64,000 bases of DNA from Cornus controversa (taxonomy: Eukaryota > Streptophyta > Magnoliopsida > Cornales > Cornaceae), in contig CM048845.1 in the NCBI GenBank assembly GCA_026545225.1, positions 17,267,001 to 17,331,000 of the forward strand, in the 5' to 3' direction. The position numbers were made by a program, and so were the translations under genes. Of this stretch, positions 1 through 64,000 are shown one piece after another. Under the pieces are notes generated by a model that worked only from the letters and a program-made list of their open reading frames with translations, was not told where the DNA came from and searched no databases. Position 1 is the stretch's first letter. Each line of letters begins with the position of its first letter.

Positions 1-82
1 GCGCAAGGGTAGGATATTAAAATCTAAAGGTTAAATGTCTTAGCCAAACAACATTAGTATGATATTAAAATCTAATGGTTAA

Positions 83-818
83 GGCCCCATTTGGGAGAGC
101 TTCCTAATATCAAAAGGACTTCATTGATAAGACATTAACTTTTATATTATTTTTTTCTTGACAATATTATCCCTTATTCTTAACAAGGATTACAATCTTT
201 AGAAAGCGTGAAGTCGACAATGGAAGGAAGTTGTGGTGGCTGCGGTGGAAGTGGCGATGTTGGTGAGGTAGTGGTGGAGGCGGTGGTGGAGGTGGAGGTG
301 GAAGTGGAGGTAGCGGTGACAGTGGAGTTGGTGGCGGTGGTCGTGGTGTAAAGTGGTGACAGCGATGGTGGTGGTGGTGGAAAGCAGCAGTGGCGATGGT
401 GATGGGGAGTTGGTGGCAGTGGCCATAGAGGTAGTGGTGGTGGTAGTGGAGGTGGCGATGGTGGTGGTGGAGGAGGTTGCAGTAGTGGTGATGGTGGAAG
501 GCGACGGTAGCGGTAGTGGTGGCGGTGGAGGTGGAGGAACGAAAGACCAAAAGAGAATATAGCACAATCTTGTTAATATATAAGAAGTATATAGACGAAT
601 TAGTAAAATAACAAATTTATTTCAAAAGAAAATTTGGCTTCCTAAAAGGAGATTCTAAAAGCAACATTTTTTTACTTCTCTGAAATGAGCTTTCCGACCA
701 CCAACTTTTTCAGAAAAGCATTTACATATGTGTAACCAAACATCACATTTTTTTTAAAAGGACTTTTGATGCCTAGAAGGACTTTTCAAGACGTCAGGAA
801 GCTCCCCCAAACAGGCAG
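83..818. mobile_element. Tourist/PIF-Harbinger-like MITE, TSD TAA, with GTG-rich cargo
   Basis: Imperfect terminal inverted repeats run from GGCCCCATTTGGGAGAGC at the left to the complement of CTGCCTGTTTGGGGGAGC at the right. The target site duplication is TAA (80-82 and 819-821), proved by comparison with the intact copy of the host repeat at 11-57. The three-base TWA duplication and the ends containing TTTGGG are typical of PIF/Harbinger MITEs. The core is not the usual AT-rich filler but a 325 bp GTG/GGA-rich block. No transposase is present, so the element is non-autonomous. Confidence 0.75.
215..540 (+). repeat. GTG/GGA-rich low-complexity tract
   Basis: An imperfect run of GGTGGN and GTGGTGG triplets with strong strand asymmetry: almost no C on the plus strand. 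The open frames it creates (valine/glycine-rich on plus, histidine/threonine/proline-rich on minus) are products of the repeat and are not called as genes. Closely spaced GG doublets could favour two-tetrad G-quadruplexes, which is inference. Its position in the middle of a MITE suggests expansion inside the element or capture of a glycine-rich coding fragment. Confidence 0.85.
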
Positions 819-857
819 TAAATGTCTTAGTCAAACAACATTAGATAACCAATCAAA

Positions 858-860
<3 letters not shown>

Positions 861-902
<42 letters not shown>
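861..902. repeat. (TA)n microsatellite
   Basis: Uninterrupted alternating TA of about 42 bases, directly abutting the left end of the inverted-repeat element at 903. Confidence 0.95.
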
Positions 903-905
<3 letters not shown>

Positions 906-2681
906 ATGCGATATTCGTACTTCCCTTTTCTACATTTACGCTCCTATCTTAAACGAAATAACACTCCTAACCCACACTTTATAACTGAATGATTATTTTT
1001 TTAAAAACAATTACACAACTATCTTTTCAATATCACTCTCTCTATCTTCAGTATTTAATGTTTTTGGTCACTTTTGAGAGGATCCAAAAGGAAAAAATAA
1101 ATAAATAATATATATATATATATATACATACATACAAAAAAAATATTCTTTTTTGAGAGGACCTAAAAAAAAAGAAGGTTATTCATATTGTATAAATTGT
1201 CTCTTTTGACCGGACCAAAAAAAAAAAGTTATCTTCGTTGAATATTTATCTCTTTTGACAGGAACTAGAAAAAAAAGATCTAATTTTTTATTTTTTTTAA
1301 GAAATTATTTCTTTTGACAAGACAAAAAAAATGTTATCTCTGTTGAATAAATTTTTTCCTTTGACAGGACTCCAAAAATATATATATAGTACAAAAAGAA
1401 ATGAACTAAAAAAATCTATCCGAATAAATTCTCGTTTAACAAGACCGAGAAAAAAATTATTTCTCTTGAATAAATAATATGTTTTGACTTCAAGAAAGAA
1501 GTTATTTTTCTTTTGATAATGACAAAAAAAAAAGTACTAAAGGGAAGTAACTAATTTAAAAAAAAAAAAGGTTAAAAATTCTTAGTACATAGTTATGGTA
1601 TTATAAAATAATGAGTTAAAAAAGTTAAAGTTTATAGTATAAAGGATAGTTATGGTATTATAAAATAAGAAATGATCAATTAATTAGTTTAAGGCCTTTT
1701 TGTCATTTCATTTAAAATAAAAAGGTTTGCAACCATGAAAAAGGGAGTGCGGATAGGTGATATCCGCACTCCACTTTTTCACGATTGCACTCCACTCGCA
1801 TTTTTCTTTTAGATAAAAGGACGAGAAGGTCTCTAAACTCATTAATGAATCATCCCTTATTTTATAATACCATAACTACCCTTTATACAATAAATTTTAA
1901 TTCTTTTTATTTCGTTTAGTAATTTCTTTTGGGTTCCGACCAAAAAGAACCTTTTTCTCGAGTACTTTTTTTTTATCCAGTTAAAAGTGATAATTTATTC
2001 AATAGAGATATCCAGTCAAAAGTGATAAAAGAGATAATGGGTACTCTATTTTTTTGGTATTTTTTTTTTTGGATCCTGCTAAATTAAAAGAATTTATTCA
2101 ACATGAAGAACTTTTTTTTTGTGTATCATATATAGATTTTTTCAATGATGTCTTATGAGATAATTTATTTAACAGAGATAATTTCTTTCGGATATTTTTA
2201 TTTTTTACATACCATACTTCTTTTTCTCAGACATATCAAATGAAATAGTTTATTTATAGAGATAAAAATAATAATAAAAAAAAAATTGGATTTTTTTTTT
2301 TTGCGTAGTATACTCTTCTTTGGGGTCCTATAGAGAACCTTTTTTTTTATCCTTTTTTTTCAGTTCTTGTCAAAAGAAATACTTTATTTAGTAAATATAA
2401 AACTTTTTTTGTACTTAGATAATTTTTATTTATTTTTAGATCTAACAAAAGAGAAAGAGATAACTATTTTTTGAGTCCTTTTTTTTTGTAATTTTTTTTT
2501 GGAACCTGTTAAAAGAGATTGAAAATATTAAATATTAGAGACAAGGAGGGAATATCAGAAGGGGTAGTTGTGTAATTTTTTTTTAAAATAATCATTTACT
2601 TAAGAAGTTAAGGTTAGAAATGTCATTTTCTTTAAAATAGGTGTGTAAACATAGAAAAAGGGAGTGCGAATATCGCCTCCC
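903..2681. mobile_element. 1.8 kb inverted-repeat (foldback or paired MITE) element
   Basis: The outer ends are inverted copies. The left end reads GGGATGCGATATTCG and continues into CTTCCCTTTTCTACATTT; the right end reads AAAAAGGGAGTGCGAATATC followed by GCCTCCC. A perfect-looking dyad sits at the centre (about 1743-1771: GGGAGTGCGGATA / TATCCGCACTCC), and both flanks of the centre match each other inverted, for example a block containing TTATTTTATAATACCATAAC. Each half also has inverted ends of about 55 bp. It can therefore be read as two adjacent elements of 850-930 bp or as one giant foldback. Between the ends, each arm is built of degenerate units of about 60 bp resembling GTTGAATAAATT-TCTTTTGACAGGACC-A(n). 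No coding sequence is seen. A third partial copy lies at 50226-50527. Confidence 0.75.
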
Positions 2682-4061
2682 AAAAATGAACTATTAATCA
2701 TAATATGAAACAAGAACTCACTTCAAACAAATGCTTGAAAATTTAGAACAAAACATGTATACAGAATACATCCTCTCAAATTTAACTACTTCAATTTTCT
2801 TTTTCTATTTCCCAGTATGGCAATCACCTAACTTAGAAGAGTTTGTTTCATGCTTCTAACAGATTTTTGGATGAATTATCAATTAGATTATGTTCATTAC
2901 TGTCTACTATGAAACATAATCTGCTGCAACTCCAAACTTTCAAGTTTATACCATTTCATAATTTGCAAAAATTATTTTCATTTTACATGATGTACTTTTA
3001 CAAAATAATAATTTTCTCTCGCATTAAAGAATCTAATAGTAATCTTTTTCATCTTTTTCTTTAAGCAAAACTTAATGCAACAGAGAATAGTTATGGCCTT
3101 TGAGCTTGCATACAGGTGAAGCGATACTCTAGATTTTGGGATCTAGATTATTGGTTTTGAGTTCAGGTGTTTTTTTTGCTATCACCATTGGATCAGTAGC
3201 TCAATTTTGTTTGTAATTTTTATCTATGTTTTGTTTATGTAGAAGCTAGAAACGGAGGTCACTAATGAGTCGTTCCAAACGTCTAAACTCAATGCTTAAG
3301 ACAACATAGGTTTAGTAGGATATAGGTGAAATGGAACGTTTTATTGATCTATTCTTCTTTTCCCAAATAGAAAAAGGTTCCCTTACAATTTGGGTTCTCT
3401 CTCCTTTTATACTCCGTCTTTCTGTTTGGACTTATCTGTCAGAGCATGAGGTGGATTGGTGATGATGGGCTTGCTCTTAGTCTTATCCATTTTCGTGTCG
3501 AATTGTGTCCACTTGCGGAAGGTTTTATCAGTTGGAGCATGAGGTGGATTGGTGATGATGGGCTCATGTTTTGGGCTTATATATTTAGGCATACAACTAT
3601 ATTCTTGAACCTATAGATTGGGCTCATGTTTTGGGCTTTTGGGCTTATATACTTGGGCCTACAGTTATATTCTTGAACCTACAATTTACATAAAATCTAT
3701 ATCAAGTAACTAATCTAGTGATTATGTGTTGTTTTTCCTTTATTCTTTTTCTTCTTGTTGTTTTCTTTAATTGTTTTTATAATGGCAGAGAACCTCAAAT
3801 GGCTATGGATCGAAGACAAACTAGAGATGTTGTTTGTTTTTGTCACTATGGCGAAAAAAAGTAATAAAATAAAATAGCAACATTACCTACATAGGTGGTG
3901 TTACGAAAGGCTATTTGCTATAAAGATGAATATGACGTATCACGCCTTCAAAGAAATATTGTCCCGACAATTTTCACTTTATTTTTTTTTTGGAAAAGTG
4001 ATATGGTATACTTAGCAAAATGGACAAGAGTGAAGTCTTGTGATTGTCCAATAATCGAGAA
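2682..4061. other. No gene recognised; short local duplications
   Basis: I see no recognisable coding sequence here; the open frames are short and not protein-like. Local duplications include GCATGAGGTGGATTGGTGAT at about 3443 and 3538, GGGCTCATGTTTTGGGCTT at about 3560 and 3622, and TATATTCTTGAACCTA at about 3599 and 3669. These are probably small replication-slippage or tandem duplications in old repeat DNA. Confidence 0.5.
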
Positions 4062-4173
4062 GATCTACAATACGTCCGGTGTAAATACACTAAATGAATC
4101 TGAACCTTGCATGTACAACAACACGCAAGGTTCAGATTTACCTAGTGTATTTACACCATGTGCATTGTAGACG
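4062..4173. repeat. Long imperfect hairpin (~110 bp)
   Basis: The left arm GGTGTAAATACACTA - 5 nt - ATCTGAACCTTGC pairs with GCAAGGTTCAGAT - 5 nt - TAGTGTATTTACACC (4078-4157) around a loop of about 14 nt. Outer flanks (CTACAAT ... ATTGTAG) extend the dyad to about 4062-4173. The inner stem is 28 paired bases with one symmetric internal bulge. It could be a small foldback element or a MIRNA-like precursor. It lies just upstream of the LINE remnant. Confidence 0.7.
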
Positions 4174-4546
4174 TACTCCTAATGATCTTAGTATGAAGGC
4201 GATGTTTCTAGTAAATGACAACACGATCAATGTTTATATTGATGATGGAATTGTTGTTGGGCTAGAATCATTTTCTAATCATATCATTTGGTAGGCTTTA
4301 CGAAGAAAACATATTCAAGATTTATAAAACTCATTCAGGTTGTATAAGAATACCAAAACTAGAACTCTTCATGTGTGGGGAGATTATTGATTTTCCTATA
4401 AAAGTAGGATTACACTATTCATAGATAAGTCTATATTTGTTTATGTAATCTTTGATAAAATGATGGAAGACTTGCATTGAGGCAATCCATGGTGCATGTC
4501 ATTTGCTAATGGCATAGTGCTATTGGATCATTCTAAGGAAACCTTA

Positions 4547-5135
4547 GAACATCTGCATTGCCCTCTCTGAATTTTGGCTCTCCAAATTTGTCACTACAAG
4601 TTTTTCTAGAGCCATGTAAGCATTTTCTCATAACCACGTCAACGTTTTTAACTCTCCAAATTTTGGCTCACATTGGCCTCTTCAAATTTTTGCTAGCCAA
4701 AAAATTAATAATATTTTAATAAATTTTTAAATTTTAAATTTATTAATAATATTAATATATTTAAGCAAGAAATATATTAAATTTGATATCATATATAATA
4801 TTTGATAATCCAATCATATAATATCGTAATAAATTAAAGAAATATATATAAAAAAATTAGATATAAAATAAATTTGTTTACGTGTTATGTTTTATGATTG
4901 ATTAAAATCCAACCTTTGTACAAAGTAATTTATTTGAAAATGATTCATATAATTCAAAACATACAATAAATATATTGATTGTATTTTTAATAACAAAGAA
5001 ATTAGTTGGCTTGGTGGATGGTGTGGTTGCTCTTCTGGGAAACGGTTTAAGATTCAAGGCTCTAAATATTGCATCATTTTAAAGATAAAAAACTTGAAAT
5101 TATTTTTTCACAAATTCGGGCTCTTGGAGTTCCTC
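4547..5135. mobile_element. Tourist-like MITE 1 in the LINE, TSD TTA
   Basis: LINE coding sequence stops at 4546 (after CTAAGGAAACCTTA) and resumes at 5136-5138 with TTAGCAATGAAATTAG, which gives a TTA duplication. The termini GAACATCTGCATTGCC and the complement of GAGGAACTCCAAGAGCC are weak inverted repeats of the GAGCATCTCCAA type common in Tourist MITEs. The interior is AT-rich and non-coding. The LINE reading frame defines the boundaries more firmly than the diverged ends do. Confidence 0.65.
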
Positions 5136-5650
5136 TTAGCAATGAAATTAGATGCTTGGAGAAATACATTAAAGTCAAAAGCTTAAGAATTAGTATAACT
5201 AAAACATAATATATGAAATGTAAATTTAGTAATGTTATAGAAAATGATAATATAAAGAGAACAATTCATTATCAAAGTGATACTCAAAGTAATTATTTCG
5301 ATATTTAGGATCAGTTATACAAAAATAAGAAGACATTAATGTTGATGTGAGTAGTAAATTTGGAATATGTTGGACAAAGTGGAGAAACGCTAGTGGAGTT
5401 TTATGTGATGAATGAGTATTAAATAAGTTAAAAGGGAAAGTATATGAGACAAGTCATTAGACCGACTATTTTATATGGAGCAAAGTGTTGAGAATTTTAA
5501 AAAAAAAATTACAAACAACGTATCCATGTGGCTAGATGCAAATGCTAAGGCGGATTTGTTAAGAATAACTAGAAGAAACAAGAATAATAATCAAAGGGTT
5601 AGGGAGAAGTTAGGAGTGATATCTATTAGCTAGAAAATAAGATAGACTTA

Positions 5651-5863
5651 GTCCTTGTTTGGCAGAGCTTTTACTTTAGCTTTTACGTAGAAGAAAAAGA
5701 GAAGCATAAGCTAAATGAGAAAGCTGGTACCCACCAGCTTCCTTTGAATGCTCTTTTTGGATTCTAAACCTCTTCAGCCTTACCAATTCAAATACTCTCT
5801 AAAACTTCTTCTGAGCTTGAAAAGCCAAAATTCGCTTTTCAAAAGCCAATCCAAACAGGGCTT
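5651..5863. mobile_element. Tourist-like MITE 2 in the LINE, TSD TTA
   Basis: The 213 bp insertion begins GTCCTTGTTTGGCAGAGC and ends TCCAAACAGGGCT, giving inverted ends around TGTTTGG. The LINE frame reads ...GATAGAC-TTA before it and TTA-AGTGGTATGAACAA after it, restoring an arginine-leucine-lysine-tryptophan-tyrosine run when the element is removed. Its interior contains inverted AAGCTTTT/AAAAGC-type segments. It is non-coding. Confidence 0.75.
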
Positions 5864-6089
5864 TAAGTGGTATGAACAAATTCAACGCAAATTTGTAGAT
5901 GCACCCGTGAGAAGAGGAAGATTGATTTGTATATAAGGCAAGAGCTAAAGAGGTCAACCAAAACTAACATGAGATTAATTGATAAAAAATTATTTAAAAA
6001 AATTAGATTTAATATAAAAAATTACTTTTGATATAAACGATTGAAAAATGACTTTTGAAGATTTTTAACTTTCCAGAGGAGAGTTTTGA

Positions 6090-6449
6090 GTTTTTTAACT
6101 TTTTATCAGGGGAGATGAGTTTGTTTGTTTAAGGGGGAGACTTCATAAGCATTGAATATTTTGCATGCATGCATTGGCATTATATGATTATTTATTTGTG
6201 CTTATAATTGTTTGTCTTTATTAAACTTTCGTGAGGGTATTTTTGAGTGTTGTTTTGCAAAGTATCGAAGTACATCATATTTACTGAATATAGATATTAT
6301 TCATATTTGCCACAAGCTCAAGATTTGAGTGAATGCTCAGTTTGGCTTAGCTGTGTTTTTGTGTTTTTGATAACCTGTAATTTATCTTTTCTATTGTAGG
6401 GTACATATTATCTAAGATGGTTTTGTCACAAATTGCCAAAGGAGGAGAT
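6090..6449 (+). other. Possible 3' untranslated end of a SIRE-type copia element with polypurine tract
   Basis: The stretch carries repeated purine-rich GGGGAGA-type words (AGGGGAGATGAG, AAGGGGGAGAC) and ends with TTGCCAAAGGAGGAGATTG immediately before a TG terminus at 6450. Plant SIRE/Maximus copia elements end their internal region with a similar phrase and a polypurine tract next to the 3' LTR. No coding sequence was recognised upstream, so the assignment is tentative. Confidence 0.35.
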
Positions 6450-7310
6450 TGTGCAGTATATATTTGTAATTGACAATATTCAGTGTCAAAACTAAGTATG
6501 ATCGAGTTGTAATCTTTCATTCATATTTTTATAATCGATTATGGAGTTGAAGACTGAGAGCTTGGATAGTGTTCTTCATCAATGCATCATTAAAATAATG
6601 CATCAATGATCTACACAAGGAACTTGATCAAGTGAAGCATTCAAGTGGCTATGACTGAGCGTGAACATCATTGATCATGATTAGAGCATCATTTATTCGA
6701 GGTAAGTTGGTAAGGACACATAGGTTTCCAGTCTTGAAATATAGAGTTTCGGAGTTACAATTTTATATTTTTCAAAATTGGACTGGTTCAAATATTTTTT
6801 GGACCAGTCCAAGAGCTCTCAAGATCTTAAAATTGATTCTCAACACAGGCTGAACTAGTCTATGAGGTTTTGATACCTCAAATTGAGGTCTTAGTAGGGC
6901 TGGACCGATCCATGCTTCTGCTTATAGAATTCCAAGTCCTGAGACCCCATGGACCAGTCCAGTTTAAACCCTGTACCAGTCCAACCTTGAATATTTCAAA
7001 AATATGCTTAAAATATATATGTTCTCATCACTTTAGGGACTGCATGACTCTTATACTTGATTAACGATGTTCTCATGCAATCGAAACCTTCAGAAACTTC
7101 AATCGATCAAATAATTGTTCAGATCATTGATGCCTTCTTCTGAAGATTCAAGCTTCATCCCTTTAAAGAACTTTTGCATGGTTGGTGTAGAACACTGCTC
7201 ACTCTGAAACTTCAATTACATGATCAATGAAAAGAATATAAATCAAAATTTACAACTCGATCATGTTTAGTTTTGACATTGAAAATTGTCATACAAAAAT
7301 ATACATCACA
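6450..7310. repeat. 861 bp TG...CA foldback: two diverged LTR-like arms, inverted
   Basis: The left arm starts TGTGCAGTATATATTTGTA and the right arm ends TACAAAAATATACATCACA. Reading both arms inward, they stay alignable: TCAATGTCAAAACTAA, then ATGATCGAGTTGTAA, then GAACATCATTGATCA-like and TTGGACTGG-like blocks. The centre lies near 6880 (CTCAAATTGAGG). Arms are about 430 bp and clearly diverged, so the structure is old. The left boundary abuts a polypurine-like tract. The interior contains several copies of a GGACCAGTCC-type dyad. Open frames inside are by-products. Confidence 0.75.
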
Positions 7311-9729
7311 CTAGGAAGTCATAATTATGAGTCTTACATCTTTTCTTATACTTATACTTATCAATTGAATCTTCAAATGATAATTATGATAATATAAATT
7401 TGCAATCATTATATGTATGTCTTGTTGAATTTGTTGATGGGAAGTATGTTAAAACATATATTAATATGACTTATATATGTGAATTGTGTATACATACCAT
7501 ATATGTTTGCAATTGAGGATACATGTTGTTTATCAAGATAATTATAGTTGTGGAGGCTATGTTATACATGTTACACGCCATATATTTGATAAAATGTATG
7601 AGAATGTTCTTTTTTTATAAAATCTCATTTTATGAATGTCTAACGAAAGAATTGATATTACATTGTTATATGCATGAAAATGACATGTTTTAGCATGAAA
7701 TCAAGTGACTTATAATGCGCTTGGAAATATGTAGTATATTTGAAATTGTATGTGTTGATATACTTGAAGCCTAGGTGTTTGATTGTTAATTTTGGGAGGA
7801 TGACGAGGAAAACAAGAAGGGCCCGGAGCCCTGGGGTGCAAGACCTGAAACTTGGCCGAGGTGGTTACTTTAGACCCTCAGGTTAGTAACTCGTAAAATA
7901 TTGGAATCAGGATATTTAACCTAAGGGTACTTATTCATGACTAATGATTTCTCCCACTCTTGTTTGATTTCAAAACTTATGTGGTTTGGTTTTTAAGTCT
8001 TGCAATTGAATTGTGATATTCATGTTGATGCTTGTATAACTTTCTATTAATTAAACATTGTTGAGCATATGATTCATTCTTGTATTGAATTGAGATCTAT
8101 AAGCACGAGCATTGAAGGAATACCATGTAGTGTATAGGAATGTCATGATTGCATTTCACAAACATTGAAAGTATGTCATGTTACTCATGTAGTACATAGG
8201 AATGTTGTAGCGATAGCAACCAATTTTGGTCGATTTCTATTTTATTCATCATTATTGTTTTAAATGCATTTTTAATGATGTTTAATATGTTTTGAATGCG
8301 AAAAACATGTTTGGAAAGTTGTAATAAGATTTTGGGAGGTTTTTGAAACTTTTTGAAAAGTTTGACTTTTTGGTCAACAGGGGCCTTGGGATGAGGTCTA
8401 GTGGGCCCAGGAATCCAAATTTTTTTTTGAAAAAATAATATGTTTGGTTATGAACCAAAAGAAATATTTAGAGAGTTAAGGAATCGATTTCAGAGCCAAC
8501 GCAACTTTCAAAATAAAAAACAGAGGTCGAGGGGGTATATTAAGTGACTCGGGGGCGTTTCAATCATTTTGCACCCCAAGGAGTGAGATAAAAATCAAGA
8601 AGTCTGGGATATTTCATATTTACAGATTTCTCTCTCTCTAACTTTCACCTCTCTCCCTTCTCTCTGGATTTTGGAGTGGTTAATGTGTGATTTGGAAGTT
8701 TTCAAAGAAGGAAAGTACGTAGGGGACGTCAAGGGCTTCGGTTTGAACCAATCAAAGTCTACATTTAGCAAAGTTGAAATGGTTGGAAACCTCAAAAATT
8801 TTCTTCCAAGCTTGAGATTCGAGGTAGGGGTGTGAAGTTTTTCTTTGTTTTGATTTTATAGGTCCTTTAACTGTGACATGAAAGATAGGTTTGTTATTTC
8901 GTTAGATCAGGGTTTAGTGTGTATATTTATGTATATGAAAATGTGATTTGTGCATATATATATATATATATATATGTCTAGCATATTAGTTAGGGCCTAT
9001 ATATATTGCATATGTGAATTTGAGACTATCAATGCACTTTGTGGAATTTGTGTTCATTTGATGAAAAATGTGAGATCTGATCTTTAGTATTGAATTGTGC
9101 ATAAAAGATATGATTTTCTTCAAAAATACATAAGCATAATGATTTTTATGAGATGAGTGGAATGGGATTGTGACAAGCATGTGTTGAGGAAGAAAATACA
9201 TTTGTTTTGATAAAATGCATTGCATTGGGTGGAAGTGTGGAATGTGTGCATTTATGTGATAAGTGCACATTATGTGAAGAGCAATTTTTTGGGGCATTTG
9301 AGAATTAAGAAGGGTCGAGGCTCTAGGGTGCAAGAGCCAAAACTTGGCTAAGCAAGTGTCGCTTCTGTCGGGTTAGAGCTCGAAAAGCGTAAGTAGAGTT
9401 TGTGGTTTCAAAGAGACCCTTACTATGGAATTGTGACAAGTGATGTCCTCAGTTGAATTGATTTCTGGGTATTATGTGGCGTGAGTTTATTTGTGAACTG
9501 TGGTTTGCTCAACTTGATATATATGTTGAAATGTGAAGCATCACGCATGATTTCAAAACTTAATTATTTTACGGGTAAAAAACATGGATAATTATCATGT
9601 AGACACGTAGAGATTTTATATACATTCATGCATAGGTGCCTGAGTTAAGGTAGAGTCGAGTGGATCATTCCTACTAGGCGTAGGTGTATACTCATCCCCT
9701 TTCCCCAAACTCTTTTCAGATAAAACACA

Positions 9730-10435
9730 TGTACACACAAATTTCGTGTCCGAGAATCTATGAACGAAAATGAGTAACAAATAATCGATTTTATTAATTT
9801 TAGAAAAATGGGTACAGTTCTCTATGGTCGATTATTTTACAACAAAGAATTTTCCTCTGATTCAATCTCCTTGATGTACGGTACAAGGGCTTCGAAAGCT
9901 TGTTCTTGAACCGATTGTGACGAGCTTTCTTCAAAACCTCAAGATTGAGGAAGGCTTGACTGGATTTTCGATCGAGAGCCGATAGAGCTTATTCTCGAAC
10001 GGTGGATTGAAGGTTTTCAAAGAAGAACGACACTTGTGTAGCGTGCTTGATGTTCTTCATCTTCAGAACTTTGAGTGTTGGGTTTAGGCAGAGGTTCGGC
10101 AGAACTTTTGTGTTCTCTTAAACTCTTTGTGTGTGTCTCCTCAAATGTGTAGGGTGACCTTATATTTATAGGCCAAAGGGTGAGAGTTTAATTTGGTAAC
10201 TCCCCATTAATTGTGCCAACTTTCATGAATCAAGAGATTTTGTCTCATTTTATATGGAAATAAATTCAAATTTAAATTTGAATTGTCACACATTTGTTTG
10301 AAGGCCTGAACCTTCAGGATTTTGACATGTGTTCGTCGATGGGACCCGTAATTATGGAATTTAATTAATCAAGAATGTTTCATTTCTTGACCGATCAGAT
10401 AGTGATTAGCCGATCACAAAATTTATATGTCTACA
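9730..10435 (-). repeat. 3' LTR of the Tat-like element (706 bp)
   Basis: On the plus strand it runs from TGTACACACAAATTTCGTG to ATTTATATGTCTACA, giving TGTA/TACA ends. It matches the pieces 20808-21170 plus 24028-24374, whose combined length after subtracting a five-base duplication is 705 bp. The minus-strand polypurine tract lies just beyond it at about 10436-10452. Confidence 0.9.
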
Positions 10436-10452
10436 AATTGCCCCCACTTCAA

Positions 10453-11006
10453 GGCTTGCATTATATGCATGCTTGTCATGCATAGAGGGCGAGGCTTGGA
10501 GTATTTTCTTTCATTGTACCTTCAAACTGATATGCCTACGATCATTTTTACGTAAGAGCATATTAATTGAGCATCCTTTTACATACAAGTTAATTTTTTT
10601 TTAAACACATGGACAGAATAATTGGACTTGTGCACCCATGAGCAACGAGGGGTATGTGGAGGCAGACAAGATGGGCAAAATTGGATCACTCTTCGTAGGT
10701 TCTCTTTTGCCACCTTCCAAAATAAATCATTATTTGCAAGGCTTTACCAAGATCAGCATTTACACAATCTCACGTATGATTTGTATACTTGGAATCAAGG
10801 ACCCATGGCAATTATGGTCTTAACAGGTGGTAGGTAAGCATGTTTCCCCTTTTATGATAGATTACATATATACATGCATGTATATGTGTATGAATCACCA
10901 AAGGAAACCCAAATCACATACTTTATTTATTTATTTATTTTGTTTTTTTTTTACTTGTTCACGCCAAAGAGATTTTCTCATATTGCAACTCACTTCCCTT
11001 GGCTAC

Positions 11007-11038
<32 letters not shown>

Positions 11039-12745
11039 TAACCTTGTACGATGGTTTGCTTCCATCTCACTAATTTGGACCAAATTTAAATTCAAAGATT
11101 GTCCCTTTTAATCACATACGTATATGAGAAAACAAAAAGTCAGAATCCCATATGGAAAGAGATAAAATAGGGTCCAAAAATATTTAATAAGAATTACCAT
11201 GGGAAACATGTGACATAAAAAGGCATATTAGACCCATTTCAAATCTTCGCAATTGGAAAGAATTGCTCCTTGTTTGAAACAATTCGATCAACCGATTCTC
11301 TCCCTTTTTTTTTTTGTCTTGGCAAACAAATCAGCGATCCCCCTTTATAAGCCAAGGCGAAGAAAACGTTCTTTCATGAGCCATTACTTACTATTGGTGA
11401 GAGAAGATAGAGCAAACAGATCAAGCTCATGCTGTGAAAGACCTCCACTATGCAAACACCGTTTCATTCGGCAAGGTATGCCCATCGTTCCCCTCTTTTT
11501 TTTTTTTCAAAACGTGCAACCATTCATTTTTGATCCTCTATTTATATATACTTTAGGGATCAATCACGCTGATTACAGAACACTGGAGTTACTTCTACCC
11601 GAGCACCGGCTTTGGCCTTTGAAATCTGGTATGCTTCTACTTATTTATTCTTCTGTTAGAACTTCATATATATGTTGGATCTTCATATATATGCACTTGC
11701 ATGGAAATACGTCATTCTCTTACACGAGCTTCCATGGCCTCACTTTACTGTTAATGAACCAAATAGTTTAGTTTGGCCTTTTTTTATTATTTTATTTTTA
11801 GTGGTAATGTATATGTTCACAAAACAAACCACTTCCACTTTCAAATTTTTTTTTTTTGGTAATGTACATGTTTACAAAACAATCCACTTTCATATACATA
11901 CATCCTACATATTGGTAGGTTCTTAAGGAGATATCCAGCCTTTTTTTTTTTTTTGCTATAAGCATGTAACATGTATTCTAACATATCTCTTGCACCACCA
12001 AAGCAGGAAAATATTTTTTTCTTTTTTGCATGTGATGACTTGACTGCATACCTACATTAACCGGTTGTGTACCACCATGTTTCTTGTAACGCCGTTAGGT
12101 ATCCAAGAAGACATCACAGTTTCACAGAGAGAAAACGAACCCCTTATTTATTTATTTATTTTCCTCAAATGCATGCTTACCCTTCCTGCAGATCCAATAA
12201 GCAAGAGAATTACGTACATGAAATATCATTCCAAGAGTGCAATTTTCGGTATTGACACGTTGAAACAGTGAGTTTTTTTTTCGTCGTCTAATCTTACTCT
12301 CAGTACTTGTACACCTGCATGCATTATTTTGTTCAATTGTAAGGGTCATTAGTTCCATCACTAAAGTTGTTTCCCTTTTCTAAATAGGAAAGAGCAACCA
12401 TTTCATCATTTTCTACATATCACCCTTCAAAACATTGATATACACATCCTTATTTCAAACTTGCTGCAGGACTTGATGAAAACATCTAATCTTGAAGGAA
12501 GATCCTTTTTGCTACTTTGTTTACAGAATCACCAAAATAGCCCAGTCAGATTTTTTTTTTTTTGAACCATGTCTTGACTTTAGTGGCTTGAAGATCACTT
12601 TCATGCTTAGTAAATCTTCATCATGTGCATACTGTTATTGTTGGATTGACTTCCTGACATTTTTTTTATTCAATTAATCTCAAGTTCCTTCAATTCCAGA
12701 CTTGACAAACAAGAGCTCCTCTTGAACACACCTACACTTCTGATA
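10453..12745 (+). other. Spliced-leader-like region upstream of the antisense mobile-domain ORF
   Basis: No open frame of known type is found. On the plus strand, exon-like pieces are bounded by splice-like sites: acceptor TTCCTGCAG at about 12182-12191, acceptor TTGCTGCAG ending 12469, acceptor CAATTCCAG ending 12699, and donor GTAAGT at 12746. Long T-runs precede several acceptors. This looks like the promoter and 5' leader of a captured host gene retained with introns. It is inferred from splice-site grammar alone. A (TA)n run lies at about 11008-11031. Confidence 0.4.
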
Positions 12746-13485
12746 CGTAAGTATAATACTAAAACCCTATCTTTTCTTTATGACTCAATCTAGCAGACCC
12801 GTTATCTTTATAATTTTCACTTCATGAGATGCAATATTTCACCAAGCTCACCCAATGTTTCCAGTCACCTGCGAAGACTTTACTGCCATCTGACAGGGTT
12901 TTCTGTATATGACTTGGTCTGGTACTATGGTTCACCCGCGAAGGCTCGACTGCAATTGACACAGTTTTTTGTGCATTGACATTGTCATGTACTACGGGTC
13001 ACTCGCGAAGCCTCGACTGCAATCTGACATGATTTTTTGTACCTAGACTTTGTCATATACTACGGGTCACTCGCGAAGTCTCGACTGTAATTGACATGGT
13101 TTTGTTTTTTGTGCATTGACATTATCATGTACTACGTGTCACTCGCGGAGTCTCGACTGTAATTAACATGGTTTTTTGTGCATTGTCATGTACTACGGGT
13201 CACTCACAGAGTCTCAGCTGCAATTGACACGATTTTTTGTGCATTGACATTTTCATGTACTACAGGTCACCTATGGAGGCTTGATTGTAATTGACATGAT
13301 TTTTTGTGCATTGACATTGTTATGTACTATGGATCACCCACAGAGCGTTGACTGTAATCTGATCAATTTTTTCTACACTAGGTTTATTTGGTGTTGAAAC
13401 TGTATTATAGGCTCATGCATTTGAACATCATAATCAAATTGACGTATGATTACTTGTGAACTCAACATTTCATTTCCTTTTGTAG
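12746..13485 (+). other. Candidate leader intron containing a minisatellite
   Basis: The donor GTAAGT at 12746 and a pyrimidine-rich acceptor CATTTCCTTTTGTAG ending at 13485 bound a 740 bp stretch that ends 15 bases before the ATG of the mobile-domain ORF at 13501. Most of it is a tandem array of about 67 bp. Confidence 0.5.
12858..13385 (+). repeat. ~67 bp minisatellite, about 8 copies
   Basis: Units begin TACTACGGGTCACTCGCGAA and include CTCGACTGTAATTGACATG and TTTTTTGTGCATTGACATT. Full units start near 12923, 12989, 13058, 13130, 13191, 13258 and 13325, and a diverged partial unit precedes them. Spacing varies between 61 and 72 bp. Copies are diverged and there is no spacer/repeat alternation. 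Confidence 0.9.
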
Positions 13486-13500
13486 AGATCGTATTGCATT

Positions 13501-14870
13501 ATGGCTTACTTCCGACGTTTCAAAGAAGGGACCGTGATTATCATCAAAAAAAGAAGTGACCCAATTGAGAAAGGGACAATTTTTTATGTCTATAAACCTC
13601 TTATAGGGCCATATGCTTTAGAAGTTCCCCGCCCAAATAATTCTTTCCATCCAATTTGGTGGTCAAGTGAATTTCCTTATGAGCTTTCAAACATGGGCCC
13701 AACGGAGGATCTAGAAATAACATCAACTCCTCAGGCATTGACATTGCAGTCTTCTCATCATGATAGATCAGTAGATGTAGTAGACCAATTTTAACTACTA
13801 GGACACAAAATGCAGTCCCAAGAAGCGAAGTGGAACGCGTCGTTCAAGCTTGTGGGAGATTTATCCTTCGTGAATGGTTATTGGGAATGGTCAGAGGATA
13901 TTTTGAGCCGCCATCGAGATTTCTTTAAGGATGAGGTTGTATGATGCTATTTATGCCTCGCTTTTCTCATACGATTGTCATGAAAACATTCTCAAAGCAT
14001 TTTTGGAGTCTTGGTGCCCTTCGACTAACACACTCCATACTTCTATTAGAGAATTATTTATTTCCCTATGGGATTTGTACAAGATAAGTAGCCTTCCATT
14101 TGATGGAAAGTTCTACGATGAAGTTGTTCCCAGTGCAGAGGAGTTTTCTAAAATTGGAGGTGATGGAAAGCCACTTCTTCCATCGAGTTGTTCGTATTTG
14201 TTTCTAACATTCCATCACCTTTGCAATAGGGACAAGGGAGAGCCTTTTATGAGAATCCGTGACTGGGTGACCTTTTGGTTTAAGGGTCCCGTAAAATATA
14301 AGAAGCCTCCTGGAAAGAAGACAAGGAACAAGACTCAATGACTCAGAGAGACGCACAGCCCTATTAGAATCATTGGTCCTGTCCAAAAAAGATCATCCCA
14401 AGGAGAAGGGGTTTTTGCTTATCTTGGAGTGGGAAAAGAAGCTCAGAAAAGACATATTTGGCTGCTTCCTTAGCTTGCTGGTTAAACTGATTCGTCCTAC
14501 TAACTACACCTAGTGGCATGATTCATCCAGGGGTATTCAAAATTGCGAGTATGATGGCATATGGGGATAAATTTTGACTTTCTGTCCCCATTCTGGCAAG
14601 TATATAACGAGGTTTGAATGAGATTGCTTCATCTTCCGAGCCTGGGAGCGTCACTATGGTATTCCCTATCCACTATGTCTATGGATGGTTAAGGAAATAT
14701 TTAAAATGCATTTTCGGATATTCAACTCTCACCTTATATGGTTAAATATTCTGGGGAAGCATCAGCGAAAAACTTTGACGAGTCTGAGGCACAATCCTTG
14801 ATTAAATCATGTGGGGGTGTGGTTATGCATCATGAAACTTTTAGTTGATGATGATAAGATTTCTTTTATA
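13501..14870 (+). pseudogene. Plant mobile domain (PMD)-like ORF, antisense in the Tat element, frameshifted
   Basis: An open frame of 97 codons starts at ATG 13501 (MAYFRRFKEG...) and ends at a stop at 13792-13794. Another frame follows with NGYWEWSEDILSRHRDF, then a frameshift near 13930 leads into the 136-codon frame (YDAIYASLF, NTLHTSIRELFISLWDLYKI, FYDEVVPS). These phrases are characteristic of the plant mobile domain family (aminotransferase-like PMD, relatives of MAIN/MAIL1), which also occurs in transposable elements. Similarity continues to about 14870 with stops. It lies opposite to gag/pol, in the place where Tat elements often carry extra ORFs between integrase and the 3' LTR. Function in the element is unknown, and this copy cannot make an intact protein. 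Confidence 0.75.
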
Positions 14871-15725
14871 CACCAGCCACCTGAGGTGTTGCACCCTGCA
14901 ATTGTGTCCTGACCATTTGATGCATGGGGACTAGACGTAGTTGGACCTTTCTTGAAATCTTCTAAAGGTCATTTATATATCCTTGCAGCAATCGATTATT
15001 TTTCAAAGTGGGCTGAAGCAATCCCAGTCAAGGAAGTGAAAAAAGAGACGGTGGTGGATTTCATAAAAGGAAACATTATCTTTTGATATGGTGTTCCTCG
15101 TCACATCATAACTGACAATGGATTACCATTCAAAAATAGTCTGGTGTCCAATTTATGTGAAAGATTTAGTTTCAAGCAACATAAGTCTTCAATGTACAAT
15201 GCGCTAACAAATGGACAAGCAGAAGATTTCAATAAAACTCTTTGCGATTTACTGAAAAAGGTAGTCTCTAAATCTAAAAAGGACTGGCATGAAAGAATGG
15301 GATAGGCTTTTTGGGCAAATCGAACAACATATCGTATTCCAACCCAAGTAACACCGTATTCTCTATTTTATGGTGTTGAATCAGTTCTCTCACTTGAGCA
15401 ACAAATTCCTTCTTTGAGGATTGCCATACAAGAAGGACTGACAAATGAAGAAAATGACAAATTGCATCTTCAAGAGTTAGAAGCATTGGATGAAAGAAGA
15501 CTTGAGGCTCAATAGCAGTTGGAGTGTTACCAAGCTCGGCTCTCGAGTGCCTTCAACAAAAGAGTTCATCCTTGATCCTTTCAAGTTGGTGACTTGGTGC
15601 TTGTTGTGCGAAAGCCCATTATCACCAGCCATCGTATGGGTAACAAATTTACATCCAAATGGAATGGACCATATGTGGTGTGAGAAGTCTACACCAATGG
15701 CTACAAAATTGTTGATGAAAACTTC
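14870..15725 (+). pseudogene. Ty3/gypsy integrase core and C-terminal part, inverted relative to the element
   Basis: The plus strand encodes FIHQPPEVLHP, FDAWGLDVVGPF, AAIDYFSKWAEAIPV, YGVPRHIITDNG and NGQAEDFNKTL, then the C-terminal FQVGDLVLVV and GNKFTSKWNGPYVV. The core catalytic residues D (DVVG) and D (TDNG) and an E (AEDFNKTL) can be seen. Several in-frame stops exist, for example after GNIIF and in the C-terminal part. Gag, protease and reverse transcriptase of the same element lie on the minus strand, so this block has been flipped. The zinc-binding N-terminus and the RNase H that should precede it are absent. Breakpoints are near 14865 and 15725. Confidence 0.85.
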
Positions 15726-15729
15726 GCAA

Positions 15730-16809
15730 GTTGTCCTTGAAGACTTCGCAATTCACGTAGATTTTTAGGTGGTGCCATTTTTTGAATGACATCAATCTTT
15801 GATGGGTCAACTTCAATGCCATGATGTCAGACAATATATCCAAGGAACTATCATGATGTGACGCCAAATGCACATTTGAGAGGATTAATCTTCAGTTAAA
15901 ATTTTCTTAATCGTTCAAAAACTATGCGAAGATCTTCGAGATGAGTCATTATTTCCTTGGTTTTGACAACCAAGTCATCAACATAGCATTCTATAATTTT
16001 ATGAAGCATGTCATCAGAAATCTTTTGCATGGCCCGTTGGTAAGTAGCACCGGCATTCTTAAGTCCAAAAGGCATAACCTTGTAGCAATAAATCCCCTTT
16101 AGAGTGCGGAACGTAGTTAACTCTTCATCTTTGGTGACATTCTTATTTGATTGTAGCCAGAGAAACAATCCATGAACGAAAGAGCCTCATGTCCCATTGT
16201 TGCATCCACCATGAGTTCAGCCACAAGAATAGGGAAGTCAACTTTTGGGCATGCAAAGTTTAGGTCACGGAAGTCCACACAAACTCGTATTCATCCATTT
16301 TTCTTTTTAACAGGGACAATACTTGAAATCCATGTTGGATATTTAACCTCTCGGATGAAGCCTGCATCGATTAGTTTGTTAATTTTTTCTTTAATGTTTG
16401 GGATAAGATCAGGCCTGAAAAAACATTGAGATTGTTTGATTGAATGCGTGCCATACTTAACCGCGAGGTTATGGACTGCAATCATTAGCTCAAGACCCGA
16501 CATTTCTTTGTAAGTCCAGGTGAATATGTCTTTATATTCAGATAACAATTCGACATATTCTTTTTCCTCTAGAGGGCTTAAGAGTGCACTGACGAAAATT
16601 GGTTTAGGCTCTTCAGACGAACCCAAGATTATTTCCTTAAGTTGATCAATAGTAGATTGCCCCCCATTTTCAAGTGTTGGAGGTGCTTCCTTGACTTTTT
16701 CATCTTGTGAATCAGAATTCAAATCTTTTTCCTCTGTGATATGGTGGGAAGTAGCATAAATCATTTTCTTTATAACCTTTTCTTGGTCTTCTTGGTTAGA
16801 ATGCCCCAT
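15730..16809 (-). pseudogene. Ty3/gypsy (Tat-like) reverse transcriptase, broken
   Basis: Reading on minus: a long linker (172-codon frame 16809-16291) ends in EVKYPTWISSIVPVKKKNG, the start of the RT domain. After a break, 16168-15896 gives GIYCYKVMPFGLKNAGATYQ and CYVDDLVVKTKE, so the YVDD catalytic site is intact. Beyond a stop, LGYIV, IDVIQKMAPPKNLRELRSLQ runs to about 15730, where RNase H should start. The sequence changes there to the inverted integrase. The family function is copying the element RNA into DNA; this copy is inactive. Confidence 0.85.
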
Positions 16810-17872
16810 GCATATGATGGTTCATATTTTGACTTTTAGTACTTCATCAATGTTAATTTCTAAATCCACTTTACGCTTCATTCATGATGGAATTAGGCTT
16901 CGAACATCATCACCCTTCTCTGACTTGAGCTCAATCTTTTCTTGACTTACCTCACTACTTCTTTCCTCAGGTGTGGAGCTTGTGCCTTTAATTTGAGAAA
17001 ATACAGAGTTTCGTGACTGAGAATTTAGCACTTCTCTATTATGAGCAGGGGTATCTAACCTACTGAATACTGAAGCCTAGGGAGAATGGTTGTTATGAGG
17101 AGATGATCTATTTATTTGACTAGGCATATTCAACCTTTCAAATACCGAAGTATGGGGACTTGGGGCTCCAATCTGATTAAAGACTGAAGTCCGTGAAGCA
17201 GGTACTTGGTCCTCATTCTTTTCAACTTTTTCAACATTAATGTATTGTGTAATTTCTCGTTTGTCCTTTCTTCTTAAAGAGTCTCGGATGGGCTCAGTTG
17301 GTGTGAATCCTAGGCTAATTTTAGGCAGACTGATTTTACACCCTTGTTGGCACAACTTCTTCTGTGTTTCATTAAGGCTATGTACTTTCTCACCCGTGAC
17401 TTTAGGGACTGAGTTGCCCAAGTGCTGTTGGATTTTCAAAGTCATATCCTGAATTAGCCAAGAGCTTGTATGCATTTGGATTGAATCTTTCTTCATTTCT
17501 TTGATGAGGGAGCGATTTTTGTTTCGTTGAGTTATGAGAGCCAAAGACAAATCCCTTCAGTGGCGGTTTGGTAATTCTAGACTTCTCTAGTTTCATGACA
17601 GGAAGTATAGAATCCTCATTAAGTACATGCATATCATTTTCTACCATAGCATGAGTGGGTTTTGCCTTCATTTCTTTTGTCTCGGCAAGCTCAACAAATG
17701 GTGATTGTCCTTCCTTTCTCTTAGACTTTGGCACATACTTGAAAATGAATTTTCCTTTGGAAGTTTTTGAAGATGACCCAGACTTTTGTGTAACAACCAT
17801 AGACTTCTTACTATCATAATCAAGAGTCCCTTCAAGATGGACCAGAACTTCTTTACCTTTAGGTCTTCCTGT
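16810..17872 (-). pseudogene. Tat-like pol linker between protease and RT
   Basis: Minus-strand frames 17800-17402 and 17550-17077 overlap in different frames and form one frameshifted reading. It carries lysine/serine-rich sequence such as FIFKYVPKSKRKEG and FVFGSHNSTKQ, as found between protease and reverse transcriptase of this lineage. No catalytic motif is visible. The segment 17076-16810 also reads as linker with stops. Confidence 0.6.
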
Positions 17873-18448
17873 CTAAGGAATTTTCGATGGAAGAACTTCT
17901 GTTGGTGTATTAGCGTTCAAGTAAAACTTGGTGTCTGCAAAATGTGATTCCATTTCTGCGAATGACTTATCATTTGCAAACACAACCTTCACGTCATTCT
18001 TGTAAAATTTGAAACATTGATGCAATGTGGAAGGGACTATACCATTTTCATGGACCCAAGGTCTCTCTAGTAACAAGTTGTAAGAGGTCTTTGTGTCAAT
18101 GACATGGAATAGAGTTTCAGCATTTAACTCCCCGATAGCGAGGTGGACCCGAATCATTTCGATTGCTCTCTGCCCTCCTTGATTAAAGCCTTGAATAATT
18201 AGACAACTTCGAGCCAACTCATCAACCATGATGCCAAGATTCTTCATGGTAGATTTTGGCATGATGTTCACTACAGAACCTCCATTAATGAGGATCCGAG
18301 TGACTTTTTGTTCCCGAATATATCCAGAAATGAAGAGTGGTCGATTATGTGGCTTCGACCCTAGTTGAAGATCATCATCAGTGAAAGTGATTACTGCACA
18401 ACAAGAGGCACAAGTCACAGTAGGGACTCGCTCGTTATTATCTTCCAA
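17873..18448 (-). pseudogene. Tat-like aspartic protease domain with altered active site
   Basis: A 191-codon minus-strand frame contains TFTDDDLQLGSKPHNRPLFI, then TRILINGGSVVNIMPKSTMK, IQGFNQGGQRAIEMIRV and SYNLLLERPWVHENG. In this family the active-site segment is a D-G-G (or D-S/T-G) after the leucine-isoleucine pair. Here it reads N-G-G, so the catalytic aspartate is gone. The enzyme would normally process Gag-Pol. The frame is otherwise open. Confidence 0.8.
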
Positions 18449-18634
18449 GGCTTGAGATTCCTTTTCAGAATATTTTTCTCCACTTTGCCAGTCAGTTTCA
18501 GCAATAGTTACTGTGTAAATAGTCTGAATTTGATCATCGCTAAAATATTCAGTTGGGAAGAAATCTCATAAAGTAGCGAGCTTGCGAGAACCGTTGTATG
18601 AAAATTCATCTGCTTGGTAATTTTTGCTGATTGT

Positions 18635-20721
18635 CTATATTTTTTGAGCTATTTTTTTAGGGTGACGATGTTGATGCTTCTCTCTTCTTTGCCCCCTGTT
18701 GGAATGAGTAGGTTGCATCAAAGTAGTATATTGCTTTCGTTGTTTCTTTCTCGTCACAAGAGTCCATCCTTCTTCCTCTTGTCTAGATAGCTCTGTATGT
18801 GGCACTGAGATGATCACTGGATCTAATGAACCAAACTGGATAATCTTAGTACCGGTCAAGTTGAGAAATTCAGACGTAACGGTAGCATGATTTGATTCGG
18901 TCACTTCATTACTGTCCAAAAGAATCTTCCCTTGTTTTGCCAAGGTCATAACCAATTCTTTGAATATAAAGCACTTCTTAGTTGGATGGTCAACAATACG
19001 GTGATATTTGCAGTATTTTGGGTCATGCACTCGTCCTATCTCCTCTGGTGTTTGCATTCTGGGAGTTCAATTATTTTCTTTTCGAGCAAAAATTCCAATA
19101 TACCAAGTACATCGGAGTCTGGGAATGGGTACTCCTTTTTCTCCAACTCTTTGAGTGTGGGACAAGGTTCTTCTTTCTCTTGGAATTTGCTTTGCCTGCC
19201 CTCTTCTTTATTCTTTTCTTTTGCAAAGATCTTCAATGGTATAACAGTGACGGCCATAGTCTCCTTGGAGACCTTCTTTGATAGTTTATCATCTTTCTTT
19301 CCTTCCTTCTTATCCTTATGTTGTTCCAAGACAGAAGGGTTCTTTCCACCATGAGCATTGACGCTGATTTCCATGTCATGTGCACGTGTAGCCAACTCGT
19401 CAAAGGAATGAGGTTTGATGCCTTGAAGGATATAGAGGAGTCCCCAATGCATACCCTACGTGCACATCTCGACACCAGAAATTTCTGAGAGTCGGTCTTT
19501 ACAGTCTAAGCTGAGCGCACGCCACCTATTAATATAATCTGTAATAGGTTCATCATTCCATTGTTTAGTATTGGTGAGTTCCATCATACTCACGGTACGA
19601 CGAATATTGTAAAAGCGATTTAAGAACTCTCGCTCCATCTGCTCCCAACTATCGATTGACTCAGCCTCCAAGTCAGTGTACCAATCGAAGGCATTTCCTT
19701 TAAGGGAACGGACAAACTGTTTTACTAGAAGATCACCCTTAGTTCCGGCATTATTGTAAGTTTCAACAAAATGAGCGATGTGTTGTTTAAGGTTGTCTTT
19801 TCCATCAAATTGTTCAAGCTTAGGAGGTTGATACCCAGCTGGTATCCTCATGTTGTCAATTCATCTTATGTAAGGCTTCGAATACATAAGCGTGCTTTGA
19901 GAAACACCGCCATACTATGACTTGATCGTGTTAGTGATCATGTCTTGAAGTTGTTGAACAAACAACAAAGCGATAGAGGGAGAAAAATTGGGATGATTTG
20001 CCCTTTGCTCAGACATGCTTGCAAGGTGAGCCTTGTTTGCCGTGGCCCCTTGTGGTGTGGAACTGGGAGGGTGTGAGAGTTCTTGACTTGACTCCTTAGA
20101 TTTCTGAGCTTCCAACCTATTCATGAGGGAAACAGTCTACAAGTCTTTTTCTTTAACGATTTTGGTGAGCTTTTCAATAACACGAGCCATGGTCGCAAGT
20201 TGTTCCTCTACCGATGCTGTATCGGTCATCATAACTTTCATATTGGTTGATTGTGATTGCGTCTGGGAATCTAATTACCTTGGAAAAATCAACTCTCTCA
20301 GAGATCCAGGGGAGGAAACTGAGCGCAATCCTATACTCGAATTAGAAGTCGACATAGAGCGAGATGAGCGCCGTGACATGTCTTTCAGAAAAGAGCCTTC
20401 CAAAACTGGGGGAACTTCTTCAAGACTTATGGTGTTGAAGTTTATCATTCTTAAGGACTCGAGAGTGATAAATGGCTGATGAGCTTTTGCACTTATAGGC
20501 TTAGTCGAGTTGACATCTGCCTGACTTTATTTCTGTGCTAGAGAAGTAGTTGTCTTTGTTTTGCTGCGAGTTTTTGGTCCAGTAGAGGTGCTGCTACCAC
20601 TTGATGGAGCCATAACATTCTTAGTGTCTTTCTTAACGAGAGAGTTATTGATTGTTGTAATGGTAACGTTCTTGACAACATTCTTTGAGCCTTGACCGAG
20701 TTAAACCTTCTTAGGGGCCAT
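18635..20721 (-). pseudogene. Tat-like gag polyprotein, frameshifted
   Basis: The putative start is ATG at 20721 on minus (MAPKKV), with a stop six codons later. Further pieces are a coiled-coil-like segment around 20230-20124 (EKLTKIVKEKDL, then MNRLEAQKSKE from 20124), the capsid-like core 19851-19456 (YQPPKLEQFDGKDNLKQHI, NAFDWYTDLEAESIDSWEQ, REFLNRFY), a frame 19452-19036 (GLLYILQGIKP, ELATRAHDMEI), and a nucleocapsid-like CKYHRIVDHPTKKC motif at about 19010. Breaks near 19455, 19040 and 18640 disrupt it. Confidence 0.85.
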
Positions 20722-20779
20722 CGATGAAAGCAAAGAAAATCGTTGACAAATTCATTAAGGAGATAGAGATGAGGGGTAG

Positions 20780-20807
20780 AGAGGTCCCACCGGGCGTGCT
20801 AGAAATT
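20780..20807 (-). promoter_or_regulatory. Leader / primer-binding region next to the Tat 5' LTR
   Basis: On minus, immediately after the LTR terminus, the sequence reads ATTTCTAGCACGCCCGGTGG. It sits where the tRNA primer site belongs and resembles leaders of plant Ty3/gypsy elements. The tRNA is not assigned here. Confidence 0.55.
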
Positions 20808-21170
20808 TGTATACACAAATTTTGTGTCCGAGAATCTAGGAACGAAAATAAGTAACAAATAATCGATTTTATTAATTTTAGAAAAATAGGTACAATTCTT
20901 TGTGGTCGATTCTTTTACAACAAATAATCTTCCTCTGATTCAATCTCCTTGATGTAAGGTACAAGGGCTTTGAAAGCTTGTTCTTGAACCGATTGTGACA
21001 AACTTTCTTCAAAACTTCAGGAATGGGGAAGGCTTGACTGGATTTTCAATCGAGGGCCGATAGAGCTTGATCTCGAACGGTGGATTGAAGGTCTTCAAAG
21101 AAGAATGACACTTGTGTGGCGTGCTTGATGTTCTTAGTCTTCAGAACTTTGAGTGTTGGTTGAGGCAAAG

Positions 21171-24027
21171 TGTAACGCCCTAATCCCCCGACTCTCGGGA
21201 ACCGGGGGTTAACCCGCCCATTCATTTGATCAAGTCAGCTAAGGCTATAACCAACATTTCCTTCTTTCAGTCGGCTGAAAATAAAGTTTCAGTCGGCTGA
21301 AAAAGTGCTCTAGAAATGCTTGTTTCATTCTGTCTCTTTTAGTCACCTAAAAGTGGACTTTCAGCCGCCTGAAAGTGGACTTTCAGCAAGCTGAAAGTCA
21401 ACTTTTCGCAGCTTGAAAGTGGACTTTCAGAAGGCTGAAAGTACCTGGGCCTAAATTTTTTTGACAGCATTCCTCAACCTGATTTCAAATGCTAACATCT
21501 CACAATCCGTAAGTCCATTGAACTTGAAATTTGACATGAATCATCCTTAACATGTCTAGTTTCTAACCCAATTTAAATCACCCAAAAATACCAACCACAA
21601 CCCAAGTTATGCTCAAATTAGTGAGTGTAGGTCAGATTTCCAACCCTTGCACCAAAACATGCATAACATTCTCAATTTAAATCCAAACAAGGTCTATGAT
21701 CCATCAAATCAAAGCTAACACAATTATCTTACTATATACATAAATTCCATTCACTCCTTGAACTCAAAATGGACACTTTTGGGCATGTGTCCCCCCAATG
21801 GCTACTTTAATACCTTAATGGCCATCAAGTAAATTCACATAACGTGCATTTCATACTTGAAATGTAATTCCATCTATTTTTCTTACCATATTCACTACAT
21901 AACTCATGTATACATACTTTCCATACTCCATTTGCTCATGATTAACCATACAAAAAATCATAGCTAAAGAGGAAAATGGTCTTACGGTACCATACATCTT
22001 CAACACACACTTTTCTCAAAAGGGTACATATCATTCATATGGTTTTCTTTCAAGCTTATAGTCATTACAAGAATTCATGCATAAAGTTCAAAATGCAACA
22101 AATTCTACCATGACTACAACTAATTCATTACCGTACCACAAGCCGGCATAGATAGCCAAAAGCATAAATGTCCAAAAATATAACTAGAACCCTCCTTGGA
22201 CACTCAAGTCTCATCCGTCATCGGCGCCTTATCTAAAAAAGAGTTTAGAATAAGGGGTTGAGCACCACTGCTGCTCAGTAGAGATACCCCAACCCACCTA
22301 AGTGCCGACTCGACACGACCTACATGAATGCATGTCACCACATTATATGTATCATCCAACATATACCATGTTCATTCATAATCAATGCATATATATATAA
22401 GGATGCATTAAACACGTATCATGCTTCATGATTTAAACTGAAAGCAATATCACAAACTTGTCTCCCTCTCGGACTCAACCCGATAACCTAACATGGTTTT
22501 TGACCAACCATGTGACCTGGGATGCCTCCCCCAACCTTTCCACGACTTTAACACATGCCGTCAACATCATGTCCCCGGGGCAATGCTTTGGTTTGCCCAT
22601 TGGTGATTAGTCTGTATCAGCACCGTCACCAAATATTCGTTTACTCAAGGTGATTAGACCGTATCCGTACCGTCACCGAGTATTAGGTGGCTCAAAATGG
22701 TTAGTCCATATTCGCACCGCCACTGAGCATAATTGGATTCAAGGTGATTAATCCTTATCAGCACCGTCACCGAATCATTGGGTGGCTCAAGGTGGTTAGT
22801 CCATATCCGCACCGCCACCGAGCATTATTGGCCCAAATAACCGACACCTAGCTTGACCACATTTTCCCGTTTCCTCACAACGGCCCATATATGCATTTCG
22901 AACATATAATAATCAAATATTCCATATTCACACTCCACAATGCACAAGCTAACTAGTGTAACACATAGCATGCATTTTCATCTCCATGAAGCCACACATA
23001 TATTTACCTATATATGTGAAACCTAGCGTATTATACACATATGCACATAAATTCCACTTAAGCACATATTAATCATGCTTCACCAATGCATACATTTTCT
23101 ATACAAATATAGCATGCATTTAACTCACCTACAACATATAACACATATATGTCTCACATTTGCACATAATTATACATGTACACCACATTAGGCACATAAG
23201 CATATATGCTCTCATTCTCTCATATTTTTATGCATTTGTCCTTCACATCATGCATACTAGGAGATACACATCTATTGCATAGAAGAGATTCAAGAGAATA
23301 AGAAAAACACCTTATCCCACCCCTCTTACATCTCTAAAACATGCAATACACACCCTTAGCTCTCACCACTTCACCCGAAACCCTAGAATCGACAAGTAGA
23401 TGAGAAGGAACACCCCTACCTCAAAATTCAAGCTTAGAAGTGGAAGACCCAAATTTCACCAAGCTTCAAACTCCTCCAATGGCAACTTTCCACCAATCAA
23501 AACGAAGAGGAGAGTGAGGGGAACAACTTTTGGTCTTGGCTTTACCCTTAAATCTCACTTCTTGGCCCTCAAAACTTAGAGAGAAGGAGAAAAGAGAAAC
23601 TTGTAGAGAGAGAGAGTAGGAGCCGGATGTAGAGAGAGAGAGAGAAGTGAAAATCTGATTTTTCTCCCCCTCTTTGCACATATATATCATATATTTCTCC
23701 TTTTGCAACTAAACCCTCCACCTTTTCCTTATTTGCTCCTTGTTATGGCCCTTTTTCGCTTATTCGCGAACTAGCCTTTACTCATTTTTCAAAACTTCAT
23801 TCATACCCTTAAACTTACATCCATACCCCCACACCACTCTCTAGAGCCGGTAGTTATTTTCCCCGGTTACCCAAACCCATTTCGGTCCCATACCCGTAAC
23901 CGAAAACACAAAGAGATCATTTAAGTCCACTAAGCATGTCATTAAACAATTAATCATGCTTAATAATTTCACTTAACTTTTAATCATAATTCAAAAAAAA
24001 AAAAAAAAAAAATTTCGGGTCGTTACA
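21171..24027 (-). mobile_element. Solo LTR (copy E, Tekay-like, 2857 bp) in the Tat 5' LTR
   Basis: On plus it runs TGTAACGCCCTAATCCCCCG to TTTCGGGTCGTTACA, with TGTAAC/GTTACA ends. The flanks CAAAG (21166-21170) and CATAG (24028-24032) are a five-base duplication with one change. On minus it starts TGTAACGACCCGAAATTT, resembling the D start, and ends in GGGGGATTAGGGCGTTACA, like other Tekay-like ends. The length fits one LTR and there is no coding sequence, so it is a solo LTR left by unequal recombination. It contains a GGTTAGTCCATATCCGCACC-type repeat near 22600-22830, a dyad array at 21270-21445 and a homopolymer A run at about 23994-24012. Confidence 0.85.
22595..22830 (+). repeat. ~57 bp tandem repeat inside solo LTR E
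   Basis: Five diverged units of the form GGTGATTAG-CCGTATC-GCACCGTCACCGA-TATT appear between about 22600 and 22830. This is the same LTR region in which the other copies show alternating CG-rich phrases. Confidence 0.75.
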
Positions 24028-26245
24028 CATAGGTTCGACAGAGTTTTTGTGTTCTCTTAAACTCTTTGTGTGTGTCCCCTCAAATGTGTAGGGTGACCTT
24101 GTATTTATAGGCCAAAGGGTGAGAGTTTAATTTGATAACTCCCCATTAATTGTGCCAACTTTCATGAATGAAGAGATTTTGTCTCCTTTAATATAGAAAT
24201 AAATTCAAATTTAAATTTGAATTGTCACACGTTTGTTTGAAGGTCTGAACCTTCAGGATTTTGACACGTGTTCGTTGATGGGACCTGCAATCATGGAATT
24301 TAATTAATCGAGAATGTTTCATTTCTTGACCGATCAGACAGTGATTAGCCCATCACAAAATTTATATGTCTACAATACCGATGGAGGATGAGGCATGATT
24401 AGCCCGATGGACTTTTGAAGTTCTTTTGAATTTTTGACCTTTTGGATATGTAGATAGATGTCCATGCCAGCTCGTGCATGTGGACAAAGTAGAAGTTTTG
24501 TATTTCCATTTGATTTATGTTAGTACACCAAAGTTTCAATGTAATGACCATATATGGGTCATATGTGACTTTTGGAGTATGGATAGAAAATGTTGGTTTT
24601 AACTTCTGTTATGTATGAATTTGATGATGTGATTGCTTAGAGATGTAAATTTATACTTGGACCATATTAATGATGTTTTAAATCATTCATTTGATGTCTT
24701 TCAATTTATGGAGAATGTATGAGAGTCATAGGTTGAGAATTGACTAAGTGTAGCATGGATTGTAGTCACTTGAGGACTTGTTGTTGAAGCAGTCAAGTGA
24801 TTACGATGCATCGTAATCCCTATTACGATGCATCGTAACCTCTGAAATGATGCATCGTAAATAGAAGGAGAATTGTCCATACAAAATCTAGAGGACTTCG
24901 CACCATGTTACGATACATGGAAGATGCATCGTAATTACGATGCATCATAATGAACATTATGATCCATCGTAATACATGGTTGGCTGAAATATTGAAATGT
25001 CTTAGGATGGGCTTGGGGCGTTAAGTACTGACCCTAATGGGACTAGTTGAGTCTGCAATATACAGTCATAGACACATGCATATAAATTAAGCTTCTGCAA
25101 TGATGTTGATGATTAGAAATGTGAGATGGTTAGGTGAAGTGAAAACATTGTTCACCCTTGAATTTCGGGAGCACAAGAAATTGGGGCGTGACAACATGGT
25201 ATGAGAGCGTGGTACCATAGTAAGTTTAGAGAGAGATGATGACATGACAACCTAATCACCCTTGGTTTTTAGGAGTTGGGAATCGGGGCATGATAAATGT
25301 CATGATTGCATTTCATGTAAGTCACGTCGAGTCGATGCATAAGTTGGTTTGAGTATCTCTACTAGATATGTTGACGCTCACTCCCTCTTCCTCCAAACAT
25401 TTTTTACAGATAAGACATCAGTGGTTGACGGAGCTTAGAGATGCTAAAACCTTAGCACTTGGTCTAGCGTTGAGATCATCTATATTAGATTTACATATGT
25501 CGCGTTTGAACATTTATCCAAACTTTGTAATTTGAATCTGAATTTTGGGTAGTATATGTATGAGCCATGTTTGTCACTTGAAATAATTGAGAATGAGATT
25601 AGGATTAATGTACAAATTTGGGTTGTTTCATTTCATATGATAGAATTATGATTTCCTTATCATTTATGCATGCTATGACTTAAATTGGATGTACGTAAAG
25701 TTATTTGGAATGTTGCATGTTAAGAATGAAGGTTAAACCATGAATTGGACATTTGAAAAATTGTACAGGATTTTCTGTCGAGGGTTTACGATTAATCGTA
25801 AGTCACACTTCGATTAATCGTAGTTCTTCAATTAATCGTAGATAACATTGTGATTCATCGTAATTCCAAGTCAAAATGGAGGCCAATTCCAGTGTTTTTC
25901 GATGAATCCTACGATACATCTACGATTGATCGCAATTATAATTGATCATAACGAAAGTTACGATTAATCGTATCTTAAGTTACGATTAATCGTACTGAGC
26001 AACTGCTTATGAAATTTGAGGTTGAAGCTTAAGTACACATATATGCTAATGAGAGACCCATTTGCATGAGTTGATACACACACACACACACACACATATA
26101 CATATGCATTGTATACATGATTATGGTTAGGCTTCTGTGGTTATGAGATCTCAAATTGATGTAAGGGTTTGGATGATAATTCACATACAATACTCACCCC
26201 CATTTCCCTCGCTCTTAACCGAGTGTTAGAAATCTGGGTGTGACA

Positions 26246-26445
26246 GGAAGAGACCTCTTTACTGCAGCCATGACCTTGCCTTAGGGTTGCAAGGGGAGAG
26301 AAGGGCATCGGAGTAAGGAGGCGAGAGAGAGATGAGAGATGAACGACTGTGAGGGTATGTGAAAGGTGGAGGGAGAGAGAGAGAGAGAATTGACGGATAG
26401 AGACAGAGAGGAGGGAGCGATTAATTTGGCTCTGATACCAAGGTA
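26246..26445. other. Purine-rich stretch with a minus-strand initiator-tRNA primer-site match
   Basis: GGCTCTGATACCA at 26429-26441 is the complement of TGGTATCAGAGCC, the usual primer site for initiator methionine tRNA in plant LTR elements. Its orientation implies a minus-strand element whose 5' LTR would end just to the right. No matching LTR could be delimited. The rest is GAGAGA-rich. Confidence 0.45.
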
Positions 26446-26904
26446 ATTTTTGTGTAATGGCTTACTCGATTAGAGAGCTATGGTGTTGTATATATGGACT
26501 TGTTTGACCTGCGTTTTGTTTTTGTTTTTGCTGTTTTATTTCAGCACTGTAGGAACAAAGTATGTTTGGTACCGTCTGTTGTGTTTTGAAAGTGTCAAAA
26601 TATTTTAAAAATTTGAGTTGAAATTGGAAACACTATTTTAGTGTTTTTATTGTGTTTCGACTACTATAGCGGAAAAAATAAAAAAAAACGTAAAATATAT
26701 TTTCGTTACAAAACGTATTTTTAATTACTATTCAAAACACTTGTAATAAAAACAATTGTTCCGTTTTAGGTAAAAATACAAAATGTAAAATACAAATTCA
26801 TGCAGAACATGTTTTATATTAATAAGGATGTACAAAACAAGAAAAAGAAGAAAAATAAGTTCCAAAATAATAATAATAAAAAAAACATGTTTTCCGACAT
26901 TTCT

Positions 26905-27585
26905 TCGAAGTTTACACGTTTTGAAATTTCCAAGCAATTACAAAAATGTGTCTTTCTTCCAAGTTTCAAATGAATCACAATTTTTTTCCCACCACAAAGA
27001 AGAGGAATTTATTCATAAGAAGCGAGGTTATTACATAGGAAAATGACGGTCAGTCAAATCAGAGGCATTTTCTCTATGAAAGCCAATCAGGCCATATAGT
27101 CCACTCACAATCGCCCATCACAAAGAAGAAACTCAGAAAATTCATTGAAATTATCGAGAGCTTTACGAAAAATATCTTGCGTATTCCATTGTCTATCGTT
27201 GAAAATAAAATCGTTTCTAATCTTCCATATTTGCCTACATAAAAAACACAGAGTATGAACTCAAAAAAAGGATGACTGATCAAGATTTTTCATGGTATAA
27301 TTTATTTATTTCTTTTTTTTAAAAAAAAACTATTATGTTTGAGAAAAATAATTTAGATTTAGAGGAATGCACAACCATTAAACTTTATGCTAGGTCAATA
27401 GAATTTAAGTTTAAAAATATTTTCAGTTTTTAAGGTAAAGCATTCACTTTTACACCTTTCAAAATTTTCAATAGTTAAAAAAAAAAAAAAAAAGTATGTT
27501 TCTTCGAAGTTTACATCTTTTGAAATTTTCAAGCATTTAAAAAAATGTATTTCTTCCAAGTTTTAAATGAATCAAGAATTTTATA
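26905..27585. repeat. ~80 bp direct repeat pair
   Basis: A block with GAAGTTTACA-TTTTGAAATTT, then CAAGCA and TTTCTTCCAAGTTT-AAATGAATCA, occurs at about 26905-26983 and 27503-27580. The two copies flank the LINE fragment. Confidence 0.7.
27100..27262 (-). pseudogene. LINE ORF2 C-terminal fragment
   Basis: One minus-strand frame encodes LCFLCRQIWKIRNDFIF followed by NDRQWNTQDIFRKAL and FNEFSEFLL. The RQIWKIRND phrase is typical of the C-terminal tail of plant LINE reverse transcriptases, after the zinc-binding domain. Only about 50 codons remain, bounded by unrelated AT-rich DNA. Confidence 0.6.
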
Positions 27586-27976
27586 CAAGACATTATTTAC
27601 CTGAGATAATTTTTTTTTTAAGAAACTAATATGGATATAGGAAAATATTTTAGATTTGGATGAATAAACAACCATTAAATTTTGTGTTAGAATTTAGGTT
27701 TATAGATTTTATAGACGAGAAAATATCAGTTTTTTGTCTTTGATATTTCTAATTTGTTGTACATGGCTGTATAAGTCTATTATTTCATGATTACTATTTA
27801 ATTTTTCAATTTGTGATTTTGGGTCACGTGCACAGCTACCAGCCTTGATGAAACCACGGTAGATGACCTCCCTTTGTAGCTCCAAACCTCGCATAACTGA
27901 AACCATCTTCTGAGACTGGAGTGACATGAATTGTAGAAGAAATTGCTTTCCCTTCAATAGCATTCATAGAGTAATG

Positions 27977-27978
<2 letters not shown>

Positions 27979-28017
<39 letters not shown>

Positions 28018-28018
28018 T
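27979..28018. repeat. (TA)n(CA)n compound microsatellite
   Basis: About ten TA units followed by about ten CA units. It lies about 600 bp upstream of NBS-LRR gene 1. Confidence 0.95.
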
Positions 28019-28609
28019 ATACATCTGTAGAGACGAAGAAGGTGGCGAAACTACGATCACTGTGGCGACAACAATTGTTCATCTGTTTCAGATCTTCTCT
28101 TTCTAAGGTAAAACTACTTCAATAAATCACAAATTAAACAAAAATTAAGCCAAGGATGTCCAAAATCGTGAGACCCAACATGTATATATACACATATATA
28201 CACACACCAATACCCACATCCATACATTATACTTACTGCTGTGTCTTTTCTGATACTGATGGCCTTTTGTGCATTCTTTTGGTAATTTTGGGCAAAACAG
28301 CTAAGCAATTTTCTGAGATCTAACTCAAGTAATTCATCTCCATTCTTTGATTAATTTTTTTCAAAGTTGGCGACATGTCATTTTCCATAAATACTGTAAT
28401 TGATTAGGTTGGAGATATAATTGTCATATAAATCGTATTCAAATGTTTAGCTGACTGGATTTCACGATAGAGGAAGCTTCCACTAAGTGACAAATCCTCA
28501 CCAAATCTAGTTGCATTGCATTGACTGGGGAATATGCATGGTAGTCCACCATCTAGTGGGTCGCTGAAACTGACATTTAAAAAATTGATATAGAAGGGTT
28601 GTAGCTATC

Positions 28610-28617
28610 TATAAATA
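28610..28617 (+). promoter_or_regulatory. TATA box of NBS-LRR gene 1
   Basis: TATAAATA lies 79 bases upstream of the chosen ATG at 28696. The same box with the same following sequence (TTGGTCATTCATGCCAGTC) precedes gene 2, so the promoter was duplicated with the gene. Confidence 0.65.
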
Positions 28618-28695
28618 TTGGTCATTCATGCCAGTCTTCCACTTGCTACAACAACCTTATACATATTGATTCCAACATTGTTTTTCCACTCAAAA

Positions 28696-31600
28696 ATGGC
28701 CGATGCAGTTCTTTCCACAATTGTGACTGAAATTGTGAATAAGTTGGGGTCAGTAGCTCTACAAGAGATTCAATTGGCGTGTGGTGTCAAAAATGAGGCT
28801 TGCAAGTTGGGGAACACAGTTTCCACTATCAAAGCTGTACTTCTTGATGCGCAGGAGAAGCAAGCCACAAACCATGAGGTTCAGGATTGGCTTGAAAAGC
28901 TCAACGATGCGGTGTACGATGCTGATGACTTGTTGGATGATTTCTCCACAGAAGCTCTGTGGCGGAAGGTGATGACCCAGAATAAAAGGGCCAAGAAGGT
29001 ACGTATTTTCTTCTCAAGCTCAAACCAGCTTCTTTTTAGTCTTAAGATGGGTCACCAAGTTAAGGCCATTCGTGAGAGACTGGATGCTATAGGAGAAGAT
29101 AAGAACAAGTTCCATTTTACTGAACAACCTCTAGAGATGCGGGCTGATCGGATGAGGATCAAGAGAGAGACTCATTCTTTTGTGTGTGAGGACAAAGTTA
29201 TTGGGAGGGATGATGATAAAAAGGCAATTGTAGAATTATTGATGGATTGCAATGTTCAAGAGAATATTTCAATTGTTACAATTGTTGGAATTGGGGGCCT
29301 AGGAAAGACTGAACTTGCAAAACTTGTGTACAATGATTTGAATGTCACTGAACATTTTGAATGTAAGATGTGGGTGTGTGTTTCTGATATCTTTGATGTG
29401 AAACAAATTGCTGAAAAGATATTAGAAAGTGGAATAGGTAGGAAACCTGAAAGCCTTCATCTAGAAGGAGTGCAAAATGACCTCAGGAGAGAAATTGATG
29501 GGAAAAAGTATTTACTTGTGTTGGATGATGTGTGGAACGAGGATGGTGAACAATGGATACGCCTAAGAGATTTGTTAGTGGGTGGTGCAAAAGGAAGTAG
29601 GATTTTGATAACCACTCGCACTAAATTAGTGGCAACTGTTATAGAGACAAATTCATTGTATCCTTTGAAAGGCTTGCCTGAGAAAGAGTCTTGGTCTCTA
29701 TTTAAGCAAATGGCCTTCAAAGAAGGGAAAGAACCAGAGAATCCATGCCTAGTGAAAATAGGAAAGGAAATTGTGGAGAAGTGTGCTGGAGTTCCTCTAG
29801 CCATAAGAGTTTTAGGAAGCCTATTACACTCTAAGGATACTGTGAATGAGTGGTTGAATATCAGAAATAAAAATATGTCAAAAATTTCTCAAGAGGAAAA
29901 CAATATTCTACCAATATTGAAGTTGAGCTATGATCAACTTCCTTGGGATCTAAAACAATGCTTTGCATTTTGTCGCTTATATCCTAAAGATCATGTAATT
30001 GTTAAGCAACAATTAATCCAACTGTGGATTGCGCATGGATTTATTCAGTCGTCAAATGAAAATCAAGATATGGAAGATATTGGAGATTCGTATTTTATGA
30101 ATTTACTAAGGAGGTCCTTTTTTCAAGATGAAGAAGTAGACGAATTTGGTAATATAATATGTTGTAAAATGCATGATCTTATGAATGACCTTGCACAATC
30201 AGTTGCGGGAACTGAAAGTTCCATGGTGAATTTGGAAACAAAAGATGTTTCTCAAAGAACCCGTCATGTGTCATTTGATTGCGGTATATATTCATTACGG
30301 GAAATTACCCCATTGCTTAGATCTATCAAGATAAGAACATTCTTTTTGCCAGTTCAAGGACGTTCATATTATACGAGTCTGGATAACTCTGTTTGTGAAA
30401 GGATTATTTCTACTTTCAAAATGGTTCGCGTGTTGGACATGCATTGCTTGGGGTTGGAGACAGTGCCGTGTTGCATAAGCGAGCTAAGGCATTTAAGGTA
30501 TCTTGATCTTTCCTATAATGGTATGATTAAGGGACTGCCAAATTCGATTACGAAGTTGCAAAATTTGCAAACCCTAAAACTTACTCGGTGTAAAAATCTG
30601 ATTGAATTGCCAAGAGAGATGAGAAAATTGGTGAGCCTCAGGCATCTCGAGCTTGGCGGATGCTCGGCTTTGACTGATATGCCGCGTGGAGTGGGGCAGC
30701 TGACTTGTCTTCGAACTTTAAAGCCGTTCATCATGGGTCCAGGTAACAGTTTAAGTGAATTGAAAGGTTTAAACAATTTAAGAGGAGAGTTAGCGATTGG
30801 ACCACCAGAAGAACAACCGTCTATAACATGGAGACGACCAAGATGGATGTCTGAAACAAGGGGACCAATAGATGTGATAGCGATAGGAGTGCGAGCAATA
30901 CCAGTGCGACGATCAGTTTTAACAAGGGCAACACCGAAAGAAGCAGAGGAAGCAAACTTGAAGGGGAAAGAATACCTTCAGTGTTTGAAGTTAAATTTCA
31001 AGCAGTTCCATGGTGATGGTAAGTTAGAGTTAGTGTTGGATGCTCTCCAACCACATGTAAATCTGAAGAAGCTCGAAATATGTTTTTATGGTGGTGTGAG
31101 ATTACCAACATGGATGTCGTCCCTCCCAAATGTTGTTGAAATTGTCTTACATCGGTGTAAGGGATGCAAACATCTTCCCAAACTCGAGCATCTTCCTTCT
31201 CTCCAAACTCTGGATCTTAGTATTTTATCTTCAGTAGAGTACATAGATGACGATTACATTTGTGGAGGAAGACGAGAAACAACAGCAACTACAAGAACAT
31301 TCTTTCCATCACTGAAACGTCTCCGTCTCTATGACTTGCGTAATTTGAAAGGATGGTGGAGGAGTAAAAAACACCCTTTCCATCTAATGCTACCATCATT
31401 TCCTTCTCTCCATCAATCAGAGATCTGGAACTGCCCTAAGCTAACATCAATGCCTCTGCAACCAACTGTTGAAACACTAAAATTGCAGGGAGTCAATAAG
31501 AAGATAGTACAACAGCAGTTACTCGTTCCTCTTCCCAACTTAGAGGAATTGAAAATATTTTCCATCAAGGATCTAGTTACTCTGCCGGAGGAGGCATTCC

Positions 31601-32112
31601 AGTGTCTCACTTCTCTCCGAGTTCTACAGATTTCTGAATGTCCAAGATTAACCTCTCTGTCTAGAGGGATGCGACATCTCACCGCCCTCCAGTCTCTGAA
31701 AATCGACAAATGCCAAGTGCTTAATTTGTCAAGTGGTGATGATGACGGCATGCATTTTCAAGGCCTTAGGAACCTAACTTCTCTGGATATCCACCACAAC
31801 ACCAAGTTGGAGTCTCTTCCTGCTGGGCTTCAACACGTTACCTCTCTGCAACGTCTATCCATTTCATTCTGTGAAAATTTGATCAGTTTACCCGAGTGGA
31901 TTGGCAACCTCACATCACTCCAACAACTTCAAATTGAATGCCTGAGATTGACATCGCTGCCCAAAGGGATGCGTTGGCTCACTGCATTGCGGAAACTGGA
32001 AATTTGCCCTTGTCTCCAGGAATTAGAAGAGAGATGCTGTTTTGAAACTGGGGAAGATTGGCCAAAGATTGCTCACATCCCAGAGGTTCAAATAGGAAGA
32101 TTTTACTTATAG
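28696..32112 (+). CDS. CC-NB-ARC-LRR disease resistance protein (RGA type), intact, 1138 aa
   Basis: This is an intracellular immune receptor of the CNL class; in the family, such proteins sense pathogen effectors and switch from ADP- to ATP-bound state to trigger defence. I chose the ATG at 28696 (AAAAATGGCC context, MADAVLSTI start usual for RGA proteins) rather than the in-frame ATG at 28618, which would start in the TATA region. The N-terminal coiled coil (1-165) has DADDLLDDF at 75-83. NB-ARC (about 166-505) has P-loop GIGGLGKT at 198-205, kinase-2 YLLVLDDVW at 272-280, RNBS-B GSRILITTR at 300-308, GLPL-type GVPLAI at 365-370, RNBS-D QCFAFCRLYP at 421-430 and MHD at 492-494. Leucine-rich repeats run from about 560 to the end, closing with GEDWPKIAHIPEV. 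It is a single exon. Residues about 703-742 form an insertion absent from gene 2. All nucleotide-binding motifs are present, so it may be functional; the recognised pathogen is unknown. Confidence 0.93.
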   Translation: MADAVLSTIVTEIVNKLGSVALQEIQLACGVKNEACKLGNTVSTIKAVLLDAQEKQATNHEVQDWLEKLNDAVYDADDLLDDFSTEALWRKVMTQNKRAKKVRIFFSSSNQLLFSLKMGHQVKAIRERLDAIGEDKNKFHFTEQPLEMRADRMRIKRETHSFVCEDKVIGRDDDKKAIVELLMDCNVQENISIVTIVGIGGLGKTELAKLVYNDLNVTEHFECKMWVCVSDIFDVKQIAEKILESGIGRKPESLHLEGVQNDLRREIDGKKYLLVLDDVWNEDGEQWIRLRDLLVGGAKGSRILITTRTKLVATVIETNSLYPLKGLPEKESWSLFKQMAFKEGKEPENPCLVKIGKEIVEKCAGVPLAIRVLGSLLHSKDTVNEWLNIRNKNMSKISQEENNILPILKLSYDQLPWDLKQCFAFCRLYPKDHVIVKQQLIQLWIAHGFIQSSNENQDMEDIGDSYFMNLLRRSFFQDEEVDEFGNIICCKMHDLMNDLAQSVAGTESSMVNLETKDVSQRTRHVSFDCGIYSLREITPLLRSIKIRTFFLPVQGRSYYTSLDNSVCERIISTFKMVRVLDMHCLGLETVPCCISELRHLRYLDLSYNGMIKGLPNSITKLQNLQTLKLTRCKNLIELPREMRKLVSLRHLELGGCSALTDMPRGVGQLTCLRTLKPFIMGPGNSLSELKGLNNLRGELAIGPPEEQPSITWRRPRWMSETRGPIDVIAIGVRAIPVRRSVLTRATPKEAEEANLKGKEYLQCLKLNFKQFHGDGKLELVLDALQPHVNLKKLEICFYGGVRLPTWMSSLPNVVEIVLHRCKGCKHLPKLEHLPSLQTLDLSILSSVEYIDDDYICGGRRETTATTRTFFPSLKRLRLYDLRNLKGWWRSKKHPFHLMLPSFPSLHQSEIWNCPKLTSMPLQPTVETLKLQGVNKKIVQQQLLVPLPNLEELKIFSIKDLVTLPEEAFQCLTSLRVLQISECPRLTSLSRGMRHLTALQSLKIDKCQVLNLSSGDDDGMHFQGLRNLTSLDIHHNTKLESLPAGLQHVTSLQRLSISFCENLISLPEWIGNLTSLQQLQIECLRLTSLPKGMRWLTALRKLEICPCLQELEERCCFETGEDWPKIAHIPEVQIGRFYL

Positions 32113-33360
32113 AAGGTATCCTTCTTAATCTGAATCCTTTTTCCATCATAAAACTCTTCATCTTGTTCCTTCTTTCTCTCTTTGTTCAACTTTCAGATCA
32201 ATAATTTAATTGGCATCCATGTTTCTGTAACACTTATCTTTAGTTTGATAACTTATAGAATTTCATTCTCAAAGGACTCATTCCTAATAGTAGATGTCAA
32301 CAACTTCTTGAGAAGTAAAATTCACTTCTAATGTTAAGTCTTTGTTTCGAAGTCTCAAACCAAGATCCATAATTCACAGAATTTCATTTTATGACATTCT
32401 TTTTCGAAGTCTACGAGTATTATGGAATTATCATTGTTGACATCCACTTAAGTTGTTAATGTAACTTTCAGTGGTAGCTTCGAACTTAGTTTCTAGCCCT
32501 GCCAAATTACACAAAATTAGAATGAAGTTTCAACATCTTTTTTTTCTCTCACATAAGCATCTCACTAGTTTTTGGCTCTATAGAATTAAATAAAACAAAA
32601 TTAAATTTCAGCATTTTTACCATCCCACATATGCACAAACATTTTGTAATGCGAAGCTGAAACTCAATGACTTTATATCCTTTCCTAATATTTTTTCTAA
32701 TTTTCCTTGCATTCTCATGGATTAGCTGTTATTATTGTTAAATAACTTTTTGTTGTACGACATGTAATTCTAGTTTTTCTGAGAGTCCTTTTAAGATTAA
32801 CTTGATATTTGTTGTACGACGTGGAACTCCTAATTTGGAAAGAATATGATGTTGATATTTGTTTGTCTTTAGTTTATCTCATTTTATTTTTCTTGATTTT
32901 AAAATATTTTTTATTTTGCAGACAGCGTCACTTGATTTTAGCTATTTGAGTCATTCTCTTTTCGAAGATTTAAAGGTATCAATATGGCTTGCTAGAACGT
33001 TTGTAGATTATAAATGTTTATTGCATTCATGTCTTTTAAAGTAAAATATGATCATGTTCTTTTATGTTTTGATTATATTGTAAGATTGTTGATGGAGGGA
33101 AAATGCTTCGATCTCTCTGTTATGTGCTTGATTTAAATGTGAGCTTCAAAATTTCCTATTTATTGTTCTTTTTTTTTTCCTACATTAGCTGCTTGAATTG
33201 TTCCTTTCTCTAAGTTAGAAGTAACATTTCAAGAAGAAATTAATAAAAAATTTATTGTTTACAAAGAAGGACTTCTTCGTTAAAATCATGAAGGTAAGAC
33301 TTTTTTCTTTGCATCCCCTTTTTTTATTAAATTAGCTCTATATTGAAGATTATAAAAATT
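32113..33360. other. 3' flank of gene 1, no gene seen
   Basis: AT-rich, with many short T-runs. Open frames are below 70 codons and not protein-like. It probably contains the 3' untranslated region and polyadenylation site of gene 1, but no canonical signal stands out. Confidence 0.5.
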
Positions 33361-33490
33361 ATGAGCCTGAGGGTTGGAAATGCATGTTTGTCCCTTCATT
33401 CTATAGTCTAGAAGCAACCATTCAACCAGAGCCATTCACATTGCACATTAAGAAAGCTGCTCTCATTTCTCTCTCTTCACTCTATATTGG
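33361..33490 (+). repeat. Duplicated cluster block 1 (copy 1)
   Basis: The sequence ATGAGCCTGAGGGTTGGAAA followed by ACCAGAGCCATTCAC and CTCATTTCTCTCTCTTCACTC recurs at 50895-51125, and its first part at 48926-48952. It is part of the segmental duplications in this resistance cluster. Confidence 0.7.
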
Positions 33491-34039
33491 ACATTACTCT
33501 TAGAGTCTTAGGTGTGTTCTGTTGGTTTTAATCTTTACTTTTAGTGGGTACTTCTGTTTTTTTTTTCCTTCCTTTTTCCTTCCATTTGACACACATGTTC
33601 AATACATACTTTCTAACTTGATAACTCAAACAACTCCATTGTCAAATAACTCATTCCTGAAGTAGATATAAGTGATTTCATGTAAGAAGTTAAGTCTCCA
33701 ACACTTCTATAGCCATACAGATCTCCTTCGAACTTAAGTAGTTTGATCTTTTCTTTTTTATATTGTTTTAGGTAAGCAAATGGAATTGACTTTTGAGTGA
33801 AAAATTACACTGCGGGTGGTTAAATTTTCTTGGAATTCTAGATTAACAGGAAACTTTTTTGTAGCAGCTTGTGAGATTGTACAGTATATCATGTAAATGG
33901 AAAGTAGGATTAGAAGCTAACGAACAACAGGATATGCAATTCGCTTTTTTGCATTTTAGAGTTTTATATCATGATTGTCCCAACTAATTTGTGTGACCAA
34001 ACCAGTAATAAACTTGTGTTGGTTACATATGCAGGTAAC

Positions 34040-34370
34040 TGGAAGAAATTCAAGTTTGAGCTGTTTTCAGTGGGTTGGGTTTGGAGTGGCTTCCATTCTT
34101 CAAGAGCCTTGCGCCTTTGCATCTCTTGTGCAGTACTTCCATTATCCCTTTAATTTCTCTCTTTTGAAGCTTCTTCTAGGAAGGAAAGGCCGTCTATGCA
34201 TCTAGAAAATATACTTAAATTGCAAAATTTGACAGTGCAGAAAGTTTGTGAAATCGTGAGAATACAACTCGCTTTGCCTCCTGAATCTGAGCTTAACCCT
34301 GAATCTAAGTTTTCAGCACTTGGTGCCAATTCCCTCAACACAGCGAGCCTCTCATTTTTCTTCAATATAT
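34040..34370 (+). pseudogene. Plastid acyl carrier protein gene fragment (ACP)
   Basis: Frame 34226-34350 encodes [35 protein letters not shown]. This matches the start of plant plastid ACP, whose site is G-A-D-S-L-D/E; here both aspartates are asparagine while the serine that carries phosphopantetheine remains. Upstream at about 34110, ALRLCISCA resembles the transit peptide end. Between them, GTACTT...TTGACAG looks like the usual intron, with a small deletion removing the AKPE codons kept in the copy at 50660. After the serine motif the sequence diverges (FFFNIFIKS), so helices 3 and 4 are absent. It is a dead fragment captured into the R-gene cluster. Confidence 0.7.
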
Positions 34371-34589
34371 TCATAAAATCAAATGAATACTAAATTGTTT
34401 TTAAGCATGCCACTTCGTTGCCATTAAAGGCCCAACTACTCATGAATTGGTTGGTTGATCTACTATGTATGAAAATTTAACCATATGAAATGCGAGCAGA
34501 TGGAGATAGTCTTGGGGCCCTCATGCCCCATGGAGATAGTCAAGATGTGGGTTTCACATCCGACCCTCATGCCCGTGTACAGTTATACC

Positions 34590-34830
34590 TTTTAATACAA
34601 TTAACTGTATCTTTTGAAAATAAATAAATGCCTATTCTGCTTTAACAAAATCCCAATATTGTGTACCAGATTTAGCACAATGAGAGAAGATGAAGATGAA
34701 CTATTAGCTGCTAGCACAATGACCTGTGCATCAGATTCAAACACGATGTGCAAGGAGACCCATAATGGAGGATTGACATAGCCCATCTACCCGTTTCGTT
34801 TTGGTGAGTCTGCTCTATCAAAAGATGGGT
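34590..34830. repeat. Duplicated cluster block 2 (copy 1; copy 2 at 38045-38430)
   Basis: The phrases AAAATAAATAAATGCCTATTC, AATATTGTGTACCAGATTTA, GATGAACTATTAGCTGCTA and TCAGATTCAAACACGATG appear here in order. They appear in the same order at 38050-38200, and both copies then continue to TTTTGGTGAGTCTGCT-TATCAAAAGATG. Copy 2 contains an extra tandem duplication. Confidence 0.85.
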
Positions 34831-35109
34831 TTTGCTTGAAGAATGTGATTACAAATCCACAATTTTTCACATGTGGCTCACTGCAAGATGGCTAATTTCC
34901 TTTCACAGTATACTCTAAAGCTTGTTGGATTATGAAATTCGAAAGAGAAGAACTAGAGAGAGAGAGAGAGTACCCGCGATTCCTAGAGCTTTGTTCTCCA
35001 GCTTGGTTCCTCTCTGCCCTTTGATTAGTTGCTTTTTTTCCTGAATCTTATGGGATAGGAAGAGTTTGTTTGTGTGAAAGCTCACTTGAGTCAGCTTAAG
35101 AATATTCTG

Positions 35110-35400
35110 TACAATTGTTAAATTGTAAAATGCGTGACCTCACCAACCAGTTGCAAGAACTGAGAGCTCCATGGTAAATTTGTATGCAAATGATTTTGTA
35201 GTAAAAATCTCTCGTGTTGTTTGATTCATCTATATATGCATTATGGGAAATCCCAACTGGCTTGGTTAGAGCTAACAAGATGAAAACATTTCTTTTGCCC
35301 GTTCAATAATCGTGTTCAGAAGTATTGCAGAAGTCAATTTATAGTACTGACTGTTTCAAATTTTAAAAGGTTGGGTGCATTGCAGATTAGTTGAATAAGT
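35110..35400 (+). pseudogene. NBS-LRR remnant (MHD to early LRR)
   Basis: Translated in pieces, the region gives CKMRDLTNQL (gene 1 has CKMHDLMNDL), FDSSIYALWEIPTGLVRANK and MKTFLLPVQ. It aligns with gene 1 residues from about 490 to 560, with MHD changed to MRD. Frameshifts and stops are present. The rest of the gene has been lost from this site. Confidence 0.8.
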
Positions 35401-37450
35401 AAGTTAAATTCCCAAGATATGGATGATGGTTAACATTAATGTTTATACCTCCCAAATCTAGTCAGAATTACTCTATGGGGGTGTCAGTGTCACGGATGGA
35501 AATGTTTATCACAGTTGGACTTTCTTCTCTTGAAACTGATTTGTGGCTTTGTGGTTCTTTTAAACTGATATTTTTTTTGTTTTGATTTCATTACACTTTG
35601 TTGAATTTTTTGTTTTTGTAATTTTATACTTGATTTGTTCAATGATTGTGTTATATCAATCCTCTTCCTTCTTGGCAAAGACCTGAATTTGCATGAAACC
35701 ATTTGATAAAATGCTTGTACAGAGTTTGAAGTCTAATCTCTTTCAAAGTATATTTAGTTATCTAACCTATGGTCTGTTAAATTCTGTAGAAAATGAATCG
35801 GACGATCTGTATCTCACAGATGTGAATGTCGTGTCCCAGTGGCTGCCGAGACTATCTGGACAATTGAGGTTGATACTGATTTCGGGGATTTTTGGATTCA
35901 GTCTTGCTGGAGACGATCAGAGGTCCTATCACTCATTTCTTCATGCTGTAAGTTCTTACCTTTCTCTCTCTAAAATCTCTCTTTCTCTTCCCGTTTTACA
36001 TCATCATTTGATCAATCAGCTAAAACCATAACCAGGGACCATTTTGATTAGATAATCCTAATTATTTGTCATCTAAAGCCATTTCTTCTAAATGTCTAGC
36101 TGAATGTCATGCATGCAGAATTGCTTTTGTGGCATTATTTGGCAAAATTCTGTATCAAATATTAAAATTCTTATCTCCTTGTTATAAGCTATAAATTATG
36201 ACTCTTTGGTGACTTGATCAGTTGAACCTGTGTTTTACATGCATGTTTCTTTCTTTTTATTTATTCTTTTTCTAATGTTTCCTTGGGAAATTCCTTACGA
36301 AAAATGCAGAACTTTCAGTAAATCTATTTATTTTAGAAACGGAAGTTGTCAACCAGCATTTGTGATGGTATGTGTAATTAACCTGAAAACTGGAATAATT
36401 AGGTTTAAAGTATTCAACCGTTCAGGGTTGTCAGGCTGAAGATAGAATATCAAAGTAATATTGTTCTTCATAGTGATTTATCAATCACCCTAATTATCAA
36501 GAGGAAATGCATTATTTTGATTCATTTTTTCTCTTTTTCATTTGTACTAGAGCAGTAGATTTATCTGTTTTGAGCCTTTCCACCAGCTTTATCTTTGTTG
36601 GTTGCTGATACCCCTTGTCATCTGTCAGACCGTTGCCTTGTTCTCAAGTTTTCTCTGCCTCATTATTTATATATTCTTTCCCTTCTCTCTGCTGCAAGAA
36701 AGAAACAGATTTCTTACTCATTAATCAAGCATTGTTTTTGGATTCAGTCTTGCTGGAATAACTATAATTGTTATGTACCCTTTGCACAACAATTCACCAT
36801 ATGTTGTTGATAATGTATATGCTAAAAGCAGAGGAGAAATTGATGCATATTTGCCTTTATGTACCAGAAACATCCGAGAAGGGTTTAATTTGTTTACATG
36901 AGTAAATACATATATATATTTTGTAAGCATTAATATCCACAGTAGGTAAGGTTATGAGGGTAAGAAAATAGGCTGATTAGGATTTTAATTTTAATGTTCC
37001 TTAGATTCAATTTTAATTTTTACAAAGGGTTAATTTTTTTTTATCAAAATCAAATAAAGTGCCGTATTTGCAAATTTGTCAATGGCAAAAATATATGATT
37101 ATTTTAAAAGTAAATTTAGACATACGTGATTTGGTAGTCTTTTTAGATGGTTGTTATTCTACAGTTGAGGGCATTTAGATTAATTTATTTTTTCCATGAA
37201 TACAATACAATGTTGATTTCATGCATTCATTTGATTGTCTTAGCTTTACTTTGTTTTAAAGAAGTTAATGTTGGTTTTATATGACTTAAAAAGGAGTTGA
37301 ACATAGTGATTAATTTGGATAGTTTGTGATTCATAGTTTGTCATCATGCTTGTATGTGCAAGAGTGCATCACATTCTGTCTATGACTCTTTCTATACAAA
37401 AATTCTTTGGAACTTTTGGATCATTCATTTAGCTGGACTAGGCTTATTTG
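35401..37450. other. Intergenic DNA with an unassigned 112-codon frame
   Basis: A frame at 35693-36031 (VNVVSQWLPRLSGQLRL...) has no family I recognise. A short phrase, TTTTGGATTCAGTCTTGCTGG, appears at about 35890 and, lacking its first base or two, at 36738. I see no other structure here, and no convincing gene. Confidence 0.4.
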
Positions 37451-37487
37451 CTTAATTATACACGTGTGTGTGGCTAACTGTTTACGA

Positions 37488-37491
<4 letters not shown>

Positions 37492-37534
<43 letters not shown>
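37492..37534. repeat. (CA)n(TA)n microsatellite
   Basis: About 14 CA units followed by about 7 TA units. Confidence 0.95.
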
Positions 37535-37535
<1 letters not shown>

Positions 37536-38044
37536 GGTGTTTGAATTCATGTTCTAATATTATAATTTTTGCAGGTAAAGAGGGCAGGGCAGACCATGAA
37601 GCAAACATGAAGCATTGGGAAAGAGATATTTTTGGGGAAGCCACAAATCTTCCAAGACATGACCTACAACTGAATAGACAAATAAGTGGTGCATTGGTAC
37701 TCAAAAAAATAAGTTTAGGTCGAGATGAAAATGGATTATATAAATATTATAAGTAGTCAGTGTCAAAGAATCTTAATTAATTTACTCAAAAGAGATGCTA
37801 AATAATATAATATTACAATAAAGTCCAAGCAGTGCATAAAATCGATCATATGCTGACATAGTCATCTCTCAATTTTCCTTTAGATAAACCCTGAGTTAGA
37901 CCACTAAAGTCTTGACAAACAAATAGGTTGCAAGAATTACAGAGTCTTAATGAGTACCCTCTTGTACACATTGGGCTGGGCTTGCCCTGTTTTTAAGTTT
38001 GGGCCTGTTGTTTTTACTTTAAAAGGGTTTCCTATTAACTTTAC
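37535..38044. other. No gene recognised
   Basis: A 71-codon frame (37541-37756) follows a possible acceptor TTTTTGCAG at about 37574 and reads EANMKHWERDIFGEATNLP. It could be an exon or LINE debris, but I cannot assign it. The remainder is unremarkable. Confidence 0.3.
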
Positions 38045-38430
38045 CTTTTTGAAAATAAATAAATAAATAAATGCCTATTCCGTTTTAACAAAATTTCAAT
38101 ATTGTGTACCAGATTTAGCAGTGAGAGGAGACGAAGATACACTATTAGCTGCTAACAGAATGATTTGTGCGTCAGATTCAAACACAATGGACAAGGAGGA
38201 ATAAATATAGAGTGCATGTGGCAATCATAGCTCTGCGTGTATAACACGTGTTGTGAAACTGAATAAATATAGAGTGCATGTGGCAATCATAGCTCTGCGT
38301 GTATAACACGTGTTGTGGTTTCACTGCATGTGTTGTGCACGTAGAATTATGATGCATCCCGTGCGCTGGGCATACTGAATATCTTCTTGACAAGGAGAGG
38401 CATTTTGTTTTGGTGAGAGTGCTTTATCAA
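38045..38430. repeat. Duplicated cluster block 2 (copy 2) with a 62 bp tandem duplication
   Basis: It matches 34590-34830. Inside, a unit beginning GAATAAATATAGAGTGCATG and ending ACACGTGTTGTG occurs twice in near-identical form (38199-38256 and 38261-38318), period 62. The second unit is followed by a diverged third ACACGTG/TGTTGTG phrase. Confidence 0.85.
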
Positions 38431-38639
38431 AAGATGTTCATTAAAAAAGTATAATGAACTGTTTTTTGAAAATTAAATCAAGTAGTTCAAAAAATTCTGA
38501 TCAGCTGAGTCTAAGACTTTTACTCTTGCTGTATGGTCTAATGATATAGGTCTTTCTTCATTTTAGAAATTCAAACATAAAACATAACATCTGAATTTCA
38601 ACTTCCTCACTCTTTTTATTCAATTTGTCTTGGTAAAAT

Positions 38640-39210
38640 AGAAAGGCCAAGAATAATGCTATATGTGGGCTATACAAAGTTACAAACTAAGACATTCACA
38701 CACATACATATATGCATTATAAACATAATGAAGCAAAGAATCATGCTGTGTGAAGCAATTCAATAATGCTATATGTTGGGTCATACAGACACAGACATAT
38801 ATGCATTATAGACATAATGAGGCAAAGAATAATCTTGTGTGTGGCCACACAGACAAATACATATATGCATTATAAACATAATGAAGCAAAGACATATATT
38901 CATTATAAACATAATGAAGCAAAGAATAATGCTGTGTGAAGCAATTCAATAATGCTATATGTTGGGCCATACAGACACAGACATATATGCATTATAAACA
39001 TAATGAAGTAAAGAATAATCTTGTGTGTGGCCACACAGACAAAGACATATATTCATTATAAACATAATGAAACAAAGAATAATGCTAAATGTGGGGGCAT
39101 ACAGACAAAGAGACATGTATTATAAACATAGTGAAGGAAAATAATAATGCTATATGTATATGCATTATAAACATACTGAAGCAAAGAATAATGAAGACAT
39201 ATACTGTATA
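38640..39210 (+). repeat. Irregular higher-order minisatellite upstream of gene 2
   Basis: Variants of GAAGCAAAGAATAATGCTAT, CATACAGACA-AGACATATA and TGCATTATAAACATAATGAA repeat about nine times with unequal spacing. A larger unit containing both the TGCTGTGTGAAGCAATTC and CTTGTGTGTGGCCACACAGA phrases repeats at about 38730-38900 and 38920-39060. It lies 530-1100 bp upstream of gene 2 and has no counterpart upstream of gene 1. Confidence 0.85.
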
Positions 39211-39439
39211 ATGAAACAAAAGATTAAGAATAATACGTATAGTAAAAGTTATCATCGAATTGAATGAGAAATTGAATCACTCTCTATCCATTAAATAGGG
39301 TATGTGGGATCCAAATATTTATTCCACATTCACCATCCAATGAATGGAGAAACATTTAACAACTACTGAAATTATGTCTTATATGATTGTATTGAATTGA
39401 CTGGAGTTCAAAGCTGAGAATCTATAAATATTTTTGCTG

Positions 39440-39627
39440 CTATTCTTTGATGTTACTCAAAGTGACATTCGAAAAGTGTTATATGGGGTTGTCTCTACTA
39501 TTCTCTAATGATACTCAAACTGAAATTCGAAAAGTGGTAGGGTGGGGCTGTCTCTACTATTCTTTGATGATACTCAAACTGAAATTCGAAAAGTGGTAGG
39601 GTTGTCACTACTATTCTTTGATGATAT
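39440..39627 (+). repeat. Tandem repeat in the core promoter of gene 2 (~58 bp, 3-4 copies)
   Basis: Units starting CTATTCTTTGATG-TACTCAA and containing CATTCGAAAAGTG begin at 39440, 39498, 39557 and (partial) 39611. A TATAAATA word (39423-39430) lies just before the first unit and the inferred TATA box (39629-39636) just after the last. The array therefore sits between two TATA-like sites. Confidence 0.9.
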
Positions 39628-39628
39628 C

Positions 39629-39636
39629 TATAAATA
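39629..39636 (+). promoter_or_regulatory. TATA box of NBS-LRR gene 2
   Basis: TATAAATA is followed by TTGGTCATTCATGCCAGTC, the same context as gene 1. It lies 109 bases before the ATG. An identical octamer at 39423-39430 could serve as an alternative. Confidence 0.65.
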
Positions 39637-39744
39637 TTGGTCATTCATGCCAGTCTTCCACTTACTACAACCTTATACATACCCATTCCAACATTGTTTT
39701 TCTATCATATCATTATCATTCCAGTAACCACTCAAAAAAAAAAA

Positions 39745-42700
39745 ATGGCCGATGCAGTTCTTTCCACCATTGTGACTGAAATTGTGAAGAAGTTGGGTTC
39801 TGTAGCTCTACAAGAGATTCAATTCGCGTGTTGTGTCAAAAATGAAGCTTGCAAGGCGGGGAACACAATTTCCACAATCAAAGCTGTACTTCTTGATGCA
39901 CAGGAGAAGCAAGCAACAAACCATGAGGTTAAGGATTGGCTTGAAAAGCTCCATGATGCGGTGTATGATGCTGATGACTTGTTGGATGACTTCTCCACAG
40001 AAGCTCTTCGGCGGAAGGTGATGACTCGAAATAAATGGGCTAAAGAGGTACGTATTTTCTTCTCAAGCTCAAACCAGCTTCTTTTTAGTCTTAAGATGGG
40101 TCATCAATTTAAGGCCATTCGCGAGAGACTAGATGCTATAGCAGCAGATAGGAACAAATTCCACTTTACTGAACAGCCTTTAGAAATGGGGGCTGATCAG
40201 ATGAGGATCAAGAGGGAGACTCATTCTTTTGTGTGTGAGGACAAAGTTATTGGGAGGAACGATGATAAAAAGGCAATTTTAGAATTATTGATGGATTGCA
40301 ATGTTCAAGAGAATGTGTCAATAGTTGCAATAGTTGGAATTGAGGGGCTAGGAAAGACTGAACTTGCAAAGCTAGTATATAATGATGAGAAAGTCACTAG
40401 ACATTTTGAACTTAAAATGTGGGTGTGTGTTTCTGATGTCTTTGATGTGAAACAAATTGTTGAAAATATTGTAGAAAGTGCGACAGGTAGGAAATCTGAA
40501 AGGTATCAGATGCAAGGAGTGCAAAATGACCTTAGGAGAGAAATTGATGGAAAAAAGTATTTACTTGTGTTGGATGATGTGTGGAATGAGAATCGTGAAC
40601 GATGGATAGGCCTAAGAGATCTTTTGATGGGTGGGGCGAAGGGAAGTAGGATTTTGATAACCACTCGCAGTAAATTAGTGGCAACTATTACGGAGGCAAA
40701 CTCATTGTATCATTTGAAAGGCTTGTCTAAGAAAGACTCACAGTCTCTATTTAAGCAAATGGCCTTCAAAGAAGGGAAAGAACCTGAGAATCCGGGTATA
40801 GTGCAAATAGGAAATGAAATTGTGGAGAAGTGTGGTGGAGTTCCTCTAGCCATAAGAGTTTTAGGAAGCCTACTATATTCAAAGGATACAGTGAATGAGT
40901 GGTCGTTTTTTAAAGATAAAAATATGTCACAAATAGCTCAAGAGGAGAACAATATTATACCAATATTGAAGTTGAGCTATGATCACCTTCCCTGGAATCT
41001 AAAGCAATGCTTTGCATTTTGTCGCTTATATCCTAAAGCCAGTATAATTGATAAGCAACAACTGATCCAATTGTGGATTGCACATGGATTTATTCAGTCG
41101 TCAAGTGAAAATCAAGATATGGAAGATGTTGGAGATTCATGTTTTATGAATTTGCTAAGGAGGTCATTTTTTCAAGACGAAAAAATAGATGAATTGGGTA
41201 ATATAATAAGTTGTAAAATGCATGATTTTATGCATGACCTTGCACAATCAGTTGCGGGAACGGAAAGTTGCTTGGTGAATTTGGATACAATATATATTTC
41301 TGAAAGAACCCGTCATGTGTCATTTGATTGTGTTATAAATTTATCTTTGTTGCTTAGATCTATCAAGATAAGAACATTCTTTTTTCCATATGAAAATGGT
41401 GATATTTTTGGACCGGTTGTTTGTGAAAAGATTGTTTCTACTTTCAAAAAGTTACGCGTGCTGGACATGCATGGCTTCTGGTTGATGACAGTGCCGAGTT
41501 GCATAAGTGAGCTAAGGCATTTAAGGTTTCTTGATCTTTCTGATAATGAAGGAATTGAAACACTGCCAAATTTCATTACCAAGTTGCAAAATTTGCAGAC
41601 TTTAAAACTTAGTCACTGTAAGAGTCTCAAAGAATTGCCAAGAGATATGAGAAATTTGGTGAGCCTTAGGCATCTAGAGGTTTATAGATGCTTGTCTTTG
41701 AGTGATATGCCGCGTGGATTGGGGCAGCTGACTTGTCTTCGAACGTTAAATGGGTTCAACATGGGTCCATATACCAGTTTAAGTGAATTGAAAGATTTAA
41801 ACAATTTAAGGGGAAAGTTATGGATTAGACTGTTTTCAAAAAGGGCAACACCGAAGGAAGCAGAGGAAGCGAACTTGAAGGGGAAAGAATACCTTCAGTA
41901 TTTGGATTTAAATTTTCGCGAGTACGATGATGATGATGATGATGGTAAGTTAGAGTTAGTGTTGGAAGCTCTCCGACAAACACGCAAATCTGAAGAAGCT
42001 CCGTATATGTTATTATGACGGTGTGAGATTACCAACATGGATGTTGTTCCTCCCAAATCTCGTTGAAATTGTTTTATCGAAATGTAAGGGATGCAAGCAT
42101 CTTCCAAAACTGGAGCATCTTCCTTCTCTCCGAACTCTTCATCTTTCAACTTTAATTTCCGTAGAGTACATAGATGATGATGGTGGTATTGAAGATGAGG
42201 AGTCCTCCTCTTCTGGAGGAAGACGAGAACCAACAGAAACAACAACATTCTTTCCATCACTGAAACGTCTCCATCTCGATCATTTGCCTAATTTGAAGGG
42301 ATGGTGGAAGAGTAAAGCACAAGAAAAAGAAGAAGATCAACAAGAACAATCACTGCTGCTATTTCCATCATTTCCTTGTCTTGTTGAATCAGATATCAGG
42401 TACTGCCCTAAGCTAAAATCAATGCCTCTGAAACCAACTGTTGTAAAACTACAATTGTGGAATGTCAGCGAGAAGGTAGTACACCAGCAGTTACTGATGA
42501 TGAAGGCAACCAACATGTTGAAGGAATTGAAAATATCGCTCATCAACGATCTAGTTATTCTGCAGGAAGAGGCATTCCAATGTCTCACTTCTCTCCGAGT
42601 TCTAGAGATTTCTTTTTGTGGAAGACTAACCTCTCTGTCCAGAGGGATGCGACATCTCACCTCCCTCCAGTCTCTGTATATCAAATACTGTGAAGAGCTT

Positions 42701-43087
42701 GATTTGTCAAATGGTGGTGATGACGGAATGCATTTTCAAGGCCTTAGGAACCTTACTTCTCTGTATATCTTCGTCATCCCCAAGATGGAGTCTCTTCCTG
42801 CAGGGCTTCAATACGTTACCACTCTGCAACAACTTTGGATTTTAGGTTGTGAAAATTTGATCAGTTTTCCAGATTGGATTGGCAACTTCACATCACTCCA
42901 ACAGCTTTGGATTGGATGCCAGAGATTGACATCACTGCCTGAAGGGATGCGTCGGCTCACTGCATTGCAGAAACTGCAAATTTACGATTGTCTCCCGCAG
43001 TTAGAAGAGAGATGCAAGAAAACAGGGGAAGACTGGCCAAAGATTGCTCACATTCCAGAGGTTGAAATAACTAGATCTCCCAATTAG
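39745..43087 (+). pseudogene. CC-NB-ARC-LRR resistance gene 2, frameshifted in the LRR
   Basis: Paralogue of gene 1, collinear in the coiled coil and NB-ARC. The start at 39745 follows an A-run (AAAAATGGCC). The P-loop is GIEGLGKT at 198-205 instead of GIGGLGKT; the Walker lysine and threonine remain but the usual third-position glycine is glutamate. Kinase-2 YLLVLDDVW, RNBS-B, GVPLAI and MHD are present. The frame closes at 42018 after 757 codons. From about 41985 the LRR homology continues in another frame up to the stop at 43087 (LPTWMLFLPNLVEIV ... GEDWPKIAHIPEVEI). Alignment with gene 1 shows one extra base between 41971 and 41984, just downstream of a six-unit GAT repeat encoding aspartates (41926-41943). 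As read, the product is a CNL truncated in the middle of the LRR. A sequencing error at this base would make it a full 1.1 kilo-residue gene. Confidence 0.88.
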
Positions 43088-44100
43088 AAGGTATCCAGCT
43101 TCTAATAAACTTTGAGAGAGTCTTTAGTTTTTTTGTAATTATCAAGTCACCTGAACTAATAGCTCCATATATGTTGGGAATTACTTGCTTCAATGTAATG
43201 TATGTTGATATTAACTCAGTAATGGGAAAGTCATTTTTGCTTCTAGGTTGTGGTCCTAGTTTTTGTCTGTCTTTGAGCACAAAATAGGATTACATTTTTC
43301 TACTTCTTTAGTGTTGGCAATACAAGCCTCTCAGGTTTATTCTCCATTTTTCACACAAGAAATTCTTGAATTCATAGCTGCGAGTGGAAGATTCAAGTAC
43401 GTGCCTAGGGACCATCTGCAGTGAGAACTCATTCAACAAGCAATGCAGCAATTCTGATAGAGGTGAGATCATTTCTAATGCTAGTACTTTTTTATACTTT
43501 TTTCTTTACAAGTTAAATTCTTGCCTTTTTATTTTTATTTTTATTAATTAAATAAGCATTATCTCTATTTATTTAACTTTCAATGTTAAGTTTGTAATGT
43601 ATGGAAATTATGGGGAGAACAAGTTTGTGGATGATTTCAAGTTCATTGGTTTCATTCCAGACAAAGAGAATCTTGAAGCTGCCTGGACTGAAGCAGAACA
43701 GAGGATCAATACGATAAGCTTAAGGACCATGTCTGGAATTAATGTTGAGCTTGGAATTAATATCAATTTACAGCAAGAGGGTTGGCAAATAATACATAAG
43801 CCGCGAGTATGTTTGCATTTACCAATATTTACATGTCAATCTAAACAGTCTATCAAAACTAACATTAAATTTAGCTTGTATTATTAAAATGTTTTGCATG
43901 TGTTTGAATAGTAAAATGAGTTGAGACTTGTTTCTTATTGGTCAATTTTACCTTTCTATTAAGAAGTGATTGGTTTTTTATGGTTATATAGAGAGAAAAA
44001 ATAAAAGTAATATGAGTACTGTAATTGAAGGGAAATTTTGTTGTAGTGCATGTAAGTCAATTCTACTTAGCTTATATAGATTTGTTTTTGCTTGAATTTG
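43088..44100. other. 3' flank of gene 2 with an exon-like fragment
   Basis: The frame 43597-43887 begins MYGNYGENKFVDDFKFIGF and IPDKENLEAAWTEAEQRI, which looks like genuine coding composition. I cannot name the family, and no upstream exon was found. The rest is AT-rich non-coding DNA. Confidence 0.4.
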
Positions 44101-44119
44101 CAAGGAAAATTTGTTGTGG

Positions 44120-44600
44120 GGGACTTAACAAGAAGGTGGACGGTGATGTCAATAGGGGAAAAATGGAGGGATTTCAAGTCCAATCTGAAATTGGATTATT
44201 ACTACGTACTGTTGGGATTCTGATCAAGAAAGATTGGCTAATATACCTTCTTCTGTGGTTGTCAAGGACCAGTGGGTGTATCTAGTTAAGTTTTGGAGTT
44301 CAAAGGAGGGGGAGATAATGCTTAGGGTAATACTTATGATTCTAATGATGTAAATGATCGATTTTGTGCTATGCTAATGCTGACAGGTTTATCGTTGTTT
44401 TGATAATTTGAATTACACATTTGATAGAGTGGTTTATGCATTTGAGCTACATATTAACAATATATTTGTCATTTTTGGTAGATGAAATTGGAATTAGGGA
44501 GACCTCCAACCCATGCTGAACTATATTGCAAGACACATGCTCACAAAGATGGCACGCCGGCCTAGTGATGAAGCTGCTAGACAAGTTATAGTAACACCTC
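44120..44600 (+). pseudogene. CACTA (En/Spm, PTTA-type) transposase-region fragment
   Basis: Pieces in three frames read WRDFKSNLKLDYYY, then DQERLANIPSSVVVKDQWVY and LVKFWSSKEGEIM, and after an interruption LGRPPTHAELYCKTHAHKDG with TPA. The family pattern in plant PTTA/En-Spm proteins is R-L-x-x-I-P-x-x-V-x-x-x-Q-W-x-x-L-V-x-x-W and G-R-x-P-T-x-x-E-L-x-x-x-T-H-x-x-K-D-G-T. Frameshifts and stops show it is dead. No CACTA termini were located. Confidence 0.7.
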
Positions 44601-45752
44601 TTTTCTGATCTTTTTGCCAATTGATGAGTAGAAAAAATGAAATCATGCATGGTAAAGGATTTTTGTAGAAAAAATGAAATCATGGAAAAAGTTTGATTTT
44701 ATTCTGTTCGGTTTCTGAAGCCAATACCTCAAAAACAATTCAGTATGGATTAGACATGTAATACCCCGAAAATTTGGACGGCAATTATTTTAAAGAAAAT
44801 TTGAATTGCTTTATATTATTATTATTATTATTTTATTATTATTATTATTATTAATTCATGTGAAAATACCCCCCAGAAAATTTCGCGCATGAGGTGGCCA
44901 GTCTCATACACAAAACCTGGAAGATACATACAACTGGTAGCAACAAGCATAGAATACAAAAGATATAATGAATAATTTTCTAAAAGCAGAAAAGAAAGTT
45001 CCTCTGAATTAAAATAACCGCTAACTAAACAAGTATATGTCCGGTAATACAATTTGGAAGTCCTGTAACCCAAGGACCCCTTAACCAGAATGAACAAAAG
45101 TTTTTAATTCTAAAATTAATACTAAAAATCAAAGTCTTAAAAGTTCATAGTATGACTCTTGAAGAAGACAAGTTCCTATCCTGTAACTGATGAGATGAGA
45201 CGTCTGCTACAACCAAACCCTAAAACTCTATCCTCGCGATGGAACTTGTCTGAAACCTGAAATATCAACAAAGTGGGTTAAACCCACGAGCAAGTTCTAT
45301 CTACTACATCCCAATCAGAGAACCAATATACATAACCTCAATATAAGGGACACAAAATAAGTTCATAAATTTAACATACAAGTTATTCTTTTATCCAGTT
45401 TCATGTTTCCAAAACAACAGTCAACATTTATAATATTCCACCCAAACCCTTATTATGCAAGCGTGAACACATTCCTTATGTTCAGCAGAAATAAACATAA
45501 CATACAATGCTATCAACTTTAAGCAATCCTAACATGTCACCATTTTATCCTTTAATACCTTAATAGGTATAGGTATATACATACTGGTCATTCCCTACTT
45601 AGTTCATGTTTTCAGAAATCAAAATCATCTTATACGTTATCCCAACGAACCCTTATCATTCAACAATGAACACCTTCTTTAAGTTCAAAGTAAAAAAACA
45701 TATGCATGCATTTTATTAAATCTCGACAATCATGACAAAGCAAATATAATGT

Positions 45753-46025
45753 ATAGATACCTGATTAGGTATGGGCGATCCTGACACGCCGGACAATTCT
45801 GACATGCCAAATAAAATGTATAGATACCTTATTAGGTATGGGCGATCCTGACACGCCGGGGAATCCTTACATGCCAAAATAAAATGCATAGATACCTTAT
45901 TAGGTATGGGCGATCCTGACACGCCGGACAATCCTTACATGCCAAAATAAAATGCGTAGATACCTTATTAGGTATGGGCGATCCTGACATGCCGGACAAT
46001 CCTTACATGCCAATTAAAAACGTAT
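45753..46025 (+). repeat. ~68 bp tandem repeat, 4 copies, in the solo LTR
   Basis: Units start TAGATACCTTATTAGGTATG and contain GGCGATCCTGACACGCCGG and TTACATGCCA. They begin at 45753, 45820, 45889 and 45957. TACCTTATTAGGTA is itself a dyad. Confidence 0.9.
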
Positions 46026-46388
46026 AGATGCATTTCAATATGAAACATAAAATAAACAAGGTGCATTATAATTTAAATTTGCACAAACCATTATTTCAAT
46101 TTATCCAACATGAAATTATTACCATAAAACAAATCGTTTACAAGTAAACTATAATCACGTATTTGATGGGCACTTATATCCTCAAAGGAAAATATATTCA
46201 AATAAACCAAATAACCCAAGCATCCATTATAGAAGCAATTTCCCAACTCAACCTCCAATGCACTCAATTCTACGAGGGAGTCTAAACCTAACTTTTATCT
46301 AGGTTTCTGGGCCTATTCCACTTCTCAGAACCCTATTAAATCATTCTGGAATTTTCTAGAATTTTTGAAATATTTTCAACAAATAAAA

Positions 46389-47030
46389 GAAAGTGAAAAT
46401 CCAACTTTTAGACACTTTAAAAATTAATTGAACACCAAGGGAAGCTCATTTTGAGATGAAAATTTAAACCCAAGTTTATCTAACCTCTAGAAAGTTACAG
46501 CAAAAATTTGGAAATTTTTGGAATTATAAAAGTATTTTCTAAAATTATAGAAAGTGAAAAATCCAACTTTTAGACACTTTTAAAATCAATTGGACAACAA
46601 GGAAAGATTATTTTGAGTTGAAAATTTACACCCAAGTTTATCTAACCTACAGAAAGTTACAAAAAAAATTTGGGAATTTTTGAAATTATAAAAGTATTTT
46701 CTAAAATTACAGAAAGTGAAAAATCCAACTTTTAGACACTTTAAAAATCAATTGAACAGCAAGGAAAGATTATTTTGAGTTGAAAATTTAAACCCAATTG
46801 TATTTAGCCTCCAGACAGTTACAGTAAAAATTTTGGAAATTTCTAAGTATTTTTTAAAATTAAAGAAGCTAAAAAAATAGTTTTTAGACACTTCAAAAAT
46901 TAATTTAAAGAGAATGGTAAATCATTTGGATATGAAATTTAAACCCCAAGCTTCTTAAGCGCCCAGGAAGTTGACATAAAATTTTTGGAATTTTTAGAAT
47001 TATAAAAGTATTTTTAAAAAATAATTTTCC
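46389..47030 (+). repeat. ~161 bp tandem repeat, ~4 copies, in the solo LTR
   Basis: Units begin GAAAGTGAAAAATCCAACTT at 46389, 46550 and 46712, with a more diverged unit at about 46862. Each includes TTTTAGACACTTTAAAAAT, TTGAGATGAAAATTTAAACC and GAAAGTTACAG-AAAAATTTGG. Confidence 0.85.
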
Positions 47031-48363
47031 CAATTTCTAAATTTTTCCAAAAATTTCAAAAATACAAAAGAAATATCAAAACTATTCAGAATGGGCCCAT
47101 ATTGGACCCAGAGGTGGGCCCCCGCGAGTGGGGCCCAAAAACAGTTTTCCGGTCACATGTCGGTGCGTGCGCTGGAGGCACGCGCCCCCACGCGCTGGCG
47201 GCGCGCTTGGGGAACACGCGCTAGCTGGGCTGTCTTCCCCAGTGCGCTGGGGGATTTTCCGGCGCTGATTCCGGCTTCGTCCGACCTCCGTTCAGCCTGA
47301 TTTTTGTACCGTTCTTCTCCTCTTGATCCCCTCTACCCATTGGTACAAAAAGCCCCATAAAAAATTGTCCGAATCAAAAACCCCTAATTCACAAGTTTTA
47401 GGGTTCTTCGCAAAATTTAAAAATTTCAACTCAAATTTCTCACGATCTATTTTATTAAAGATCAAGGGATGTTTTGTAGACAATCACAACAGAGAAGGCT
47501 TACGAATTAACATCTTTTTGCATCCTAAATTCATGCATAATAGATTGCTATACAATTTACACATATATGAAATATATATATGCATATATTCTTATATATA
47601 TATATCTATACTCTTATATACAATTTAGCATAATAAATTCCCACGAAATTTATCCACAAGAAGCAACAAAACAAAATACAATTATAAACAGATTTTCAAT
47701 ATAAACCAAATTCTTAAACCTAGACTATGCATACGGATTCAAAGGGGAAGAGAAGAATCAAACTTGCCTCTTTGACGAATCAACTTGTACGTTTACCCGA
47801 TTGTCACTCCCTTCTCTCTTTCATTTACTCCATCAGTTCTGTGCGTAAAGCAACGGCAAAAACCCTAATTTCTTCTTTTTTCCTTTTTGTCTTAATTATT
47901 ATTCTATTATTGATTTTTCTAAAACTAAATAAAATCAAAATAATAATAATACAAGCAATAATAATATAATTATAACCTTGGCCCAACATTTTAAACATAA
48001 TCTTAGCCCAATCATTCCAGCCCAAATTTCTCCCTAGCCCAAACCAAAGCATTTAAAAGATTTAAATAAAACAACACATAATAAATAACAATTCACATAA
48101 AATGATAAAAAATAAATAAATAAACAGAGAAGTTTACATGAAATGATTGGAATCTATAAAATATAACAATCCACATAAAATGATAACATTTAAACTTATC
48201 AATTCACATGAAATGATAAAATGCATATAAAGGAAAATCAACTCACATAAAACGATAAAATATAGAGACAATGCATTTCACATGAATTAATAATAATAAT
48301 AATATAAAGCAATTCAAATTTCTTTAAAATAATTGCCGTCCAAATTTCCGGTATTACAAGACA

Positions 48364-49128
48364 TAAATCAGAATGATGTTTCTTCAGACTCCTTTAAGGT
48401 TCTTTCTCCTGCAATGATGCATATATATATATGTATAGGGTTAAGAAATTGGTTTTATTATCTTCCAAAGGATGGGTTAATCTGAAATGAAATGTTTCTC
48501 TGACTACCAAAGTGTTTAAGAAATTGATTTTATTCTGTTATGTTTTGTTATTGTCGGTGTTCCTATCATTCAAAATTTACAGCTTCAAGTATTCAAAAGT
48601 ATTCTCAAGTCAAATAGTAGTCAAATGGCTAGCTCTACTATGACCATTAGTCACATAGTCTCTCAGTTCTCAATGTTTATCTTGTTCTCCATCTTTTTCT
48701 TAATCTTTTGTCTGTTGGTCAATTGACTGAGTTAGGTTAAATATAAAATATACTAATATATTTTAACAAATTCATTTTCTTTTTATATAGTTTTAGGTAA
48801 CATGCATTAAATGAAGAAGCATCGATCGTATAGGATATGAGCACAATAATGTGGATGTATACGGAGTAGCGAAGCCGTTGGAGTAGCTACCACCACCAGC
48901 CATTTCGGAGTTCAGTATGTAAATTATGAGCCTGAGGATTGGAAATGCAAATTACATTCACGTTACATTCAGGTAAGAGGTTACCCCACTTCTTGTGCTT
49001 CTGTATCATTTTATTTGTTTCCAGGGAATCTCAATCCTTTTTAGTGTTTGTGCATGGGTTGAGATTAGGATATTGATTCAATTAGACCTGTCAAAGCTAC
49101 ATCGTAATGTTAACTTATTTATAAATAC

Positions 49129-49183
<55 letters not shown>

Positions 49184-49780
49184 TTAAAGATTAGATAGAG
49201 ATATATGTTGCTTGTGTGTTTTCCTGATCACTTTTTTTCTTATTCTTTTTTTTGGGACAAACAATTTTTCTTTTTTAGATGACAAAGAACATTTTTTATA
49301 ACAAAGAATTAAATGTCAAATAATCAGACATACTGATTTCGTTTCTAATTTTTCAATTTCTTGTGTCTAAACAGTATAATTTCATCTTTTTTTTCCTTTT
49401 TATTTATTTTTATTTTTTATAGCTTATGAATAAACAGAATAATAGTAGCCAATAATTGTAAGTGTTAAAGACTTGTTGTAAAAAATTGCAATTACCAGAA
49501 AAACAAATTTTGTTCATGGGCTATGATACAACAAGAAACTTCCAATTTTGAGATGAAAGTGAAACAGATGATGCATAGAACACTAGAAGTATAGAACTAG
49601 AAATTAAAGACTTTCCTAAGAGACAAATTGGACTTTGGTAAACCACAACCTCTACAGAAAATAGTCGTTGCTTTCTGTTGTTTGGCAGAAAAAAAAGAAG
49701 AAAATGAGAGAAAACGAATTGTGAAGAAAGAAGAAGAAAAAAAGAAAAAACACAAACAACAATATGGAAAACTCCAAAAT
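48364..49780. other. No intact gene; exon-like fragment and microsatellite
   Basis: 48826-48965 reads VQYVNYEPEDWKCKLHSRYI in one frame and ends at a donor-like GTAAGAG. Part of it is the duplicated cluster block 1. A (TA)n(CA)n tract lies at about 49136-49184. The rest is AT-rich, with no recognisable gene. Confidence 0.5.
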
Positions 49781-49785
49781 TGGAC

Positions 49786-50060
49786 CATTAGTTAGTAATT
49801 TTTTTATATAAAAAAATGAGACCCATACTAGGTTTGGTTAAAAGGACAATAGTTAATAATTTTTTGTTTTTTTTTCTTAAAAATGAGGCACAGTAGTATT
49901 GGATTTTGTTAAATGGAATATAGTTAATAATTTTTTTTTAAATGAGGCTCAATATTATTGGATTTGATAAAATGGACCAGAGTTAATAAAAAAAAAATTT
50001 TAAAAATTGAAGCCTAGTAGTAACATTGGGTTTGGTTAAAAAAATAGGACCCTCCAAAAT
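49786..50060 (+). repeat. ~65 bp degenerate tandem repeat, about 4 copies
   Basis: Units have AGTTAATAATTTTTT, AAATGAGGC-CAGTA, TTGG-TTTGGTTAAA and GGACCA. They start near 49791, 49850, 49920 and 49979. They lead directly into the hAT-like terminus at 50061-50105 and are probably the subterminal repeats of that element. Confidence 0.75.
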
Positions 50061-50105
50061 TGGGGGCCTTAGGTGACCGCCTAGGCCCAGGGCCGGCCCT
50101 GGGTA
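50061..50105. mobile_element. Possible hAT-like element terminus
   Basis: GGGGCCTTAGGTGACCGCCT is followed by AGGCCCAGGGCCGGCCCTGG. The dyad CCAGGGCCGGCCCTGG and the preceding CCTAGG/GGCC phrases resemble termini of plant hAT-Tip100-like elements. The partner end is not visible. Confidence 0.4.
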
Positions 50106-50225
50106 TCGTTGAACTTAAGAAAAACTATTTCAATAGCAGTATTTAAAATACCTATGCATACCCAATTCATTATTTTGAGATGAGAGTGTAGAACGAAAGG
50201 AAATAGGTTAGGAAATGAAAAAAAA

Positions 50226-50527
50226 GGGAGATGATATTCGCACTCCCCTTTTCTACATTTGCACTCCCATTTTAAAAGAAATGACATTTCTAACCTTAAA
50301 TTCAAAAGTGAATGATTATTTTTTTCAAATTACACAACTACCCTTTCTTATATCCCCTATCTGTCTGTCTTTAATCTTTAATGCTTTCATTCTCTTTTAA
50401 CAGGATTCAAAAAAAAAAATTACCCAAAAAAAATTCAAAAAATAGATTTTTTATTGTTTGATACCACCAAAAAAAAGTTTTCTATGTTGAATAAATTCTT
50501 TCTTTCATAGGACCAAATATATATATA
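50226..50527 (+). mobile_element. Partial third copy of the 903-2681 element
   Basis: It starts GGGAGATGATATTCGCACTC and continues CCCTTTTCTACATTT, AAAGAAATGACATTTCTAAC, GAATGATTATTTTTTTC and ATTACACAACTACCC, matching both outer ends of the element near the window start. It ends with the TTCTATGTTGAATAAATTC subterminal unit. The opposite end is missing. Confidence 0.8.
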
Positions 50528-50566
50528 TGGTACTTGCATTATCCCTCTTTATTTGTTGCATAACTT

Positions 50567-50900
50567 GTCTTTAATTTTTATCTTTTGAAACTTCTTCTAG
50601 GAAGGAAAGGCTGTCTATGCATCTGGTAAATATACTTGAATTGAAAATTTTGACAGGCAAAGCCTGAAATCACAACTGGCTTGCTTAGAACCAACAACAT
50701 AAAAACATTTATTTTGTTAGTTCAGATGGATTGCAAAAGTCAATTTATAGAATGTCTGTTTCAAATTTTAAAAGGCCGAGGCTGCGTGTATCGAATATGA
50801 ATAACTTTGTGATGAAAATGGTGTCGGGTTACATAAGCAAGTTAAAACATTTAAGGTATCTTAATCTTTCTCATAACATAAATATCAACACAATTATGAA
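50567..50900 (+). pseudogene. Chimera of an ACP fragment and an NBS-LRR remnant
   Basis: 50600-50665 repeats the 34170-34235 ACP region: exon end GGCTGTCTATGCATCTG, then an intron-like GTAAATATACTTG...TTTTGACAG, and next exon GCAAAGCCTGAA (A-K-P-E, the start of mature plastid ACP). Within a GAAATC overlap it switches to an R-gene sequence (EITTGLLRTN, IKTFILLVQ; compare EIPTGLVRAN at 35248). Further on, VSGYISKLKHLRYLNLSHN is a clear LRR start. Stops interrupt it. Confidence 0.75.
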
Positions 50901-51125
50901 CCCGAGGATTGGAAATGCAATTGTGCCCCTTGCTTCTACAGTACATAAACAACACTACTATTCCACCAGAGCCATTCATCATCATTATCATCAACATCAT
51001 CCTTCATTTCATTAATTCCATATGAATGCAGTTGACCACATGAATTCTCACCACCACTTGAACGAGTATTCATCAAAAAGATTTGACATTAGCCGCTCTT
51101 ATTTCTCTCTCCTCACTCAAGATGA
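50893..51125 (+). repeat. Duplicated cluster block 1 (copy 2)
   Basis: ATGAACCCGAGGATTGGAAA, CCACCAGAGCCATTCATCAT and GCTCTTATTTCTCTCTCCTC match 33361-33490. Here the block is longer because of a CATCAT-rich expansion (50975-51005). Confidence 0.7.
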
Positions 51126-52549
51126 TGATTGTAATGGCTATCTTTCAAATTTTTTTATCATGGGACTGAAATGTATTTTGGGCTAATTATTTTGAACTAT
51201 TAGAATCCTGAATTCTGGCTCTACATAGCCATAAGTACTGATGCTTTATCTTAATTACTTCAAGAATTTCATTAATCATTTGTAAAAGAAGTTATAATAT
51301 GTCGAAAGTTTAATATAGCTATTTCTTTTGGAGGCCATTGCTCCATCTGTAATAAGTTTTCTATTCAACAGGAAATCAACCGAAGGACAAAAGGGTGAAA
51401 ATAGATGAGATGTGTTTATTATCAAACTGCAATTTAATGATGCCTTCTCAATTCAATTAAATTTAAGTATCATCATCACAAATGGACACAGAATGTGAAG
51501 TTTTCCATGTCATTTTCAATGCTTGATATTACTCCTTTAAATGTTGCATTAGGTTGAAATTTTTTTATCATAGCTAAAGAAAATTTATACCATAATAAAT
51601 CTAAGAATAATGACAGAAACTATGAAAATGATCACCCAATTAAAAAATTGAATCACTCTTTTAGATAATGTAAGTGGAACTCACACTTTTACAATTTAAT
51701 AAATGAACATCATAGTCACTATACATTCGGTATTCGATGATAACTTTTCACTATCTCTCTCGTTACTCTAAATCTAAATAATTAATCTAAATAATTTTTC
51801 TTATGTAATTTACCTTCATAAATCAACTAGATGAGCTATTTGCCTCCCCTTCATCGGCTCTTGCTCTGAGTTGATTATGATCGCGAAGAAAATGGATCAC
51901 TCTCCAAATGAACTCAACTGAGTAATAACATTGAAAAAGTAGAATAAATTGAAAAAGGGCATACCTCTTATAATGATTCTATTTAATCCCAATGGCTAAT
52001 CAAAATGCGACACGTGAAAAATGATTGTTGACATGGCAAAGGAGGAGCCACGTGACTAGAATGTGAAGGCCAATGAATTAGGAATATTGGGCCAAGTAAT
52101 TAAGGTTGCCACCTGTCTTGATTTGGGAATTTTGTCACGACTGTTGGCTTTAATGACACGAGAATGGACATTAAGAAGTCGACACATGGCGCCAATTAAT
52201 GAAGCTATACATCTCGAATATGTATATCAAATTTGGATCTTGAATATGATGTTATAATATAAAATAGACATAAATATCCTCAATTTTGATACATATTACA
52301 CTTGTCATAATTTTTAATATTTTATCAAACTAAATGAATCACATTAAAAGAGGAAGTAAGAACCATGATCAAATTGGATTTCTCTGCAGCACTTGGATAA
52401 GGGAGTCGCAAGAGTAAGCTTGAGTCATTCCGCATCAAGTTTTTGTCAGAGTGGAGTGGGTGTGAGTCTGGGACATGGTACGTTAAACTTTGATTCGACG
52501 ATAGTGGATTTGGTTCTCTGAGGCTACAAGCCTGATCCATGATTTTTTT
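51126..52549. other. No gene recognised
   Basis: AT-rich DNA with frames below 75 codons. I see no repeat family or domain here. Several CACGTG or CCACGTG words occur around 52010-52060, but without an assignable gene. Confidence 0.5.
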
Positions 52550-54482
52550 TTATCTGAGGAAAAGTAGGAGAGCACAACCCTCATTCTCTCATTATATTTA
52601 GCCGATTAAGAGAATTATAAATCCCTATATTATTATTCTTCCATCTCAATTATAATTGAGGAGCTTGGAGCGTGAATTGGACAACATTGAAAAAGAACAA
52701 ATTAATCTATGCGACGAGGGCTTGAGTTTGGGATGTTCGAAGTTGAATTCGGACAACGTTGATTCTGGTGAGATTTGGGAATTTGGGAATTTTGTTTAGA
52801 AGCTCTTTTAAACTAAGGTAGGAATGTCTAACCCATGAAATCTGAGGTTTGTGTGAGTGTATTGGTTGTCTATAGCAACCAATTGATTTTGTGGGCATAA
52901 TTAGATGTTTTTATTAAAGTGAAGCATGCTAGATTATACAATTAAATGAATTATCAATGTGAGGTGATATAATTATGTGTGTATAAATGTTACATGTGAT
53001 TATATGGTGTGTTGAACGAACAATATGAGGGAATTATATATGTTCCATGTGTACTTGAGAATATGACACTTATGTATTTGATGAATTGCCTTAATGGACA
53101 TGATTAAATGTGAAACATGATTTTAGCATTGAAATAATTGTTTTAACATGGGGCGATGTGGACATAAGCATGAGAATTATAAATTGTTCATGCATTGCTT
53201 ACATAACAGCATGAGAGTGTATGTGGAGAAAGAGGGGAACACCTGATGGACCGACAATGGAGCCCGATAGCAACATCATCGGGTGGGCCGATAACATAAC
53301 ACAACATAATGGAGTCTGGATGTTCAAAAGAGAAAGAAACATGAATATTGGGTGGGCTGTCACTAGAGCTCATATTCTAGGTTGTGTGTGTGTGTGTGTG
53401 TATGACACTTGGAGGAAACATGGCATTATGCATATCAATACATGATGAATGACATGAATGTTTGTATATTAGAATTGTGCTTAACATGATAATGTGATTA
53501 TGTATTATGTGGTACTCACTCTATTTACGAAATTATGTTTTAGACATTTCTTCTGAGCGTGTGGTTGCTTATCCCATAAGTTTTAACTATTTTTCAGGAA
53601 ATGGCAAAGATGTGGCAGAGCCTTCCCAACCATGAGTTGGCGTAGACTATAGTTAGCTTTCTTTGGAGAACTCTATGTTTTACTTACATCTGAAATTCAT
53701 GTCCGACATGTGGACTATATGCAAATTTACATCATGTATATGTTTCTTTAATTTTTCTTGGGAATATGCTTATAGTTATACTTATGTTTACACACCCCTA
53801 TATGTACGGTCTTGATCATGGATGTATGTTAAATGATAAGAATGATGACTTTATATCTTTATATATGTTTAGTTATGTATGCATGATGATTGTGGGAAAA
53901 ATTGAGTTGAGGAAGTGTCAAGTGAACCAAGAGTAACTTGTTAAGAAACAGGGTTGCAGGATTACGATGGATCGTATCTATTACGATGTATCAAAAAAAT
54001 GAGAGAGGTTTGGTTGAAATTCCAGTAGGCTTCACATCTTGTTATGCAGGAAAGGCGATGCATCGTAGTATTACGATGTATTGTAACCTTAGTTACCATG
54101 CATCGTAATTCCTTGATGTTGTGGTGGGCTGAGATGATAAAACATAGTGCATGGTTAGTATAGTGAGGGTCCTGTGGTGAGTGTAGTCTTGGGATATGAT
54201 GGTATTGACTCGTAAGATAATGTTTCTGCTATATTGTAAGAATATAACTTAATTTGATTGATCTTGTATTACGTTCCGGTTTGGGAATCAGTATAACAAG
54301 AGTAATAAGGCTTTCGCGATGGGTACGATTCTGGTGGTTCAAATCGAAATTGAGAATGACATATGGTATCTGTCATAGTTGTCCGAGTTGTGGGATGACG
54401 ATCTGGCGGTCATGACACCTCACTACCCGGGATTCGGGCTTGGACCAGGAGTCCTGGAGGTCCAGATTTTTGGGGCGTGACA
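52550..54482 (+). mobile_element. Tekay-like LTR remnant (copy C), 5' truncated
   Basis: It matches LTR D in order: GAGGAGCTTGGAGCGTGAAT, then GAAGTTGAATTCGGA, then AATGGCAAAGATGTGG (compare ACATGGCAAGGAGGTGG at 60549). It ends TTTTTGGGGCGTGACA at 54482. An internal GAATGACA-TATGGTATCTG at 54354-54373 mimics an LTR end followed by a primer site. A dyad array of TTACGATGCATCGTAA type lies at 53962-54110. A (GT)n run lies at 53383-53401. Confidence 0.75.
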
Positions 54483-54489
54483 GCTAATC

Positions 54490-55720
54490 CTTAGATAACC
54501 TAAATTGACTAGCCAAGAGTGTGTTAACTGCCTAAGCACTACTTATGTTCAAACTTTGTATAACACATTTAATGTAATCAGCCTAAGAAAACTGCAAAGT
54601 ACTTCTTCGCTTGTCCCTGCTAATCCTCATTTCAAGAATCTGCTCCGCTATAACAAGATCTTTCATATCAAACTCACTGGATAACTATCTCTTCAACTTG
54701 CTAATTTCATCCATGTCTGAGCCCGCCACCAATATGTCATCATCATGTCATAATGTAACTAACATATCATCAACATAAAGCAAAAATAATGTAACTGGAC
54801 TCAAACCTCTTCAAATAGCAACAATGGTCAGCATTTCACTTGTAGTAGCCATTTTTCTGCATAAACCCATCAAATTTCTTGTACCACTGCCTTGGGGCCT
54901 GTTTCAAACCTTACAAGCTCTTTTCCAACTTGTAAACTAGTTTCTCCTTCCCTTTCACTGAGAAACCCTCCAGTTGCTACATGTATATTTCATCATCTAG
55001 ATAGGGGTGCAACTTGGGTTGGATAACCCAAACCCAGCCTGATTTTTTACGGGTTTGGGCAACTATTTTTACAATTAGGGTTGGGCTTCAGTCAAAAAAT
55101 CTCAACCCAAACTTAATTAGGGTTGGGCATGGGTTGAGGTGCCAACAACCTGAGCCCAACCCAAACTCGAATTGTAATATTATTTTTATACATATTTTTT
55201 ATTTTAAATATATTATATATAATATTCAAACTATGATAACCTTTTTCTTTTCAACTTCGTTTATTTAAATCTTAATTTATTGTATGTTAACACTTTAGAT
55301 AATTAATTTTCTAAATATTTGTTTGTAATTTTTTAAAAATTTGCATTAAGTTCATAATTTTTTGTGTTTAGGAGTAATCTAATATGAAACTTATTAAAGA
55401 TCATTTAAATTTTCAATGTGAAGATTAGTGATATAGATAACCCGAATCAACCCGACTCTTTAACCCGAAATCTCAACCTGAGTTTAAAAATTTAAGGATA
55501 GGTTAGGGTAGGGTTGAGTAGTTAGGGTTGGAAGTCGGGTTAGGGTTGAAGATTTTATATGTAGGGTTGAGCCAGAGTTGTACCTCTAACCCGCCCAACC
55601 TACCCGAGTTGCAGCCTTACCTCTAGGTCACCATGGTGGAAAACAATTTTCACATTTATTTGCTTAAGGTGCAAATTGTTGCAACAATACTCAGAACTGA
55701 CCGAATGGAAGTCCATTTCA
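54490..55720 (-). pseudogene. Ty1/copia reverse transcriptase fragment, split by a MITE
   Basis: On minus, 55700-55619 gives NVKIVFHHGDLE and, after the MITE, 55000 downward gives DEIYM, KLVYKLEKSLYGLKQAPRQW and YKKF, then ALYVDDMLVT (about 54781-54755), then IAEQILEMRISRDK. This is the copia RT block order, and the YVDDM catalytic box is intact. Stops (for example in place of E/Q in YMEQ) and changed residues show decay. The integrase and gag portions are missing. Confidence 0.88.
55002..55618. mobile_element. hAT-like MITE inside the copia RT
   Basis: The ends TAGGGGTGCAACTTGGGTTG and, complementary, AAGGCTGCAACTCGGGTAGG are inverted. The interior is built from GGGTT/AACCC phrases in both orientations around an AT-rich centre. 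The copia frame (GDLE / DEIYM) is restored on removal, with flanking TCATCTAG/ACCTCTAG as a decayed eight-base duplication. These features match plant hAT MITEs. Confidence 0.75.
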
Positions 55721-55779
55721 CAACCAGTTGGTGGGAATAAGACAAGACTAATCAAGAATGAGAAAAAAAATCAGCCAAG

Positions 55780-56060
55780 AAAAGAACAAATACATAAGAA
55801 CACACAAGATTTATGTCGTTCGGCACAATTCGGCCTACGTCCATAGAGTTGCAGGAATTTTTCACTATAATGGAGAAACGACATAACTGTGCTTTACAAT
55901 CACCAATCACACTCTCTATGTGTATCTCTCACCCTATTTACAAGAGTCACCATAAAGTAGAGGGGTTTATGATAATATTTATATGCCCAAACCCCTAGGG
56001 CAACAAACAAGTGGAGAAAATACCAAAATAGCCCAAAAGAGTCGGATAAAATAAACTTTG
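55780..56060. mobile_element. Possible copia LTR fragment
   Basis: ACACAAGATTTATGTCGTTC, GGCCTACGTCCATAGAGTTG and TTTCACTATAATGGAG are phrases common in plant copia LTRs. A TTTATATGCCCAAACCCCTA tail follows. Ends could not be defined. Confidence 0.4.
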
Positions 56061-56382
56061 ATCGATAACTTCCACAACTTAGATTGATATAAAAAACTAC
56101 CTCTTCAATTGAAACTCTTTGTGATCAAAAGGCTTGTGATTTCAAATTGTGATCTATCAAATCTTTCGATTGAAGTGATCCAAAAAATCAGTATTCTCAT
56201 GTCTCCACATAACCCAACAACATTTTTCCTTAATTATTGTTTTAAATGCACATCTAAGCTATTCAATAATTGTACCCACATTCACATATCAGAGGAAAGT
56301 CTCTTTTCAACTTATATTAATCTCTCTATTCCTTGTGAAAAAGTAATCTGTTCCCACAAAAAACAAATCTCTTGAGGGTTTA

Positions 56383-56480
56383 TAAAAGTAAGGCAGGAGT
56401 AGCAAAAATGAATCATGATTATGCAGTTTGTAAAAGTAAGGCAAAAGTAGCAAAAATGAATCATGATTATGCATTTTGTA
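56383..56480 (+). repeat. 48 bp tandem duplication
   Basis: TAAAAGTAAGGCAGGAGTAG plus CAAAAATGAATCATGATTAT occurs at 56383 and again at 56431, with two to three base differences. Confidence 0.9.
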
Positions 56481-56856
56481 AAGGGGTGATCGAAGAGGGT
56501 TATTTAAGTCATTTCACTTCAACTATATTTTTTTATATTATAGTATTATTTATATAATAAGGGTATACATGACTTTCCGTATGTCAATTTGACGTTGGTG
56601 TAATAAAAACCAACAAATAACAAATAATGTATATTGAGGTCTAATTATTTTAACATCATCTATGTAGACTAATATAAGTATTTTTTTTTAAATGTGCTTG
56701 GGAATATAAAATCGAGTTGCTGAAAATATTTTTATCTTGGAAAAGACAGAAGTTCTTCGTTAAGATTGTAAAAAATTACGATCTGACATAGAGTTCATTT
56801 TGTTCTGAATATACCAAAATGATCAAAAATTAATAATTCATGTTATTAGATAAAGC

Positions 56857-56881
<25 letters not shown>
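56857..56881. repeat. (TA)n microsatellite
   Basis: About 12 uninterrupted AT/TA units. Confidence 0.9.
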
Positions 56882-56888
<7 letters not shown>

Positions 56889-57039
56889 TGGTAATATTTA
56901 CATTCATTAACAAATTTGCACTAGCTCGGCTAATAGATCCTCTTTGGTATATCCAGCAAAAACAAAAAATAAAAAATAAAAAATAAAAAATACTTAATTA
57001 ATGGGAAGCCTAGTGAAGGCCAGATCATTGTTAATTAAA

Positions 57040-57175
57040 ATAGATAAGAAGTTTCCAATAATCCTCACCAAATCCATAATTAAAGCCTTTAAGTTTTGTA
57101 CTATTGAATTGTCTTGTATAATTGTAGACAATTGACTGGGGAATATGCATTGTATTTCACCATCTAATGGTCATA
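57040..57175 (+). repeat. Remnant of an NBS-LRR upstream region
   Basis: AAGAAGTTTCCAATAATCCTC, CACCAAATC and TTGACTGGGGAATATGCATTG with CACCATCTAATGG match the gene 1 upstream region at 28479-28560. No NBS-LRR coding sequence follows; a (TA)n tract does. This is evidence for a third, lost cluster unit. Confidence 0.75.
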
Positions 57176-57209
57176 GGGATGAACTGTTGATTCAACGATT
57201 TAATAAAGG

Positions 57210-57213
<4 letters not shown>

Positions 57214-57259
<46 letters not shown>
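57214..57259. repeat. (TA)n microsatellite
   Basis: About 23 TA units, located where the gene downstream of the remnant R-gene promoter would have begun. Confidence 0.95.
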
Positions 57260-57263
<4 letters not shown>

Positions 57264-57479
57264 AAAGAGAATAAAAAAATAAAGAGAGAGAAACACAGTT
57301 TGATTATAGTGTTCACTTCCTCCTCCAATAGGATTCATTTAATTTGATTATGGGAGAAAAAGAAAATGTTAAAGGAAAATAATTATGGCAACTGCTAGTC
57401 ACAAACAAAATTACAAAATCATAGTAGACAACTATGAACACATAATACATTGTAGGGAAAAAATCGTCTAGTTAGTTAT

Positions 57480-58518
57480 GTTGAGATATGTGAGTTCGTT
57501 AAATCGAAAGTGGGCCAGCTCCAAGAGAGATTAGACCCATTAACAGTGAAAAGCAAACCAGGCCTCTAGATCAGCCCAATGTGGTGAGAGTGGCTCAAGC
57601 TACTTGAGTCCAGTCCAAGGGACCCATAGAGGAGGAAGGTTTGCCCAGTCCAACAAGGAATCCGAATCCTATTAGAAATTTAATAAACTTGGGAGAAAAG
57701 AAAGCTGTAAATAAAGAAATTCAAATTTCAAAATAGAAATACTACCTGAGGAGGGCTTTCACAGATCTCTGGTGAAAAGTGCTCCAAGTAATATGGGAGA
57801 ACTAAATTTCTGGGCTCAGAAGTACCGAAGAATAGAAGAGGATAAAATCACTAGAAAGTAACGATCAACTTTAATCATTGTGGTGCAACAGACGCAAAAA
57901 GCCAAAGGGAAGATCACTCCATTAAAAATGTCCCTAACTAGGCTCTATCAGGGGAACAAGAACAAATGGATTTTTCACCTTTACCCAGTTATCAGACAAC
58001 CATTGGAGTAGAGAGATAAAAATAAACATTGTGCTTTCTATAGTGACTTTGGCCACATAACTAATGAATGCAGAAGTTTAAGGCAGCAAGTGGAGGTTTT
58101 GATTGCCAAAGAAAGCTTATCGGAGTATATCCTTCATAGGGAACAAGCCAAATCACCCGATCAGTCTCAACAGAAGCCGAACAGATAGTAGAATCCCACT
58201 CTCATTTGGAGATAAACGTCATCCATGGTCGACCGACATCAGATCGAGAAAGTGAAGTAAAGAGGCGATCGCACCTAAGAAATGCCCAAAAAATGTAGTA
58301 GATCAGTGAGGTTCATTCAGTGTATAATTGGTCTGCCAAAGTATCAATCATCTTCACAAATGAAGACATGAACATGATCCAAGTACCCTATGAAGATCCG
58401 TTGGTGATTAGTCTCATCATATCCAATTGTGAAATAAAAAAGGCCTTAGTTGATACAGGAAGCAACACAAATGTTCTAACTCTATGGACTTTTCAACAGA
58501 TGGGCCGAGAGGCAGAAT
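57480..58518 (+). pseudogene. Ty3/gypsy (Tat/Athila-like) gag-protease fragment
   Basis: KHCAFYSDFGHITNECRSLR at about 58025-58085 is the CCHC-like knuckle of this lineage. IFTNEDMNMIQVPYEDPLVI and KKALVDTGSNTNVLTLWTF follow from 58349, with the protease D-T-G intact. Stops interrupt the connecting region. It ends at QQMGRE where the Tekay LTR begins at 58519, so it is the older host of that insertion. Reverse transcriptase is missing from the window. Confidence 0.75.
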
Positions 58519-60112
58519 GTAGAGATCCAAACTTTTCTTTTATTTAAGTATTCATTTATTTTTTGAAATAGGGTTTTAAATGATTAAAAATGTGTTTTAA
58601 ATGTAAAATACATGTTTGGGGACTTGTAGGAAGGTCTGGGGAAGTTTTGAGAGCGTTTGGTAAAAGTTAACTTTTTCGGGTTCGATGGGCCTGAGCGCAG
58701 GTCCCGTGGGCCTAGAAAATTAGAAAGTGTCAGAATGACACCAAATTCGGAGGGTAGCTTAAATAAAATATTTAACGCACTATAGAGTCAATTTTGAGTC
58801 AATCGGAGTTACCAAAATTGAAAATAGAGCTCGAGAAGGTTTAGTAAAAAGCTAGTGGCATTTTTTTAAATAGATGAGCTAGGTCTATAGATAGCAAAGT
58901 AGTGAATTTCACAACTCAATTCTTATTCTAATCCGCCACATAGAGAGAGTAATATATATCTATATATGCCAATATCATCTTCTTCCATTCTCCATTAATT
59001 TTGAGAGGCTTGGGGCGATAGTTAAAAGACACCGAAGAAGAAGAAGTTGGTTTACGCATTGAGGGTTCGGGTTTGATCCATTCAGAATTGAATTCGGAGA
59101 AAGTTAATTTTTGGGTGAAATCAAGGGATAGCTTAAGACTATAGCTATTAAGGTAGGGGCGTTTGTTGTGTCTTTTATTTCAAGTTAAATTTCATGTTTT
59201 AAACATAAAATTGATGATTTTATGTTATATATGATTATATGAGATTTTGGGATGAAATTATTGAATTAAATTGATGTATGTATGTTTATCTTGATTAGAA
59301 ATTATTGATATGTGATATTGAATGCTTGAATTGTTTGTATGTGCAAAATGGGACATGTATTGCATATATCGAATTTTGGGAATTTATTGATAACCTAATT
59401 TTGGGGATTGAATTTATACATGTGTCTATATATGAATTCTTGCATGACATACTAGAATGAACATAGGATATAAATTGGGTGCAATGCATTGAGACGTGTG
59501 AATGTATGTGCAAAACGTTATATGATTTGTGTGTGGGGGGAGGGTGTTATCCCGGAGTGGCTTATGACAAAGTAGATGGGGAACAAATCCCTGGGGGTTG
59601 AAAGACCTCGAACTTGCGCAAGAAGGTTGGTTACTGGTGGATTAGTAGCCCTAAAATAACTAGGATTTGGGATATGGGGCTTCAGCACGTATCCGAATTG
59701 TGTGTGTGAGTGTGATTCTAATTTCGAGAGTGTTTTGAGCTATGAAGCACGGATACTTCCCTGGAGGTCCCGTGACAGTATCGGATACTTATCTGGTACG
59801 AATACGGCCGGACATGTATCAGATACTCCTGGAAAGTATCCAGTTTTTTTAAACAATTTTTTTATTTTTGGATACGTTTTGGATACGCCAGGATACTTGG
59901 GGATACGTGGTGGATACTTCTCGGATACATTTGGGCAAACTTGTAATTTTTTTTATTATTTTATTTTATAAAAAAGATGGTGGCAATATTGTAATATTAA
60001 AAAGCTTAGTTAAAAGGTGGAGCTTAATTTATAATAAATCAAAAGATCTTTAATTTTTAAAAAAAAAAGATCTTTAAGTTAAAACTTAATTTGTGTTCTA
60101 TTAATTTTTTTG

Positions 60113-60156
<44 letters not shown>

Positions 60157-61462
60157 CGTATTCTGCCATACCTGTATCCTATTTTTTTGAGATTTTCCGT
60201 ATTGCCGTATCCGTATCCGTGCTTCATAGGTTTTGAGTCTTAAGTATAACAATGTGACTTGTGTGGATTTTGTTTATTAGTTCGGTTATGTCATATGTTA
60301 TAGATATGATGAATTGTGCAATAAAGCATGTTTGTTAGTATTGTGGTTGTCAAACATTTTTGATGTATATGTCATGTGAATAAAGATTTCGATTTTTGAC
60401 TAGAATGCTAGAAGGCATGACTCATAACTATGCTATGCATGTTGAATTATATTTATGCAATAATATGAAATTTGGACTTCAATGGATTGCACAACGTATT
60501 ACTTTGAGCCGTTGAACATACTTATCCCCCTACATTAACATTTTCAGGACATGGCAAGGAGGTGGTTGATGGTGAGCAACTATGAGTTGGAGTTAGAGTT
60601 ATAGAACTCTCCTTTTGGATCATTTTTGTTTTTGTGCACGTCCGGGATGTGGAAATAGTGCATTTTGAAATATGTATGGGGACTTAAGTTTTGAAATGTT
60701 TCTTATAGGCGTATGTGCCTTGAATTACGGATTTATGCTCCATGTATTCAATTTAAACATGTTTATGATTCAAAGGTTAATGGTGTGAGATGTATGATGT
60801 CTTAACGCTTCATTTATGATCGGAATATTGTTTGGGTGATTCTAGGGTGTTAGAATGAAAATGGACCAAGTATAAAAAAATGTGTAGTTGCAGGATTTCT
60901 GCAAAGAGAGAATTTCAAATTGTGCAAAATCCCCATTTCGCATGATAGAAATTCTTCAATTGTATAAAGTGGGGTGTTCAATTGTGCAAAAAATTATAGA
61001 GTTTTCGAGCGTCAAAAGTCCCGAGAGTTAAAAATTTTAGATAGTACTTTGTTTGGTCAAAATTTTCGATCGTGCAAAATGAGTATTTCAATCGTGCAAA
61101 CCAGGCATTTCGATTATGCGGAAGTACCTTTTCAATTGTGTGAAATAGGCAGTCCACAACTGCTTTGAGAATAAGAATGAGATTGGTTATGTGTGTGTTT
61201 GTGTGTGTGTGTGATCATGTGTGGATCCACTAAGATGAGTATTGTATAATTGTGCATATGTAATAACATATATGTGATGACTTTTTGTGATCTTGATATG
61301 AGGTGATGACATGTGATTTAATCACCCTTGGTTTCCAGGAGTCAGAAATTGGGGTGTGACAAACATGGTATCAAAGTATGTTAGAGACGACACGTGGTAC
61401 AGAGCGAATGGTTCACCTCCACTTTCTATATCGATTTTGGTATCAAAAAGTGGGGCATGACA
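58519..61462 (+). repeat. 5' LTR of element D
   Basis: It starts TGTAGAGATCCAAACTTTTC and ends AAGTGGGGCATGACA. Subtracting the MITE and its target duplication leaves about 2446 bp, matching solo LTR A (2445 bp). This is why I place the end at 61462 rather than at the similar GGGGTGTGACA ending at 61361. A dyad-like array based on TTTCAATTGTGCAAA lies at 60890-61145. Confidence 0.75.
59740..60229. mobile_element. hAT-like MITE, perfect TIR and TSD, in LTR D
   Basis: A 17 bp perfect inverted repeat, CTATGAAGCACGGATAC / GTATCCGTGCTTCATAG, is flanked by the eight-base duplication GTTTTGAG (59732-59739 and 60230-60237). The interior repeats GGATAC words at its left and GTATCC words at its right, with a (TA)n tract at 60118-60151. 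No coding sequence is present. Intact ends and duplication suggest it is one of the youngest insertions here. Confidence 0.93.
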
Positions 61463-61480
61463 GACTTAGTATCAAAGCTT
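61463..61480 (+). promoter_or_regulatory. Primer-binding site of element D (initiator Met tRNA type)
   Basis: TAGTATCAAAGC at 61468-61479 matches TGGTATCAGAGC at 10 of 12 positions and lies six bases after the LTR end. A competing match, TGGTATCAAAGT, lies at 61367-61378 after the internal end-like motif. Confidence 0.6.
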
Positions 61481-61698
61481 AACCGGATTTGAATACCTGA
61501 GGATGAAGGTTAAAGGTTGAATGTCAGTATTAAGATGGAACACCTAAGGACGTAGGGTAAAGGTTGGGTTTAGGTAACTGTTTTGTGTTATGTTTCCAAA
61601 TACGTGTTAAGTGCAATAACATGATTTTATATGTGAGTAGAATTGATTAATTGATATATGCATATGATTAATATTCCTTGAAAATGTTTATTAGAATC

Positions 61699-62670
61699 AT
61701 GCCACCAAGAAGAGAATGAGATAAGGGTGCGAACCCTGTTCCACCACCATTAATAGACGGAGCACAGTTAGTCCGAGAGATGACCACTTCCATTCAATTG
61801 TTGGCTTGGACGACCAATGAAGGTCCACTAAATCAGGCACAGGAGGTGGGAATGGGGCAATGAAAGCTCTAGAAATGTTCACGAAGATGAACCCTCCTAT
61901 GTTTGATGGGAGATCGGATCCTATGGTTGTAGAAGATTGGCTTGAATAGATATCCAAAGCATTCGATGTACTAAGGATAGTTGAGGATGTCAATGATTCC
62001 TATTCAATTAACTGGGGGCAGTGAACTTGTGGTGAAAGTCCATGACTCATACTCATAAAGTGAGGGACATGGAGTGGGAAATTTTCAGATGGTTTTTCTT
62101 TGAGAAGTATTTTTCGAATATTGTAAAGGAAGTGAAACAGGAGGAGTTCATACACTTGATTCAGGGAGGAATGAGCGTAATGGACTATGAGAACAAGTTT
62201 ACTAAATTGTCTTGATTCGCTCCAGAGATAATAACGAACAAACAAACAAAGGCAAGGAGATTCATGAAAGGACTCCGATTTAAGCTAAGGACTAAGGTCG
62301 CTATCTTGGATTTGCGGAGCTATGCGGAGGTGGTGAGGCAGACATTGTTAGTGGAGGTGGATGACAATGACATTCAGAGGATACGGGACTTGAGGAGTTA
62401 GTCTCAAAGTGTGGTCTCTCATTTGGAAACAAATCCAAAGAAAAAGCATAAGGGTGGTAGTACAGACACTCGGGGACCACAGCAAACTCAGTCATTCTCT
62501 ATAGTGTATATGCCTACTAGGTTCTTTAAGAACAAGGTGAAATGCTACAAGTGTCAGTAATTGGGGCATTACAAGTTAGAATGCCCACAACTGTAACCTA
62601 CACCTGAAGGGGATTCAGGGAAGTGCTATAGGTGTGGACAGGCAGGTCATATGGTGAGGAATTGTCCATA
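61699..62670 (+). pseudogene. Chromovirus gag with two zinc knuckles, broken
   Basis: ATG at 61699 (MPPRRE) is followed at once by a stop. Downstream pieces read MFTKMNPPMFDGRSDPM, EKYFSNIVKEVKQEEFIHL, GMSVMDYENKFTKLS, ARRFMKGLRFKLRTKVAIL and then CYKCQ-LGHYKLECP (stop in the fifth position) and CYRCGQAGHMVRNCP at about 62623-62667. Gag packages the element RNA. Multiple stops exclude expression. Confidence 0.8.
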
Positions 62671-62899
62671 GAAGAAGAGACCATATGGTGTTGCGGGGTC
62701 ACAACAGCATTATTCACTATTTTTGGGGCACAATCAGAATTAAGAGTTCCTTAGCTACCACAGCTGACACAATCTATTCAGAGTTAGCAACCGGGGAGGG
62801 GAGTGACTCCTACTGGCTCTACATAGCAGTCCGGCCATCAGGGGAGTGGTCAGGCAGGATGGGGTATACAGGGTTGTGCCTATGCTATTATTCCAACTA

Positions 62900-63240
62900 A
62901 CACTTCAGCGGGTCCTTCAGTAGTGAGAGGTATCTTTCTTGTATCTAGCTCATGGGCTAGAGTTTTAATTGATTCAGGTGCATCACATTCCTTTATATCA
63001 ACTCCTTTTGCATCTACTTTGGGGTTAGAAATGTCAACCTTGGATAAAGCCTTATGTATTGATACTCCAGTTGGGGGTAGAGTGACCCTGGATATAATGT
63101 GTTGGGCATGAGATAGAGATAGCAAATCAACCATTGGTGTTTGATTTTGTTCTCTTAGAGATGACGAGCTTTAATGTCATTCTTGGAATGGATTAGATAT
63201 CTGCATTTAGGGCCAATATAGATTGCTACCGAGGAAGAGT
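62900..63240 (+). pseudogene. Chromovirus aspartic protease region
   Basis: NTSAGPSVVRGIFLVSSSWA precedes RVLIDSGASHSFISTPFAST with the active D-S-G present. Frame changes follow at about 63110, then FDFVLLEMTSFNVILGMD-like sequence in another frame (stops present). It normally cleaves the polyprotein. Confidence 0.75.
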
Positions 63241-64000
63241 GTCGGTGTGTACACCCGAAGAAGATTTCTTTTGCTTTGTAGGAGAACAGAGTGAATTTTA
63301 TCCTTCGTCATTCTATGGATTGTGGGATCGAAGTGATTATGGCTTTTTCCTAGCTAGCCTTGTGACTGAAGAAGAAGGGGAAAACTTTGAGAATTTTTCT
63401 AAAGTGGTTTGTGATTTTGAGGATGTATTTTCAGAGGATTTGATGGAATTACCTCTTAAACGGGATATTAAATTTGTTATTGATGTCATACACGGTACAA
63501 CGCCCATTTCTATGGCACTGTATCGTATGGCACTGGCAAAGTTGAAAGTGTTGAAAGAGAAATTAGAGGACTTGAGGATGAAAGGTTTTATACGTCCTAG
63601 TGTTTCACCTTGTAGGGCACCAGTCCTGTTTGCTAAGAAAAAGGATGGGCCACTACGGTTATGTATTGACTACCGGAAGCTAAATCGTGCGACGATCAGA
63701 ACAAATATCATTTGCCAAGGATAGATGATTTGTTTGATCAACTTAAGGGAGCTAAGTGTTTCTCTAAGATTGATTTGAGGTCGGGGTACTATTAATTAAG
63801 AGTCAAGGAGGAAGATGTTTCTAAGATGGCTTTCTGTACACGGTATGGTCATTACGAGTTCCTTGTGATGTTGTTTGGATTAACAAATGTACCGACGACA
63901 TTTATGGCCTTAATGAACCGTGTGTTTAGTGCATTACTTGACAGTTATGTCATAGTGTTCGTTAATGATAGTCTTATGTATTCTTCATTAAGGGAGGAAC
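63239..64000 (+). pseudogene. Chromovirus reverse transcriptase, catalytic residue lost, partial
   Basis: A 161-codon frame reads [40 protein letters not shown] and [20 protein letters not shown], then [14 protein letters not shown]. After a frameshift it gives [40 protein letters not shown], then [13 protein letters not shown] at the window end. The canonical box is F-I-D-D-I-L-I-Y; the first aspartate is asparagine here. A stop also replaces Q in SGYYQLRV. Confidence 0.85.

Follow-up and report, generated by a model that had tools for sequence, protein, structure and literature searches.

The locus described here raised the question of why five LTRs with strongly diverged bodies should each carry an array of short, mostly palindromic words near the 3' end, whether such arrays act as DNA or as RNA, and whether local duplication could account for them without any function. 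The window, i.e. the whole stretch of 64,000 nucleotides that was analysed (positions 17267001-17331000 of contig 1 in the 771.7-Mb assembly), contains the five LTRs that host the arrays, designated A, B, C, D and E. Their designation as Tekay was taken from an earlier note on this DNA. A ..CA end with an initiator-Met-type PBS (TGGTATCAGAGC), a trait of Tekay/Del elements, follows LTRs A and D in degraded form and was found at most of the RT-anchored loci described below.

The LTRs A and B had been regarded as neighbours, but A sits inside B, a gypsy-type element sits inside A and a solo LTR, E, inside that element, giving a nest of four levels that occupies positions 8206-26245 of the window. 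An arrangement of five adjacent sister LTRs was consequently rejected, as A, B and E are nested and the LTR bodies have strongly diverged. The recipient of LTR A is LTR B, the 3' part of which was located at 25301..26245 on the plus strand, while its 5' part lies to the left of 8206, as judged by eye. LTR A, also on the plus strand, is divided into a 5' part (8206..9729) and a 3' part (24375..25295) that resumes past the inserted element and contains an internal LTR end with a PBS-like word at 25183-25206. The sequence AATGT on both sides of LTR A, at 8201-8205 on the left and 25296-25300 on the right, was read as the target duplication. The inserted gypsy-type element (9730..24374, minus strand) contains gag and RT by Pfam and is Tat-like by eye, and the 5 bp on either side of it differ. 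Solo LTR E (21171..24027, minus strand) lies within an LTR of this element, and the empty site was found near 10088 in the other LTR of the same element. The part of the nest in which A lies in B has a near copy (92-96%) about 128 kb away (L029). The two remaining LTRs, C (3' part, assigned to 52400..54482, plus strand) and D (assigned to 58540..61361, plus strand), are separate loci outside the nest.

LTR D is followed by the PBS-like word TGGTATCAAAG and by a second LTR end at 61462. Two LTR ends separated by about 101-102 bp, with a PBS-like word in between, were seen both in LTR A (25183-25295) and in LTR D (61351-61462), and four such ends were read by eye at locus L066. The second end of A is more similar in sequence to the first end of D than to the second, so a common origin of the double ends is unproven. 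The protease stretch after D matched RVP_2 in Pfam, a family of gypsy type. The integrase of D, at whose C terminus a Tekay/Del chromovirus would have its chromodomain, is located past the end of the window. The 107-residue RT stretch of D had no Pfam match at E<=0.01, yet it had 150 scored relatives in its own genome, among them six that follow one another in steps of 1604 bp, of which the first falls in the window (63401 onward; contig 1 17330401-17338738), a result of tandem amplification of part of element D. Within LTR D, an insert at 59745-60230 with the inverted ends TATGAAGCACGGATAC..GTATCCGTGCTTCATAG appeared MITE-like by eye. Elsewhere in the window, the long open frames at 28615-32109 (one) and 39634-43084 (two, overlapping) look, by eye, like tandem CC-NBS-LRR resistance-type genes.

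Clusters of a short word were present at all five places named in the earlier note. Array A (24801..24972, plus strand) consisted of six copies of TTACGAT-NN-ATCGTAA at successive distances of 22, 22, 63, 27 and 22 bp. Array B (25786..25995, plus strand) had nine copies with the arms of A and a centre that was mostly TA, at distances of 22, 18, 22, 49, 23, 16, 22 and 22 bp, and array C (53962..54108, plus strand) had five copies with the same arms at distances of 19, 72, 18 and 22 bp. Array D (60913..61145, plus strand) contained about eight hand-placed copies, at intervals of mostly 22 bp, of a decayed TTTCGAT-NN-TGCGAAA class, and array E (21264..21441, minus strand) seven copies of CTTTCAG-N4-CTGAAAG that, in the sense direction, were 22, 22, 22, 22, 50 and 22 bp apart. 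When divided at the largest gap between copies, the arrays formed two clusters of 3 and 3 copies in A, 4 and 5 in B, 2 and 3 in C, 4 and 4 in D, and 5 and 2 in E. This two-cluster layout and the 22-bp period described below go beyond what had been noticed before.

The proposal that the motif differs from one LTR to another was correct in part. E represents a separate class and D another, but A, B and C have the arms TTACGAT/ATCGTAA in common and it is the two-base centre that distinguishes A and C from B, the first centre base being T in 8 of the 9 B copies and in none of the 11 copies of A and C (p=7e-5). Within the 64 kb, TTACGATNNATCGTAA at <=3 mismatches was confined to arrays A, B and C. 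A similar word preceding the motif, also claimed earlier, was clear by eye in B, C and D but not in A and E. Array D looks like a decayed form of TTTCGAT-NN-TGCGAAA, with 5-base arms TTTCG/CGAAA and losses of CpG, the intact form being suggested by the less decayed relative at L066 and by the genome count. The ratio of observed to expected CpG was 1.1-2.4 in arrays A-D, an excess over the rest of the LTR, as against 0.5 and no excess in E.

Dyads with 7-base arms and a centre of 0, 2 or 4 bases were counted in each array and in 300 dinucleotide shuffles of it. The mostly palindromic character attributed to all five arrays was evident in A (5 dyads, 0/300 shuffles as high), B (6, 0/300), C (3, 1/300) and E (6, 0/300) but not in D, where a single match (3.8 per kb) was equalled in 159/300 shuffles and was not significant. 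The dyad density was 19-33 per kb in arrays A, B, C and E compared to 1.6-3.4 per kb elsewhere in the five LTRs, and arrays B, E and A were the three densest 220-bp dyad windows in the 64 kb. The arrays had no match in Rfam. In viral and prokaryote collections, one search and two pattern scans were empty, and other searches gave four loci and seven loci (L005-L011); one of the four, L001, reads as phage-like coding DNA.

The top self-similarity lag was 22 in four of the five arrays (A, B, D and E), and in none of 500 shuffles of each of these was the lag-22 signal as high; in array D, it is this signal that marks the repetition of the 16-mer. Lag 22 was not significant in array C (21/500 shuffles as high; 86/100 over all lags), whose top lags were 19 and 40. 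Control 200-bp stretches of LTR gave scattered top lags, the commonest being 21 and 19, in 21/216 and 20/216 stretches, respectively. When neighbours 22 bp apart were compared, the identity of the arms and of the spacers was 0.95 and 0.28 in A (3 units), 0.64 and 0.23 in D (5 units), 0.75 and 0.42 in B (4 units), and 0.86 and 0.68 in E (5 units), where the contrast was weaker. Other distances between copies, 16-19, 40, 49-50, 63, 72 and 88 bp, were also present. That unrelated motif classes have a 22-bp period while their spacers change is the strongest result of the analysis.

The arrays occupy a definite place in the LTR. A 5' splice-like site, GAG followed at the splice point by GTAGGGGTG (A/GAG, then GTAGG), was located at 8821..8832 on the plus strand in LTR A, with counterparts at 52815 in C, 59150 in D and 23422 on the minus strand in E; the pattern, which was drawn from these LTRs, had 7 matches in the window, 4 of them at these LTR positions. 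A 3' splice-like pyrimidine tract and AG were seen at 25398..25410 on the plus strand in LTR B, and alignment placed counterparts near 9719 in A, 53597 in C, 60547 in D and 22233 on the minus strand in E. TATA-like stretches in C, D and E precede the 5' splice-like sites, and both are upstream of the arrays, which lie about 0.36-0.8 kb past the 3' splice-like site, with about 90-375 bp left to the (first) LTR end. From these sequence landmarks, we infer an intron inside the LTR, which would place the array in exon 2. Base composition gave no added support for the LTR intron, and the literature searched, which included few subscription papers, contained no report of an LTR intron or of such arrays in Tekay-type LTRs. 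The arrays are probably downstream of the promoter and of the candidate intron, an odd place for an enhancer.

The statement that position is kept while sequence turns over was borne out in the window and in LTRs sampled from the genome. Local similarity of the flanks, scored against mononucleotide shuffles, exceeded z=3 on at least one side of the array in 9 of the 10 pairs of LTRs, 4 of which did so on both sides, and the splice-like landmarks were collinear, which supports homologous positions for the clusters. The TTACGAT half-site was kept in A, B and C, the array z-scores being 14.0 for A-C, 9.1 for A-B and 4.0 for B-C; the flanks were weakly alike in A-C and B-C (z 1.5-3.6) and closer in A-B, at 8.0 on one side. 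A conserved AATCTAGNGGACTTC-like core situated between the two clusters is weakly indicated in the five window LTRs, since 3/60, 5/60 and 11/60 shuffles scored as high with blocks of 12, 14 and 16, respectively; the core looks better once L068, L074 and L080 are added.

For a sample of LTRs chosen by RT rather than by motif, 20 regions, several of them of one family, were hand-chosen among the best of the 150 scored matches (of 6210 candidates) to the RT stretch of D. An LTR end with a PBS was found in 16 of the 20; after LTRs A and D the PBS-like word is degraded. Repeated dyads were scored where at least two fell within 300 bp; their densest cluster started -732 to -197 from the LTR end in 9 of the 16, and 20 shuffles of each of these nine array-positive LTRs gave at most 1. 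The same scan gave 5, 5, 2 and 9 in window arrays A, B, C and E and 0 in D; it missed the D class altogether (D, L066 and L077). At L082 its densest cluster was at -2450, while decayed E-like dyads were seen by eye near -490 to -360. The arrays of L066, L077 and L082, unflagged or misplaced in the formal scan, were read by eye, and those of L066 and L077 belong to the D class. L073 and L081 have a single copy each, and in 2 of the 16 LTRs, L083 and L085, no array was seen. L084, a locus without a recognised LTR end, has another dyad-rich run at 689-860 with CGCGCCTCAGGCGCG-like repeats.

The TTACGAT class occurred in L074, the TTCGATGCATCGAA class in L068, L072 and L080, and an E-like class in L082. 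A further class, GGCGATCGATCGCC, was found in L069, L070, L075, L076, L078 and L079, as a single copy in L073 and as a single variant copy in L081; its spacing, measured at three loci, was 23 and 40-50 bp, not 22. It had been suggested that motif type might track LTR phylogeny. In an RT tree of 25 rows, 17 of them different, with two well-supported inner branches, the comparison of D and 13 RT-anchored elements showed the TTCGATGCATCGAA class as a supported clade and the GGCGATCGATCGCC rows together, but the three D-class rows did not form one supported clade. That motif class follows lineage is thus partly shown.

The motif changes in two modes. Change in place is illustrated by L074 and L068, which are identical at 832 of 1102 positions upstream of the array and 287 of 461 downstream. 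Position 3 of the arm is A in 5 of the 6 copies of L074 and T in all 14 copies of L068 and L080, while the mirror position is T in all 6 copies of L074 and A in 7 of the 14 others, so that the change in place has run to completion on one side but has reached only half of the copies on the other. The distances between copies were largely kept (18, 22, 72, 16 and 22 bp in L074; 22, 18, 20, 76, 16 and 22 bp in L080). Exchange of a module is illustrated by L012, the body of which is D-like (78% over 629 bp and 76% over 388 bp), whereas beyond the 3' splice-like site it is A-like, by eye and by a match to the A-like flank, and bears the motif of A.

The words are abundant in their own genome. Exact TTACGATGCATCGTAA, the motif of A, occurred at 636 places (0 in the backwards control), CTTTCAGNNNNCTGAAAG, the motif of E, at 835 (control 3), and TTTCGATNNTGCGAAA, the undecayed form of D, at 1392 and 1376 on the two strands, 2768 in all (control 0), the three patterns leaving different numbers of bases free. 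ATCGTAA-N(0..30)-TTACGAT was found at 1819 places, compared to 347 for its backwards control. Among the 50 such places listed, which come from the first 18.2 Mb of contig 1 and include the array of the window itself, the gap was exactly 6, corresponding to the 22-bp period, in 38 and 28, a 44-bp period, in 4. The 38 had 25 different spacers, reverse complements being taken as one, with TCCCTA found 8 times and CATCCA 4 times. Distances and spacers in the genome listings of the A, D and E classes were counted by hand. For the E motif, 23 of 33 neighbour distances below 150 among the matches listed were 22, nine of these coming from three copies 7887 bp apart, and 6 were 71. In the D class, 8 of 29 such distances among the matches listed were 22 and 3 of the 8 were between inverted neighbours, an arrangement not expected from head-to-tail duplication alone. 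Around the motif of A, 24 loci gave distances of 22 in 46/112, 18 in 11/112 and 72 in 7/112, although the loci are not all independent, as L013 and L014 overlap and L029 duplicates the nest of the window. At both L030 and L031, an LTR end near 1490 directly adjoins a TTACGATGCATCGTAA copy that belongs to an inverted LTR, an insertion at an array that is perhaps one event duplicated.

The earlier note had left open whether the module is a hairpin or is bound by a protein. RNA folding relative to shuffles was strong in A, B, C, E and L068 (z of -7.2, -7.2, -5.9, -6.1 and -5.9, respectively), but the D-class arrays folded no better than shuffles, neither D (z -1.4) nor its less decayed relative L066 (+0.37), and a hairpin as a property common to all arrays was therefore rejected. 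Departures of the G-U and A-C types, summed over A, B, C and E, numbered 8 and 8, with D (2 and 6) left out, and covariation of the arms was not above shuffles. The bases A6, T7, A10 and T11 (and A15) were invariant in 19/19 distinct T1 rows, which had been picked for their likeness to the motif, while the outer stem positions varied; in a hairpin with a 2-nt loop, T7 and A10 are unable to pair. Taken together, the unfolded D class, the equal departures and the lack of covariation fit protein binding better. The property common to the arrays is that of repeated sites at a fixed distance rather than an RNA structure, which favours a DNA-binding array.

On balance, the arrays probably are cis-acting at the DNA level, in the form of phased binding sites for an oligomerising protein, against which stand the strong folding of A, B, C, E and L068 and the lack of a significant 22-bp signal in C. 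We infer the binding of a protein to the arrays, its action at the DNA level and its effect. Each 16-18-bp word would be the site of a dimeric, sequence-specific protein, and sites about two helical turns (22 bp) apart would bring bound dimers to the same face, where they could touch and so load cooperatively and with high specificity on one LTR, in two clusters of sites with about 50-90 bp between them. The array could then control the LTR, either through promoter activity or through protection from, or targeting by, silencing, and the cognate protein might be coded by the host or the element. If each LTR lineage has its own class of site, such a protein would distinguish lineages. A bolder form of the binding-array reading, possible but doubtful, is that the two-cluster, 22-bp-phased operator array is a lineage identity code read by the oligomerising protein, the class of site being replaced throughout the array, by symmetric point changes or by a swap of the leader module, while the phase is preserved and the lineages are separately regulated or shielded. 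The arrays would then be a retrotransposon counterpart of VANC.

The folding of A, B, C, E and L068, and a candidate intron that would make the array part of the second exon of the leader, are what might be expected if self-complementary copies in the transcribed leader paired within or between genomic RNAs and served in dimerisation, packaging or lineage-specific self-recognition; palindromes have been suggested to mediate Ty1 RNA dimers in the available part of one report (PMC4974528). We regard an RNA-level module of this kind as rather unlikely, given that the unfolded arrays of D and L066 belong to the class with the highest exact count of the three, that the departures were equal and covariation no higher than in shuffles, and that neither the common half-site nor the fixed period would be needed. 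A source of silencing small RNAs, as proposed for the palindromes of Sireviruses, is very unlikely: palindrome-rich regions of Sirevirus LTRs are hot spots of small-RNA mapping in maize, according to the portions available of two reports (PMC10760457, PMC5311732), and a motif so targeted might change to escape, but being targeted would favour losing the array rather than keeping it at a fixed spacing, and the two D-class arrays tested lack a structure that would feed small-RNA production.

Local tandem duplication, the null model of the earlier note, does explain why the centres are homogenised at each locus, but as the sole cause it was rejected, as most spacers differ at a constant 22 bp and neighbours of the D class are also inverted. 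A broader, mostly neutral origin, in which hairpin-prone words are copied locally by slippage and template switching of reverse transcriptase and no function is selected, is unlikely in our estimation. It would account for the homogenised centres, the fairly similar spacers of E, the recurrence of some spacers among the genome matches listed and the exchange of array-bearing modules between LTRs, as in L012, and VANDAL elements show rapid turnover of their tandemly repeated short motifs, to judge from the part available of the source (PMC5735166). It would not lead one to expect spacer identity near chance beside the conserved arms of A and D, a 22-bp period shared by unrelated classes, neighbours inverted at exactly that distance or exact copies by the hundreds to thousands with 0-3 in the controls, although element copy number alone also raises such counts.

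If they are binding arrays, a cognate protein is predicted that might be retrieved with the 16-mer, and the fixed period across unrelated sites makes a function testable. The phasing is like that of plasmid iterons, ~22-bp repeats that are bound cooperatively at bacterial plasmid replication origins, but the likeness is an analogy only. The extra protein, of predicted nuclear location, that is coded by one group of sunflower Tekay elements in the accessible portion of its description (PMC11728184) is not an obvious partner here, since the space in D from 61462 to the gag-like start near 61699 (by eye) is too short for such a 5' ORF. Short interrupted repeat cassettes (SIRC) likewise have short repeats, unrelated spacers and repeat sequences common in mobile elements, but they are defined by direct repeats, about 57% are without a palindrome and most others have 3-base arms, and the available text describes neither a fixed period nor an LTR position (PMC10342631). 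The PAL sequences of Ty1 are also palindromes in retrotransposon RNA and have evidence at the RNA level, which is mixed here; unlike the present arrays, they are not described as phased in the portion available (PMC4974528).

In anatomy, the nearest system, as far as the available parts of the reports extend, is the RM boxes of Sireviruses (PMC2829016) and, in evolutionary behaviour, the VANC targets (PMC5735166). Like the arrays described here, the RM boxes are many copies of short dyad words that cluster within the LTR, the centre being variable in some, with an element-specific sequence that is CpG-rich (here in A-D, not in E), but they belong to Ty1/copia elements, occupy the upper half of the LTR and are depicted upstream of the TATA box, whereas these arrays are in gypsy-type LTRs near the 3' end, and no 22-bp period is described in the text available (PMC2829016). 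All RM boxes tabulated there but Tnd-1 have a CGG-CCG core (PMC2829016). The array cores in this genome are instead mostly CGAT..ATCG, otherwise TTTCG..CGAAA or TTTCAG..CTGAAA, and the RVP_2 protease after D and the location of the arrays in LTRs upstream of relatives of the D RT are not those of a Ty1/copia Sirevirus. Motif repeats that are dense and specific to a family, as in anti-silencing targets of the VANC type, were found in non-coding TE DNA of the window and are suggested for the genome by the counts. The VANC targets are, in the part of the source at hand, dense short motifs in non-coding TE sequence, often tandem, that differ between related families and whose units diverge together, but the VANC21 motif, YAGTATTAY, is not a dyad, has one orientation and has an element-coded binder (PMC5735166), while a binder of the present arrays is a prediction. 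In a VANC-type system the element-coded protein also causes loss of methylation. The arrays offer an instance in which cis sites turn over while their geometry stays constant. In them, gypsy-type LTRs have their own counterpart of the known LTR palindromes, with a period that is fixed across unrelated site sequences.
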